DNA from: Impatiens glandulifera
Lineage: Eukaryota; Streptophyta; Magnoliopsida; Ericales; Balsaminaceae
Reading direction: 5' to 3'
Length of the DNA stretch: 64,000 nucleotides
NCBI RefSeq assembly: GCF_907164915.1
Contig: NC_061864.1
Span: 13,275,889-13,339,888, forward strand
Shown: positions 1 to 64,000 of the stretch, one piece after another
Layout of the letters: every line of letters begins with the position of its first letter
Position numbering within the stretch: position 1 is the stretch's first letter
The notes under the pieces: model-generated
What the model was told of the DNA's origin: nothing
Seen by the model: the letters and a program-made list of their open reading frames with translations, nothing else
Database searches by the model: none
Made by a program: the position numbers and the translations under genes

Positions 1-180
1 GCCAATAAAACGTCGGTCACGATTTTCTGACAGTTCTCACTTGGTTAAAGTGTTGATAACTGTTTATCCCGATACATGTTTATTGTTGGGAATTGTTGTT
101 TGATTCCACAACTTTATTTTAGTTATTTGACGGTTTCTTCAATCAGATTTATGGTTACAACTTTCTAGGCTGAACTTGTA
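1..180. repeat. Array-unit repeat, copy 1 of 3
   Basis: This roughly 170-bp segment recurs, diverged, at about 4776-4945 and 7345-7515. Shared landmarks are an aaaac(g/c)tcgg start, a ttggttaaa/ttggttgaa block, a tttatcccg-like block and a stretch near ctttattttatttat. Each copy lies downstream (3') of a MIP1-like gene or pseudogene, so it marks the tandem duplication unit of genes 1-3. No coding potential is seen. Confidence 0.7.
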
Positions 181-1090
181 TTGTATTTAACCTAAATAGT
201 TTAGTAGTCTTTTGAGGATTTTTTTTGATTTTTTCTACTAATGCTCCTAAACTTTTATTATTAATTGATCTGTCATCATAAGATTAATGTTTATACGTTA
301 GATTGACTTTATTTATGAACTTCTATTCAGAATGGCAGAATATTTAATTTGCATATGTTGCACTTGTTCGATTTAGAAGAAAAAAATCTTTGCAGTTATC
401 ACAATAATATTTTTGCATCTCGATGATAGTGTCGACAAATTCGAGTGATGAAATAAAGTTTTGCATCTATAAAGCATTAATTTTGGTCGCATTTTTTTAA
501 TTTGATTTTTTTTCTTATCAATACATCTAACCAAATCTGAATATCCAATCACTTCCGACGATGAATTCTTTAACTAGTGAGCATATATTTTTTTTTTCCA
601 AGTAAATATCTCAACATTTTCTTTGGAGCTTTCATAGTTTCATAGTTGCTAGCATTCTAAGAACAAAATTGATGTCAAGTCTGCTATAAGTTTGAGCATA
701 CATCAACATAATAAAGGTGTTCCATTTAATTTAGAAATTAGGGAGTTATGTCACAATTTAATCGTATTTTTTTTTCCGGAGCTGGCCCTAACATAAATCC
801 GCTAATCAACATGAAAATAAACTATAATTAAGAACAATTTGTCCCAAACTTTTTATTCATTTTATTTTAGTAGATTTGTTCCGAAATTACTTAGATTACT
901 AGATATAGTGTTAATTTGAGTATTTTAACTCCAACTTTATTGTAAAAAATTGATCTAGTCCAAAGTAGGATCTTGTACTTATCAATGAATATTCTGTTTC
1001 TAAATTTATTTTCAATTTAATGCATATCCTTCATGTTTATCAAGATAACTTGAATACTTTTCCAAAATGTTTGATATTGAAGTCTTATAT
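181..1090. other. AT-rich spacer downstream of MIP1-like gene 1
   Basis: AT-rich sequence with no convincing ORF, RNA gene or terminal repeat. Parts of it (around 540-720 and 840-900) resemble the distal downstream flanks of the other MIP1-like copies, for example about 5080-5300, 7550-7740 and 24300-24680. It is therefore old array-unit sequence rather than a distinct element. Confidence 0.5.
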
Positions 1091-1300
1091 ATCAATGATA
1101 CTCGATTTAATTCAACAACAATAGAAATCAATATGATGTTCATCCAACAGGAAATCAATATCAACTTTAGCCTAAACTAAATCAAAGGTTGAATATATTT
1201 GATAAGAACAAAGCACAAAAAGAATGTCAAATTTCTTAGTTACAGATTCATGCATTTTCATTTCATAAACTTGACCAATTCAGAATTTTGTCTATTATGA

Positions 1301-2587
1301 TCAAGCTTGTAATTCACAGCTGACTTTTTTTAGGGAGTCCATAAGCAGATTCCTCAGCCTCTCCATGGGTTCACTAATAATATTCCTCTCCTCATTTGTC
1401 TGAATTTTCAGAGCTTCAACCTTTACTTTCAAACCATCTAAGGCCACATGACAGTCCATGCAAACTTTTCCAATGGTCTCGATCCTCGCCTCAATTACCT
1501 CACCCAATTTCACCTCAGCCTGGATTAGACCTGCCTCTGTCTCAACCAAATCTTGCTCCCATTTCGATAATATCTTCTTCTCCAATTCAATCTCCTCCTG
1601 CAGCAGCTCCCCTTTCTGCTTCTCCGAGTTCTTCTTCATCCCCTTCTTTGAAACTTCCAACAACTTCTGCTTTGCCTCCGATTCTATTAGCTTTGATGCC
1701 GATATTTCTGCTTTAATCTCTTCCTTCTCCATCTCAAGAAGTTTTTTAGTTTCCTTCGCATCAGCCAATTCATTGTCTACTGATAATAATTCAGATTTCT
1801 TCTTGGCTAAAAAGCTTTCTGTTAAATATTGTAATAGCAGAAGCTCCTCCCTTAGAGTCGTTATCGTGAAGGGTTGATTTCTTTTCGCTTGTGCCACCTT
1901 CTTGCTTGCCCATCTTATCCTTTCTTCAAGCTGCGGCTTAAGATCGTCAATGGGCTTTTGCAAATCAGCAATCATCGCATCCTTCGTATCCTCAGTAACA
2001 GAATCATCAAGAACATTCAAATTATCAAGCATTTCTTTGATTTCAAGAGCCAAGAACTCATCTTTCTCTCCATTATCATCCTCAAGATTCAAATCAATAG
2101 GCATGTCAGTTATTTCAAAAGGCGTATCCCTGATATTCAAGATAATGGCTCGATTCAAATTCAAATTAGTCATAAGAATACACCGACGGATAGACATTCT
2201 ATTCAAATTGGGCCTATATTTTTGCAAAATATACAACATAAAGTGCAGATTGAAGTCCACTAGCAATTCAAGATTCCGGAAAGGTTGAGGTTGATCTTGT
2301 TCTTCCGATTCAACGACTTTTCCGGTTAAAAATTCCAAAGAATTTTGAACAACATTAGTCAAACAGTCACAACCCTCGCCGACACAGAATCCCCTTTCCA
2401 ATAACCCATTTAACGCGACATCTTCATCATATCCCATGTAAACAAGCTTAGACAGAGCTTGGCCATAAAGATGCTCCAGTTTCTTCTTGATAATTATCTC
2501 TAACTGTTCTTCTTGGGTAAATGTTTTATTTTTGGCAGCAACTGGGACTGTTGGTCTCCCAGTTTTGCGCTTTCCATTTCTTGGCAT
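1301..2587 (-). CDS. MIP1/RF298-like coiled-coil protein lacking RING (copy 1)
   Basis: Single-exon gene of 428 aa. Visible order: a basic N-terminus rich in K/R/P (residues 1-20); a UBA/CUE-like helical block at about 23-90 with the motif GYDEDVALNGLLERG; a second conserved block at about 101-150 beginning FRNLELLVDFNLHFMLYILQ; an acidic linker at about 165-205; and a long coiled coil at about 215-415. The two N-terminal blocks and the ASKLIESE coil segment match the layout of MND1-INTERACTING PROTEIN 1 / RF4 / RF298 putative E3 ligases. Those are about 700-820 aa and end in a RING finger; none is present here, so ligase activity is not expected. A role as a ubiquitin-binding or dimerising fragment is inference. 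The start is the first in-frame ATG, next to the basic motif shared by all copies. It is one of seven same-strand paralogs. Confidence 0.8.
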   Translation of the reverse strand: MPRNGKRKTGRPTVPVAAKNKTFTQEEQLEIIIKKKLEHLYGQALSKLVYMGYDEDVALNGLLERGFCVGEGCDCLTNVVQNSLEFLTGKVVESEEQDQPQPFRNLELLVDFNLHFMLYILQKYRPNLNRMSIRRCILMTNLNLNRAIILNIRDTPFEITDMPIDLNLEDDNGEKDEFLALEIKEMLDNLNVLDDSVTEDTKDAMIADLQKPIDDLKPQLEERIRWASKKVAQAKRNQPFTITTLREELLLLQYLTESFLAKKKSELLSVDNELADAKETKKLLEMEKEEIKAEISASKLIESEAKQKLLEVSKKGMKKNSEKQKGELLQEEIELEKKILSKWEQDLVETEAGLIQAEVKLGEVIEARIETIGKVCMDCHVALDGLKVKVEALKIQTNEERNIISEPMERLRNLLMDSLKKVSCELQA

Positions 2588-2653
2588 TGGTTTGTGAGAG
2601 TTGCAGAGTAATGAAAAAACAGAGAAGTGGCTAAATCTTTGGAATGATATTGC

Positions 2654-2662
2654 CTATATAAG
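2654..2662 (-). promoter_or_regulatory. Candidate TATA box of MIP1-like copy 1
   Basis: On the minus strand a TTATATAGG-like element lies about 70 bp upstream of the ATG at 2587. It falls inside a block conserved upstream of the other copies (caactgacatctcaa... in + orientation). Position and conservation support it; transcription start is unknown. Confidence 0.45.
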
Positions 2663-3229
2663 CTAACTGACATCTCAATAAACCTAATTATTTTATAATT
2701 GTAATCTTTTACAAAAATTAAGTTTATCTATCAATTAATATAGAATAGATTACTTCTATGCCAATTAGAACAAATTGTCGGATTTTGATAAGAACAAAAT
2801 ATTGTTCAATAGTTAGATTTAAAGTTTTTTTCATTTTTATATTTTTTAAAACAAATAAAAATACTTCATTTCTTGCAACAGTTTTTTTTTCCATTGCAAG
2901 ACGTGCACATAACTTATAGGCAGAAAGGATGAAAACAATCAGCTCTTATTTACCATTATATTCATATTATTCATTAATTATACGAGTTGTACACTAGTTA
3001 GATCATTTTTGTGTATAATTTTAATGATTTTTTAATAACAAGTTTTTATCTTATAATAGGATGTTGTCTTAATGGGCTGTGATGATTCTTTCTTCGCGTG
3101 ATATCTTACGTCATCTATATATGAATTCATGTAAAGTTGGTCATTGATACACATTATTTGTGGAAATTGTTCTATATGACCTCATATGAGAGAAATTGTG
3201 AGATTTTAAATTTCCTTCAAAAATATAAT
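2663..3229. other. Spacer between MIP1-like copy 1 and LINE remnant
   Basis: AT-rich. The first 50 bp are the conserved upstream block shared with copies 4, 5 and 7. The rest shows no ORF, terminal repeat or RNA gene that I can support. Confidence 0.4.
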
Positions 3230-4030
3230 TTTTTTGATAAAGTGTCGTTCATGGAGAGATGTTAACGGATGATAGATGATGGTCGTTGTAGTATGTGTTG
3301 CGAAGAGGTGAAGACGACACCTAATTTGTTTGTGTATTGCAAATGAGTGGTTGCATGTGATTGTTGAGTTATGGAGCCTACACTTATAATAAACTCTACA
3401 TTGTTAATTAGAGTTTATTGGGTTTTCTTTTTTTGGTTTTGGGCTTGGGCCTGACCAAAGTTATTTAGGTTTATTACCTGAATGTTTACCCTATAAATAT
3501 GTGATTATTAAGGGTTTACATTGGTAAGATAGAATTCTAGAGAGATAAAGTGTGAGGCAAAAAACTCTGTATTCCTTATTCTTCTTCATAGTGAAATCTG
3601 GTGGTGGTTGAAGTGAATGTAGCTCAATTTGAGTGAACCACTATAAATCTGTGTGTTCTTGTGTTCTTCTTTCTTGTGTTTTTACAGATTGTTTTCAAGC
3701 TGGTAGGATTTGGGAGATACAAATCCTAACAGCGATTTGGAGTTTACTTTGGAAAATTATTGAAATTGAGTGGGTGAAGCCCGAGTCAATCGTCGGTTGT
3801 TGGGTTGTTTGGATAGAAACCGTGCGCTCGGTTGGATTGAGTCGATGAGTCCCTATTGCGATTGTTTTCTGGTGGATTATTTGACTTGAAATGAATCGTA
3901 GAACGTTCAGTGATCGCGATCGACCAATGCGTTTACTCCACAATGTTATTATTATGACGATAGTGATATCTTTTTTGGAAAAACTGGTGGAGGCGGTCGG
4001 TGAACAGGATCTTCGAGCTCGTTAATATTA
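3230..4030 (+). mobile_element. LINE 3'-end remnant (zf-RVT region), split by a solo LTR
   Basis: Before 3361, a conceptual translation gives a CxxCxEEVETTPNLFVYC-like pattern, typical of the zinc-binding domain downstream of reverse transcriptase in plant L1-type LINEs. After 3736 the sequence continues with a tryptophan-rich stretch (WSLLWKIIEIEW, VVWIE, FWWIIWLEMNRRTFSDRDR), the usual end of that domain. An LTR at 3362-3731 separates the two parts. Related 3' ends occur at 11822-12024/17058 on, 26780-27990 (minus) and 43620-43900 (minus). All are decayed and non-functional. Confidence 0.7.
3362..3731 (+). mobile_element. Solo LTR, Copia-like
   Basis: 370 bp beginning TGTTGAG and ending CTAACA, which are near inverted termini. 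Flanks are GTGAT (3357-3361) and GCGAT (3732-3736), a 5-bp target duplication with one transition. It contains a TATA-like ctataaata followed by a transcribed-looking region. The interrupted LINE reading resumes across it, which confirms the insertion. No second LTR or internal domain is present, so it is a solo LTR. Copia assignment rests on the TGTT...AACA termini only. Confidence 0.75.
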
Positions 4031-4775
4031 GATTTGATGTTATGTTTATTTATTGTGTTTATTTATTGGTGAACATTTTTAGTTTATGTTTTCATTATTA
4101 CTCACAAATGATTAATATCTTTGTGTTTTAGGTGTGTTTGATAACAAAATAAACACGGGTGTTTTTGTATTAATTGTATGAATAGATTAAAACATTTGAA
4201 TCTTTTAACATATTTTTTTTACATGATAAACATGTTTTTTATTAAAAAATAAATAAATTATAAATAAAATATTGAAATAAATTAATTATAAAATCTAAAA
4301 AAAATCATATGTATTTTAGTTAAATTAGTATAAGTAAGTTTATTTTATTTGTATTTTTTAATTTTATTATAATTTAATTAATGTAATTAACTATTTATTT
4401 TAATTTAATGTGATTAATATTAGTTTATAAATAAATTATAAAATAATTTAGGTTAGTTCAAAATATTACTTAAAATAAATTATAATTTTTTTTAGAAAAT
4501 AATAAATATAAAATGGATCAAAATAAAAAACAAATATTTTTATAATTATTATCTTTCTTTATTATTTGAAATATTTGAGTAACCCTAATCCAATTCAACC
4601 CAAAATAATGTACCCAAATAGTCTAATTCAAGATTTTATTGTTGGTAGGATAAATCGGTATATGTTCGCCCATAATTTAATCAAGTCACTAGTATGATCG
4701 GTCAAAGGATTTCGATGTCAGTCAACGAAAAATCGATGATAAAACAATATAGACGCTGTGACGAGCGGCCAAGCG
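4031..4775. other. AT-rich spacer
   Basis: Very AT-rich from about 4130 to 4560, with runs of ataaatta-like sequence and no ORF. A less AT-rich tail (about 4640-4775) leads into the array-unit repeat. No terminal repeats or RNA gene are recognised. Confidence 0.4.
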
Positions 4776-4945
4776 TCGCGAGTAAAACGTCGGCGATTAT
4801 TGATAGTTCTTATTTGGTTAAAGCGTTGATAATTGTTTATCCCGGCGCATGATTATCGTCGATAAATTGCTGATTGATTCCATAGCTTTATTTTATTTAT
4901 TTGACTGTTTCTTTCATCTTTTATATAATGGTTAACAAAAATATT
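4776..4945. repeat. Array-unit repeat, copy 2 of 3
   Basis: Diverged copy of the segment at 1-180, lying about 0.7 kb downstream of MIP1-like gene 2. It helps place the tandem duplication breakpoints. Confidence 0.65.
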
Positions 4946-5619
4946 AATCTTTAGCATGGACGAGATGCATTCACACATACAAATATAAGAAATTAATAAC
5001 TCATAACATTCATATCATAAACAATATGAACTCTAAGTTTCAAATTTATCTTAAGTTATAATTTGAAAATCCAATCATTTTGAGATGATAAAGTCTTTAT
5101 AAGTGAGCATATGTTTCTTAAATTTAGACGGCATAAGTAATGCATTTTTTCATCTTAAATTTCTCCATAATTTACATATTTGAGGTTGTGAAGTAGAATT
5201 AAGATTTATAATCCACATAACAAAAATTGGATTCAAGAACAATTTATTCTGAATTTTGTATGCTTGTTATATTTTATTTCACTCGATTTGTTTTGAGTTA
5301 ACTATATTACTCGTTATAGTTGATCCCGGTGCCAGAGAATGTTTGTTTTGATTGTGCAGATCTTTCATGTTATTGTATGACATATTTTAAGTAGCTCTTA
5401 GTTTTGAAACATCATCTAATTGAACTAACCATACAAAATGAGTAGTTTATTTCTATCATGAATATTATGTTCATCCAACTTTAGTCTAAACAAAATCAAA
5501 GATTGAATATATTTGACAAGCACAATGCAGGAAGTAAAGAATTTGTCTAATTACTTAGTTACATATGATTACATTTTCAGTTCATAAACTCGACCAATTC
5601 AGAATTTTGTCTCTCGGCA
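4946..5619. other. Downstream flank of MIP1-like copy 2
   Basis: AT-rich, non-coding. The last about 220 bp are conserved with the region just 3' of other copies (phrases around ccaactttagtctaaac and gttcataaactcgaccaattcagaattttg) and probably include the 3' UTR. The rest shows nothing supportable. Confidence 0.5.
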
Positions 5620-7008
5620 TCAAGCTATTAATTCATATTTGACTCTGTTTAAGGAGTTGTTAATCAGTTTCTTATGCCTCGCCATGTGCACCATAAGAAT
5701 GAATCTCTCCTCATTTGTCCAAGCTTTCCGAGCATTAACCATTCGTTTCCAATTATCTAAGGCCATCCGATATTCCTTGTAAACTTGTTCAACGGCCGCC
5801 TTCCTTGCCCTTGCAACCTCCCAAAATTTCACCTCAATCTGGCATATAGCTGCCTCATTATCAACCAACTCTTGCTTCAATTTCGATAAATTTGTCTTCT
5901 CCAATTCTATCTCCTCCTGCAGCTCTGCTTTCTGCTTCTCCGAGTTCTTCAACTGCCCCTTCTTTGAAACCTCCAACAATTTCTGCTTCATCTCCGATTC
6001 TATTAGCTTTGATGCAGAGATTTCTGATTTTATCTCTTCCTGCTCTATCCCAAGAAGTTTACCAGTTTTCCTCGTATTATGAAATTCATTTTTTAATGAT
6101 GATAATTCAGATTCCCTCTTCGCTAACATGCTTTCTGCGAAATAATGATATACCCGAAGCTCCTCCCCTATACTCATTATCGTGGAGGGTTGCTTTCTTC
6201 TCGCTTGTGCCAACTTCTTGTTTGCCCATCTTATCCTTTCTTCAAGCCGCGGCTTAAGATCATGAATCGGGTTTTGCATAGCAGCATTCAGCTCTTCCTT
6301 CATATCCTCAGTAATATATTTATCAAGAAAATTCAAATTAACAAGCATTTCTATGACTTCAAGAGCCAAGAATTCATCTTTTTCTCCATTAACAACATCA
6401 GCTTCGTCAAGATTCAATTCGCTAGGCATGTCAGTTACGTCAAAAGGGGTATGTCTGATATTCATGATAATGGCTCGATTCAAATTCAAATCAGTCATAA
6501 GAATATACCGACATATACACAATCTATTCAAACTCGGCCTATGTTTTTGCAAAACATACACCATAAAGCGCAGATTGAACTCTACTAACAAATGAAGATT
6601 CTGGAACGGTTGAGGTTGATCTTGTTCTTCCGATTCAACCTCTTTACCGGTTAAAAATTCCAAACAATTTTCAACAACACTAGTTAAACAATCACAATCA
6701 CCGACACAATACCCTCTTTCCAATAACCCATTTAACGCGACATCTTGATCAAATCCCTTGCAAACAAGCCTTGACAGAGCTTCGCGAAAAAGATGGTCCA
6801 ATTTCTTCCGGATAATTTTCTCCAACTGTTCTTCTTTGGTACATGTTTCCCAGTCGAAGGACGCATCTTTAGGCCGGTTAGAGGTTGAGTTCTTGATTGG
6901 GTCATCATCGGCTTCTGATGAAGATGAGTTTTCAAGTATTGTCGGCCCGGAATCCGCCGCTATTGGGACTAAAGGCATTCTGTTTTTCTGCCTTCCTTTT
7001 CTTACCAT
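5620..7008 (-). CDS. MIP1/RF298-like coiled-coil protein lacking RING (copy 2)
   Basis: Single-exon gene of 462 aa, the longest copy. The basic start (MVRKGRQKNRMP) is followed by about 35 extra residues rich in S/D/E/N before the conserved block. The UBA-like block lies at about 57-118 (GFDQDVALNGLLERGYCVG), the second helical block at about 133-185, an acidic linker follows, and a coiled coil occupies about 245-445 with the family segment ASKLIESEMKQKLLEVSKKG. There is no RING cysteine/histidine pattern; the protein ends in a short basic tail. Divergence from the other copies, and its TACA instead of TATA in the conserved upstream block (near 7115), suggest it is older or under different control. 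Function is inferred from the MIP1/RF4/RF298 family only. Confidence 0.8.
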   Translation of the reverse strand: MVRKGRQKNRMPLVPIAADSGPTILENSSSSEADDDPIKNSTSNRPKDASFDWETCTKEEQLEKIIRKKLDHLFREALSRLVCKGFDQDVALNGLLERGYCVGDCDCLTSVVENCLEFLTGKEVESEEQDQPQPFQNLHLLVEFNLRFMVYVLQKHRPSLNRLCICRYILMTDLNLNRAIIMNIRHTPFDVTDMPSELNLDEADVVNGEKDEFLALEVIEMLVNLNFLDKYITEDMKEELNAAMQNPIHDLKPRLEERIRWANKKLAQARRKQPSTIMSIGEELRVYHYFAESMLAKRESELSSLKNEFHNTRKTGKLLGIEQEEIKSEISASKLIESEMKQKLLEVSKKGQLKNSEKQKAELQEEIELEKTNLSKLKQELVDNEAAICQIEVKFWEVARARKAAVEQVYKEYRMALDNWKRMVNARKAWTNEERFILMVHMARHKKLINNSLNRVKYELIA

Positions 7009-7344
7009 TGCTTTGTGAGAGAATTCAAGAAAAATGGAGTTGCTATTTTTGCAGGCTGTGTTTAATTCAAAGTTAGAGGTTCTATTTAACCAATTAAAAG
7101 TTAAAGAAGAGGTTTAATTTGTACATAATAAAATAGTTGAGGGGTTTTATTATTATTTTTGGAATCCTTTTGATTTTTGAATGATATAATCCTACATGGC
7201 CGTTTCATTAGACAACTAACATCTTAAACAAACCTAATTATTTAATATTTGAAAATTTAAAATAAATTAAGTTTATATTAGTTCTATGCCAATTAAGGCA
7301 AAGTGTTAGAAAAATAAATCTGCCCAAATAAGCACACAAATGTT

Positions 7345-7515
7345 GTGAAGGGCGGCCAAGAACTGCGAGTAAAACCTCGGCGATTTCTCGACAATTCTCA
7401 TTTGGTTGAAACGGGTAATAGTTATCTCGGTGCGTATGTTTATCGTCTTGAATTGTTGTTTGATTTCATAACTTTATTTTATTTATTTAGCGGCTTCTTT
7501 AATCTTATTAATAGT
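7345..7515. repeat. Array-unit repeat, copy 3 of 3
   Basis: Third diverged copy of the 1-180 segment, about 0.45 kb downstream of the truncated copy 3. The sequence between it and 7960 (about 7530-7760) resembles the downstream flanks of genes 1 and 6 and holds no gene. Confidence 0.65.
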
Positions 7516-7960
7516 TAGAACTTCTGATATTTTTCAATAACCACCAAGGCATTTTTTCCACCCTAAATTTATCTAGAATTGCATGTTTGGGATTACTTTG
7601 GGATTGTATCAGAATAAAGAATTTATAATATACATGAAAGAAAACTAAATTCAAGAATAGTTTGTTCGGAATATTTGTATGCATGTCACATTTTACTTTA
7701 GTCGATTTGTTCTAAATTTACTAGACTACTCGTAACAAGTTAAATCCAGATTTGAGAACCTACCATAAACAAAGAACATGGTTAAAAAAAAGGGACATAG
7801 ATTTTAACTAACTCTTGGTTTTGAAACTTCATTTAATTGAACCAACCATGCAAAATGAATATTATGTTGATCCAACTTTAGCCTAAACTAAATCAAACAT
7901 AAAATTTACAATATCAATCATACTCAGATCGATCTTTTTGTCTAATTCGTTAGTTACAGA

Positions 7961-8596
7961 TTATGGCATTTTGACAAATTCAGAATTTTTGTTAGGGACT
8001 TTAATCTCATCTGATTCTCGGCTCCAATTAGTTTGGCAGGTTATGGCCGTGAAATATTCCTTGTCAATGGTCGCGTTCTTATTTGTCTTGGCAACCTCAC
8101 CCAATTCGACCTCGGCCTGAATTATAGCTGTCTCATTCTCAGCCAACATTATCTCCAATTTCGATATAATTTTCTTCTCCAATTCCATCTCCTCTAGCAG
8201 CTTCACTGTCTCTATCTCCATGTTTGTTAACCGTCGCCACTTCTTTGAAACATTCAAACATTTCTGCTTTGTCTCCGATTCTATATACTTTGATGCCGAT
8301 ATTTCTGTTTCAATCTTTTCCTTGTCTATCACAAGACGTTTTATAGCTTTCTCCACATTAGCCAATCCATTGGTTACAGATGATAATTCAGATTGCTTCT
8401 TCAAATACTTGTCTTGTAGCTGAAGATCCTTCGTTTTTGGGGAGGTTTGCTTTCTTTTCACTTGTGACGCCTTCTTAACTGCCCATCTTATCCTTTCTTC
8501 AAGCAGCGGCTTAAGATCATCAATCGGCTTTTGCAAATTAGCAATCATCGCATCCTTCATATCCTCAGAAACAACAGAGTCATCAAGAACATTCAA
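7961..8596 (-). pseudogene. 5'-truncated MIP1-like copy 3
   Basis: The open stretch covers only the coiled-coil half (211 codons from an internal Met, MNVLDDSV...). The UBA-like and second helical blocks are absent: homology stops near 8600 and unrelated AT-rich sequence follows. Its closest relative in the window is copy 6, with which it shares KKWRR/KKWRM followed by KLLEEMELEKK; copies 1, 2, 4, 5 and 7 have a KKG(M/R/K)KK-type segment there. The C-terminus also differs from copy 6 (ends EFVKMP), so the stop is displaced. No upstream TATA block is left. It is probably not expressed as a family protein. Confidence 0.8.
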
Positions 8597-8892
8597 ATTA
8601 ATTAATTTGGAGTTTTGACTATTTTTTTCTATTTTTTGGCCTTCTTGTTTGAATTCTATTACTCCTAATTCAATATTGTGTGTCCATTATAGTGAATATA
8701 TGAAGAATGTCATAAAATAATGAGCCATTAAACACAATTCTCCAAATCATGTACTTGGCCATAAATATTAGTTCATGTTAGTGTTTGATATTCGCATATT
8801 ATATATCAATGATACTCGATTATAACTAGCTCATGGTTTTGAAACCTGAGAGTAATTCGACAAACCATACAAAATGAGTAGTTTATATCAAT

Positions 8893-8974
8893 CATCTTAA
8901 CTATGGCCTAAACAAGATCATCAGTATTATGTTCATCTTAACTATGGCCTAAAGAAGAATATGTGTAATTCCTT
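8893..8974. repeat. 41-bp direct repeat in 3' flank of copy 4
   Basis: The phrase catcttaactatggcctaaa occurs at 8893 and again at 8934, an offset of 41 bp. The same duplication is present 3' of copies 5 (about 17980-18060) and 7 (about 28498-28570) but single in copies 1, 2, 3 and 6. It marks these three genes as a subgroup. Confidence 0.75.
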
Positions 8975-9028
8975 AGTTACAGATTTATAGCATATTTCAA
9001 GTTCATAAACTTGACCAAATCAGAATCT

Positions 9029-10312
9029 TCAGCCTTCCGATAACATCCTTGTGAATTCAGTCCTTCGAACTTGTATTTCACGTCTGGCTTTACTTAGGGC
9101 ATCGACCATCCTCCCCACCTCTTCCATAAGTATGTTATTATCCCAACTCTCTAAGACCAGCTCATATTCCTTGTCCACTCGTGTAATCATCGCCTTCCTT
9201 GCCTTTGTAACCTCGCCCAATTCCACCACAGCCGGGATTAGAGCTTCCTCAGCCTCAACCAACTCTTGCTCCAATTTCGATATCTTTTTCTTCTCCAATT
9301 CAATCTCCTCCTGCAGCAGCTCCTCTTTCTGCTTCTCCGAGTTCTTCTTCATCCCCTTCTTTGAAACTTCCTCCAATAACTTCTGCTCTGCCTCGGATTC
9401 TATTAGCTTTGATGCCGATATTTCTGCTTTAATCTCTTCCTTCGCCATCTCAAGACCTTTCACAGTTTTCTCTGCATTAGCCAATTCATTGTTCATCGAT
9501 GACAATTCAAAATCCCTCTTTCTCAACCTGATTTCTGTGAAATATTTTAATAGCTGCATCTTCTCCTTTGTACTCATTGTTGTGCCTGTGGAGGGATGCT
9601 TTCTTATCGCTTCTTCCATCTTCTTGTTTGCCCATCTTATCCTTTCTTTAGCACGCGCCATAAGATCATCAAACTTTTGCGAATCAGCATTCCTCGCATC
9701 CTCCGTGATATCCTCAGAAACAACAGAATCATCAAGAATATTCAAATTATTAAACTCAAGACTCAAGAAATCATCTATATCTTCATTATCACCATCGTCA
9801 TCCTCAAGATTCAAATCACCAGTCATGACAATGGCTCGACTCAAATTCAAATCAGCAATGAGAATACACTGAAGTATAGATATTCTATTCAAATTGGGCC
9901 TATGTTTTTGCAAAGTATAAAACATAAAGTGCATATTGAACTCCACTAGCAATTCAAAATTCTTGAACGGTTGAAGTCGATCTTGATCTTGTTCTTCCGA
10001 TTCAACGTCGTCTTTTCCGGCTAAGAAATCGGAAGAGTTTATAACAACGCTATTCAAACAGTCAGCCTCACCGACACAATACCCCCTTTCCAATAACCCT
10101 TTTATGGCGAGATCTTCATCATATCCCTCGCCAATAAGCCTAGCCAGAGCGTCCTCGTAAAGATACTCCAATTTCTTCCTGATAATTTTCTCCAACTGTT
10201 CTTCTTCGGTCCATTTTTCCCAGTAGTTAGAGCTTGAGTTCTTGTCTGGGTCATCCTTGAATCCAAAATTTGACGGTCTCCTATTTTTGCGCTGCTTTCC
10301 TCTTTTTGGCAT
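9029..10312 (-). CDS. MIP1/RF298-like coiled-coil protein lacking RING (copy 4)
   Basis: Single-exon gene of 427 aa. Basic start MPKRGKQRKNRRPS; UBA-like block at about 32-95 (GYDEDLAIKGLLERGYCVG); second block at about 108-158 (NFELLVEFNMHFMFYTLQKHRP); acidic linker at about 165-205 with a DDDGDNEDIDD run; coiled coil at about 210-420. The C-terminal QVRRTEFTRMLSEG is shared almost exactly with copy 5, its nearest paralog. The RING domain of full-length MIP1/RF4/RF298 proteins is missing. The upstream region carries the conserved TATA block; the 3' flank has the 41-bp tandem duplication. No frameshift or early stop is seen, so the gene may be functional. Biochemical role unknown. Confidence 0.8.
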   Translation of the reverse strand: MPKRGKQRKNRRPSNFGFKDDPDKNSSSNYWEKWTEEEQLEKIIRKKLEYLYEDALARLIGEGYDEDLAIKGLLERGYCVGEADCLNSVVINSSDFLAGKDDVESEEQDQDRLQPFKNFELLVEFNMHFMFYTLQKHRPNLNRISILQCILIADLNLSRAIVMTGDLNLEDDDGDNEDIDDFLSLEFNNLNILDDSVVSEDITEDARNADSQKFDDLMARAKERIRWANKKMEEAIRKHPSTGTTMSTKEKMQLLKYFTEIRLRKRDFELSSMNNELANAEKTVKGLEMAKEEIKAEISASKLIESEAEQKLLEEVSKKGMKKNSEKQKEELLQEEIELEKKKISKLEQELVEAEEALIPAVVELGEVTKARKAMITRVDKEYELVLESWDNNILMEEVGRMVDALSKARREIQVRRTEFTRMLSEG

Positions 10313-10414
10313 TGCTTTGTGATAATGCGGAATACAATCAAAATCGAGTTGCAGAGTAATGGAAAAACAGAGTAATGAAATTGCAGAGCAATGAAAAGGT
10401 AGAGAAGAGGTTCA

Positions 10415-10421
10415 ATTTATA
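10415..10421 (-). promoter_or_regulatory. Candidate TATA box of MIP1-like copy 4
   Basis: TATAAAT on the minus strand about 105 bp upstream of the ATG at 10312, inside the block conserved with copies 5 and 7 (positions 19469-19475 and 30056-30062). Confidence 0.45.
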
Positions 10422-10455
10422 CATAATAAAATAGAAGACAACTAACATCTCAACA

Positions 10456-11640
10456 AACCTAGGGCTATGTAAAAAAAAGATAACCTATTATTGTTAATCG
10501 GTTCTAATTTCGGTTAACTGAATTTTTTTTTACGAATTTTCGTATTATAAATAAATTACAACCTACAAAATTAATAAAAAAAAATTCCATGGTTAACATT
10601 ATTTTTAATTTATAGGCTTATATATTATATATTAATATTTATAAAATTAATAAATAAATAATATATTAAATTTTTATTCATAAAATATAATTAAACATAG
10701 AAAAATATTAAATATTAAATATATTTTTAATAAGTTTATTGATTTATAAAAGTGATTTAAAATTAATAATAAATTATAATTTTAAAAAACTTTTTAAAAG
10801 AATTAAGTGCTTTAAAAAAAAACACTTTTGTCTCTTTATTTTTGGCTTTGTAAAAAATAAATTTATTTATTATATTACTTTATTAAATTATATATTATTT
10901 TAAAAAAATATTTAATAATATTCTATTATAACACTAGTCTATGAGTTGTAAAAATCTATTTAACACTGGAAAAATTTATATGATGTTTGACGTGATTTAT
11001 TTTATATTAGTCAAATAACTTATAGACATATAATGAAAGTATGCCTAAATCTCTTACCGCATATTAACTATAATAGGAAAAAGTCTAACAATCAAGAGAA
11101 GAGATTGCACGTAATAAATAAAAAGTCGTATTATTTACCTATGTATGTTGTAGTCTTTTACCTATGTAGTATTCTTGTAGAAGTTAGAAAAGAAGTCAAC
11201 TTTGTTGTTATTAAAACGAAGAAAAAAAAAAGCTACAAAATAAAAATTGAAGATTAAATTAATAAACAAGTATAAGATTGTAAAAGTTGAAGAACAAACA
11301 TAACCTTATTAAATAACATTAAAACAAGTAATATTGATATTTTAAAAATACAAAAAAAAAACATTACTTATTTGCATAGTTATTAGTTATGTTGTAGATG
11401 TGAAAAGTATATAACTTCTTTTTTTTTTTTTTTTTTGTTATTTGAGACTTAATGTTGAAAAAAATTAGAGAGAAAGTTGGAAATAGAAGTTAAGAAAGTT
11501 CAATAAAGATGAAAAGTGAAAGAGTGAATAATGTGAAGATTAAGAGTTTTTATTTAGAGAAAACACTTATTATAAATAAATGAAATGATGTGAGAATAAT
11601 GATAAAATAATTAATATATTTATTTAACGATGGTTATAAC
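10456..11640. other. AT-rich spacer with decayed repeats
   Basis: Extremely AT-rich (10,550-10,950) with no credible gene. A ggttctaatttcggttaac phrase near 10,498 resembles termini of common plant MITE-like repeats, but I cannot find its partner end. From about 11,260 to 11,600 it resembles the interior of the element at 30,439-31,206, so part is likely the body of a decayed transposon whose right end is at 11,721-11,821. Confidence 0.4.
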
Positions 11641-11664
11641 TTGTGAAATTTGAAAAGTCTTTAT

Positions 11665-11666
<2 letters not shown>

Positions 11667-11720
<54 letters not shown>
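11667..11720. repeat. (AT)n microsatellite
   Basis: Uninterrupted AT dinucleotide tract of about 54 bp. Open frames through it that read as alternating Tyr-Ile are artefacts. Confidence 0.95.
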
Positions 11721-11722
<2 letters not shown>

Positions 11723-11821
11723 GGGTATCGAGTTTGGGTATCGGGTACCATTTTTCACTCCCCGACTCCGAACCCGATCATTGGTACCCATGGGTATACA
11801 GGTACCCATTGTCATCCTTAG
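11721..11821. mobile_element. Right end of a MITE-like element
   Basis: GC-richer tract with repeated gggta/acccg phrases ending acccattgtcatcctta. The same arrangement (AT repeat, then tattcgggtatc, then an end matching (a/t)tatcat) occurs in the element at 30,439-31,206. The left end is not clear here, so this copy may be truncated. Confidence 0.45.
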
Positions 11822-12024
11822 TTATGCCAGAATTCATCGTTAGTTGTTGGGAAGTGTGGATAGAGATAGTAAGTTCGGTTGGTCTGATTCGTTGGGCTCC
11901 TATCCCATTTATCTTTTGGTGGACCATTTGGCTTGAAATGAACTGTAGAACGTTTAGTGATCGTTATCGAGCGTTTAATTCATAATTCTATTATCATAAT
12001 AATCGAGGATGTTTCATTGGGTAA
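11822..12024 (+). mobile_element. LINE 3'-end remnant, upstream part
   Basis: Encodes a degenerate tryptophan-rich stretch (FWWTIWLEMNCRTFSDRYR) homologous to 3,780-3,960. The LINE sequence stops at the Gypsy insertion at 12025 and resumes after it. Confidence 0.7.
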
Positions 12025-12366
12025 TGATGCGGTGCGAGTTGAAGAGGCGTTTATGCGAAAGTTGCAGCATCCGAAAATATCTCGCAAGTGTCAGATTTCG
12101 ACGATTGCCTAGTGTTTTTCGGGCGGAAACGTTTAGGGGCTTAAAATCGCATTTTTTATTAGTTTTGGGTGTTTTTTGCAATTTATTAAAAGTTGTTTAT
12201 TTCTTTTGCAAGCTAGGGTTTGAGTATTTAAAGGATCTTAAAACACTTTGTTAGGGGAAGATTATTAATTAGAAAACGAGGTTTCCTCAATATCTATCAA
12301 CTTTCGGTATTCGTAAGAATCAACGAATCTTGATAAAGGTTCATCCTAGCCACGCACGCTGCATCA
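12025..12366 (+). repeat. 5' LTR of Gypsy copy 1
   Basis: 342 bp with inverted termini TGATGC...GCATCA. No difference from the 3' LTR at 16716-17057 on reading. Confidence 0.95.
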
Positions 12367-12368
12367 GT

Positions 12369-12377
12369 TGGTATCAG
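12369..12377 (+). promoter_or_regulatory. Primer-binding site (initiator-Met tRNA)
   Basis: TGGTATCAG two bases after the 5' LTR matches the usual complement of the plant initiator-Met tRNA 3' end for about nine bases. The same site is at 20117-20125 in copy 2. Confidence 0.8.
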
Positions 12378-12397
12378 TTTCCAGTCGACCCTGAGGT

Positions 12398-15300
12398 ATG
12401 CCGCCCCGAAGACAGCCGCGCAACCCTACCCCTGGTGCTGATGATGGTGACCTTGCTGAGTTGCGACGTGAAAACGCTGAGTTTCGCCGTGATAACGACG
12501 ATTTGAGGCGGCAGGTTGAATGGTTGACGCAACGGATGGATGCATCTATGCACATGCACCACCCTGAAGATGATGTTACGATGACAGATGAAAACCCTCT
12601 CGGTGGTCTTCGGAATCGATCCCCTGAACGCCCAATCATCGCTGGGAGCAGGCTTTCAGGGTGGACATCCCTAAGTTCGATGGTAGTCTATCACCGGAAG
12701 AGTTTATTGATTGGCTTTCTCAGGTTGAAGAGATTCTGGATTTCAAGGAAGTTCCTGCAGATCGTCGTGTACCCCTTGTTACGATCCGCTTACATGGTCG
12801 TGCACAAGCATGGTGGCAGCAGTTGAAACAGACACGTGTTTGTCATGGTAAGGCAAAGCTCACGAATTGGGACAAATTCAGGAAGCATATTAGGGCTGCG
12901 TTTCTACCATATAATTACGAACGTAACCTGTACCAGCGGTTCCAGAATCTTCGTCAGGGTTCTCGTTCCGTGGATGACTATTCCACTGAGTTTTACACCT
13001 TTGTGGCTCGTGTTGACCTGTCTGAGTCCCCTCTCCAGTTGGTTTCTCGCTATATTGGTGGCCTTCGCCTCCAGTTGCAGGATATTTTGAATATGTTTGA
13101 TCCCTTGACTGTTTCTGAGGCACATCAGCGTGCTTCACAGGCTGAGAAACAGCTAGCCAGGCGCGGTTCGGGTAGCTTTGGAAAACAGGTTGTCCCCACT
13201 AGTGGCATTGGTTCTTCTTCCCAGTCGGCCCATCCCACCCCAGCCCCCCCTCGCGGCACTACAGCCCCCCCGCAGGGACGTCCCGGTGGCTTGCGTTGTT
13301 TCAATTGTGGTGAAGTTGGCCATCGCCAAGCAGAGTGTCGCAACCCAAAGTCCACCAATCGTGGTCTTTTTACTGAGGTGGATGATCCTGACTCTGCTCT
13401 TCCTTCAGATTCAGCCCCAGTGTATGATGTTTATGATGATGAGGCAGCGGAGGAGTATGTTTCTGGTGATGTTGGCCCCCTTTTGGTGATTCGTCGATCA
13501 TGTTTAACCCCTCGTGCTCCTGACAACGAGTGGTTACGCAATAATCTGTTCCATTCCACTTGTACCATCGGTGGCAAAGTTTGCACCTTCATCATTGATG
13601 CTGGGAGTTGTGAGAATGTGATTTCTGAGGTTGCAGTTTCGAAGCTGGGTCTGTCCACTGAACCTCGTCCCAAGCCTTATCGCTTGTCCTGGCTGAGTCA
13701 AGGTACGGATGTTACAGTTTCGAAGCGCGTACTTGTTAATTTTTCCATTGGTTCCCATTATCGTGATGCTGTATATTGTGATGTGGTTCCTATGGATGCT
13801 TGTCACCTTTTACTTGGTCGCCCTTGGCAGTTTGATCATTCTGTTATACATGATGGGCGTGCTAATACCTACACGTTCTTATTTCATGGTACCAAGATTG
13901 TGTTGATGCCAAATCAGCCCAAGAAGGGTGCTGCCCCCACTCATCATGTGTCCCCCCCTGCCACCTTGTTGTCTCGGGGTCCTTTTCAAACCGCCATGGT
14001 CGAATCAGGCATGGTGTTTGCTCTATTTTGTTCGCTGATTACCTGTGGTGCTAGTTCTGAGGTGCCTATTCCAGTGCAGCCGCTGTTACAGGAGTTTGCA
14101 GATGTTTTTCCTGAGAATCTGCCTTGTGCCTTGCCTCCTTTGCGTGATATCCAGCATCACATTGACTTGGTTCCAGGTGCTGCCCTACCCAACCGTCCTC
14201 ATTACCGCATGAGTCCCAAAGAACATGAAGAGTTGCGTAGACAGGTGGAGGACTTGCTGGCTAAGGGACACATTCGAGAGAGCCTTAGTCCCTGTGCTGT
14301 CCCGGCCCTTCTTACCCCAAAAAAGGATGGGTCTTGGCGTATGTGCATTGATAGTCGTGCTATCAACAAGATTACAGTGCGTTATCGGTTTCCTATTCCC
14401 CGGTTGGATGACTTGTTGGATCAGTTGGGTGGTGCTTCTGTGTTTAGCAAACTGGATCTCAAGAGTGGATACCATCAGATTCGTATTCGCATGGGTGATG
14501 AGTGGAAGACTGACTTTAAGACTCGTGAGGGCTTATATGAGTGGCTGGTTATGCCGTTTGGTCTGTCGAATGCTCCTAGCACCTTTATGCGTGTGATGAA
14601 CCAGGCTCTTCGCCCTTTCATTGGGAAGTTTGTAGTCGTTTACTTCGACGACATCTTGATTTACAGTGACAGCGAGGTAGCACACCTCTCCCATCTTCGT
14701 GAGGTGTTATCTGTTCTCCGGCGTGACAAGTTCTATGCTGCTTCCTCGAAGTGCACATTTCTTACTGATTCTACCCAGTTCCTCGGTTATGTGGTGTCTC
14801 GGGAGGGCCTGAAAGTGGACCCGAGTAAGGTACTGGCTGTCAATCAGTGGCCCCGCCCCTCTTCGATCACTGAAGTTCGCAGTTTTCATGGCTTGGCTTC
14901 CTTCTATCGGCGTTTTATTCCTCACTTCAGTAGTGTTACGACTCCTATCACTGATTGTATGAAGGGGGTTAAGTTCTTCTGGACGGATGATGCCGAGGCT
15001 GCCTTTGTTGAGATCAAGCACCGACTCACTTCAGCCCCTATTTTGGTTCTTCCTGATTTTTCCCAGCCATTTGAACTACATTGTGATGCTTCGAAATTGG
15101 GTATTGGGGCTGTACTTAGCCAATCTGGGCGTCCTGTTGCTTATTTTAGTGAGAAACTGTCTAGCGCTAAACTTCGTTTCAGTACCTATGATATTGAGTT
15201 CTATGCTATTGTCCAGGCAGTCAAACACTGGCGTCATTATTTATTTCAGCGGGAGTTTGTCTTATATACAGATCATGATTCCCTCAAGCATCTTGGTGGT

Positions 15301-16803
15301 CAGGACAAGATTTCTCATCGTCATGCTTCGTGGGTCTCTTATTTACAGCAGTTTACTTTTGTGATTAAACACAAGGCTGGTGTGTCTAATCACGTGGCTG
15401 ATGCTTTGAGTCGTCGTCATGGGCTGTTGGCGGAGATGCGTGTCCATGTACCCGGCTTTGATTCGTTTGTGGACCTCTATCGTGATGATCCTTTCTTTTC
15501 TCAGGTCCTCATTCGCATCCAACAGGGGGATTCGAGGGACTTTGTCTTGGAGGATGGGTTCCTTTTCCGCGGTGTGCAGCTGTGCATTCCAGATTGCAGC
15601 CTGCGTTTGAGGATGATTCAGGAACTCCACAAAGAAGGCCATGTTGGGCGTGATCGTACCTTCCAGCTTCTTGCAGCTTCTTATTTCTGGCCTTCGATGC
15701 GCAAAGAGGTGGGGCGTTTTGTTGCTCGTTGTCGTGTTTGTCAGTTGGCTAAGGGCGCTTCGACTAATGCCGGGTTATACTTGCCTCTGCCTATTCCCAC
15801 TCAACCATGGTCTGATGTCAGTATGGATTTTGTCCTTGGGCTGCCACGTACCCAGCGTGGTTCTGATTCGATTTTTGTGGTGGTTGACCGATTCTCGAAG
15901 ATGGTTCATTTCATTCCCTGCAAGAAAACCTCTGATGCTGTGGCTGTTGCACAGCTTTATTTCAGGGATGTGTATCGCCTTCATGGACTTCCTGCCTCCA
16001 TAGTTTCTGATCGGGACACTCGCTTTGTGAGTCACTTTTGGAGGAGTCTTTGGCGTTTGGTTAATACTCAGCTGAATTTTAGCAGTGCCTATCACCCGCA
16101 AACTGATGGCCAAACTGAAGTTGTTAATAGGTCTTTGGGGAACCTTCTGCGCAGTTTAATTGGGGATCATCCTAAGGCTTGGGATCTGAAGCTGCCTCAG
16201 GCCGAGTTTGCTCACAATCATGCTGTTAATCGTTCCACTGGTTTCAGTCCTTTCCATGTGATTTACGGGCTGTCTCCGCGTGCTCCTCTTGATTTGTTAG
16301 CGCTGCCCAGCAAGGTGCGTCCTCATTCCACTGCTGCGGATTTTGTTGGTCAGTTGGCTCAGGTTCATCAGACCACTCATGACCGCTTGGTTGCTGCTAC
16401 TGCCAAGTACAAGGAGAAGGCTGATTCGAGAAGGCGTGCTGTTGATTTTGAAGTTGGTGACTTTGTGTGGGCTATTCTGACTAAGGATCGTTTTCCAGCT
16501 CATGAATATAGCAAGCTTGCTGCTAAGAAGATTGGTCCTGTTGAGATTGTGGAGAAGATCAACCCCAATGCTTATCGTTTACGCCTTCCCAGCCATGTGC
16601 GTACCTCTGATGTGTTCAATGTGAAGCATCTTGTTCCTTTTGTGGGTGAGTCTTCTTCTGATGAGGATGATGCGGTTCCAGATTCGAGGACGAATCTTTT
16701 CTACCCTGGGGGGAATGATGCGGTGCGAGTTGAAGAGGCGTTTATGCGAAAGTTGCAGCATCCGAAAATATCTCGCAAGTGTCAGATTTCGACGATTGCC
16801 TAG
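12398..16803 (+). pseudogene. Gag-pol polyprotein of Gypsy copy 1, one frameshift
   Basis: The reading starts at 12398 (MPPRRQPRNP, coiled N-terminus of Gag) and shifts frame near 12,630, where copy 2 has one more C. From 12661 a 1,380-codon frame continues unbroken. Positions within that frame: Gag core about 20-150; CCHC zinc knuckle near 213 (CFNCGEVGHRQAEC); protease with an IIDAG motif near 310; reverse transcriptase about 520-700 with YFDDILIYS near 660; RNase H from about 800; integrase zinc-binding region near 990; integrase core about 1050-1200; GPY/F-like segment about 1285-1310. The stop lies 88 bp inside the 3' LTR. Apart from the frameshift all domains look preserved. The single-base change lies in a C run and could be a sequencing error. 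Confidence 0.9.
16702..16715 (+). promoter_or_regulatory. Polypurine tract of Gypsy copy 1
   Basis: A G-rich stretch (ctgggggggaa-like) abuts the 3' LTR, the expected place for the plus-strand primer. In copy 2 the corresponding stretch has one base changed (ctagggggg). Confidence 0.75.
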
Positions 16804-17057
16804 TGTTTTTCGGGCGGAAACGTTTAGGGGCTTAAAATCGCATTTTTTATTAGTTTTGGGTGTTTTTTGCAATTTATTAAAAGTTGTTTATTTCTTTTGC
16901 AAGCTAGGGTTTGAGTATTTAAAGGATCTTAAAACACTTTGTTAGGGGAAGATTATTAATTAGAAAACGAGGTTTCCTCAATATCTATCAACTTTCGGTA
17001 TTCGTAAGAATCAACGAATCTTGATAAAGGTTCATCCTAGCCACGCACGCTGCATCA
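16716..17057 (+). repeat. 3' LTR of Gypsy copy 1
   Basis: 342 bp, TGATGC...GCATCA, followed by target duplication GGTAA. The first 88 bp also encode the C-terminal end of the gag-pol frame. Confidence 0.95.
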
Positions 17058-17150
17058 GGTAAACTAGTTGAGGTTCTTAGGGAAACTCATTGATCTTATT
17101 CAAAATCTCTGTGCTCATTAAAACTTGTTGTTTTTGTTTGATCATTGGTG
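17058..17150 (+). mobile_element. LINE 3'-end remnant, downstream part
   Basis: After the GGTAA duplication the sequence (aaactagttgaggt...) aligns with the part of the LINE at about 3,980-4,010 (aaactggtggaggc...). This continues the remnant interrupted at 12024. Confidence 0.6.
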
Positions 17151-17317
17151 AATTATTATTTTGTGTTGTGCTTTTCTTTAATATTTTTCTTTCAATTTTT
17201 GTGGTTAAAACTTAAACGACTCTCATTTGTATTTGTATCATTTTACATGAATGATCATAAATATTATTTAATTATTCTTTATTTTATACCATGAGGATTA
17301 ATTAAGTAATTAAGTAT

Positions 17318-17868
17318 CTATTTACAGGGAGTGCCTTCAATGTAGAACCCTCTATAGTATGATGTAAAAGGAGCCTTAGACCAATCTACAGTTCCAGCCC
17401 ATGATACATTCCAAACTGTCGCCTCCACATGCAAAGGCCTCGATTTGTAATTCACGGGGTAATTGAATGTCCTTACCGTCTTATAATCCACCTTGAACCT
17501 GTCATTTGACATCAATTAAAGATCAATTATTTTTTCAATAATGTTTAAGGGTAATTAATTAAAGAACTTTCAAGATTTACTTAGTATTCCAATTAATTTC
17601 ATAAGTGTGAAAGTCTGCAGAGGGTTTACACCCAAGATTAACAAACTCCTCTCTATGTAGTAAAAGAATCAATATTATCATTTTGCTACTATTGCCCTTT
17701 GAAATAATGCTGGTTTTAAATGATTTTATGATGTTAGTTATTTTTTTTAAAATTAAAAAAATGAAAATAGTCTTAAAGGTTACAAAGTTGGACTTCTTTG
17801 CCATGATCAGTGACATTCAAATGATCAAATCCCCAAAAGGGCTGATAATATTTGTCAAATACTTCATG
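17318..17868 (-). pseudogene. XTH-like fragment A (internally deleted)
   Basis: Exon 4 (about 17318-17498) is intact and encodes the family C-terminus with [22 protein letters not shown]. Exon 3 is cut after about 85 bp (near 17,660), exon 2 is missing, and exon 1 survives only as about 95 bp (17,770-17,865) without a signal peptide or donor site. Exon 4 and the adjoining intron are nearly identical to copy F (52948 on), whereas the exon 1 fragment is closer to copies B and C, so the fragment looks mosaic. It lies inside the MIP1-like array, just 3' of copy 5. It cannot make an XTH protein. Confidence 0.85.
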
Positions 17869-18117
17869 CTCATGTTAGTGTTTGATTTTAATGTCTTATA
17901 TATCAATGATACTCGATTTTAACTAGCTTTTGGTTTTGAAACAATTCGACAAACCATACAAAATGAGTAGTTTATATCAATCATCTTAACTATGGCCTAA
18001 ACAAGATCATCAATATTATGTTCATCTTAACTATGGCCTAAAGAAGAATTTGTGTAATTCCTTAGTTACAGATTTATAGCATATTTCAAGTTCATAAACT
18101 TGACCAAATCAGAATCT

Positions 18118-19374
18118 TCAGCCTTCCGATAACAGCCTTGTGAATTCAGTCCTTCGGACTTGTATTTCACGTCTGGCTTTACTTAGGGCATCGACCATCC
18201 TCGCCGCCTCTTCCAAAAGTATGTTATTATCCCAACTCTCTAAGACCATCTCATATTCCTTGTCCATTTGTGTAATCATCGTCTTTCTTGCCTTTGTAAC
18301 CTCACCCAATTCCACCACAGCCGGGATTAGAGCTGCCTCAGCCTCAACCAACTGTTGCTCCAATCTCGATACCTTTTTCTTCTCCAATTCAATCTCCTCC
18401 TGCAGCAGCTCCTTTTTCTGCTTCTCCGAGTTCTTCTTCTTCCGCCCCTTCTTTGAAACATCCTCCAATAACTTCTGCTCTGCCTCGGATTCTATTAGCT
18501 TTGATGCCGATATTTCTGCTTTAATCTCTTCCTTCACCATCTCAAGACCTTTCACAGTTTTCTCAGCCTTACCCAATTCATCGTTCATTGATGACAATTC
18601 TAAATCCCTCCTTCTCAACCTGATTTCTGTGAAATATCTTAATATCTGAATCTTCTCATGTATACTCAATGTTGTGTTTGTGGAGGGATGCTTTCTTATC
18701 GCTTCTGCCAACTTCTTGCTTGCCCATCTTATGCTTTCAATCGACTTTTGCGAACCAGCAATAATCGCATCCCTTGTTTCCTCAGAAACAACAGAATCAT
18801 CAAGAATATTCAAACTATTAAGCTCAAGATTCAAGAAATCACCATCATCATTGTCAACCTTAAGATTCAAATCATCAGTCAAGTTAATAGCTCGATTCAA
18901 ATTCAAATCAGCGATGAGAATACACTGAAGTGCAGTTATTCTATTCATATTGGGCCTATATTTTTGCAAAATATAAAACATAAAGTGCATATTGAACTCC
19001 ACTACCGATTCAAGATCCTTAAACGGGTGAGGTCGATCTTGATCTTGTTCATCCGATTCATCAACGTCGTCGTCTTTTCCGGCTAAAAAATTGGAAGAAT
19101 TAAGAACAATGCTACTCAAACAGTCAGCCTCACCAACACAATACCCTCTTTCAATTAACCCATTTAAGGCGGCATCTTCATCATATCCCTCGCCAATAAG
19201 CCTAGCCAGAGCTTCAAAATAAATATTCTCCAATTTCTTCCTGATAATTGTCTCCACCTGTTCTTCTTCGGTACATTTTGTCCAGTCGAGGTTAGGGTTA
19301 GAGCTGCCTGGGTCATTCTTGAATCCAAAATTTGACGGTCTCCTATTTTTGCGCGGCTTTCCTTTCTTTGGCAT
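18118..19374 (-). CDS. MIP1/RF298-like coiled-coil protein lacking RING (copy 5)
   Basis: Single-exon gene of 418 aa, nearest paralog copy 4. Basic start MPKKGKPRKNRRPS; UBA-like block at about 34-96 (GYDEDAALNGLIERGYCVG); second block at about 112-160 (LESVVEFNMHFMFYILQKYRP); acidic linker with KVDNDDGD; coiled coil at about 205-410. Relative to copy 4 it lacks several residues in the linker and before IRWASKK, which accounts for the shorter length. There is no RING. The 3' flank carries the 41-bp tandem duplication and then runs into XTH fragment A. The upstream flank matches that of copy 7 up to a Helitron at 19734. Open and apparently intact; function inferred by family only. Confidence 0.8.
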   Translation of the reverse strand: MPKKGKPRKNRRPSNFGFKNDPGSSNPNLDWTKCTEEEQVETIIRKKLENIYFEALARLIGEGYDEDAALNGLIERGYCVGEADCLSSIVLNSSNFLAGKDDDVDESDEQDQDRPHPFKDLESVVEFNMHFMFYILQKYRPNMNRITALQCILIADLNLNRAINLTDDLNLKVDNDDGDFLNLELNSLNILDDSVVSEETRDAIIAGSQKSIESIRWASKKLAEAIRKHPSTNTTLSIHEKIQILRYFTEIRLRRRDLELSSMNDELGKAEKTVKGLEMVKEEIKAEISASKLIESEAEQKLLEDVSKKGRKKKNSEKQKKELLQEEIELEKKKVSRLEQQLVEAEAALIPAVVELGEVTKARKTMITQMDKEYEMVLESWDNNILLEEAARMVDALSKARREIQVRRTEFTRLLSEG

Positions 19375-19468
19375 TGCTTTGTGAGAATGTGGAATACAAT
19401 CAAAATCCAGTAATGAAAAAACAGAGTAATGAAAAAACAGAGCAATGAAAAGATAGAGAAGATGGTCA

Positions 19469-19475
19469 ATTTATA
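19469..19475 (-). promoter_or_regulatory. Candidate TATA box of MIP1-like copy 5
   Basis: TATAAAT on the minus strand about 100 bp upstream of the ATG at 19374, in the conserved upstream block. Confidence 0.45.
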
Positions 19476-19773
19476 CATAGCCAACTGACATCTCAACAAA
19501 CCTAATTATTTTATAATTGCAATAAATTTATTTTAGAACAATTATTTATTGATTAATATAAAATAGATTACTTTTATGTCAATTTGGACAAGTTATTAGA
19601 TTATGTAAGAACAAAGTATTGTTCAATAAAGTATCAAGAACCGTTAATTAAAATTCTTTAAATTCTTGCTTGACTTTTCTATTCTTCTTAACAATTTTAT
19701 TATAAAACTGATATAAAGAGTATCACACTATAATCTATATATATATAATTATAATGATGCTTAATTTTTAAAG

Positions 19774-20114
19774 TGATGCGGTGCGAGTCGAAGAGGCGTT
19801 TATGCGAAAGTTGCAGCATCCGAAAATATCTCGCAAGTGTCAGATTTCGACGATTGCCTAGTGTTTTTCGGGCGGAAACGTTTAGGGGCTCAAAATCGCA
19901 TTTTTATTAGTTTCGGGTGTTTTTTGCAATTTATTAAAAGTTGTTTATTTCTTTTGCAAGCTAGGGTTTGAGTATTTAAATAATCTTAAAACACTTTGTT
20001 AGGGGAAGATTATTAATCAGAAAACGAGGTTTCCTCAATATCTATCAACTTTCGGTATTCGTAAGAATCAACGAATCTTGATAAAGGTTCATCCTAGCCA
20101 CGCACGCTGCATCA
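19774..20114 (+). repeat. 5' LTR of Gypsy copy 2
   Basis: 341 bp, TGATGC...GCATCA. It differs from the 342-bp LTR of copy 1 by a handful of substitutions and a one-base length change in a T run. Confidence 0.95.
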
Positions 20115-20145
20115 GTTGGTATCAGTTTCCAGTCGACCCTGAGGT

Positions 20146-22801
20146 ATGCCGCCCCGAAGACAGCCGCGCAACCCTACCCCTGGTGCTGATGATGGTGACC
20201 TTGCTGAGTTGCGACGTGAAAACGCTGAGTTTCGCCGTGATAACGACGATTTGAGGCGGCAGGTTGAATGGTTTACGCAACGGATGGATGCATCTATGCA
20301 CATGCACCACCCTGAAGATGATGTTACGATGACAGATGAAAACCCTCTCGGTGGTCTTCGGAATCGATCCCCTGAACGCCCCAATCATCGCTGGGAGCAG
20401 GCTTTCAGGGTGGACATCCCTAAGTTCGATGGTAGTCTATCACCGGAAGAGTTTATTGATTGGCTTTCTCAGGTTGAAGAGATTCTGGATTTCAAGGAAG
20501 TTCCTGCAGATCGTCGTGTACCTACATGGTCGTGCACAAGCATGGTGGCAGCAGTTGAAACAGACACGTGTTCGTCATGGTAAGGCAAAGCTCACGAATT
20601 GGGACAAATTCAGGAAGCATATTAGGGCTGCGTTTCTACCATATAATTACGAACGTAACCTGTACCAGCGGTTCCAGAATCTTCGTCAGGGTTCTCGTTC
20701 CGTGGATGACTATTCCACTGAGTTTTACACCTTTGTGGCTCGTGTTGACCTGTCTGAGTCCCCTCTCCAATTGGTTTCTCGCTATATTGGTGGCCTTCGC
20801 CTCCAGTTGCAGGATATTTTGAATATGTTTGATCCCTTGACTGTTTCTGAGGCACATCAGCGTGCTTCACAGGCTGAGAAACAGCTAGCCAGGCGCGGTT
20901 CGGGTAGCTTTGGAAAACAGGTTGTCCCCACTAGTGGCATTGGTTCTTCTTCCCAGCCGGCCCATCCCACCCCAGCCCCCCCTCACAGCACTACAGCCCC
21001 CCCGCAGGGACGTCCCGGTGGCTTGCGTTGTTTCAATTGTGGTGAAGTTGGCCATCGCCAAGCAGAGTGTCGCAACCCAAAGTCCACCAATCGTGGTCTT
21101 TTTACTGAGGTGGATGATCCTGACTCTGCTCTTCCTTCAGATTCAGCCCCAGTGTATGATGTTTATGATGATGAGGCAGCGGAGGAGTATGTTTCTGGTG
21201 ATGTTGGCCCCCTTTTGGTGATTCGTCGATCATGTTTAACCCCTCGTGCTCCTGACAACGAGTGGTTACGCAATAATCTGTTCCATTCCACTTGTACCAT
21301 CGGTGGCAAAGTTTGCACCTTCATCATTGATGCTGGGAGTTGTGAGAATGTGATTTCTGAGGTTGCAGTTTCGAAGCTGGGTCTGTCCACTGAACCTCAC
21401 CCCAAGCCTTATCGCCTGTCCTGGCTGAGTCAAGGTACGGATGTTACAGTTTCCAAGCGCGTACTTGTTAATTTTTCCATTGGTTCCCATTATCGTGATG
21501 CTGTATATTGTGATGTGGTTCCTATGGATGCTTGTCACCTTTTACTTGGTCGCCCTTGGCAGTTTGATCATTCCGTTATACATGATGGGCGTGCTAATAC
21601 CTACACGTTCTTATTTCATGGTACCAAGATTGTGTTGATGCCAAATCAGCCCAAGAAGGGTGCTGCCCCCACTCATCATGCATCCCCCCCTACCACCTTG
21701 TTGTCTCGGGGTCCTTTTCAGACCGCCATGGTCGAATAGGGCATGGTGTTTGCTCTATTTTGTTCGCTGATTACCTGTGGTGCTAGTTCTGAGGTGCCTA
21801 TTCCAGTGCAGCCGCTGTTACAGGAGTTTGCAGATGTTTTTCCTGAGAATCTGCCTTGTGCCTTGCCTCCTTTGCGTGATATCCAGCATCACATTAACTT
21901 GGTTCCAGGTGCTGCCCTACCCAACCATCCTCATTACCGCATGAGTCCCAAAGAACATGAAGAGTTGCGTAGACAGGTGGAGGACTTGCTGGCTAAGGGA
22001 CACATTCGAGAGAGCCTTAGTCCCTGTGCTGTCCCGGCCCTTCTTACCCCAAAAAAGGATGGGTCTTGGCGTATGTGCATTGATAGTCGTGCTATCAACA
22101 AGATTACAGTGCGTTATCGGTTTCCTATTCCCCGGTTGGATGACTTGTTGGATCAGTTGGGTGGTGCTTCTGTGTTTAGCAAACTGGATCTCAAGAGTGG
22201 ATACCATCAGATTCGTATTCGCATGGGTGATGAGTGGAAGACTGACTTTAAGACTCGTGAGGGCTTATATGAGTGGCTGGTTATGCCGTGTGGTCTGTCG
22301 AATGCTCCTAGCACCTTTATGCGTATGATGAACCAGGCTCTTCGCCCTTTCATTGGGAAGTTTGCTCACAATCATGCTGTTAATCGCTCCACTGGTTTCA
22401 GTCCTTTCCATGTGATTTACGGACTGTCTCCGCGTGCTCCTCTTGATTTGTTAGCGCTGCCCAGCAAGGTGCGTCCTCATTCCACTGCTGCGGATTTTGT
22501 TGGTCAGTTGGCTCAGGTTCATCAGACCACTCATGACCGCTTGGTTGCTGCTACTGCCAAGTACAAGGAGAATGCTGATTCGAGAAGGCGTGTTGTTGAT
22601 TTTGAAGTTGGTGACTTTGTGTGGGCTATTCTGACTAAGGATCGTTTTCCAGCTCATGAATATAGCAAGCTTGCTGCTAAGAAGATTGGTCCTGTTGAGA
22701 TTGTGGAGAAGATCAACCCCAATGCTTATCGTTTACGCCTTCCCAGCCATGTGCGTACCTCTGATGTGTTCAATGTGAAGTCTTGTTCCTTTTGTGGGTG
22801 A
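20146..22801 (+). pseudogene. Gag-pol remnant of Gypsy copy 2
   Basis: The Gag start at 20146 is in frame through the site where copy 1 is shifted, but a 17-bp deletion near 20,522 then breaks the frame. Zinc knuckle and protease (IIDAG) follow in the pol frame until a stop codon at 21737-21739 (two adjacent bases differ from copy 1). The frame resumes at 21743 through the first half of reverse transcriptase, then jumps directly to the late integrase core by a 1,578-bp deletion that keeps frame. A 2-bp deletion near 22,780 truncates the C-terminus. RT active site, RNase H and most of integrase are absent, so it is defective. Confidence 0.9.
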
Positions 22802-22867
22802 GTCTTCTTCTGATGAGGATGATGCGGTTCCAGATTCGAGGACGAATCTTTTCTACCCTAGGGGGAA

Positions 22868-23208
22868 TGATGCGGTGCGAGTCGAAGAGGCGTTTATGCG
22901 AAAGTTGCAGCATCCGAAAATATCTCGCAAGTGTCAGATTTCGACGATTGCCTAGTGTTTTTCGGGCGGAAACGTTTAGGGGCTCAAAATCGCATTTTTA
23001 TTAGTTTCGGGTGTTTTTTGCAATTTATTAAAAGTTGTTTATTTCTTTTGCAAGCTAGGGTTTGAGTAATTAAAGAATCTTAAAACACTTTGTTAGGGGA
23101 AGATTATTAATCAGAAAACGAGGTTTCCTCAATATCTATCAACTTTCGGTATTCGTAAGAATCAACGAATCTTGATAAAGGTTCATCCTAGCCACGCACG
23201 CTGCATCA
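22868..23208 (+). repeat. 3' LTR of Gypsy copy 2
   Basis: 341 bp, TGATGC...GCATCA, followed by TAAAG. Confidence 0.95.
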
Positions 23209-23572
23209 TAAAGTGTCCGGATTGCCGGGTCGAGATTGTGGGTTGACCCGTTTTTAAATTTAAAACGTATGTTTCGAACTTACAACCTAACAAAACAAGT
23301 ACAACTCTTTAACCAACTAGGCTACAAAGACTTTATATTTTAAATTCAACACCAAATTTGATAAATGCGGGACATTTTAATATTAATATAAGTTCAACTT
23401 TTTAACTAATTAATATATAATGATGTTGAGTAAATAGATAATTGGGCCGGATTGTGAGTTGACCCACCCATAAACTTAAAACGGTTAAAAATAAAATTAA
23501 AAATATTATCCGTAATTTTTTTTCACTGTTTTTTATATTATTACTCGTGCAAATGCACGGGCTAAATGCTAG

Positions 23573-25010
23573 TTTTAATAATAAAATTTAAAATAATTAC
23601 CAAAGAGAATCTTAATTATATTTTCTTTGCTTTGTCATTGTGTCTCGATTTTATTGTTGAGTTAATATTAGTTCAATAATGTTAACTAGAATAGTTGTAT
23701 TGCTTTGCAAAAATTAATCAAATTAATTACGAAACATTGATATGTTATATTATAATTTAAAAAATGTATTTTCAATTTAAAATTAATAATTAAGATCACA
23801 TGTTTAAAAAAATATTTAATAACTATTTAATTAAATTAACAAATATTATATAATAAAATTGATAATAAAACAGAAAAATAAATCACAAAATTGAATAATT
23901 ATAGTATATAAATAAATATTTTATCTTATTTTAGATTAATTTATAATATTAATTTTTTAATATTCTAAGTAACCATTTAAACATCATACTTGAATTGGTC
24001 ATTTTTTTTATACAATGCTCAAGTTTTGGTTGTTGATTCTTTGAAAATCTTGTTATTGTAATGTTTAAGTCCCTGAATCTCTTTAACTTATTGATATTGT
24101 TCTTTTAAGGTTCTTGGTATAAAAAAAGATTGATTAGATTCAAATCTTACTTTATTAAGATGGTACCGTTTAATCGAAGAATTTATTAGGAATCTTATAA
24201 GATTCATTCGTCCTTTTTCTCTAACTCCCCAAAAAGACATTATATAAACTGGGTTACCAATTATCCTAAAATTTAGATTCATTTCTTGTCGCAAATATTT
24301 TTTAACACTAATATTTTGAGTTTTGATACATTGCTAGCATTCCAACAACAAAATTTATATAGTGTGAGCCTATATCAAATTTCCAACAATAATAACATAA
24401 GGAATGAGTTCCATTTCATTGTGTTTTCAACTCATTCTAGCACAATGATTAAGACTAAATTTATTATCTTTTATATGTATTAAGAAAACACAGGCAATGC
24501 ATTTTTCCATCCTAAATTTCTATAGAATTTGTTTGTTTGGCTTGTACAACAGAACTAAGAGTTTATAATCTACATTAAAAAAAAATAAACTAAATTCATA
24601 ATAGTTTGATCCGATTTTATTTTTTTTATGGATGTCACCTTTTATTTTAGTCAATTTGTTCTAAATTCACTACATTACTCATGACAGTTAATCCAGATGT
24701 GGGTGACAGAAACATAAACACTAACTTATTCATCATACATTTTTTTTTTAAAATGAAATTCGTTTATGCACAATGAAACAAAACATAACATTAGAAAAAT
24801 AAAAATTAAAAGAAAAGAAAACATAGTAAGACTTGACATAGAACAAAGTAAATAATCTCTCCAACACACCCTACATGCTTTTAAGAACGAATTCCGATGA
24901 GTACAATAGTTGAATACGCCATGAATATTCAGTTTTCAAATTTCTTTCCAGTTTAATCTTGGGTTTGATTGTATAGATGGTTCATGTTAGTGTTTGATAT
25001 TCAAGTTCAA
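23573..25010. other. Spacer between Helitron and MIP1-like copy 6
   Basis: AT-rich, without a credible gene. About 23,573-23,700 is homologous to the upstream flank of copy 7 (from 30,335). About 24,300-24,680 resembles the distal downstream flanks of copies 1-3. A 68-codon minus-strand open frame at 24088-24294 has no recognisable family. Confidence 0.4.
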
Positions 25011-25142
25011 TGCTACACTAAGATTTTAACTAGTTTTGAAACCTTATTTAATTCAACCAAGATACAAAATGAGTAGTTTGAATATTATGTTGATCCAACT
25101 TTAGCCAAAACAAAAGCAAAGGTAGAATTTACAATATCAATC

Positions 25143-26465
25143 TTACTCAGATCGTTCATGAATAGATTTGTCTAATTCCTTAATCGAATTGTCTAATTCC
25201 GCATCTGACTCTTGTTTCCAATTATCTAGGCAAGCTATGGCCATGAGATAATCCTTGTCAATTTCTGTAATGGTAGCCTTCCTTTTCTTTGTAAACTCAT
25301 CCAATTCAACCTCGGCCTGGATTATAGCTGCCTCATTCTCAGCCAATTGTTGCTCTAACACCTCCCATTTCGATATCATCTTCTTCTTCAATTCCATCTC
25401 CTCTAGCAGCTTCACTGTCTCTTTCTCCATGTTCGTCATCCGCCACTTCTTTGAACCTTTCAAACATTTCTGCTTTGTCTCCGATTCTATTAACTTTAAT
25501 GCCGATATTTCTGCTTCAATCTTTTCCTTCTCAATCTCAAGACTTTTTATAGCTTTCTCCGCATTAGCCAATCCATTGGCTAAAGATAATAATTCAGATT
25601 GCTTCTTCAAAAACATGTCTTTTGTGAATTGTCGAAATAGCTGAAAATCATTCGTTTTGGAGGAGGTTTGTTTTCTTTTCGCTTCTCCCGCCTTCTTAAC
25701 TGCCCATCTTATCCTTTCTTCAAGCAGCGGCTTAAGATCATCAATGGGCTTCTGCAAATTAGCAATCATTGCATCCTTCATATCCTCAGAAACAGAGTCA
25801 TCAAGAACATTCAAATTATCAAGCATTTCTCTGATTTCAAGAGCCAAGAACCCATCTTTATCACCATCTTCATCGTCAAGATTCAAACCATTAAGCATTT
25901 CTCCTATGTCAAAAGTCCCATCATAGATATCCATCATAATGGCTCGATTCAAATCCAAATCAGTCGTAAGAATACGCCGACGGATAGATATTCTATTCAT
26001 ATTAGGCCTATATTTTTGCAAAATATACACCATAAACTGCAGATTGAACTCCACTAGAAATTTAAGATTCTGGAACGGTTGAGGTCGATCTTGTTCTTCC
26101 GATTCAACAGCATCTTTGCCGGTTAAAAATTGCAAAGAATTTTGAACAACATTAGTCAAACAGTCATCGTGATCACCGACACAATATCCCCTTTCCAATA
26201 ACCCATTCAAAGCGACATCTTCATCGTATCCCTCGCGAATAAGCCTAGCCAGAGCTTGAAGATAAAGATCGTACAATATCTTCCGGAGTAGTTTCTCTAA
26301 CCGTTCTTCTTCGGTACATGTTTTCCAGTCGAGGGATTCGACGTTAGGGTTAGAAGTTGAGTTCTTGCCTGAAGAATTTGACGCTCCAAGTTTGATCGGC
26401 CCGGAATCCACCGCCGCGAGTTGGACTGATGGTCTTCTATTTTTATGCCTTCCTTTTTTTGCCAT
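25143..26465 (-). CDS. MIP1/RF298-like coiled-coil protein lacking RING (copy 6)
   Basis: Single-exon gene of 440 aa. Basic start MAKKGRHKNRRPS, then an S/N-rich spacer; UBA-like block at about 50-115 (GYDEDVALNGLLERGYCVG); second block at about 127-175 (LKFLVEFNLQFMVYILQKYRP); acidic linker; coiled coil at about 230-425. It defines a subgroup with pseudogene copy 3, having KGSKKWRMTNMEKE in place of the lysine-rich KKG segment, and a distinct C-terminus (NSIKELDKSIHERSE). There is no RING. The upstream DNA lacks the TATA block of copies 4, 5 and 7. Apparently intact; function unknown beyond family resemblance. Confidence 0.8.
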   Translation of the reverse strand: MAKKGRHKNRRPSVQLAAVDSGPIKLGASNSSGKNSTSNPNVESLDWKTCTEEERLEKLLRKILYDLYLQALARLIREGYDEDVALNGLLERGYCVGDHDDCLTNVVQNSLQFLTGKDAVESEEQDRPQPFQNLKFLVEFNLQFMVYILQKYRPNMNRISIRRRILTTDLDLNRAIMMDIYDGTFDIGEMLNGLNLDDEDGDKDGFLALEIREMLDNLNVLDDSVSEDMKDAMIANLQKPIDDLKPLLEERIRWAVKKAGEAKRKQTSSKTNDFQLFRQFTKDMFLKKQSELLSLANGLANAEKAIKSLEIEKEKIEAEISALKLIESETKQKCLKGSKKWRMTNMEKETVKLLEEMELKKKMISKWEVLEQQLAENEAAIIQAEVELDEFTKKRKATITEIDKDYLMAIACLDNWKQESDAELDNSIKELDKSIHERSE

Positions 26466-26779
26466 TATTATTATGATAGGTTGTGCAAAGACTATGATAA
26501 TATAATATCTTATAGTAAATATAATAATTAAATTTATCGAATATATTGTTTTAATGAATAAAGTTAGAGATCCAATTTAGGCCATCAAAATAGAGAGAAA
26601 GGTCATAACATAGGCTATTATTATTATTTTCGGATTGGTATAGATTACATGAGGACATTAATTAAAAAAAAACTACTTTTTTTAAATATTCATATAAATT
26701 ATAATTATAAAATTTGTTTCAACACAAAACAAATTGATATAAAAAAATACAACAACGTTATTTAATAGGTTATAGAGTG

Positions 26780-27990
26780 TGTAAGTCCTCGAAAAGAACG
26801 ATTAACTCTCCCGACCGACTCTACCGTTTTTTCGGAACGAATCTATAAATCGTTATAATAATAATATTATGAATGTGTTACGACTTAATCTGTAACTCGG
26901 GTTAGAGTTCTTGACTCAAGGATCGAATGTGAAATCTTTGATCAAAGTGCAGCAGAAGAGTTATGAAAAGAAGATTTCAAGATTATAGGAGAAGAAGAAT
27001 CAAAGATGAGAAAATTATATTGTTGGTATATACATAACCGTTCAAGACAAATAGTCAAATTAGAAAATACAATTGAGATTAAGAACCTTCACAAACATTT
27101 TCCATATATTCATGCCCCACTGGGAGAGTGGGTTCAACATATACATAGCAGCTGAATTCCCTTAGAATATTCAGTTACAACGGTTATAACAACTATTAGA
27201 GAATTAACTAAAATTGATTTTGTGAATAATAGAAAAGTGAATCAAAACAGAATTTTAGAACTGGAAACAGAAATCTCACAATAGCCAAGTGCTCTATTGG
27301 ACCTTAGAGGGTGTTAGGTATGTTCGGAGACCGTAACAGAATTATACGTATCGAACGATTATAATCATTGAAAATTCGACGATTTTTCTCAAACCAGACT
27401 GTCTACCAGAAAATGATTGGGATGGTAACCAAATATGTAAGAATGTAATATCAACATAATCAATCCAAACTCTCCATCAACTATCCAAAGACTCGGACAT
27501 CACCTAATGATTCTAGTAATACTTCACAAAAAATTTCAGATATTAGTCTCCCCTCGACAATACAAAAATAAGTGAGTTAACGATTCAACCTCTTCGTGAC
27601 ACATACGACAACGATTTGTCGTAATCCAATTTTTTTCCATTAATATATATCATCCGTAAAAATTCCACATTGAATAACGCTTCATCCAAAAAACGAGATT
27701 TTTGATGGAATCTTTGACTCTCAAAGTTTCTCCCAACAAAAATCATATGTAATCATCTTAACGAACAAATGGTAGCAATGTCCTAAATGAAAACCATCAA
27801 TCTCTTGTCAACACATAACATCTTGTTCAAACGAAAACACTTTTTTGCATCCTATCAAAAATAAACTCTATTATGGGAAGAACTCTCCCTAATGTTTAAT
27901 CTACTTTTAGAATCTAGTTAAGAAAATCACTAGACCGATGATCAGACATATATGTAACTGTGACATTTCTACATATAACAATGAAAGCAA
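26780..27990 (-). mobile_element. LINE 3'-end remnant, minus strand, split by a solo LTR
   Basis: Read on the minus strand, about 27,990-27,345 carries degenerate zf-RVT coding sequence with a RCRMCHEEVESLTHLFLYC-like pattern near 27,580. The part 26,780-26,875 aligns with the distal LINE 3' region near 3,950-4,030 (a cggtcgg...ttcgag phrase). A 463-bp LTR lies between the two. Decayed, no open frame of note. Confidence 0.65.
26876..27338. mobile_element. Solo LTR within LINE remnant
   Basis: 463 bp bounded by 7-bp inverted termini TGTTACG and CGTAACA-type end (gtaaca at 27333-27338). Flanks GAATG (26871-26875) and GAATT (27339-27343) fit a 5-bp target duplication with one change. The related LINE 3' end at 43620-43900 runs uninterrupted through the homologous point, supporting insertion. 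Orientation and superfamily are unsettled; the termini suggest Copia. Confidence 0.65.
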
Positions 27991-28623
27991 CCTCATTATA
28001 CGTCACATCTAAAATTATGACACTACACCAAATAACGTTTCAAAAACTGATCGAAGATTAATCACCACAATGAATATGGACTGATCACGAAAACTTTTTA
28101 CATAAAATAATTTTTTTCAAATGTTATACCCGCTGAATCATTAAACATTTTTGTGAATCAACCAAATCATCATATTTAAATTTGATAATCGATGTTCAAA
28201 GACTATTCAGTTATGTTGTAAATCTACTATATCATTTCAATAGAAGAGTCTTATTAAATGAAACAAGATATCGACATTTAATTTATCTCAATTATCTAAA
28301 TGAAAAAAAATGAATTAGAAGATCTTTAAACCTAATTTTTTAATAATTACAAACTTTTAAACAAATTATGTTTATATTATCTATTAACTAATATAAAATG
28401 GATTAATTCTATCAATGATACTCATTTTAACTAGCTTTTGATTTTGACACCTGAGAGTAATTTGACAAACCATACAAAATGAGTAGTTTATAACTATCAT
28501 CTTTAACTTTGGCCTAAACAAAATCATCAATATTATGTTCATCTTAACTTTGGCCTAAAGAAGAACTTGTGTAATTCCTTAGTCACATTTTTATAGCATT
28601 TCCAGTTTATAAACTTGACCAAA

Positions 28624-29955
28624 TCAGAATTTTGAGTCTTTAGATAACATCCTTATGAATTCAGTCCTTGTGTCTTGTACTTCATATCTGGCTTTAATTA
28701 GGGCATATGTCAACCTCCCCACCTGTTCCAGAAGCATATCATTATCCCAACTTTCTAAGACCAGCTCATGTTCCTTGTCCACTTGTGCAATGATCGCTTT
28801 TCTTGTCTCTATTACCTCTCCCAATTTCACCACAGCTGGGATTAGAGCTGCCTCTGTCTCAACCAAATCTTGGTTCCATTTCGATATCTTTTTCTTCTCC
28901 AATTCAATCTCCTCCTGCAACTCCTCTTTCTGTTTCTCCGAGTTCTTCTTCTTCCCCTTCTTTGAAACTTCCAATAACTTCTGCCTTGCCTCCGATACTA
29001 ATAGCTTTGATGCCGATATTTCTGCTTTAATCTCTTCCTTCTCCATCTCAAGAAGTTTAACAGTTTTCTCAGCATCAGTCAATTCATTGTTTACTGATGC
29101 TAATTCAGAATCCCTCTTTGTTACCTTGCTGTCTTTGAGAATTTTTAATAGCTCAATCTCCTCCACTAGAGTCATTCTTGTGGAGGGTTGTTTTCTTCTC
29201 GCTTCTGCCACCTTCTTACTTGCCCATCTTATCCTTTCTTCAAGCTGCGGCTTAAGATCATCAATCGGCTTTTGCAAACCAGCAATCATCGCATCCTTCA
29301 TATCCTCAGAAATAGATTCATCAAGAAAATTCAAATTATTAAACAGTTCTCTGATTTCAAGATCCAAGAACCTATCTTTCTCTCTATTATCACCATCGTC
29401 ACCCTCAAGATTCAAATCATCACCAGCCTTGTCTTTTATTTCAAAAGGGGTATCGCTGATTTTCATGATAATGGCTCGATTCAAATTCAAATCAGTCATA
29501 AGAATACATCGAAGTATAGACATCCTATTCAAATTGGGCCTATACTTTTGCAAAATATACAACATAAAGAATAGATTGAACTCCACTAGCAATTCAAGAT
29601 TCTGGAACGGTTTAGGTTGATCTTGTTGTTCCGATTCAACGTCATCTTTTCCTGTTAAAAATTCCAAACAATTTTGAACAACGTTACTCAAACAGTCTGC
29701 CTCACCGACACAATACCCTCTTTCCAATAACCCTTTTAAGGCGACATCTTCATCATATCCCTTGCCAACAAGCCTAGAAAGAGCTTCGCCAAAAAGATGG
29801 TCCAATTTCTTCCGGATAATTATCTCTAACTGTTCTTCTTTGGTACATGTTTCCCAGTCGTTAGGATTAGAGGTTGTTCCAAGTTTTATCGGCCCGGAAT
29901 CCGCCGCGACTTGGACTGTCGGTCTTCTATTTTTGTGCTTTCCTTTTTTTGGCAT
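28624..29955 (-). CDS. MIP1/RF298-like coiled-coil protein lacking RING (copy 7)
   Basis: Single-exon gene of 443 aa. Basic start MPKKGKHKNRRPT; UBA-like block at about 36-100 (GYDEDVALKGLLERGYCVG); second block at about 113-160 (LELLVEFNLFFMLYILQKYRP); acidic linker with a GDDGDN run; coiled coil at about 225-435. The C-terminus (QDTRTEFIRMLSKDSKF) extends the copy 4/5 ending by a few residues. The 41-bp duplication in its 3' flank and its conserved upstream TATA block place it with copies 4 and 5. No RING finger and no disruption seen. Probably a working gene of unknown role; ubiquitin binding through the UBA-like region is only inference. Confidence 0.8.
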   Translation of the reverse strand: MPKKGKHKNRRPTVQVAADSGPIKLGTTSNPNDWETCTKEEQLEIIIRKKLDHLFGEALSRLVGKGYDEDVALKGLLERGYCVGEADCLSNVVQNCLEFLTGKDDVESEQQDQPKPFQNLELLVEFNLFFMLYILQKYRPNLNRMSILRCILMTDLNLNRAIIMKISDTPFEIKDKAGDDLNLEGDDGDNREKDRFLDLEIRELFNNLNFLDESISEDMKDAMIAGLQKPIDDLKPQLEERIRWASKKVAEARRKQPSTRMTLVEEIELLKILKDSKVTKRDSELASVNNELTDAEKTVKLLEMEKEEIKAEISASKLLVSEARQKLLEVSKKGKKKNSEKQKEELQEEIELEKKKISKWNQDLVETEAALIPAVVKLGEVIETRKAIIAQVDKEHELVLESWDNDMLLEQVGRLTYALIKARYEVQDTRTEFIRMLSKDSKF

Positions 29956-30055
29956 TGATTTGTGAGAGAAGAAGAAATGTGGAAGACAATCAAAATGGAG
30001 TTGCAGAGTATGTGATGAATTGAAAGTTTAGCAATGAAAAGATAGAGAAGAGGTT

Positions 30056-30062
30056 ATTTATA
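30056..30062 (-). promoter_or_regulatory. Candidate TATA box of MIP1-like copy 7
   Basis: TATAAAT on the minus strand about 100 bp upstream of the ATG at 29955, in the block shared with copies 4 and 5. Confidence 0.45.
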
Positions 30063-30438
30063 CATAATAAAATAGAAGCCAACTGACATCTCAAATGCAA
30101 TAAATTTATTTTAGAACAATTAGTATAATGATTATTTATTTATTGATTAATATAAAATATATTAATTTTATGTCAATTAAAAAAAATCATTAGATTATGT
30201 AAGAACAAAGTAATTGTTCAATAAAAGTAATTGTTCAATAAAGGTATAATTCCATTGCTTAAAATTAATTTTCCTTCTTATAATAGTTTTTTTAAACAAA
30301 TCATGTGAGACTTTAAATTCATGCTAAGACTATAATTTTAATAATAAAATTTAAATTAATTTGATGAGAATATAAAAAAAATCTTGGACCAAAGAAAATC
30401 GTAATTCCATTCTATTTTTGTCGTGTGTCTCGCTCGAT

Positions 30439-31206
30439 TATGGATGACAACGGCTACAATATCCGTCGGTAGTGAAATACCTGTTTCTGTTCTCGAATCC
30501 AATTTTTATTTTACTACACGACACCGAACCCAACAAATATATCTATTTCTATTCCCTAATTTGTCAAGTACCCGATCCCCAACCAGTACCGATTAAAGTA
30601 TGAATTTATATATTTTATTGAAAATAAGTTGTGAATTTATATATTTTATTGAAAATAAGTTACAAAATAAATATCGAAGAATAACTAAATAATAATCAAC
30701 TTTGAAACTAGTAATATCGAAATTTAAAAACAAAACTAAAAACAACACTTATCTTATATAAATGAATGTTCAAAAGAAAAGAAAATTAAGGATGGAAGAT
30801 GAAGAGTGATTAAAGATAAATAATATTTTGTTAGTTGAAGATAAAGAGGGAAGAAGAAGAAATAACTTTTTTAAGTATAGAAAAAAAAGTTGGTTTGAAG
30901 TATGAAGTATGAAGTATGGGTAAAGATTGAAATAAATGATGCAATTATTATGATGAATGCACTAATGATGATGTGAAATGTCGAATTAATATTTAACAAA
31001 ATATATATATATATATATACTTTTTAGTATTAGTTTATTCGGGTATCAGAGTTCGGGTTTGAGTTTTTCATACTCATCATCCTCGAACCCGGTTCAGTAT
31101 CTTTTTCATTATTTATCTTTGACTCCGACCCAAAACCTGATTTAAAATACTCGAATCCGATCATCGAGTACCCACTAATATTGGGCATACGAGTATCCAT
31201 TATCAT
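30439..31206. mobile_element. MITE-like element with ends related to gatgacaa...ttatcat
   Basis: The left end (tggatgacaacggctac) and the reverse complement of the right end (atgataatggatactc) match imperfectly over about 15 bp. Inside lie cg-rich tracts next to each end, a tandem pair of about 31 bp at 30,602-30,663 and an AT repeat at about 31,000-31,018. The paralogous flank of copy 5 (23,573 on) lacks this segment. No transposase. Class is uncertain. Confidence 0.5.
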
Positions 31207-31669
31207 ATATATAATCTCAATTTAGGTTTCGTCTTCCAACATTTATTTCTACAGAGGTTATGCTTGAGTAAGTATTATTTCAATCATATTAATTGAGTGG
31301 TTTGAAATAATGTCATTTTTATTAGAAATTTTATAAATAAATATTAATTAGTTTAAACTTCATAATTGTTTTATTTTAGGCAGCAAACTAGCATAACCAT
31401 ATCGTAATATTTTCTTCATTTAAGACCTTTTAAGTTAGAATCGAACTATATATATTATATCTTAATTTTATAAATAATTTAAACATTCATAAATGATATT
31501 TACTAATACCTTTAACATGCTTTTAAATCAATATTTAATATCCATGTATATATAATGAGTTACAACATTATTCAACTATTAGAAACAAATAGAGTACATT
31601 AATGATCATAGACATATTTTAATTATTCTTTATTTCTTATTCTTGGGATTAAATAGATTAATTAATTAT

Positions 31670-32731
31670 CTATTTACAGGGAGTGCCTTCAATGTAGAAC
31701 CCTCGATATGATGATGTAAAAGGAGCCTTAGACCAATCTACAGTTCCAGCCCATGATACATTCCAAACTGTCGCCTCCACATGCATAGGCCTCGTAATGT
31801 AATTCACGGGGTACTTGAATGTCCTTACCGTTTTATTATCCACTTTGAACCTGTAATTTGACGACATCAATACAAGATCAATTATATTTTCAATAAAGTT
31901 TAAGGGCGCGCAATTAAACAACTTACAAGATTTGCTTAGGATTCCAATTAAGTTCATAAGTGTGAAAATCTGCAGAAGGATTAAACCCTAGTTTAACAAA
32001 CTCCTCTCTATGACCTTCATCATTCGCGAACACATTTGTTTGCAATGTCCCGTTTGTCCCTAGGAATTCGAAATCAATCTCGTCGTGTTTTGGGTTAGCC
32101 CAGTTGCTAGAAATCAGCTGAATATAATTATCATCACAACAAAAGTATTAAAAATGTGACAAAGAAGAGAAACTCAAATATTTTAAAATAAATAAATATG
32201 ACATGAATTACATAAAAAGATGTAATAACTCCTCCAGTTAACTTCTCCGATATCTTTATTTGCATTCTAAATATCCCAGAACAATATTCTTGTTTAGATT
32301 TAAATCCACTGCCTACAAATCCATCACAACAAATATAAAAAGTCAATAATTTGATATATTTTTGTTCAAACTCAATTCCAACTCCGATATGGGTATTTCC
32401 AAACAAAGTCGATCTCCTAAATTTGAAGTTAGTTTAAAAAAATAGTTAAGAAATAAAAGAATCAATATTATCAGTTTGCTACTATTGCCCTTTGAAATAA
32501 TGTTGGTTTTAAATGATTTCATTTATTTTTAAAAAATGAAAATAATCTTAATTAAAATTATTTTATACCAGAAGAGGTATCAATACGAAGTTGGACTTCT
32601 TTGCCTTGATCAGTGATATTCAAATGATCAAATCCCCATAAGGGCTGATAATATTTGTCAAATAATTCATCGCTCATAACCACAACTGCACCCAAAAACA
32701 TAATAATCAGACTTTCTCTTATTATACCCAT
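31670..32731 (-). CDS. Short XTH-like GH16 protein, copy B
   Basis: Four exons with GT-AG junctions: 32569-32731 (163 bp), 32212-32312 (101), 31927-32117 (191), 31670-31850 (181); 211 aa. A hydrophobic signal peptide (about 1-21, MGIIRESLI...VVVMSDE) targets the wall. A GH16 fold follows with the catalytic motif [10 protein letters not shown] at 99-108: E101 nucleophile, D103, E105 acid/base by XTH analogy. An N-glycosylation sequon (NGT) lies just after it, and the C-terminus contains [22 protein letters not shown]. XTHs cut and religate xyloglucan in the cell wall. The usual C-terminal XET domain is absent and the protein stops about 75 residues short of a normal XTH, so a short EG16-like hydrolase role is an alternative. 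Member of a five-gene minus-strand array. Confidence 0.88.
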
Positions 32732-32796
32732 CTTGAGTTCTTGATCACTTGTTTGTATTCTTAATTTGTTGGTTTATTAATTGTAGAAATATTACA

Positions 32797-32804
32797 TATT
32801 TATA
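32797..32804 (-). promoter_or_regulatory. Candidate TATA box of XTH-like copy B
   Basis: TATAAATA on the minus strand about 66-73 bp upstream of the ATG. The same octamer lies at a similar distance in every copy: C 36826-36833, D 43513-43520, E 51731-51738, F 53942-53949, G 60331-60338. Confidence 0.6.
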
Positions 32805-33413
32805 CATATTTTTATATCCATAATTACTTGAGATATTAATGCATATTTATTTATTTATTCAGTAAAAGAAAATTATGGGTTTAAATTATAAAAGTATATT
32901 GATATTTTTTCTTTTAGATTAATTTGATGCCTTACTTTTAAAATTAATTAAGATTTACTATTTATATGTAGGTTACACAATCTTTTGTTAAGTTGTTAAT
33001 TAAGTTTAAATTCTGGCTTGTTTTTTTTTAAAAAAAAAGAATGCAACAATTAAAATATTTGGTCTACAAGACAATTGACTCTTGACATTTGAAGTATTTT
33101 AATGGGTTTTTGGAAAAAAAAATTATTTTTTACAAATTTATAATCTCACTGACTAAATATAATAACTACATCCTAATCTCTTTTAGTTTGGATGCATTTT
33201 AAATATCTGATTGGATTCTCTATGGAAGTTGTAATTATATATATATGCTAATCTTTTTTAATTTAGTACATTGTCATAAAAACTAAGAAAAAGGAAAAAA
33301 AATGTGGAACTTTTTAAGCCAAGCGAATCTATTGTCACAAATACAAATAAAATGAGAAACACACTAAAAATTAATCAAAGTCTTTAGCTAACCTCTAATA
33401 GAGAATTGCTACT
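32805..33413. other. Upstream spacer of XTH-like copy B
   Basis: AT-rich, homologous in part to the upstream regions of copies C and G (attcagtaaaag-type phrases). No gene or element recognised. Confidence 0.4.
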
Positions 33414-33829
33414 ATATATGATATGACATGTACCCAATTTACTCAAATACACCTAGCTAGACATGATATACAAGATAGAACTCACCATTAAAATTGGAAA
33501 TGGGCTAAAAAATTTTTTTTCTGACCAATCAAAATATATTTAGTATAAGATATAATTTATTATAAATAGGGACAGATTTAAAAATTAGAATTAGAATTAT
33601 AGTGGCTTGACTAAAAAAAATAAGAGAAATTATGAATGAAATACATGGATCAATTTGAGAAACAAATAATAAATGAAATTAAAAAATTAAAAGATTATGT
33701 ATATGTTAACAAAAATATTGGTTTTATAAATATATATATTTTAAAGTGAACCTCTATCTAATGGTAAATTCTTACGATGATAATTTGAAATTGTCTTGCG
33801 AAAATTGAACATAATTATCCTGTTTGGGA

Positions 33830-34245
33830 CGGTTTTTCCTCGAAATCGAATGGGGATGAGACGAGAATAATATTTGTATCCCTGTCCCGTCCCGTCCCAA
33901 TTTCACCTCGATTCTGTCCCGAACACCATAAATATAAGTAAATATATTAAATTATCATTATATTTATTTATTTACTATATTTTATAAGAGTAAGTAAGGT
34001 TATTTCTTTATAATAATATAAAATTTTAATATATTATAATATATATTATATTTAAAAAATCGTTTATATAATTTTATTGTATAATTTTTATTTATTTAAA
34101 AAAAAATTATTAACGGTGCCCCGCGAGATTCCCCGAAACCGAAAAAAACCGAACGGGGCAGAGATAATATTAAAAAAAATCTTGAAATTAAAACGGGGCG
34201 GGGATGATAAATATATTGCTCGCCCCGAACCGCACTATTGTCATC
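33830..34245. mobile_element. MITE-like remnant with GC-rich ends
   Basis: Two GC-rich tracts (repeated cccgtccc at 33,880-33,900 and cggggcgggg near 34,190-34,205) flank an AT-rich core, ending cactattgtcatcctta. This is like other plant elements ending in gtcatcctta, including the one at 11,721-11,821. A diverged copy is at about 57,235-57,650. I see no clean TIR or target duplication. Confidence 0.4.
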
Positions 34246-34249
34246 CTTA

Positions 34250-35500
34250 CTTAGTAAATCATTATCAACTAACTTACTAAAATGTATTGATCCAAAAAAG
34301 TAAATTATTCTCGTAACATGCATTCACACCTAATTTTGAGTTTAATTGAATTATTGAAATCATTCAAATTAAAAAAATATTATTTCTCCTTTACTCATTG
34401 ATCATATTGCTTAATTTATTAACTAAAATACTAAAAAAAAAATATTTTTATTTTATTATTATATATTAAAACATTTCAAGTTTTTTTATCACAAAAAAAT
34501 TCATCTCCTCAAAGTCATAACAATCATTCTTTCTAAATAACCAATTCAAACAAAAACCTATGTTTTCACTTAATTTGTTAGATCAGTAGATTGGTAGTAT
34601 TATAAAATATTTGAACAACAGTATTCAACATTTGAAGTTGAAATAATATTGTTTAATCATTAATTATTATTATTTGTAGTTACAAATTTTTAAACATAAT
34701 TTGGAGTTAAATATTTTGAAAATTATTAGATGTTATGAATTGAATCAAGTATAGTTAATAATATAATATTTGTGATAATTGAAATTTATACTTTTATCTT
34801 AATTTTTAAATTAAATTAATATGAAAATAATAAAAATGAAATTTGAAAATATTATCGGTGCACAATTATTTTTTATCGGTTCAAGATTACGCGTATTTGT
34901 ACGAACGCACGTTTATGTGTCGGCCAAATTTCATACCAACACAATTTTTACGCGCTAAGTATAATAACATAAATTATTTTAAAACTTTTTACAAATGTTT
35001 TTTTTTTGTGTGTAGTGGAGATTCAAACACATATGTTAGGTGGTGGGAGAAAATATATCTTAAACTTTACCATAGAAAAATTAATTTTTTTTTAAATATA
35101 ATGTATCATATAATTATAATTTATGTTTTTTTATATATATAATTAACATCTTACTTAAATATATATTATCATATTAATATAAGCAAAGTTCACTAAAATT
35201 TTATATTTAAAGAAAATAAAGATGATGAATAAATAAATCTCAGTAACAAATATCTAACTGAATTTTTTTTATTAAGTTTATGTTAATGGAAAAATGCCAT
35301 AAATTCTAGTATTACAGCAAATTTTAAACACACAGTATAACTTTTTATTAATCATTTCTAAAGAAAGACTTGAGGTAAAAAATCAAGTGGTATTGAACAT
35401 GTAAATACCACTTTCAATACCATCTCAATGTGAATGGATCAATGGAAGAAAATCCCAAAATTTCCTATAATTGGTACTTACTAATCTCTTAACACACTTT
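34250..35500. other. AT-rich spacer in segmental duplication
   Basis: No supportable gene. A 99-codon frame at 34843-35142 has a counterpart at 58262-58555, but the two diverge by frameshift and length at their ends, which argues against coding. The part around 34,895-34,970 is notably less AT-rich and may be an old transposon end. Confidence 0.4.
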
Positions 35501-35602
35501 TGGATTTCAATATCCATATTATATAGTGAGTTACAACATTATTCAATTATTAGAAATAAATAGTAATTAAATCAATGATGGTAAACAAAATTTAATGAGT
35601 CT

Positions 35603-36760
35603 TTATTTGTTGCAGGGGGTGCCTTGAATGTAGAACCCTCGATATGACGATGTAAAAGGAGCCTTAGACCAATCTACAGCCCCAGCCCATGATCCATTCC
35701 AAACGGTCCCCTCCACATGCAAAGGTCTCGAAATGTAATTCGGAGGGTAAATGAACGTTCTTACCGTCTTATTATCAATTTTGAACCTGTAGTTTGACAT
35801 CAATACAAGATCAATTATCATATTTTCAATAATTAATGTTTAAGGGCGCGCAATTAAATTAAGAACTTACAAGATTTGCTGAGGATTCCAATTAATCTCG
35901 TAAGTATGAAACGCTGCAGAGGGATTAAACCATAGGTTAACCAACTCCTCTCTATGACCTGGATCGTTTACGAACACATTTGTCTGAAACTTCCCTTTTG
36001 TCCCTATAAATTCAAAGTCAATCTCGTCGTGTTTTGGTTCATTCTTGTTGCTAGAAATTAGCTGGATATTGTCATCACAATAAAATGTTAAAAGATTGAC
36101 AAAGAAGAGAAACCCATCAATTTAATTTCTTTAAATTAAATAGAATTATAAGACACTACTTACATAAAAAGATGTAACAATTCCTCCTGTTAATTTTTCT
36201 GATATCTTTATTTGCATTCTGAATATCCCAGAACAATATTCTTGTTTAGATTTAAATCCAGCTCCTACAATTCATCACAACAAATATCACATTTCAAACT
36301 GAAGTGCAATTGAGTTCATTTGAAAGATTTTTTTATTATTATATATATATATGATTCAAACCCTGGTCCACATTCAGATCCAACTCCGACATAGATATTT
36401 TCAAACAAAGTCGAATAGAGCCGATCGAATATCCCTTAAATTTGAAATTGGTGAGGAAATACCTAATTTATTTAAAAGAATCAAGATTATCATTTTGTTA
36501 CTACTACCCTTTGAAATAATGGTTTTATGATGTTAATTAATTTTTTAAAAGTAAAATAAAATTGAAAATAGTCATAATAATTAAAAAAAATTCATACCAG
36601 AAGTGGCATCAATAAGAATTTGGACTTCTTTGCCTTGATCAGTGACACTCAAATGATCAAATCCCCAAAAGGGTTCATAATATTTGTCAAATACTTCATC
36701 GCTCATAACCACAACCACTCCCAAAACCATAATAATCAGACTTTCTCTTATTAAACCCAT
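35603..36760 (-). CDS. Short XTH-like GH16 protein, copy C
   Basis: Exons 36598-36760 (163 bp), 36164-36264 (101), 35871-36061 (191), 35603-35786 (184); 212 aa, intact. Signal peptide about 1-21 (MGLIRESLIIMVLG...). Catalytic motif [10 protein letters not shown] at 99-108 with E101, D103, E105. The residues after it read TKGKFQTNVF, so the NGT glycosylation sequon of copies B, D and F is lost. C-terminus [25 protein letters not shown]; no XET C-terminal domain. It is the near twin of copy G (59024-60265) because both lie in a segmental duplication. Expected to be secreted; whether it still acts on xyloglucan is unknown. Confidence 0.88.
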
Positions 36761-36839
36761 CTTGAGTTCTTGATCACTTATTTAAATTCTTAATTTGTTG
36801 GTTAATTAATCGTAGAAACATTACATATTTATACATATT

Positions 36840-37799
36840 TTTTATATCCATAAATAGTTAAGTGATTAGTGCATATTTATTTATTCATTCCGAAACAACT
36901 AAAACATTTGATATATAAGATAGCACTAATTAATATTTGAGTTATTTTAGTGTGTTTTAAAAGAAAAAGAAGTTAATATTTTTTATTTATTTTCAAAATT
37001 TATAATCTCAATAACTGTATATAATAACTATAGACTAATCTCTTATAAAAAGAAGTAAAATACTGTAAGAGACATTGTTAATGTACCTATCAGTCCATTT
37101 ATTTCAAATACTGAGATTTTTAGTTAAATCTATTATATTTTTAAATATATAAAATTGTAGCTTAGTGATTTAAAATAAATTTAGAGTTTTTATTTGGTTA
37201 TTGGTTCAAATCTCACATATATTTTTTATCAACTTTTTAATCTAGACATAAGGCAACAAAATATATCTACAATTGCAATGTACCCCATTTATCCAACCAC
37301 ACCTAGACATGATATACAAGATAGAACTCATAATTAATCCATACTGGGCTAAATTTATTCTAAAAATAAATCCTCTTAATTATTTTCTAGCAAAATGTGA
37401 CCCATCAAATTGTGTTATTGTAGAAGGTTGACCAATCAATGTTTATATTACTCCACACAATTAATATTATTCTCATATCATGTATACACAGTTCATTTTG
37501 AGTTTAATATTAAGTTGAAAATACAATTAATATTATCTATACACAATTAATTTTGAGTTTTTATTAATTTTGAGTTTAATAAAAATAGTTCTATATTATT
37601 AGTAATCTATTAATAAGTCTTTACGTTAACGATGTTCACAATATATTTATTCTTATTATGTAACATGTATTAATGAATCCTTTGTCATTTCAATGTATAA
37701 GGTTTTTTCACTAGAAAGATTCGCAAATGCGGATTTCATTCCGGTTCGTAGTTACAAGCAAATATTTTATCTTTACCTTAATTCTATAAGGTGTGTTTG
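36840..37799. other. Upstream spacer of XTH-like copy C
   Basis: AT-rich, non-coding. About 37,270-37,430 resembles 33,420-33,530, so each XTH unit carries this upstream module. The rest shows nothing supportable up to the TIR element at 37800. Confidence 0.45.
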
Positions 37800-40700
37800 A
37801 TGAGGAGGAATTGAAATTGACATTGGTATTGAAATTCTAATTCCAATTCCATGAGAGTTGACATTGAAATTCTTATGTTATGTTTGGAAAAATTATATAA
37901 TTATAATTCAATTCCAATTCCTATGTTTGGGAAAATGATAGAATTGTAATTCAATTCTAATTCCTATGTTTGTAAAATAAAATATCGGTTCAAAATATTA
38001 ACTTTTTAAATATGTTTTCATGTTTTTGGCACGTTTAATACGTTTTTGACATGTTTAACACGTTTTTGACATTTTTAACATATTTTTACACGTTTTTGGC
38101 ACGTTCAAACACGTTTTTGACATGTTTAACAAATTTTCACACTTAAAACACATTTTCACATGTTTAACATGTTTTTCACGTTTTTGGTATGCTTAACACG
38201 TTTTTGACATTTTTAATACGTTTAACATGTTTTTCACACGTTTTAACAAATTTAACACGTTTTCACGTTTTTGGCACGTTTTTAACATGTTTAATACGTT
38301 TTTCATACGTTTAACACGTTTTTGGCATGTCTAACACGTTTTACATATTTTTGACACGTTTAACATATTTTTTCATGTTTTGGCACATTTAACACATTTT
38401 TCACACGTTTAACACGTTTTCACACGTTTAACACGTTTTCACACGATAAACATGTTTTTCACGTTTTAACACATTTTTCACGTTTTCACACGTTTTTCAC
38501 ACGTTTTAACACGTTTTAACAAGTTTAACACGTTTTTCACGTTTTCACACGTTTTTCACACATTTTAACAAGTTTAACACGTTTTCACACGTTTTTCACG
38601 TTTTTCGCACACTTTAACAAGTTTAACATGTTTTCACGTTTTTGGCACGTTTTTAACATGTTTAATACGTTTTTCACACGTTTAACATGTTTTTCACGTT
38701 TAACACGTTTTTGGCATGTATAACACGTTTTACATATTTTGACACGTTTAATACATTTTTTCACATTTTGGCACATTTAACACGTTTTTCACACGTTAAA
38801 CACGTTTTTCACACGTTTTTCACATTTAACACATTTTTCACAATGTAAAATGTAAAAATGTAAAAACGTGTTAAACGTATCAAAAATGTGTTAAACGTGC
38901 CAAATAAGTGCAAAACTTGTTAAACGTTCCAAAACGTGAAAAACGTGTTAAATGTGTTAAAAATATGTCAAACGTTTCAAAAATGTAAAAAACATGTGAA
39001 ACGTGTCAACAACGTGTTAAATGTGTTTAATGTGTTAAAAACATCTTAAACGTGTTAAAAACATGAAAGCATGTCAAAAAAGTGCTAAACGTTCCAAACA
39101 TGTGAAAAACATGTTGTACGTGCCAAAACGTAAAAAATGTGTTAAACGTGTCAAAAATGAGGTAAATGTGTCAAAAACATAAAAAAAAATGTGTTAAAGG
39201 TGTCAAAAACATGAAAATATGTTAAACGTGTCAAAAACGTAAAAGAACGTGTTTAATGGTCAAAAACGTGTTAAAAGTGTCAAAATGAGGTAAATGTTTC
39301 AAAATCATAAAAAAAATGTGTTAAATGTGTCAAAAACGTAAACAATTGTGTTAAATGTGTAAAAAACGGAAAAAAAAACGTGTTAAATGTGTCAAAAACG
39401 TGAAAACGTGATAAACGTGTCAAAAACGTGTAAAAACGTGAAAAACTTGTTAAACGTGCCAAAATGTGTCAAAATATAATAACATGAAAACGTGTCAAAA
39501 ACGTGTTAAACGTTCTAAGCATGTGAAAAACTTTTTAAACGTGCCAAAACGTGAAAAACATATTAAACGTGTTAAACGTGTCAAAATGTGGTAAACATGT
39601 CAAAAACGTAAACAAATGTGTTAAATGTGTCAAAAATGTGAAAACGTGTAAAAAACGTAAAAAAAAACATGTTAAATGTATCAAAAACGTGAAAACATGT
39701 TAAACGTGTCAAAAACGTGTTAAATATGTGAAAAACTTGTTAAACGTACCAAAACGTGCAAAATGTGCCAAAAAGTAAAAAACGTGTTAAACGTGTTAAA
39801 CAGGTCAATAACGTGAAAATCATATTAAACGTGTCAAAAACGTGTTAAACGTGTCCAGGACATGTTAAACGTGTCAAGGACGTGAAAAACGTGTTAAATG
39901 TGTCAAAAACGTGTTAAACGTGTCAAGAACGTGAAAACGTGTTAAGAACGTGAAAATGTGTTAAACGTGTTAAATGTGCCAAAAACATATTAAACGTGTC
40001 AAAAACGTGTTAAATGTGTTAAACGTGTTAAACGTGTCAAAAACGTGTTAAACGTGTTAAAAACGTGAAAACCATGTTAAACGTGTCAATAACGTGTTAA
40101 ACGTGCCAAGAACGTGTTAAACGTGTCAAGGACGTGAAAAACGTGTTAAACATGTCAAGGACGTGAAAAAAGTGTTAAATGTGTCAAAACGTGTTAAACG
40201 TGTCAAAAACGTGTTAAACGTGCCAAAAACGTGTTAAACGTGTTAAAAACGTGTTAAACGTGTTTAAAACATGAAAATCATTTTAAAAGTATCAAGGACG
40301 TGTTAAACGTGTCAAGGACGTGAAAACGTGTTAAATGTGTCAAAAACGTGTTAAACGTGTTAAATAACGTGTTAAACGTGCCAAAAACGTGTTAAAAACG
40401 TGTTAAATGTGTTTAAAAACGTGAAAACCATGTTAAACGTGTCAATAACGTGTTAAACGTGTCAAGAACGTGTTAAACGTGTCAAGGACGTGAAAAACGT
40501 GTTAAATGTGTCAAAACGTGTTAAACGTGTCAAAAACGTGTTAAACGTGCCAAAAACGTGTTAAAAACGTGTTAAATGTGTTTAAAACATGAAAATCATT
40601 TTAAAAGTATCAAGGACGTGTTAAACGTGTCAAGGACGTGAAAACGTGTTAAATGTGTCAAAAACGTGTTAAACGTGTCAAGGACGTGAAAAAACGTGTT

Positions 40701-41779
40701 AAATGTGTCAAAAACGTGTTAAACGTGTCAAAAACGTGTTAATTGTGCCAAAAACGTGTTAAATGTGCCAAAAACGTGTTAAACGTGCCAAAAACGTGTT
40801 AAACGTGTCAAAAACGTGTTAAACTTGTTAAAAACGTGAAAATCATGTTAAATGTGTTAAACGTGTCAAGGACGTGAAAAACGTGTTAAACGTGTCAAGG
40901 ACGTGAAAAACGTGTTAAATATGTCAAAACATGTTAAACGTGTCAAAAACGTGTTAAACGTGCCAAAAACGTGTTAAACATGTCAAAAACGTGTTAAACA
41001 TGTTAAAAACGTAAAAATCGTGTTAAACATGTTAAAAATGTGTTAACCGTGTCAAGGACGTGTTAAACGTGTCAAGGACGTGGAAAACTTGTTAAATGTG
41101 TTATAAACGTGTTAAACGTGTCAAGGACGTGTAAAACGTATTATATGTGTCAAAACGTGTTAAACGTGTCAAAAACGTATTAAACGTGCCAAAAACGTGT
41201 TAAACGTGTCAAAAACGTGTTAAACATGTTAAAAACATGAAAATCATGATAAACGTGTCAAGGGCGTGTTAAACGTGTCAAGGACGTGTTAAACGTGTAA
41301 AGGACATGAAAACGTGTTAAATGTGTCAAAAACGTGTTAAACGTGCCAAAAATGTGTTAAACGTGTTAAAAACATGTTTAACGTGTTAAAAACGTGAAAA
41401 TCATGTTAAACGTGTCAATGACGTAAAAAACGTGTTAAATGTGTCAAAAACGTGTTAAACGTGCCAAAATATGAAAATATGTTAAACGTGTGAAAAACGT
41501 GTTTAATATGTGAAAAACATGTTAAACATGTCAAAAACATGAAAAACGTGTTAAACATGTCAAAAAAACATGAAAAACGTGTTAATTTGGAATTACAATT
41601 CCGACCTAAAAAGATTGGAATTAAGAACTATCAAATTACACTATATTGAATTTCATTGGAATTCTAATTCCAATTCTTAATATTAAAGTGTTTAACAAAC
41701 ATAAGAATTGGAATTGGACCCTCCAATTCCAATTCAAATTCCAATTCCAATGCAAATTTCAGGGTTATCAATCACACCC
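37800..41779. mobile_element. TIR element carrying a palindromic satellite, copy 1
   Basis: Ends are GGTGTGTTTGAT at left and, reverse-complemented, GGGTGTGATTGAT at right, flanked by TAA (37797-37799 and 41780-41782). Subterminal regions on both sides are full of the (g)gaattgaaatt / aattccaattcc motif in opposite orientation. TAA duplication and GGTGTG-like ends fit a PIF/Harbinger (Tourist-like) element. The interior is entirely satellite and no transposase is present. The flanks are conserved around copy 2 at 61260. Confidence 0.7.
37985..41585. repeat. ACGT-rich ~20-bp satellite in giant inverted arrangement, copy 1
   Basis: From about 37,985 to 38,850 the + strand reads as cacgttt(aa/tt) units; from about 38,850 to 41,585 it reads as their reverse complement. 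The dominant unit is tcaaaaacgtgttaaacgtg (20 bp), itself two half-units of 11 and 9 bp each ending acgtg. Variants (gtcaagg, gccaaa, gtgaaaa) recur in higher-order blocks. The arms are unequal (about 0.87 and 2.7 kb). Open frames here are artefacts. Confidence 0.95.
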
Positions 41780-41782
41780 TAA

Positions 41783-42240
41783 ATGATACTCTAATTTTAC
41801 ATCCAAGTCACTTAAGTTTAGATTTAGCTCCCTTCTATATAGTTCAGGATTAAATTTAACGTAAATTTAAATTTTGTGGCCTCTAAAATTATAAATATTT
41901 TTTTTTTTAATTTTTTAACAGAAAAAAATTAATAAATGAGATAAAAAAATCTAAGATAAAAAAAAATATATTGTATAATATATATTTAATATACAATGAC
42001 AAAAATAAAAAAATAAAATTAATAATAATAAAATATTAAGAGCCCAAGATAGGGCTATGAAATTGCATATGTTATCTTTACTTTATAAAAATAGGTTATT
42101 TGAAAGGAAGAAAAAAAAGTTCACAAAGATGTAGTCAATATTAATTCAATATTGCCATTCTTTATTAGAAGAATTTAAACTTCATAATACATAGTAATCC
42201 CTTAAATGAAAATTGGATTTGAATAGATTAATACTTGATA
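41783..42240. other. AT-rich spacer before XTH-like copy D
   Basis: AT-rich. The last about 100 bp are homologous to the 3' flank of copy F (52,650-52,780). No gene seen. Confidence 0.4.
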
Positions 42241-42352
42241 TCCATATATTGTGAGTTACCACATTATTCAACTAAGAAATTATTGGTACATCAATGATCA
42301 TAGACATAATTTAATTATTCTTATTGGGATTATTAATTAGATGAATTAATTT

Positions 42353-43482
42353 CTATTTGCAGGGAGTGCCATCAATGTAGAATCCTCGATAGTATGATGT
42401 AAAAGGAGCCTTAGACCAATCCACGGTTCCAGCCCATGATACATTCCAAATGGTCGCCTCGACATGCAAAGGCCTCGGAATGTAGCTCCCGGGGTAATTG
42501 AATGTCCTTACCGTCATTTCATCCACTTTGAACCTGTAAATTTACATCAATTAATTAAAGATCAATTATATTTCCAATAATGTTTAAGGGTAACTAATTA
42601 ATTAAAGAACTTACAAGATTTGCTTAGCATTCCAATTAAGTTCATAAGTGTGAAAGTCTTGAGAGGGGTCAAACCATAGTTTAATCAACTCCTCTCTATG
42701 ACCTTCATCATTTACGAACACATTTGTCTGCAAGGTCCCGTTTGTCCCTAGGAATTCAAAGTCAATTTCATCGTGATTTCCGATAGCCTCTCCTCCAGAT
42801 ATTAGCTGAATATTGTCATCACAAATTGTGATTAACAATTCACAATACTAATAATAATTGTTAAAAGAGAGAAATAGTATAAAAAAAAAAGATATTACTT
42901 ACATAAAAAGAAGTAATAACTCCTCCTGTTAACTTGTATGATATCTTTATTTGCATTCTAAATATCCCGGAACAATATTCTTGTTTTGATTTAAATCCAG
43001 ACCCTACATTAATAATATTTAATATAAAATAAAAAAAAGGAAATATAGGAATCAATTGAACAATACAAATAGAAACTCCCCACACATGCTTGTTTGTTTT
43101 TGATGTTAGCTAGTTAAGAAAATCCTTTGGAATCAAGATTATCATTTGGTGATTAGTCATGAAATTATCAATGTCTTTATTATATTACCATTTGGAATAA
43201 TGTTGGTTTTAAATGATTTTATGGTGTTAATTAGTATTATTATTTTTTTAAAATAAATTTGAAATTAAATAGTCATAATAATTAAAATTGTTCATATATA
43301 CCACCAGAAGAGGAATCAATAAGAAGTTGGACTTCTTTGCCTTGACCAGTGACAGTGAAATGATCAGGACCCCATAAGGGTTGATAATATGTATCAAATG
43401 GTACTGCATCGCTTATAGTTATAGCCACTACGGCCACGAAAATCATAAGAATCAGACTTTCTCTCACAATACCCATCTTCAT
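42353..43482 (-). CDS. Short XTH-like GH16 protein, copy D
   Basis: Exons about 43302-43482 (181 bp), 42903-43003 (101), 42615-42805 (191), 42353-42533 (181); 217 aa from the upstream Met (MKMGIVRES), 215 from the family-typical MGI start at 43476. The exon 1 donor lies three bases further than in other copies, adding a Gly (SSSGG). Signal peptide about 1-26. Catalytic [10 protein letters not shown] with E107, D109, E111 (numbering from the first Met), followed by an NGT sequon. C-terminus [23 protein letters not shown], no XET C-terminal domain. The mature N-terminus is also distinct ([18 protein letters not shown]). Intact; its flanks are paralogous to those of copy F. Confidence 0.85.
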
Positions 43483-43619
43483 TTCTTTTCTTGATCTTCT
43501 ACAAACATTACATATTTATACATATTTTTATATCCATATCTTCTTTTTTTTAAATACTACATGTAGGTTAAAAAATGATAAGAATCGTTTAAGTATAATG
43601 ACAAAGTATGATATGAAAA

Positions 43620-43900
43620 TAAAAATAAAAACCACGTTACTCAATAGATTATCGAGCTCGTTGGTACTCGAGAAAAACAATTAACTTCTGATCAACTCTA
43701 TCGACTTTCCAGAACGAATCTTAGAAAATATCGTAATAATTATACTATGAATGATAATGCATCGGACGACTACGATCAATAAAAGTTCGAAGATTTCTAT
43801 TAAAATCAGATGATACAATCGAAAATAATTGGAATAGTAACTCAAATATGTATGCCTAACATATCATTCACATCAATCCTAACAATGTATTGATAAATTG
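43620..43900 (-). mobile_element. LINE 3'-end remnant, minus strand
   Basis: On the minus strand it contains a degenerate NRNLRTFIDRSRPMH-like stretch homologous to the ends of the LINEs at 3,900 and 11,950. It then has the same distal region as 26,780-26,875, here uninterrupted. Confidence 0.55.
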
Positions 43901-44382
43901 GTATCTTAGACTTTCTTAGAAATTAGTAAGGCTAACAGGTGCCTTATACATTCAATTAAGTTTTAAATATCTCCATGATCTTATTTTAAATTGATATTTA
44001 TATATTTATTTTTGTTTGAAATTGCTTATGTTACATATTTATTTTATTTGAAATTGATCCTTACTACATTTATTTTTGTTTAAATGTAAACCATAAATAT
44101 CTAAAATCATTTAAAATGTTATAAATCCGTTAATTTGTATTTAAAGTGACACAAATTTCTCTTATGAGTGGTATATCCATTTTTTTTCTAAATCCTATTG
44201 CGGTCAAAATTTTCGCTTCATCTTGAGATGATTTTTCAACTCAATTCTCAAACGACGACGCATCTATTATGTTTCATTTTCAGACAACGGTGTTACAAAC
44301 TAAGAAGACAACAAGGTTGTTACTCACCAGTCTCATCTTTTTTTTTATAGATATTGTGTTTTGGCCCCAAAATCATCTAAAA

Positions 44383-45392
44383 TGTTAGAATATAAGATAA
44401 AATATATGTAAGATATTATCACAATATTATATAAATTGTGATAATATCATTATTATATTATATTATATTATTAGTTTCCTTATAAGCTCAATATATTGTC
44501 TATATAATAGACCTAACTTATGTAATTAATATATCATTCTAATACAATCTTTTTTCTTATTCTAACATGGTATCAATCTAGTCTTCCGCTGCCTCCATCA
44601 ATGGTTATTTTAGCCATTGATGGAGGGCTCTATTAAATCTCTAATAATTATTATTATATTTTTTAATAATAGTTTTTTTTTCAAATAATTTTGTTGTTCT
44701 TATTTTTCTCCGACAATCATATTCTCTGAGTTTATTTTCAGTTGTTGTTTTATCCCAGTAGTTAATGCCATATTTTTTGGTATTAATCCAATCATATATG
44801 CTCATTTACTGGTTATTTAGTCAACACACTACCATTCTCTCGTTAAAATGAGTTTTACAGGTGTTGTTTTACTCCAATACTCTATTCCCATGGGATTCTA
44901 CATACCTTCTTCGCTGGTTTTCTTTAATGCAACACACTGCCATCTCGTCATTGAATGAATTTCGAGACTCGCGAATAACTTTGGAGTTTATTCGGTTGTT
45001 GTTTCACCCTAGAATTCTATTTCAATGGGATTCTACATATTCGTTGGTTTATCCGTCAACACACTGCCATCCTTTAACTGGATGGAGCTCACGAGTTTTT
45101 GAAGCTTGAAGAATCCAACATCAACATTTCATTATCTCGTCTTCAACCTCAAACTGTTCAAACGTTTTCCATCTTGAGTTTGAGGAGGGGTGTTAGAATA
45201 TAAGATAAAATATATGTAAGATACTATCACAATATTATATAAATTGTGATAATATCATTAGTATATTATATTATATTAATATTATATTATATTATTAGTT
45301 TCCTTATAAGCTCAATATAATGTCTATATAATAGACATAATCTATGTAATTCAATATATCATTCTAATACAATCTTTCTTCTTATTCTAACA
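44383..45392 (+). mobile_element. TRIM-like miniature LTR retroelement
   Basis: LTRs 44383-44567 (185 bp) and 45191-45392 (202 bp, with an extra 17-bp AT-rich stretch), both TGTTAGAATA...TATTCTAACA. The PBS TGGTATCA (44568-44575) abuts the 5' LTR; the purine tract GAGGAGGGG abuts the 3' LTR. Target duplication TAAAA/TAAAC. The interior of about 620 bp has no gag or pol. It contains a 13-bp hairpin just after the PBS and about three degenerate repeats of 110-135 bp starting gttgtttta/c (near 44,737, 44,862 and 44,997). Termini and PBS suggest a Copia-derived non-autonomous element. Confidence 0.85.
44592..44626 (+). other. 13-bp perfect hairpin after TRIM primer-binding site
   Basis: CCTCCATCAATGG at 44592-44604 and its exact reverse complement at 44614-44626, separated by a 9-base loop. 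The position, 17 bases after the PBS in a non-coding leader, is where packaging or dimerisation signals lie in LTR elements; that role is inference. Confidence 0.8.
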
Positions 45393-45889
45393 TAAACGAT
45401 AAAGAATATTGATTTTGAAGGAGAGAAAGATGTACGATAGTTATATAGTTAAAATGTAAATAATACGATAGACATTACAAGATATAAAATATGACATCGT
45501 AATACAAAATTTGTAAGGTTGAATCGGTCGGCTAGACAGGACTTACACCAAATTAAATGACGATTATCCCCTTAGTGAGAATAAATTGAGAGTGAGAATA
45601 AATATAATTTTATTTGAAGACGAAATCAGTTTATTTGTCAAAATAATAAATGTAGTAAGGATAAATTTCAAACAGAATAAATGTAAAAAGAGTAATTTCA
45701 AACAAAAATAAATATATAAGGATCAATTTAAAACAATATTATGTATAAAAAAATATTTAAAACTTAGTTAAATGTATAGAGAACACTATACCTATTAGCC
45801 AAATTAATAACTAGTCAAATATTTAAAAGCTAACTTGCACACTAAAGTAATTATCCTTAAAAAAAAACGGTTGCGATCAAAATTGAACC

Positions 45890-46807
45890 AATTGAGGTGC
45901 ATCCTAGAAACACACCGCCGAAAAGTATGACAATAGTAGTAATACAAGGAAAACATACTACCATGGAAATCACTTATGAGTGGAAGCCAGACATATGCTT
46001 TTTCTGCAATACTTTCCAACATGCAAGTCCAAAATGTGATTTGGCTAAGGAATAATATCAGAAAATTCATAAAGGTTAAAAAGTAAAGATGCATGAAAAT
46101 GAAACAGAGGTGTCTATAATCAAAGAGAAAAATGTGTTTAAAGAACATAAAATAAAAGATAAAGAAAATTATGTACAATAAGAAAGTAGTACGAAGAAGG
46201 TGGTGGAACCTCAACCTAATCATGTTGAAGAGATAGTTGAGGAATCGCAATCAAATCAAGTTGAAGTGCTTGTTGATGAAAACAGAGAGGAAGATATTAG
46301 ACTAATCAAGATGAATAAGAGAATCCAAAGTTGTTGAGGATTCCAAAGCTGAAGAAAATGAAGACAATAATCTAGAATTCAAGTTAAGAACAACAAGGTG
46401 AAGAACCCGGAAATCTTGAAAAATAATTATTTCTATCAAATCAAAACAGGTTCATATAAAGAAAGAAATCAAAATGAGAACAAACACTATTCATCAACTT
46501 TTTCAGTTCATCTCCCTTTCATTACAAGAGAAATGAGAAGAGAAAGGACAATGGGAAGAGAAAGACAGCATGTTGATACAACAGGTTAGTATAAAATTAA
46601 AATCATGATTGAGATAATTAAGATTTAATATAGTTTATAATCTTTGTTTGTAATCTCTGCTTAATTGCTATTAATCAAGTTCTTTATGGTCGTTTGGTTA
46701 TCCTCCTTTAATCATAATTAGGGTCGTCTAACTTTGATCTTTGACCTTTAATCCTACTTTTGGAATTTTAATAAAATAATTTTAACCATTTTTAAAATTA
46801 AAAAAAG
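45890..46807 (+). mobile_element. LINE ORF1-like retroposed fragment
   Basis: Conceptual translation near 45,960-46,040 gives YEWKPDICFFCNTFQHASPKC, the zinc knuckle typical of plant L1 LINE ORF1, followed by an E/K/V-rich region with stops. The segment ends in an A-rich tract (46,795-46,807). AATTGA occurs at 45890-45895 and 46808-46813. The paralogous region near 55,035 lacks this stretch. Looks like an inserted, decayed LINE-derived copy without ORF2. Confidence 0.6.
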
Positions 46808-46813
46808 AATTGA

Positions 46814-47617
46814 ATAAATCCAAAAATCAACTAAAATATTAAGTTTCAAAATAAAATTCTCTTTAAATTTAAGGGTCTAAATCTTTTTATTTTAAAATTT
46901 TTGCTCTAGATAAATGTATTTTAGTGTTTACTAGTTTTAATAATGAAATGTTTTGAAAGTGCTTTTATTTACTAAATATAAACTAAAGTATATTTAATAT
47001 TTAAAGCTAAATTCACCAACTTTCTTTAAGATTTTTATTTTTTTATACATTTAAAGTAGTCATGGTAGGTATTGATGGTGGTATAGTCCTGTAGATTATG
47101 GAGGTTCCTAATTAAAATATTTGTGCAATAACTAAAGAAATATTATGTAATCACAAACATAAAAGTAGGCCATAATATCGAATTTATGAGAGTGCAAATG
47201 TTATATTATATATAATTCAAAATAATATGATCTAACAAGAAATCAAATTTATGACTTAAAAGTGTATTTGTCAAATATAAATTGGAGTTACATTGAGAAT
47301 GGTATTTTTAATTTTATAAAAATTATAAATTAGGAATAACCCAACCAAACTAATTAAAGTGAGTATAAAGTCATTTCCTCTCTACTGCCTTATTAACAAA
47401 GAAATAAACATAATTGACATATTAATCAATTAAAATAATCATTCCATATTAAACATGTCCTTAGTTTTAATTTCTAATATAAGTTGTGATTTAATTAAGA
47501 TAAATCTAACCCATTGATATTAGAATCATAGTGTCCTAATTTAATTTTGCAATGATATATATCATTTGGGGTAGATATATGTATGGATTTATTGATAATT
47601 TTAAACTATATTTTTGA

Positions 47618-47704
<87 letters not shown>

Positions 47705-48200
47705 TTTTAATAATTTCGAATCATATTATTAAGAATATATATTTGTTTTAAATAATTTCAAATAATTTTCTAGAGAATATATATAATTATATATTTTAGA
47801 TATCTTTCTATATAGTTATTCAATAATATATATATATATATATATATTTATAAACTAAGAAAAGTTTTTATTAATATTAATAAAATTATATTAAGGTTAT
47901 TAATAAATTTAATTAAGAATAACACGATTATATTACTTTATTTAAATATTACTGTGATATATAAATTATATATTATTGATTTGAGATATATATAATATAT
48001 ATTACTTTAAATTTAAATTAATGATATTCTTGTTCATTAATTGAATTGTGTTGACTGATATAAATATTCAATAAAGTGACTATGTTCTATGTCAGTTGAA
48101 ATTGATTTAAGAAAATTTTGAATGTTAATATTATGTAATTCATGTGATTATATTATTTATTTAAAATATTAATAATTAATTGACCTAATTATATAATTAG
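46814..48200. other. AT-rich spacer
   Basis: No gene recognised. The first about 120 bp align with 55,040-55,150. The rest is low-complexity AT-rich sequence including the microsatellite at 47,619-47,701 and shorter AT tracts near 47,828-47,846. Confidence 0.45.
47619..47701. repeat. (TA)n microsatellite
   Basis: About 83 bp of uninterrupted TA dinucleotides. Confidence 0.97.
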
Positions 48201-48216
48201 GCGTAATGTACTAACT

Positions 48217-49112
48217 AGTTCACTTATAGGTATAAACTAATAAAAAGATTATGTAAACCTACATACGGTCAAAAATGAGATATATACTATCAAAAATAGG
48301 CTCATTTAACATCTTAGTAAATAAAGTTAATTATTTGTTTAATTTATAAATTTATTAATTAAATATTAATATATTTTCTTTCTTTTTCATTTTCATTAAT
48401 TAAATCATTTAAAATCACTTCAATCCTAAATTTTTTATTATTTTTATATTAGTTTCTCTTTCTTTTATTTTATCTTTTATTTTATTTTTCTTAGTCTTTA
48501 AATTCTTATTTTTGAATTTTTTTTAGCAATTTATTTATTAATTTTGTTCTACTTTAGTATTTTTGTGAAGAATTTATTTCTTATTTAATTTAATTTTAAC
48601 AAAAATGAAAGTAATAATTTTTTATTTAATTTTTGATTCATGGCTTATAGTAGTAATAATGAATATTGTTTTGTTGATTATTAGACTTTTTGTTGTTGGA
48701 TGAATTGATTGATATTATTATTCAATTCTTGATTATTAATTATTTTATTTTTGTGTTGAAGGATTTTTGTTGTTGAAAGAATAAGTCACTATTATATCTA
48801 AGTATTTGAACAAATAATTTTAAAATAATTAATAATCAATGTTAATATAAGAAAAAAATATTAAAAAAAAATATATAAAATTAAAATAATTATTAAAGAA
48901 TAATAAAAAATTTGTAAAAAAGATAAAAGTAGAGAGTTGATTAATTAATGTGAAAGAAGGAGAGAGAAAATATATTAATATTTAATTAATAAATATATAA
49001 ATTAAAAAATAACTTTGTTTATAAACATATGTTAAATGAGTCTGTTTATATATTTAAATAATTTTTTATTAGTACATATGAAATAATTATACAAGTAAAT
49101 AAGTGAGCTTTT
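48217..49112. mobile_element. Long-TIR element of unknown class
   Basis: The left arm (from agttcactta at about 48,217) and the reverse complement of the right arm (from agctcactta, ending about 49,112) match over about 190 bp. The match includes gctcatttaacat, aaataaagtta and aattaaatattaatatattttc blocks. About 500 bp of AT-rich core has no transposase. No convincing target duplication was found, so exact ends are uncertain. Confidence 0.6.
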
Positions 49113-49349
49113 TTCGTAATTATAAAGTTGTGAATAATTAATTATTTAAAAATAAATTTTTTCTTTGACATGTCTTATACTCTTATTATAAATGGTTATC
49201 ATTACAATAAAATACTATTATTGTTAATATTACTGTCCAAAAACTTGATATTAATATTGTGTTAAGTGTTTGAGATGAGATAAATTATTATTTGAATTTA
49301 GTTATTTCTTAAAATTATAAATTTGAACATGTTATTAATATAATTTATT

Positions 49350-50050
49350 ACTTGAATTCATTTGTTGCTACTGTTAATACTAATTTAGTTCCGATCCTTG
49401 ATGGATGCAATTTTAAGTACCGAAAGAGAACATTCTTATTGTTCATTGGATGCATTAATATAGACTTATCGTTTAAAATGGATGAGCTTACTCTTATTAC
49501 AGATGATAGTAACTCTCATGATATGAAGATCTATGAGAGGTGGGACTGTTCAATCGCTTTAGTCTTATGTTCATAAAACAAGCATATTGAGGCTTTTAGG
49601 GGTACGGTATCGGATGAGATCAACAATGCCAAAGATTTCCTTACAAAAATCGAAAAGTATTTTGAGAAAAATGTGATAAAGAAAAAATTATAACACTTTT
49701 TTAAGAGACTAATTTCAATGATGTTTAAAGGCAAGGAAAATATAAAGAAGTACATTATGGAAATGTTTCACGTTACTTTTGAAAATCATTCAAACTCGAG
49801 ATGTCTGAAATCTTACTCGTGCACTTTGTGCTAATATCTCTTTATATTCAATTCAGTCAATTTCAGGTTAGTTACAAATGTGAAAAGGAGAAATAGTTTA
49901 TGAGCTTATTTAATTTAATAAACAAGAGTAGGAGAGTTTAAGGAAAAATAAGACTGAACGTGCTCACTTAGAAAACACCTCTAAAGAAAATGGTATAAAG
50001 AGGAGAAATGAAGTTGTTATAGATAAGATACCGCGTTTTCCATCAGATGT
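49350..50050 (+). pseudogene. Copia retrotransposon gag remnant
   Basis: A 74-codon frame from about 49,355 reads like the N-terminal gag of Copia elements (VPILDGCNFKYRKRTFLLF, then an MDELTLITDDSN-like stretch and YERWDCS). After a stop at 49,574 the match continues in pieces (EAFRGTVSDEINNAKDFL; KGKENIKKYIMEM; a KCEKEK-like segment) to about 49,985, with further stops and shifts. No LTRs, protease or RT nearby. Non-functional relic. Confidence 0.8.
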
Positions 50051-50615
50051 CGGATTTATTATTTTTCCTCATCGAAATGGATTATAACAATTTCAAATTA
50101 ATGTTTTTACTATAATACTTAAATTGAAATCGATAAATTTTTTATATTAACCATCACAATTAACCGGGAAATTGACCTAAATGTCATGCTCATACAAAAT
50201 AGTAGTACGAAATTAGCTATTCAAAAATGAATCTACTAAAGGTTTAGGCAAGGAAAATTCTATTCAAATATAGAGCCTAAATTTTATTAATTACTCGGAT
50301 CATAATTTATCTTTTGAAATAGGTTAATACGAGAATTTGTGACAATGAAATTACCAATATACCGTCCTATACATATACATAGTTATATAAACCCTACTTG
50401 TAACCTTACATCGTGACAAAGAAATTAACAATATACCCTTCTGAATACAAGGTTATATAAACCATCTTCTCAACATTAAGTACATCATGATACTGAAATT
50501 ATCATTTTGTTATTACTGTCCATGGAAATAATGTTAGTTTTAAATGATTTTATGATGTTAATTTTTTTTTAATTAAAAAAAAAGTAAAAATAGTCTTAAT
50601 TAAAATTATTTATAC
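50051..50615. other. Spacer before XTH fragment E
   Basis: No gene seen. The last about 130 bp (from 50,485) match intron 1 of the XTH-like genes, so the remains of a fourth-exon-side deletion begin here. Confidence 0.45.
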
Positions 50616-51662
50616 CAGAAGAGGTATCAATACGAAGTTGGACTTCTTTTCCTTGATCAGTTACACAAAAATGATCAAATCCCAGAAAGCAAGAGATAAT
50701 ATTGGTAAAAAAACAAAACACTTTTTTAATTAAGAAATGAGCAAAACGAATGAAATTGAGATGAAAGACAAGTTTTAGCGTGAAAAAGCATGTCTTCAAA
50801 TCGAGTGTAAAAACCACGAGACATAAACCGACTATTTAACAATCAACTATTATCAACAAGGTTACAAGTAAGTGTTCAATTTAAATATAATCAAATTAGA
50901 GTCTCAATTGCATCACAATTACACAACAATTTTGGCAATAACAACAAAGAACAAGAAAGAACAACCAATCATATCAATTCTGCAATTTTGTTTTCTGTTG
51001 GACTGACTTAAAAACCTCGGAATATAGATCTTCACCATTTAGAATGTAGCCCTATAAATAACCAACAAGTTGTCAACGTTTGAAATCGATCAAACGGTGT
51101 AAACACCGGTAAATAGTAATTTTCTCCGGCTGCTACCCCAAATTTATTTTGTCTCTGCTCTCTCTCGTTGTTATGTAAAATTAGTGTCGACTCCGAGGAT
51201 TGTACTGCCTCGGCCTTAGAGTAGAAAAATGTGAAAAGAATTTGGTTGCCCTAATTTTATGTTTTAAATATTTAAAAATTTGTTTTTGGTGAGATTTGAA
51301 CTATAATTAAATAAAATAATTTTATTTTACATCCTAAACCATTATGTTACTTTTATATTAAAACTTAACAAATTTAACTAAATAAACTACTTTTTTTTAT
51401 TAAATGGGCTCCTCCAGCCAATGGTTTGTTGGACTTATTATAGGATTGACCCCGTGTAAAATCTGTTGAAAACCTAAATGTAAAATAAACGTAAGCCAAG
51501 CCTAAATAAAGTTCACGCCTAAATAAAGTTCACGCCAAGTTGAGTCTCTCAAGCAGCTAGATGTACAAAATTCTAACCAAAAAAAATTAAATTGTTCATA
51601 GCTCATAACCACACCGGCACCCAAAAAACCATAAGAATCAAACTTTCTCTTACTATACCCAT
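50616..51662 (-). pseudogene. XTH-like fragment E: exon 1 only, split by an insertion
   Basis: The start codon at 51660-51662 and the signal peptide region (to about 51,590) are followed by about 0.88 kb of unrelated DNA, then the rest of exon 1 (about 50,712-50,616) with the family donor site. Exons 2-4 are absent. The upstream TATA octamer (51731-51738) is kept. The inserted DNA contains a 16-bp direct repeat (cctaaataaagttcac at about 51,510 and 51,526) but no recognised domain. Not able to encode an enzyme. Confidence 0.85.
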
Positions 51663-51739
51663 CTTGAGTTCTTGATCAGTACTTGTTTATATTCTTAATT
51701 TGTTGGTTAATTAATTGTAGAAACATTACATATTTATAC

Positions 51740-52158
51740 ATATTTTAATATCCACAATTACTTGAGTGATTAACGCATAATTATTTATTTATTTATTTAT
51801 TCAGTAAAAGAAAATTATGAGTTTTTAACTAGTTAAGTAGTTACGCCCAAATCATTTCTCCTCCAAGTCTCTGAGAGTTTAGATTTAGCTCTCCTTCTAA
51901 TTCTACAAGTGCTCTTCTATTTTTACCTATTTATGGTTCATCATAATATTGGAAATCAATTTCCTATTTATCATGTCTTATTTCAAAATTAGTAAGTTCA
52001 TGGTCAACATGATGAATATGAAATACTCATTATTGTCTATTTATATTCCTGAATACACCATTTATATTTACTTTATTTTTGTAGAACATACTTATTTTCT
52101 AATGGAAGATATATTTGTTATAATATTAAAGTAATATTACTCTTCAATTGTCTAAATT
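51740..52158. other. Spacer upstream of XTH fragment E
   Basis: The first part is the conserved upstream flank of XTH copies (cacttattta/attcagtaaaag phrases); the rest is AT-rich without gene content. Confidence 0.4.
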
Positions 52159-52166
52159 GGATATAC

Positions 52167-52514
52167 TGGCCTGCCCTAGGTAAGCCCAGCAAGCCCTTGG
52201 CTAGGGCAGCCCACTCCTAGTCCGGATAGCCCAATTATTAAAATTAGTAAGATATTTTTATTAAATTTGTTATAATTTTAAATAAAATAGTGTTGTAGCT
52301 TGGTGTTGGTGGTGAAAGATAAATATTTAAAATATTTAGTTGATGGTGGGTTCAAATCTCAATACAAACTTGTTTTTAAAATAGACTTAAGGGTACAATA
52401 TTCTCAATCTTTATTACCCGAGTTTTAATCTATTTTTAAAATAGACTTAAGGGTACAATATTTTCGATCTTTATTACCCAAGGCTGGGGCAGCCCAAATC
52501 TTAGAGCCGGCACT
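52167..52514. mobile_element. hAT-like MITE
   Basis: An exact 8-bp target duplication GGATATAC lies at 52159-52166 and 52515-52522. The ends (tggcctgccctag; reverse complement of right end agtgccggctctaag) match imperfectly, with conserved GCC.GC.CTA. The 348-bp interior contains a 60-bp tandem duplication (atagacttaagggtacaata at 52381 and 52441). No transposase. The 8-bp duplication supports hAT. Confidence 0.75.
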
Positions 52515-52790
52515 GGATATACTTGGATTTAATCCAAATAACCAGTAATCATCACTAATAAACCAGATCATCTTTATTTTATTTTTTATAACAATTTATT
52601 TGAAGAATTGAAAAAAAAACAAATGTTTATAAGAATAGGTCATTTGAAAGAAAAATTAAAGTTCACCATTAGGATGTAGTAATTATTAATTAAATAATGT
52701 AATTCTTTATTAGAAGAATTTAAACTTCATAATTATATATAGTAATCCCTTAACAGAAAATTGGATTTGAATCCATTAATATTTATTATT

Positions 52791-52792
<2 letters not shown>

Positions 52793-52846
<54 letters not shown>
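52793..52846. repeat. (AT)n microsatellite
   Basis: About 54 bp of AT dinucleotides, 100 bp downstream of the XTH copy F stop codon; the paralogous flank of copy D lacks it. Confidence 0.95.
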
Positions 52847-52848
<2 letters not shown>

Positions 52849-52947
52849 AGTTACCACATTATTCAACTCAAAAATTATTAGTACATCAATGATCATAGGC
52901 ATAATTTAATTAGTCTTATTGAGATTAGTAATTAGATGAATTAGTTA

Positions 52948-53876
52948 CTATTTGCAGGAAGTTCCATTAATGTAGAACCCTCTATAGTATGACGTAAAAG
53001 GAGCCTTAGACCAATCTACAGTTCCAGCCCATGATACATTCCAAACTGTCGCCTCCACATGCAAAGGCCTCGATTTGTAATTCACGGGGTAATTGAATGT
53101 CCTTACCGTCTTATAATCCACCTTGAACCTGTCATTTGACATCAATTAAAGATCAATTATTTTTTCAATAATGTTTAAGGGTAATTAATTAAAGAACTTA
53201 CACTATTTTCTTAGCACTCCAATTAAGTTCATAAGTGTGAAAGTCTGCAGAAGGATTAAACCCTAGTTTAACCAACTCCTCTCTATGACCTTCATCATTT
53301 GCGAACACATTTGTTTGCAAGGTCCCGTTTGTCCCTAAGAATTCAAAGTCAATCTCATCGTGATTTCCGTTAGCCCCTCCTCCAGATATTAGCTGAATAT
53401 TGTCGTCACAACAGCAATAATAATAATTGTTAAAAAGAGACAAAGAACATAAAATAAAAATAACATATAGGACATTACTTACATAAAAAGAAGTAATAAC
53501 TCCTCCGGTTATCTTCTCCGATATCTTGATTTGCATTCTGAATACCCCGGAACAATATTCTTGTTTTGATTTAAATCCAGACCCTACATTAATAATTCAT
53601 CACATCAAATATAACAACTTATAATCAATGTCTTTATTCTATTACCCTTTGGAATAATGTATTTTGTAGAAAGAAAAGTAAATGAAAATAGTGATAATTA
53701 AAATTATTCATACCGGAAGAGGTATCAATAACAAGTTGCACTCCTTTTCCTTGATCAGTGACATTCATATGATCAGCTCCCCATAAGGGTTGATAATATT
53801 TGTCAAATACTTCATCGCTCGTAGCCACAACGACCACGAAAACCAGAAGAATCAGACTCGCTCTCGCTATACCCAT
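52948..53876 (-). CDS. Short XTH-like GH16 protein, copy F
   Basis: Exons 53714-53876 (163 bp), 53483-53583 (101), 53202-53392 (191), 52948-53128 (181); 211 aa, the most compact gene of the array because intron 1 is only about 130 bp. Signal peptide about 1-20 (MGIARASLILLVFVVVVATS). [10 protein letters not shown] with E101, D103, E105, preceded by a glycine-rich loop (ISGGGANGN) and followed by an NGT sequon. Exon 4 is almost identical in DNA to that of pseudogene A at 17318. C-terminus FYINGTSCK; no XET C-terminal domain. The NGT near the end adds a second potential glycosylation site. Intact; secreted wall enzyme expected. Confidence 0.88.
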
Positions 53877-53949
53877 CTTCAGTTCTTGATCACTTATTTA
53901 TATTTGTAATTTGTTGGTTAATTAATTCTACAAACATTGCATATTTATA

Positions 53950-54920
53950 CATATTTTAGTATCCATAATTTCTTAGTGATTAGTACATAATTTTTTTGAA
54001 GATATAAAAGGTAATTAAAGTGACATTATAGAGTTTATAAGCATGATGTAAAATCTGATCCCTTGTTTGATAAGCTTATAATTAATTTAAAGTTTTTCTT
54101 ATTCTTCCTTTTTGAAAAGGATGGCTTTTCTTTTTAATTTAATTTAAAAAATAGAATCCCACTTGACTAAATATAATAAATACATACTAATCTCTTTAAA
54201 TTTGAACCTAGAATGATATGCAATGTTACTTTTGTGATTTACTAGAGGATGTGATTTTTCTGCAATTTTGGATTGACATTCTTAGCCATGCACTTGGCCA
54301 AGTATCATAGAAAGTTAATGGTGGAAATTTTAGGACAAAAGGTATACAAATAAGGTAGAAAATATATGTTTTCATAAAATAGTTTTTTTATAAAAAAATA
54401 GCTTCACTAAGAGAAATAGACAACCAAGATCATAACAATTTAACGGCATAAAGATTTATATGTCATATATAATTTTCCTGATTATTCTTAATTACTGATT
54501 ACTAAAATACTCACTTTTAATATTTCTTATCATTGAAATAATTATCGTCTCATTTCAATTCAGTAATCTTATTCACATCTCCCATTTCTCTTATAATCTC
54601 TATGTTTCGGTCGTTAATCATCGTCATCATATATCTAACTCCGCATCCGACATTTAGCTCCCTCATTCTTTGACACCTTTTATTGAATTTTTTGACAAAA
54701 TTTTTGTGACTGCAATAAATTAAACAAGTACGTACAATTATCTTAAATGAGGTTATTATATTCAATTCAGACCTCAAACCTAGAATTTCGGACCTCGGAG
54801 AGGCTCTAGATATCCGCATACAGTGAAGAGGTATTTAAGTGTAATTTGTTTATGAGTATCAAATTCTTTTTATTCAATCATTTTCAAAACACAATTAAAA
54901 ATTAAATAATCATTTGTAAA
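53950..54920. other. Spacer upstream of XTH-like copy F
   Basis: AT-rich. An 89-codon minus-strand frame at 54550-54819 has no recognised domain and no splice or promoter support. Nothing else is seen. Confidence 0.4.
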
Positions 54921-55150
54921 ATGCATTGATAAATTGGTATGTTAGTCTTCCTTAAAAATTAGTAACTAGTCAAATACTTTGACACTAGCTAGCCATTATT
55001 CTTAAAAAACTGTAATGATCAAAATTGAACAATTGTTGTAATTTGTGATCCAAAATTAACTAATTAAAATATTATATTACAAAATAAAATCTCTACAAAT
55101 TTAAGGATTTAAATATTTTATTATTCAAAATTATTTTTTCTCCGCTAAGA
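54921..55150. other. Paralogous empty site for two insertions
   Basis: Aligns with 43,885-43,929 joined to 45,811-45,889 joined to about 46,814-46,930. It therefore lacks both the Mutator-like element (target at 54956-54965) and the LINE ORF1-like fragment (near 55,035-55,040). Confidence 0.75.
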
Positions 55151-55199
55151 TCGTGCTATATTTTATCTATATTTTGTGCTAAAATTAATGACTTATGTA

Positions 55200-56793
55200 A
55201 TAAAATTAATGTCATCGACGAGGCAAGGAGATTTGTGATCTCTCCGCTAAGGAGGCTAGTTCTCAAATTTAAATGGTTAGTAAGTTGTTCGATATATGTA
55301 AGGAATAATAAATTGGAACACGCTAGTGAAGTAGAGCTACATGGTTAAGAGTCTAATGCGCAAGCAATAAATAATGTGCTTAATTTGATCTTAATCTAGG
55401 GGAAGTTCATGATAATGAATAGAAATCTTTGTGAGTATTGTAAACTATAAGAGTTTGTTTGAAGAGTCATTTAAGGTAAATGATATTACTTTTGATTCAA
55501 TTAATACAACACAAAAAGAGATGCTTGTTTTTCGACAGTGGGGGTTGAGGAGGTTATTAAGGGGTGCGAAAATGATAAAGTGTTGGGATGCGACAAGTTA
55601 TTTTGACTTTTTTTAAGAAGGCGTGGTATTTCCTTAAAATTGTAATTATGAAATTAATTGAACATTTTTATCGTTTTTCATCATTTTACAAGAGTTAGAA
55701 CTCTATTTTGATATGTCTCGTTCGTAAAGCTCTAGGGACTATTAATGTGAATAATTTTAAGTTTACCAGTCTCATTTTGTCTTTCTATAAAATTGTCGCA
55801 AAATATTTAGCCAACAAGTTGCGGAGGGTGTTAAAAATGGTCATATTTAGTAATCAGATAACATTCATAGAAGATTGTAAAATCTATGATGTCGTATTAA
55901 TAGTCAATGAGTGAATTGACTCAACTACTTCAAGAGGTGACAAATGGGCTTTTTTAAGTTAGACATATAAAAAAGCTTATGATCACGTCAAATTTGGAGT
56001 TTTTGTTTGATGTAATTGACAGAATGGGTGCAAAATGGATAAACTATATTATATTTTTATCTCTCGACGATTAAGTTTTCTGTCTTTGTTAATGGGAATT
56101 CTTATGGGTTTTTCAAGAGCTCCCAAGGGATTAGACAGGGTGATCCACTCTCTCGTTTCTTGTTCGTCACTATTATGAAACCCTCTAAAAATGATAGCTT
56201 TCGTAAAAACTCAGGACTCCATGGAGTAAGTTGTGGGTCAAGAATATATATCATTTTATTGTATCACATTTTTCACTGATGACCCGCTCTACATGGCTCA
56301 GGCTACCTACACGAATTTTAAACATATTTTGGATTTTTATGGTTATTCGGTGCATGTTTCGGTCTTTGAATTAATCTTAATAAGTCATACATTTTTTATT
56401 ATATTTGGTTTCAAATAGAAGTAGGATTAAGTTGATAAATGTGTTGAGATTTAGAATTGATGATCTTTCGTTAATCTATCTTGGTTTTATGGTTATTCGG
56501 TGCATGTTTCGGTCTTTAAATTAATCTTAATAAGTCATACATTTTTTCTTATATTTTGTTTCAAATAGAAGTCGGATTAAGTTAATAAATGTGTTGAGAT
56601 TTAGAATTGATGATCTTTCGTTAATCTATCTTGGTATTCCATTGGCATTCAGTGATAAATTACGATTCAATGTCTCTTAGGACTTGATTATCACTAAAAT
56701 GGAATGTAAGTTGTCTAGATGGAAAAATAAAATAATCTCTAAAGGAGGTCAGTTAATTCTCAATAAGAGTGTGTTGTCATCTATGCCTACGTA
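55200..56793 (+). pseudogene. Decayed L1-type LINE ORF2 (reverse transcriptase)
   Basis: In shifting frames the order is that of a plant L1 ORF2: pre-RT region near 55,430 (NYKSLFEESFKVNDITFDSI); RT start near 55,730 (GTINVNNFKFTSLI, YKIVAKYLANKLRRVL); a YKKAYDHV-like segment near 55,970; GIRQGDPLS-like coding near 56,130; a decayed FTDDPLYM in place of the FADD box near 56,270; YLGIPLAFSDK near 56,635 and SRWKNKIISKGGQL near 56,720. It stops abruptly at the segmental duplication boundary. Multiple stops and frameshifts; inactive. Confidence 0.85.
56337..56636 (+). repeat. 150-bp tandem duplication inside LINE remnant
   Basis: The block starting ttttatggttattcggtgc at about 56,337 is repeated from about 56,487 with an offset of exactly 150 bp and few differences. 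150 is a multiple of three, but the frame was already broken. Confidence 0.9.
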
Positions 56794-57659
56794 TATGATA
56801 TGACATGTACCCAATTTACTCAAATACACATGATATACAAGATAGAACTCACCATTAATATTGGAAATGGGCTAAATTTATTCTATTCTTTTTTTTCTAT
56901 TATTTTCTAGCAACAAGTGACCGATCAAAATATATTTAGTATAAGATATAATTTATTATAAATAGGGACAAATTTAAAAATTAAAATTAGAATTATAGTG
57001 GCTAGACAAAATTTGGAGTGACTTACAAAAATGAAGAGAAAATATATATATATATGAGAAACAAATAATAAATTAGATTAAAAAATTAAAAGATTATGTC
57101 CAATGTAAAAAAAAAAAAAAAAAAAAAAAATATTATTTTTATAAATATATATATTTTAAAGTGAACCAATGTCTAATTGTAAATCCTTACTACTAAAGAC
57201 AACATCAAATTTCACTGCGAAAACTGAACCGAATTGTCTTGTTTGAGACGGTTTTTTCTTGAAACCGAATGGAGATGGGACGAGAATGGTATTTGCGTCC
57301 TCACCCCGATTTCACCTCAATTCTGTCTCGAACACCATAAACATAATTAAATATATTAAATTACCAATATATTTATTTATTCACTCTATTTTATAAGAGT
57401 AATAAAGTTATTTATTTATAATAATATAAAATTTTAATATATTATAATATATATTATATTAAAAAAATCATTTATATAATTTTATTGTATAATTTTTATT
57501 TATTTTTAAAAAAAAAATTATTAATAGTGCCCCGCGGGATTCCCCGAAACTGAAAAAAACCGAACGAAACAGGGATGATATTAAGAAAATTCCTAACATT
57601 AAAACGAGACAGGGATAATAAATGGATTTCTCGCCCCGGAGTCATTCCTACTTTACTGT

Positions 57660-59020
57660 TGTAAATCATTATCAACAAACTTACTAAAATGTGTTGATCC
57701 AAAAAAGTAAATTATTCTCCTAACATGCATACACACCTAATTTTGGGTTTAATTGAGTTATTCAAATAATTCAATTTTAAAAATATATTATTTCTCTTTT
57801 ACACCTTAATTATATCATTCAATTTATTAACTAAAATACTAAAATTTTCTTTATTTTTATTTTATTATTATATATTAAAACATTTCAAATTTTTTTATCA
57901 CAAAAAAATTCAACTCCTCAAAATCATAAAAATCATTCTTTCTAAATAACCAATTCAAACAAAAACCTATGTTTTCACTTAATTTTTTAGATCAGTTGAT
58001 TGGTAGTATTATAAAATATTTGAACAACAGTATTCAACATTTGAAGTTGAAATTATATTGTTCAATCACTAATTATTATTATTTGTAGTTACAAATTTCT
58101 AAACATAATTTGGAGTTAAATATTTTGAAAATTATTAGATGTTATGAATTGAATCAAGTATAGTTAATAGTATAATATTTGTGATAATTGAAATTTATAC
58201 TTTTATCTTAATTTTTAAATATTTTAAAATTAAAATAATATAAAAATAATAAAAATGAAATTTGAAAATATTATCTGTGCACAATTATTTTTTATCAGTT
58301 CAAGATTACGCGTATTCGTACGAACGCACGTTTATGTGTCGGCCAAATTTCATACCGACACAATTTTTACGCGCTAAGTATAATAACATAAATTATTTTA
58401 TAACTTTTTACAAATGTTTTTTTTTTTGTGTAGTGGAGATTCAAACACATATGTTAGGTGGTGGGAGAAAATATATCTTAAGATTTACCATAGAAAAATT
58501 AAAAAAATTAAATATAATGTATCATATAATTATAATTTATGTTTTTTTTATATAATTAACATCTTACTTAAATATATATTATCATATTAATATAAGCAAA
58601 GTTCACTAAAATTTTATATTTAAAGAAAATAAAGATGATGAATAAATAAGTCTCAGTAACAAATATCTAACTGAATTTTTTTATTAAGTTTATGTTAATG
58701 GAAAAATGCCATAAATTCAATTTGTCACAAATAGTATTACAGCAAATTTTAAACACATAGTATAACTTTTTATTAATCATTTCTAAAGAAAGACTTGAGG
58801 TAAAAAATCAAGTGGTATTGAACATGTAAATACCACTTTCAATACCATCTCAATGTGAATGGATCAATGGAAGAAAATCCCAAAAATTCCTATAATTGGT
58901 ACTTACTAATCTCTTAACACACTTTTGGATTTCAATATCCATATTATATAGTGAGTTACAACATTATTCAATTATTAGAAATAAATAGTAAATCAATGAT
59001 GGTAAACAAAATTTAATGAG
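57660..59020. other. AT-rich spacer in distal duplication
   Basis: Homologous to 34,250-35,600. No gene supported; see the remarks on the short frame at 58262-58555. Confidence 0.45.
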
Positions 59021-59023
59021 TCT

Positions 59024-60265
59024 TTATTTGTTGCAGGGGGTGCCTTGAATGTAGAACCCTCGATATGATGATGTAAAAGGAGCCTTAGACCAATCTACAG
59101 GCCCAGCCCATGATCCATTCCAAACGGTCGCCTCCACATGCAAAGGTCTCGAAATGTAATTCGGAGGGTAAATGAACGTTCTTACCGTCTTATTATCAAC
59201 TTTGAACCTGTAGTTTGACATCAATACAAGATCAATCATCATATTTTCAATAATTAATGTTTAAGGGCGCGCAATTAAATTAAGAACTTACAAGATTTGC
59301 TGAGGATTCCAATTAATCTCGTAAGTATGAAACGCTGCAGAGGGATTAAACCATAGGTTAACCAACTCCTCTCTATGACCTGGATCGTTTACGAACACAT
59401 TTGTCTGAAACTTCCCTTTTGTCCCTATAAATTCAAAGTCAATCTCGTCGTGTTTTGGTTCATTCTTGTTGCTAGAAATTAGCTGGATATTGTCATCACA
59501 ATAAAATGTTAAAAGATTGACAAAGAAGAGAAACCCATCAATTTTCTTTAAATTAAATAGAATAAGACACTACTTACATAAAAAGATGTAACAATTCCTG
59601 CTGTTAATTTTTCTGATATCTTTATTTGCATTCTGAATATCCCAGAACAATATTCTTGTTTAGATTTAAATCCAGCTCCTACAATAATTCATCACAACAA
59701 ATATCACATTTCAAACTGAAGTGCAATTGAGTTAATTTGAAAGATTTTTTTTATTAAATATATATAATTCAAAATATTATTTTGTTTAAATCAACATTCA
59801 AATGAGATACTTAATAAAAAAAACTTTCAAATAAATATATATATATGATTCAAACCCAGATCCACATTCAGATCCAACTCCGACATAGATATTTTCAAAC
59901 AAAATCGAATAGAGCCGAATATCCCTTAAATTTGAAATTGATGAGGAAATACCTAATTTATTTAAAAGAATCAAGATTATCATTTTGTTACTACTACCCT
60001 TTGAAATAATGGTTTTATGATGTTAATTAATTTTTTAAAAGTAAAATAAAATTGAAAATAGTCATAATAATTAAAAAAAAAAATTCATACCAGAAGTGGC
60101 ATCAATAAGAATTTGGACTTCTTTGCCTTGATCAGTGACACTCAAATGATCAAATCCCCAAAAGGGTTGATAATATTTGTCAAATACTTCATCGCTCATA
60201 ACCACAACCACTCCCAAAACCATAATAATAATAATAAGAATCAGACTTTCTCTTATTAAACCCAT
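59024..60265 (-). CDS. Short XTH-like GH16 protein, copy G
   Basis: Exons 60091-60265 (175 bp), 59578-59678 (101), 59292-59482 (191), 59024-59207 (184); 216 aa, intact. The four extra residues relative to copy C come from an expanded ataata tract in the signal peptide core (LIIIIM). Catalytic [10 protein letters not shown] with E105, D107, E109; TKGK follows instead of the NGT sequon, as in C. One glycine just before ITSFY-type sequence in exon 2 is alanine (GGA to GCA). C-terminus [25 protein letters not shown], no XET C-terminal domain. Twin of copy C through segmental duplication, 23.4 kb apart. Confidence 0.88.
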
Positions 60266-60339
60266 CTTGAGTTCTTGATCACTTATTTAAATTCTTAATT
60301 TGTTGGTTAATTAATCGTAGAAACATTACATATTTATAC

Positions 60340-61259
60340 ATATTTTAATATCCATAAATAGTTAAGTGATTAGTGCATATTTATTTATTCATTCCGCGAC
60401 AACTAAAACATTTGATATATAAGATAAGACTAATTAATATTTGGTTATTTTAGTGTGTTTTAAAAGAAAAAGAAGTTAATCCTTTTTATTTATTTACAAA
60501 ATTTATAATCTCAATAACTGTATATAATAACTATAGACTAATCTCTTCTAAAAAGAAGTAAAATACTGTAAGAGACATTGTTAATGTACCTAATTATCAG
60601 TCCATTTATTTCAAATACTAAGATTTTTAGTTAAATCTATTATATTTTTAAATATATAAGATTGTAGCTTAGTGATTTAAAATAAATTTAGAGTTTTTAT
60701 TTGGTTATTGGTTCAAATCTCACATATATTTTTTATCAACTTTTTAATCTAGACATAAGGCAACAAAATATATCTACAATTGCAATGTACCCCATTTATT
60801 CAACCACACCTAGACATGATATACAAGATAGAACTCATAATTAATCCATACTGGGCTAAATTTATTCTAAAAATAAATCCTCTTAATTATTTTCTAGCAA
60901 AATGTGACCCATCAAATTGTGTTATTGTAGAAGGTTGGCCAATCAATGTTTATATTACTCCACACAATTAATATTATTCTCATATCATGTATACACAGTT
61001 CATTTTGAGTTTAATATTAAGTTGAAAATACAATTAATTTTGAGTTTAATAAAAATAGTTCTATATTATTAGTAATCTATTAATAAGTCTTTACGTTAAT
61101 GATGTTCACAATATATTTATTCTTATTGTGTAACATGTATTAATGAATCATTTGTCATTTCAATGTATAAGGTTTTTTCACTAGAAAGATTCGCAAATGC
61201 GGATTTCATTCCGGTTTGTAGTTACAAGCAAATATTTTATCTTTACCTTAATTCTATAA
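60340..61259. other. Upstream spacer of XTH-like copy G
   Basis: Near-identical to 36,840-37,799 apart from small indels (for example a missing about 30-bp repeat of acaattaatattatc near 61,030). No gene. Confidence 0.5.
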
Positions 61260-64000
61260 GGTGTGTTTGATGAGGAGGAATTGAAATTGACATTGGTATT
61301 GAAATTCTAATTCCAATTCCATGAGAGTTGACATTGAAATTCTTATGTTATGTTTGGAAAAATTATAGAATTATAATTAAATTCCAATTCCTATGTTTGA
61401 GAAAATGATAGAATTGTAATTCGATTCTAATTCCTATGTTTGTAAAATAAAATATCGGTTCAAAATATTAACTTTTTAAATATGTTTTCATGTTTTTGGC
61501 ACATTTAATACGTTTTTGACATTTTTAACACGTTTTTGACATTTTTAACACATTTTTACACGTTTTTGGCACGTTCAAACACGTTTAACAAATTTTCACA
61601 CTTAAAACATATTTTCACACGTTTAACATGTTTTTCACGTTTTTGGTATGCTTAACACGTTTTTGACATTTTTAATACGTTTAACATGTTTTTCACACGT
61701 TTTAACAAGTTTAACACGTTTTTCACGTTTTTGGCACGTTTTTAACATGTTTAATACGTTTTTCATACGTTTAACACGTTTTTGGCATGTCTAACACGTT
61801 TTACACATTTTTCACACATTTAACACGTTTACACACGATAAACATGTTTTTCACGTTTTAACACATTTTTCACGTTTTCACACGTTTTTCACGTTTTCAC
61901 ACGTTTTCACACGTTTTAACAAGTTTAACACGTTTTCACGTTTTTCGCACACTTTAACAAGTTTAACATGTTTTCACGTTTTTGGCACGTTTTTAACATG
62001 TTTAATACGTTTTTCACACGTTTAACATGTTTTTCACGTTTTTCACACGTTTAACACGTTTTTGGCATGTATAACATGTTTTACAAATTTTGACACGTTT
62101 AACACATTTTTTCACATTTTGGCACATTTAACACGTTTTTCACACGTTAAACACGTTTTTCACATTTAACGCATTTTTCACACGTTAAACACGTTTTTCA
62201 CATTTAACGCATTTTTCACACATCTAACATATTTTTCACATTATTGGCACGTTAAACACATTTTTGGCATGTCTAAAACATTTAACACATTTTGACACGT
62301 TTAACATGTTTTTTACGTTTTGGCAAGCTTAACATGTTTTTCACGTTTTCACACGTTTTTCATATTTTTCACACATTTACACATGTTTTTCACGTTTTTC
62401 ACACAATTTTCACGTTATTAACACATTTTTCACGTTTTTGGCACATTTAACACGTTTTTGACATTTTTAATATATTTAACATGTTTTTCACACGTTTTGA
62501 TTGGTTTAAAACGTGTTAAACATGTCAAAAACATAGAAACGTGTTAAACGTATCAAAAATGTGTTAAACGTGCCAAATAAGTGCAAAACTTGTTAAACGT
62601 GCCAAAACGTGAAAAACATGTTAAATGTGTTAAAAATATGTCAAACGTTTCAAAAATGTAAAAAACATGTGAAACGTGTCAACAACGTGTTAAATGTGTT
62701 TAATGTGTTAAAAACATCTTAAACGTGTTAAAAACATGAAAGCGTGTCAAAAACGTGTTAAACGTTCCAAACATGTGAAAAACATGTTGAACGTGCCAAA
62801 ACGTAAAAAATGTGTTAAACGTGTCAAAAATGAGGTAAATGTGTCAAAAACGTAAAAAAATGTGTTAAAGGTGTCAAAAACATGAAAATGTGTTAAACGT
62901 GTCAAAAACGTAAAAAAACGTGTTTAATGGTCAAAAACGTCTTAAATGTGTCAAAATGAGGTAAATGTTTCAAAATCATAAAAAAAATGTGTTAAATGTG
63001 TCAAAAACGTAAACAATTGTGTTAAATGTGTCAAAAACATAAAAAAAAACGTGTTAAATGTGTCAAAAACGTGAAAACGTGATAAACTTGTCAAAAACGT
63101 GTAAAAAATTTGAAAAACTTGTTAAACGTGCCAAAATGTGCCAAAATGTAATAACATGAAAACGTGTCAAAAACGTGTTAAACGTTCTAAGCATGTGAAA
63201 AACTTGTTAAACGTGCCAAAACGTGAAAAACATATTAAACGTGTTAAACGTGTCAAAATGTGGTAAACATGTCAAAAACGTAAACAAATGTGTTAAATGT
63301 GTCAAAAACGTGAAAACGTGTTAAACGTGTAAAAAACGTAAAAAAACATGTTAAATGTATCAAAAATGTGAAAACATGTTAAACGTGTCAAAAACGTATT
63401 AAATATGTGAAAAACTTGTTAAACGTACCAAAACATGCAAAATGTGCCAAAAAGTAAAAAACGTGTTAAACGTGTTAAACATGTCAATAACGTGAAAATC
63501 ATGTTAAACGTGTCAAAAACGTATTAAATGTGTCCAGGACATGTTAAACGTGTCAAGGACGTGAAAAACGTGTTAAATGTGTCAAAAATGTGTTAAACGT
63601 GTCAAGAACGTGAAAACGTGTTAAATGTGTCAAAACGTGTTAAACGTGTTAAATGTGCCAAAAACATGTTAAACGTGTCAAAAACGTGTTAAACGTGTCA
63701 AAAACGTGTTAAACGTGTTAAAAACGTGAAAATCATGTTAAACGTGTCAATAACGTGTTAAACGTGTCAAGAACGTGTTAAACGTGTCAAGGACGTGAAA
63801 AACGTGTTAAAAATGTCAAGGACGTGAAAAACGTGTTAAATGTGTCAAAACGTGTTAAACGTGTCAAAAACGTGTTAAACGTGCCAAAAACGTGTTTAAA
63901 ACGTGTTAAACGTGTTTAAAACGTGAAAGTCATGTTAAACGTATCAAGGACGTGTTAAACGTATCAAAGACGTGTTAAACGTGTCAAGGACGTGAAAACG
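61260..64000. mobile_element. TIR element carrying a palindromic satellite, copy 2 (partial)
   Basis: Left end GGTGTGTTTGATG after TAA, and the same gaattgaaatt-rich subterminal region as 37800. The right end lies beyond the window. Confidence 0.7.
61470..64000. repeat. ACGT-rich ~20-bp satellite in giant inverted arrangement, copy 2
   Basis: The cacgttt-orientation arm spans about 61,470-62,505; the acgtg-orientation arm runs from about 62,510 to the window end. The left arm is about 0.2-0.3 kb longer near the centre than in copy 1. The junction reads through gattggtttaaaacgtg, unlike copy 1 (aatgtaaaatgtaaaaatg). Variant units occur in the same order as in copy 1, so the array was duplicated whole. 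Confidence 0.95.

Follow-up and report, generated by a model that had tools for sequence, protein, structure and literature searches.

A 64,000-nucleotide stretch of the Impatiens glandulifera genome (contig NC_061864.1, positions 13,275,889 to 13,339,888; here called the window) contains a long array of a short repeat that reverses direction within an apparent DNA transposon. This raises the question of whether the transposon has become a carrier of the satellite, and if so, how the inverted arrangement arose. The ends of the element, which were read directly, place it at 37790 to 41779 (3,990 bp), with TAA target-site duplications at 37787 to 37789 and 41780 to 41782. The original prediction was therefore correct about terminal inverted repeats (TIRs), the TAA duplication, and the end of the element, but its start at 37800 was 10 bp too late. 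The left terminal domain (37790 to 38021, plus strand) has the TIR GGTGTGTTTGAT from 37790 and 43-bp subrepeats at 37879 to 37977. The right terminal domain (41586 to 41779, plus strand) has the TIR ATCAATCACACCC, ending at 41779. The two domains form an imperfect inverted repeat, with a local score of 52 versus 28 for the best of 200 single-base shuffles, in sequence that is low in complexity.

TRF identified a period of 20 on both sides of the interior, with reverse-complementary units: GTTTTTGACACGTTTAACAC on the left (38022 to 38818) and AAAAACGTGTTAAACGTGTC on the right (38862 to 41555). TRF and strand-specific motifs together delimit a left arm in which the unit is reversed (38022 to 38841, minus strand) and a right arm in which it runs forward (38862 to 41585, plus strand). 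Reverse motifs occur only before ~38,842 and forward motifs only after ~38,862, a single strand flip near 38,850. These results confirm both the predicted filling of a TIR element with a 20-bp, ACGT-containing repeat and the predicted position of the flip; the two inverted arms are also real, with measured lengths of ~0.82 and ~2.72 kb in place of the 0.87 and 2.7 kb first proposed. The inversion junction (38842 to 38861) is a deleted form of the intact Harbinger-family junction core, ACGTTTTGATAGGTTTAAAACGTG.

Autocorrelation of the right arm gave its top peak at 20 bp, followed by 9 and 29 bp, and from this we take the unit to be composed of unequal halves, 9 and 11 bp long. The left and right arms match at ~75% with gaps, which is no better than the 73 to 78% between shifted stretches within one arm. 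The palindrome is thus imperfect, and its arms have no clear mirror register. RNA folding nevertheless predicted pairing of 744 of the 823 left-arm bases with the right arm, in line with the earlier proposal that the arms could pair, at a minimum free energy of -1402 kcal/mol versus -914 kcal/mol when the left arm was turned round. Long inverted arms of tandem repeats are the structure of foldback-type elements, a structural class that includes TU of sea urchins. No transposase or Myb domain was shown in the satellite element itself, which is non-autonomous. Positions 37790 to 41779 hold 135 AACGTG and 40 CACGTT motifs, compared with densities of 0.07 and 0.43 per 4 kb elsewhere in the window. 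We take AACGTG to be a bHLH (MYC2) site, and it might be speculated that ~175 AACGTG/CACGTT motifs per element could act as a sink for ACGT-binding factors.

The 3-bp TWA target-site duplication of PIF/Harbinger elements is present in the window copy (TAA/TAA). Of 20 independent copies, 10 had both ends read and 10 had at least one end unread; among the fully read insertions, TAA or TTA duplications match in 8, and the flanks of L015 and L027 are unequal (TTA/TAA). Searching the genome for the TIR ends, as the original prediction had proposed, revealed not only a dispersed family but also three satellite-free relatives with the same TIR: L029 (3.9 kb), L030 (4.2 kb), and L031 (4.2 kb). Two inward-facing copies of the exact end led to each of L029 and L031, whereas L030 was located through a single exact end next to a DDE_Tnp_4 match. 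All three have the short G-rich TIR GGGTGTGTTTGAT at both ends and matching 3-bp duplications. Their left 170 to 197 bp are 87 to 89% identical to the family consensus and their right ends 73 to 75%, and they contain 0, 1, and 1 satellite-type motif matches, respectively.

The relatives, read as pieces that are broken up in L029, between them contain parts of the genes expected of a Harbinger element. In L030, the Pfam model DDE_Tnp_4 matched at 40.7 and 33.5 bits, against a cut-off of 24.8, and Myb_DNA-bind_3 at 62.8 bits, against 23.6. L031 has a Myb_DNA-bind_3 match of 50 bits (cut-off 23.6) and no transposase match in the two pieces scanned, but it presumably has a transposase because it is 93% identical to L030 over 4.2 kb. 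L029 has DDE pieces of 30.9 bits, which passes, and 24.0 bits, just short, together with a Myb piece that is also just short at 21.7 bits. A DDE_Tnp_4 transposase and a Myb/SANT protein, both characteristic of PIF/Harbinger, are therefore found in the relatives but not in the satellite element. The satellite appears to occupy the place of the genes in a Harbinger element.

To what extent the window element is typical was evaluated across 653.9 Mb in 1110 contigs. One query, comprising 1 kb of the left part, yielded 2623 first-look candidates; the 40 that were scored are on C1 to C8 and C872 and mostly aligned from the end of the element. When only the right terminal domain was used, there were 1326 first-look candidates, and again 40 of them were scored. 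Twenty regions were fetched from the left-part search. The 20 copies measured with both domains (window copy included) are 2.27 to 4.06 kb long, some ends being approximate, with left parts of 1.07 to 2.26 kb and right parts of 0.88 to 2.92 kb. Among them, only L015 and L023 have a wrong-side motif, a single forward one in each case. A single flip was found in all 27 Harbinger copies examined (20 + 3 + 3 + 1 in successive sets), a number that includes four duplicates of one insertion. L018 and two copies in L026, in which no right domain was detected, have the same single flip in coarser bins, and L013 consists of two abutting copies.

The junction CACACGTTTTGATAGGTTTAAAACGTG is present, with small changes, in 17 of the 20 copies; the window copy and L009 have the deleted form in common, and L028 is without the junction. 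Its 24-base core, with up to 2 mismatches, was found at 242 genomic places on many contigs, compared with 0 for the reversed control. Among the first 100 of 235 exact left ends, at least 21 have an exact junction 0.74 to 1.46 kb inside, versus 1 outside, 21 being a lower bound because the junction list was of exact matches only. The copies make up a non-autonomous PIF/Harbinger family dispersed through the genome. Its palindrome most likely had a single origin and was then multiplied by transposition, because the fetched copies, for which this holds, have the junction in common at unrelated sites and the junction core recurs at 242 places.

The original prediction also pointed to a second copy at 61260. 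It exists (61260 to 64000, plus strand; locus L011), with a flip at ~62,500, but it is cut by the window end, its right end lying ~1.2 kb beyond, and it is not separate evidence of mobility. Within the window, 33415 to 36360 is repeated at 56792 to 59773 (89.9% identical) and 36341 to 40334, satellite included, at 59835 to 63987 (85.8% identical). Because the element-adjoining flank and the target site match those of the copy at 37790, the copy at 61260 is the product of a segmental duplication rather than an independent insertion. Two more copies downstream on the same contig (L010 and L009) also have the common flank. The 500-bp left flanks are common only to these four duplicates (the window copy, L009, L010, and L011), and the other Harbinger copies are thus separate insertions. 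The duplicated region holding the element also contains a unit of up to 1.4 kb (31489 to 60394) that is repeated at 31.5, 35.5, 42.2, 52.8, and 58.9 kb, its copies being 73 to 83% identical to the first.

The four duplicates provide a comparison of arms with ends. Near flanks differ at 0 to 1.6% of aligned bases, plus 0 to 5 gaps of up to 37 bp, end domains at 0 to 3.7%, and arms at 0.6 to 9.0% with 15 to 36 gaps, many of them of 9, 10, 11, 18, 20, or 29 to 30 bp. The end domains are the fairer yardstick because the outer duplicated stretch (33415 to 36360) is only 89.9% identical and the near flank is perhaps unusually alike. For example, the window copy and L009 show no difference in 1,699 flank bases and only a single 5-bp deletion in the left domain, but their arms are separated by 19 mismatches and 15 gaps, of which one spans 312 bp. 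In a second family, described below, left ends are 93 to 99% identical and arrays 77.5 to 93.7%, with 19 to 29 gaps. Arms thus change faster than ends, with the caveat that some array mismatches may reflect misalignment around gaps or assembly error in repeats. Across 17 Harbinger copies, C-to-T change amounts to 12.3% at CG and 7.9% at CHH and T-to-C change to 1.9%, a pattern that would fit past cytosine methylation.

An exact satellite 34-mer was found at 213 genomic places (control, 0). Nine loci were fetched from 100 listed places, chosen where no listed Harbinger end or junction was nearby; the selection was non-random, and the resulting 4:5 split between Harbinger and other ends is no estimate of proportions. 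All nine loci are palindromic with the same polarity. Four (L033, L036, L039, and L042) have Harbinger domains. The other five (L032, L034, L035, L037, and L038) have different ends, similar to TAGGGGTGAGCA at both sides where both were observed, with 8-bp duplications, and because of these ends and duplications we designated the family hAT-type. The 8-bp target-site duplication expected of the hAT superfamily was seen in six copies with both ends, matching at 8 of 8 positions in L032, L034, L037, and L040, 7 of 8 in L041, and 6 of 8 in L035. L040 and L041, which were chosen by the hAT-type end alone, are also palindromic. Only one end of L038 was observed, and sequence that by eye resembles the Ty3/gypsy element of the window adjoins its array. 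Beyond one 18-bp match, no homology was found between hAT-type and Harbinger ends.

A search with the hAT-type left domain gave 1406 first-look candidates, and the family is probably young, at least as far as the 40 scored copies are concerned, because their left domains are all 97 to 100% identical to the query. A single flip was found in 7 of 7 hAT-type copies. The junction of this family, which is recognizable in 6 of the 7 (L032 has a deletion and L035 differs), occurs at 223 places with up to 2 mismatches (control, 0). Among the matches listed (100 of 223), a junction lies 0.26 to 1.57 kb inside 16 of the 40 left domains and outside none. Also among the matches listed, seven hAT junctions fall within 83 kb at C1:85674560-85757557, by local duplication or local hopping. 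At C3:25139191-25145887, four satellite 34-mers are spread over 6.7 kb, three of them ~780 bp apart; this cluster may reflect nesting of copies or the beginning of a more extended array.

The original prediction made the carrier idea depend on the satellite not occurring elsewhere without the Harbinger TIRs. It does occur without them, at five of the nine loci, yet within the ends of another transposon. Arrays free of a mobile element, as in a classical satellite, were not seen in the sample of nine loci (of 213 34-mer places); all nine are inside carriers. Thus, the satellite is carried by a transposon, as proposed, but not exclusively by Harbinger.

Whether the two families have one palindrome in common or built two is more finely balanced. 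The comparison suggests that the inverted array moved from one superfamily to the other, to which we give a little under an even chance. On this reading, the module, arms and junction together, would have passed between PIF/Harbinger and hAT and been spread by two unrelated transposases, a transposon parasite keeping its palindromic form across superfamilies. The alternative, which we consider quite plausible without favoring it, is that the 20-bp repeat reached both families from a common source and was made into an inverted pair separately in each, with no palindrome transfer. Like arms of the same family have a mean identity of 79 to 81%; for opposite arms of a single element the mean is 74%, and for arms of different families it is 73 to 76%. 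The cross-family value is near the opposite-arm level and below the like-arm level, as separate palindromes would predict. The commonest unit variant also differs between the families, the commonest hAT-type 20-mer having GCC where the Harbinger unit has GTC, and the top-ranking Harbinger 20-mer is one of the twelve most frequent in the hAT-type family. When Harbinger pieces adjoining the junction were mapped freely, their best matches were elsewhere in the hAT arms and not at the hAT junction, so that the junction-proximal pieces do not map onto each other.

Several observations are harder to reconcile with separate palindromes. Polarity is the same in 27 Harbinger and 7 hAT copies, and cross-family right arms score 0.66 bits per base, somewhat above the baseline of 0.55 to 0.58. 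In an anchored test, the number of 1000 virtual junctions reaching the hAT junction was 2 for L037, 2 for L040, 10 for L038, and 13 for L041, in favor of the hAT junction in these four copies, and 58 for L034, a weak fifth, although the hAT copies are related rather than independent; four Harbinger controls each gave 0 of 500. L032 (463) and L035 (597) failed the test, and these failures, like the negative free mapping, argue against one common inverted array.

Regardless of how this is decided, the window element is very probably a non-autonomous foldback-type PIF/Harbinger transposon with a satellite interior, its palindrome copied from one ancestor. The ~200 to 230 bp at each end would be the ends of a Harbinger lineage whose coding interior was replaced by satellite with two facing arms, and a Harbinger transposase and Myb/SANT protein would act on it in trans. 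The inverted array would have been born once in an ancestor and then copied by transposition, with units gained or lost inside each copy, likely by slippage, unequal exchange, or interrupted gap repair. The same satellite, as one inverted pair of the same polarity, also fills a young hAT-type family; the array would have passed between the families, in either direction, via ectopic repair or insertion.

Other explanations account for less of the evidence. In one of them, which follows a proposal made for Galileo, the repeats would be multiplied sites to which the transposase or its Myb partner binds. The tandem repeats of Galileo contain extra transposase binding sites (PMC3688188), and the array here does begin just inside each terminal domain. 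However, the same array is present in two families with unrelated ends, and the unit is not above chance in the 300-bp ends of L029 to L031 (the observed match was reached by 13, 32, 13, 40, 32, and 40 out of 40 shuffles), making this explanation unlikely. That an independent satellite is merely flanked by an unrelated MITE might seem to gain from the finding of satellite without these TIRs, but loci whose flanks are unrelated repeat the same succession of left domain, reverse arm, junction, forward arm, and right domain, and all nine satellite-found loci have carrier ends (four Harbinger and five hAT). This highly improbable explanation is refuted for the copies examined. An assembly artefact at the inversion point would have to be repeated wherever the junction core is found, which is at 242 places spread over many contigs, and the junction is common to copies that are clearly diverged and located at unrelated sites; such an artefact is, on this comparison of sequences, very unlikely, to the point of being negligible.

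The original prediction was aware of no described element of exactly this design. The basic design is already known from MtPH-A6-4, which has Harbinger ends with an inverted tandem array, and from Tetris and Galileo. Of 23 MtPH-A6-4 PIF/Harbinger elements of Medicago truncatula, 18 have inverted tandem arrays of a 60-bp unit in which the AAACNNCTTATT motif is triplicated, and the group resembles the Impatiens family in Harbinger ends, a 3-bp duplication, repeat-free members, and internal inversions (PMC2213677). The Impatiens family differs in its 20-bp ACGT unit, AAAAACGTGTTAAACGTGTC, its one conserved junction with a core at 242 places, and the presence of its repeat in a second superfamily. 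Tetris (PMC4079207) and Galileo (PMC3688188) likewise have long inverted tandem-repeat arms with an end domain outside the repeats, and Drosophila Foldback and rice Tnr8 are further foldback-type elements named in these sources. Galileo belongs to the P superfamily and its units differ, and Tetris repeats also form longer free satellite-like arrays, in contrast to the nine loci here.

Helitron/Helentron elements and pearl MITEs are also mobile elements carrying satellite-like arrays, and the same array type occurs across different Helitron elements according to a review, but their palindromes are inside monomers; the accessible parts of these accounts describe no two-facing-arm arrays and no single array in two cut-and-paste superfamilies (PMC5139131, PMC12628747). 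A literature search, mostly at the title and abstract level, found no report of one satellite in both Harbinger and hAT. In the papers searched, four 13- to 14-letter strings of the unit gave one match, in an insect paper. What is new, as far as the literature was searched, is one palindromic satellite in Harbinger and hAT-type families, each with its own junction at more than 200 places.

Satellite repeats are found at many genome sites, and two transposon families with the same inverted satellite, their junctions at 242 and 223 places, bear on the question of how satellites spread. The system allows palindrome instability to be measured in place, array growth to be followed after each insertion, and the passage of tandem repeats between unrelated transposons to be tested.

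The window has other repeated features. By eye and by blast, a tandem gene family with a PIR2-like helical domain occupies 1301 to 29955, with seven related reading frames; Pfam PF20235 was found in the two members scanned. A Ty3/gypsy element at 12019 to 17058 has 349-bp direct end repeats that are 99.7% identical. Another copy, internally deleted and with ends 99.4% identical, lies at 19774 to 23208. Both Ty3/gypsy copies look young.
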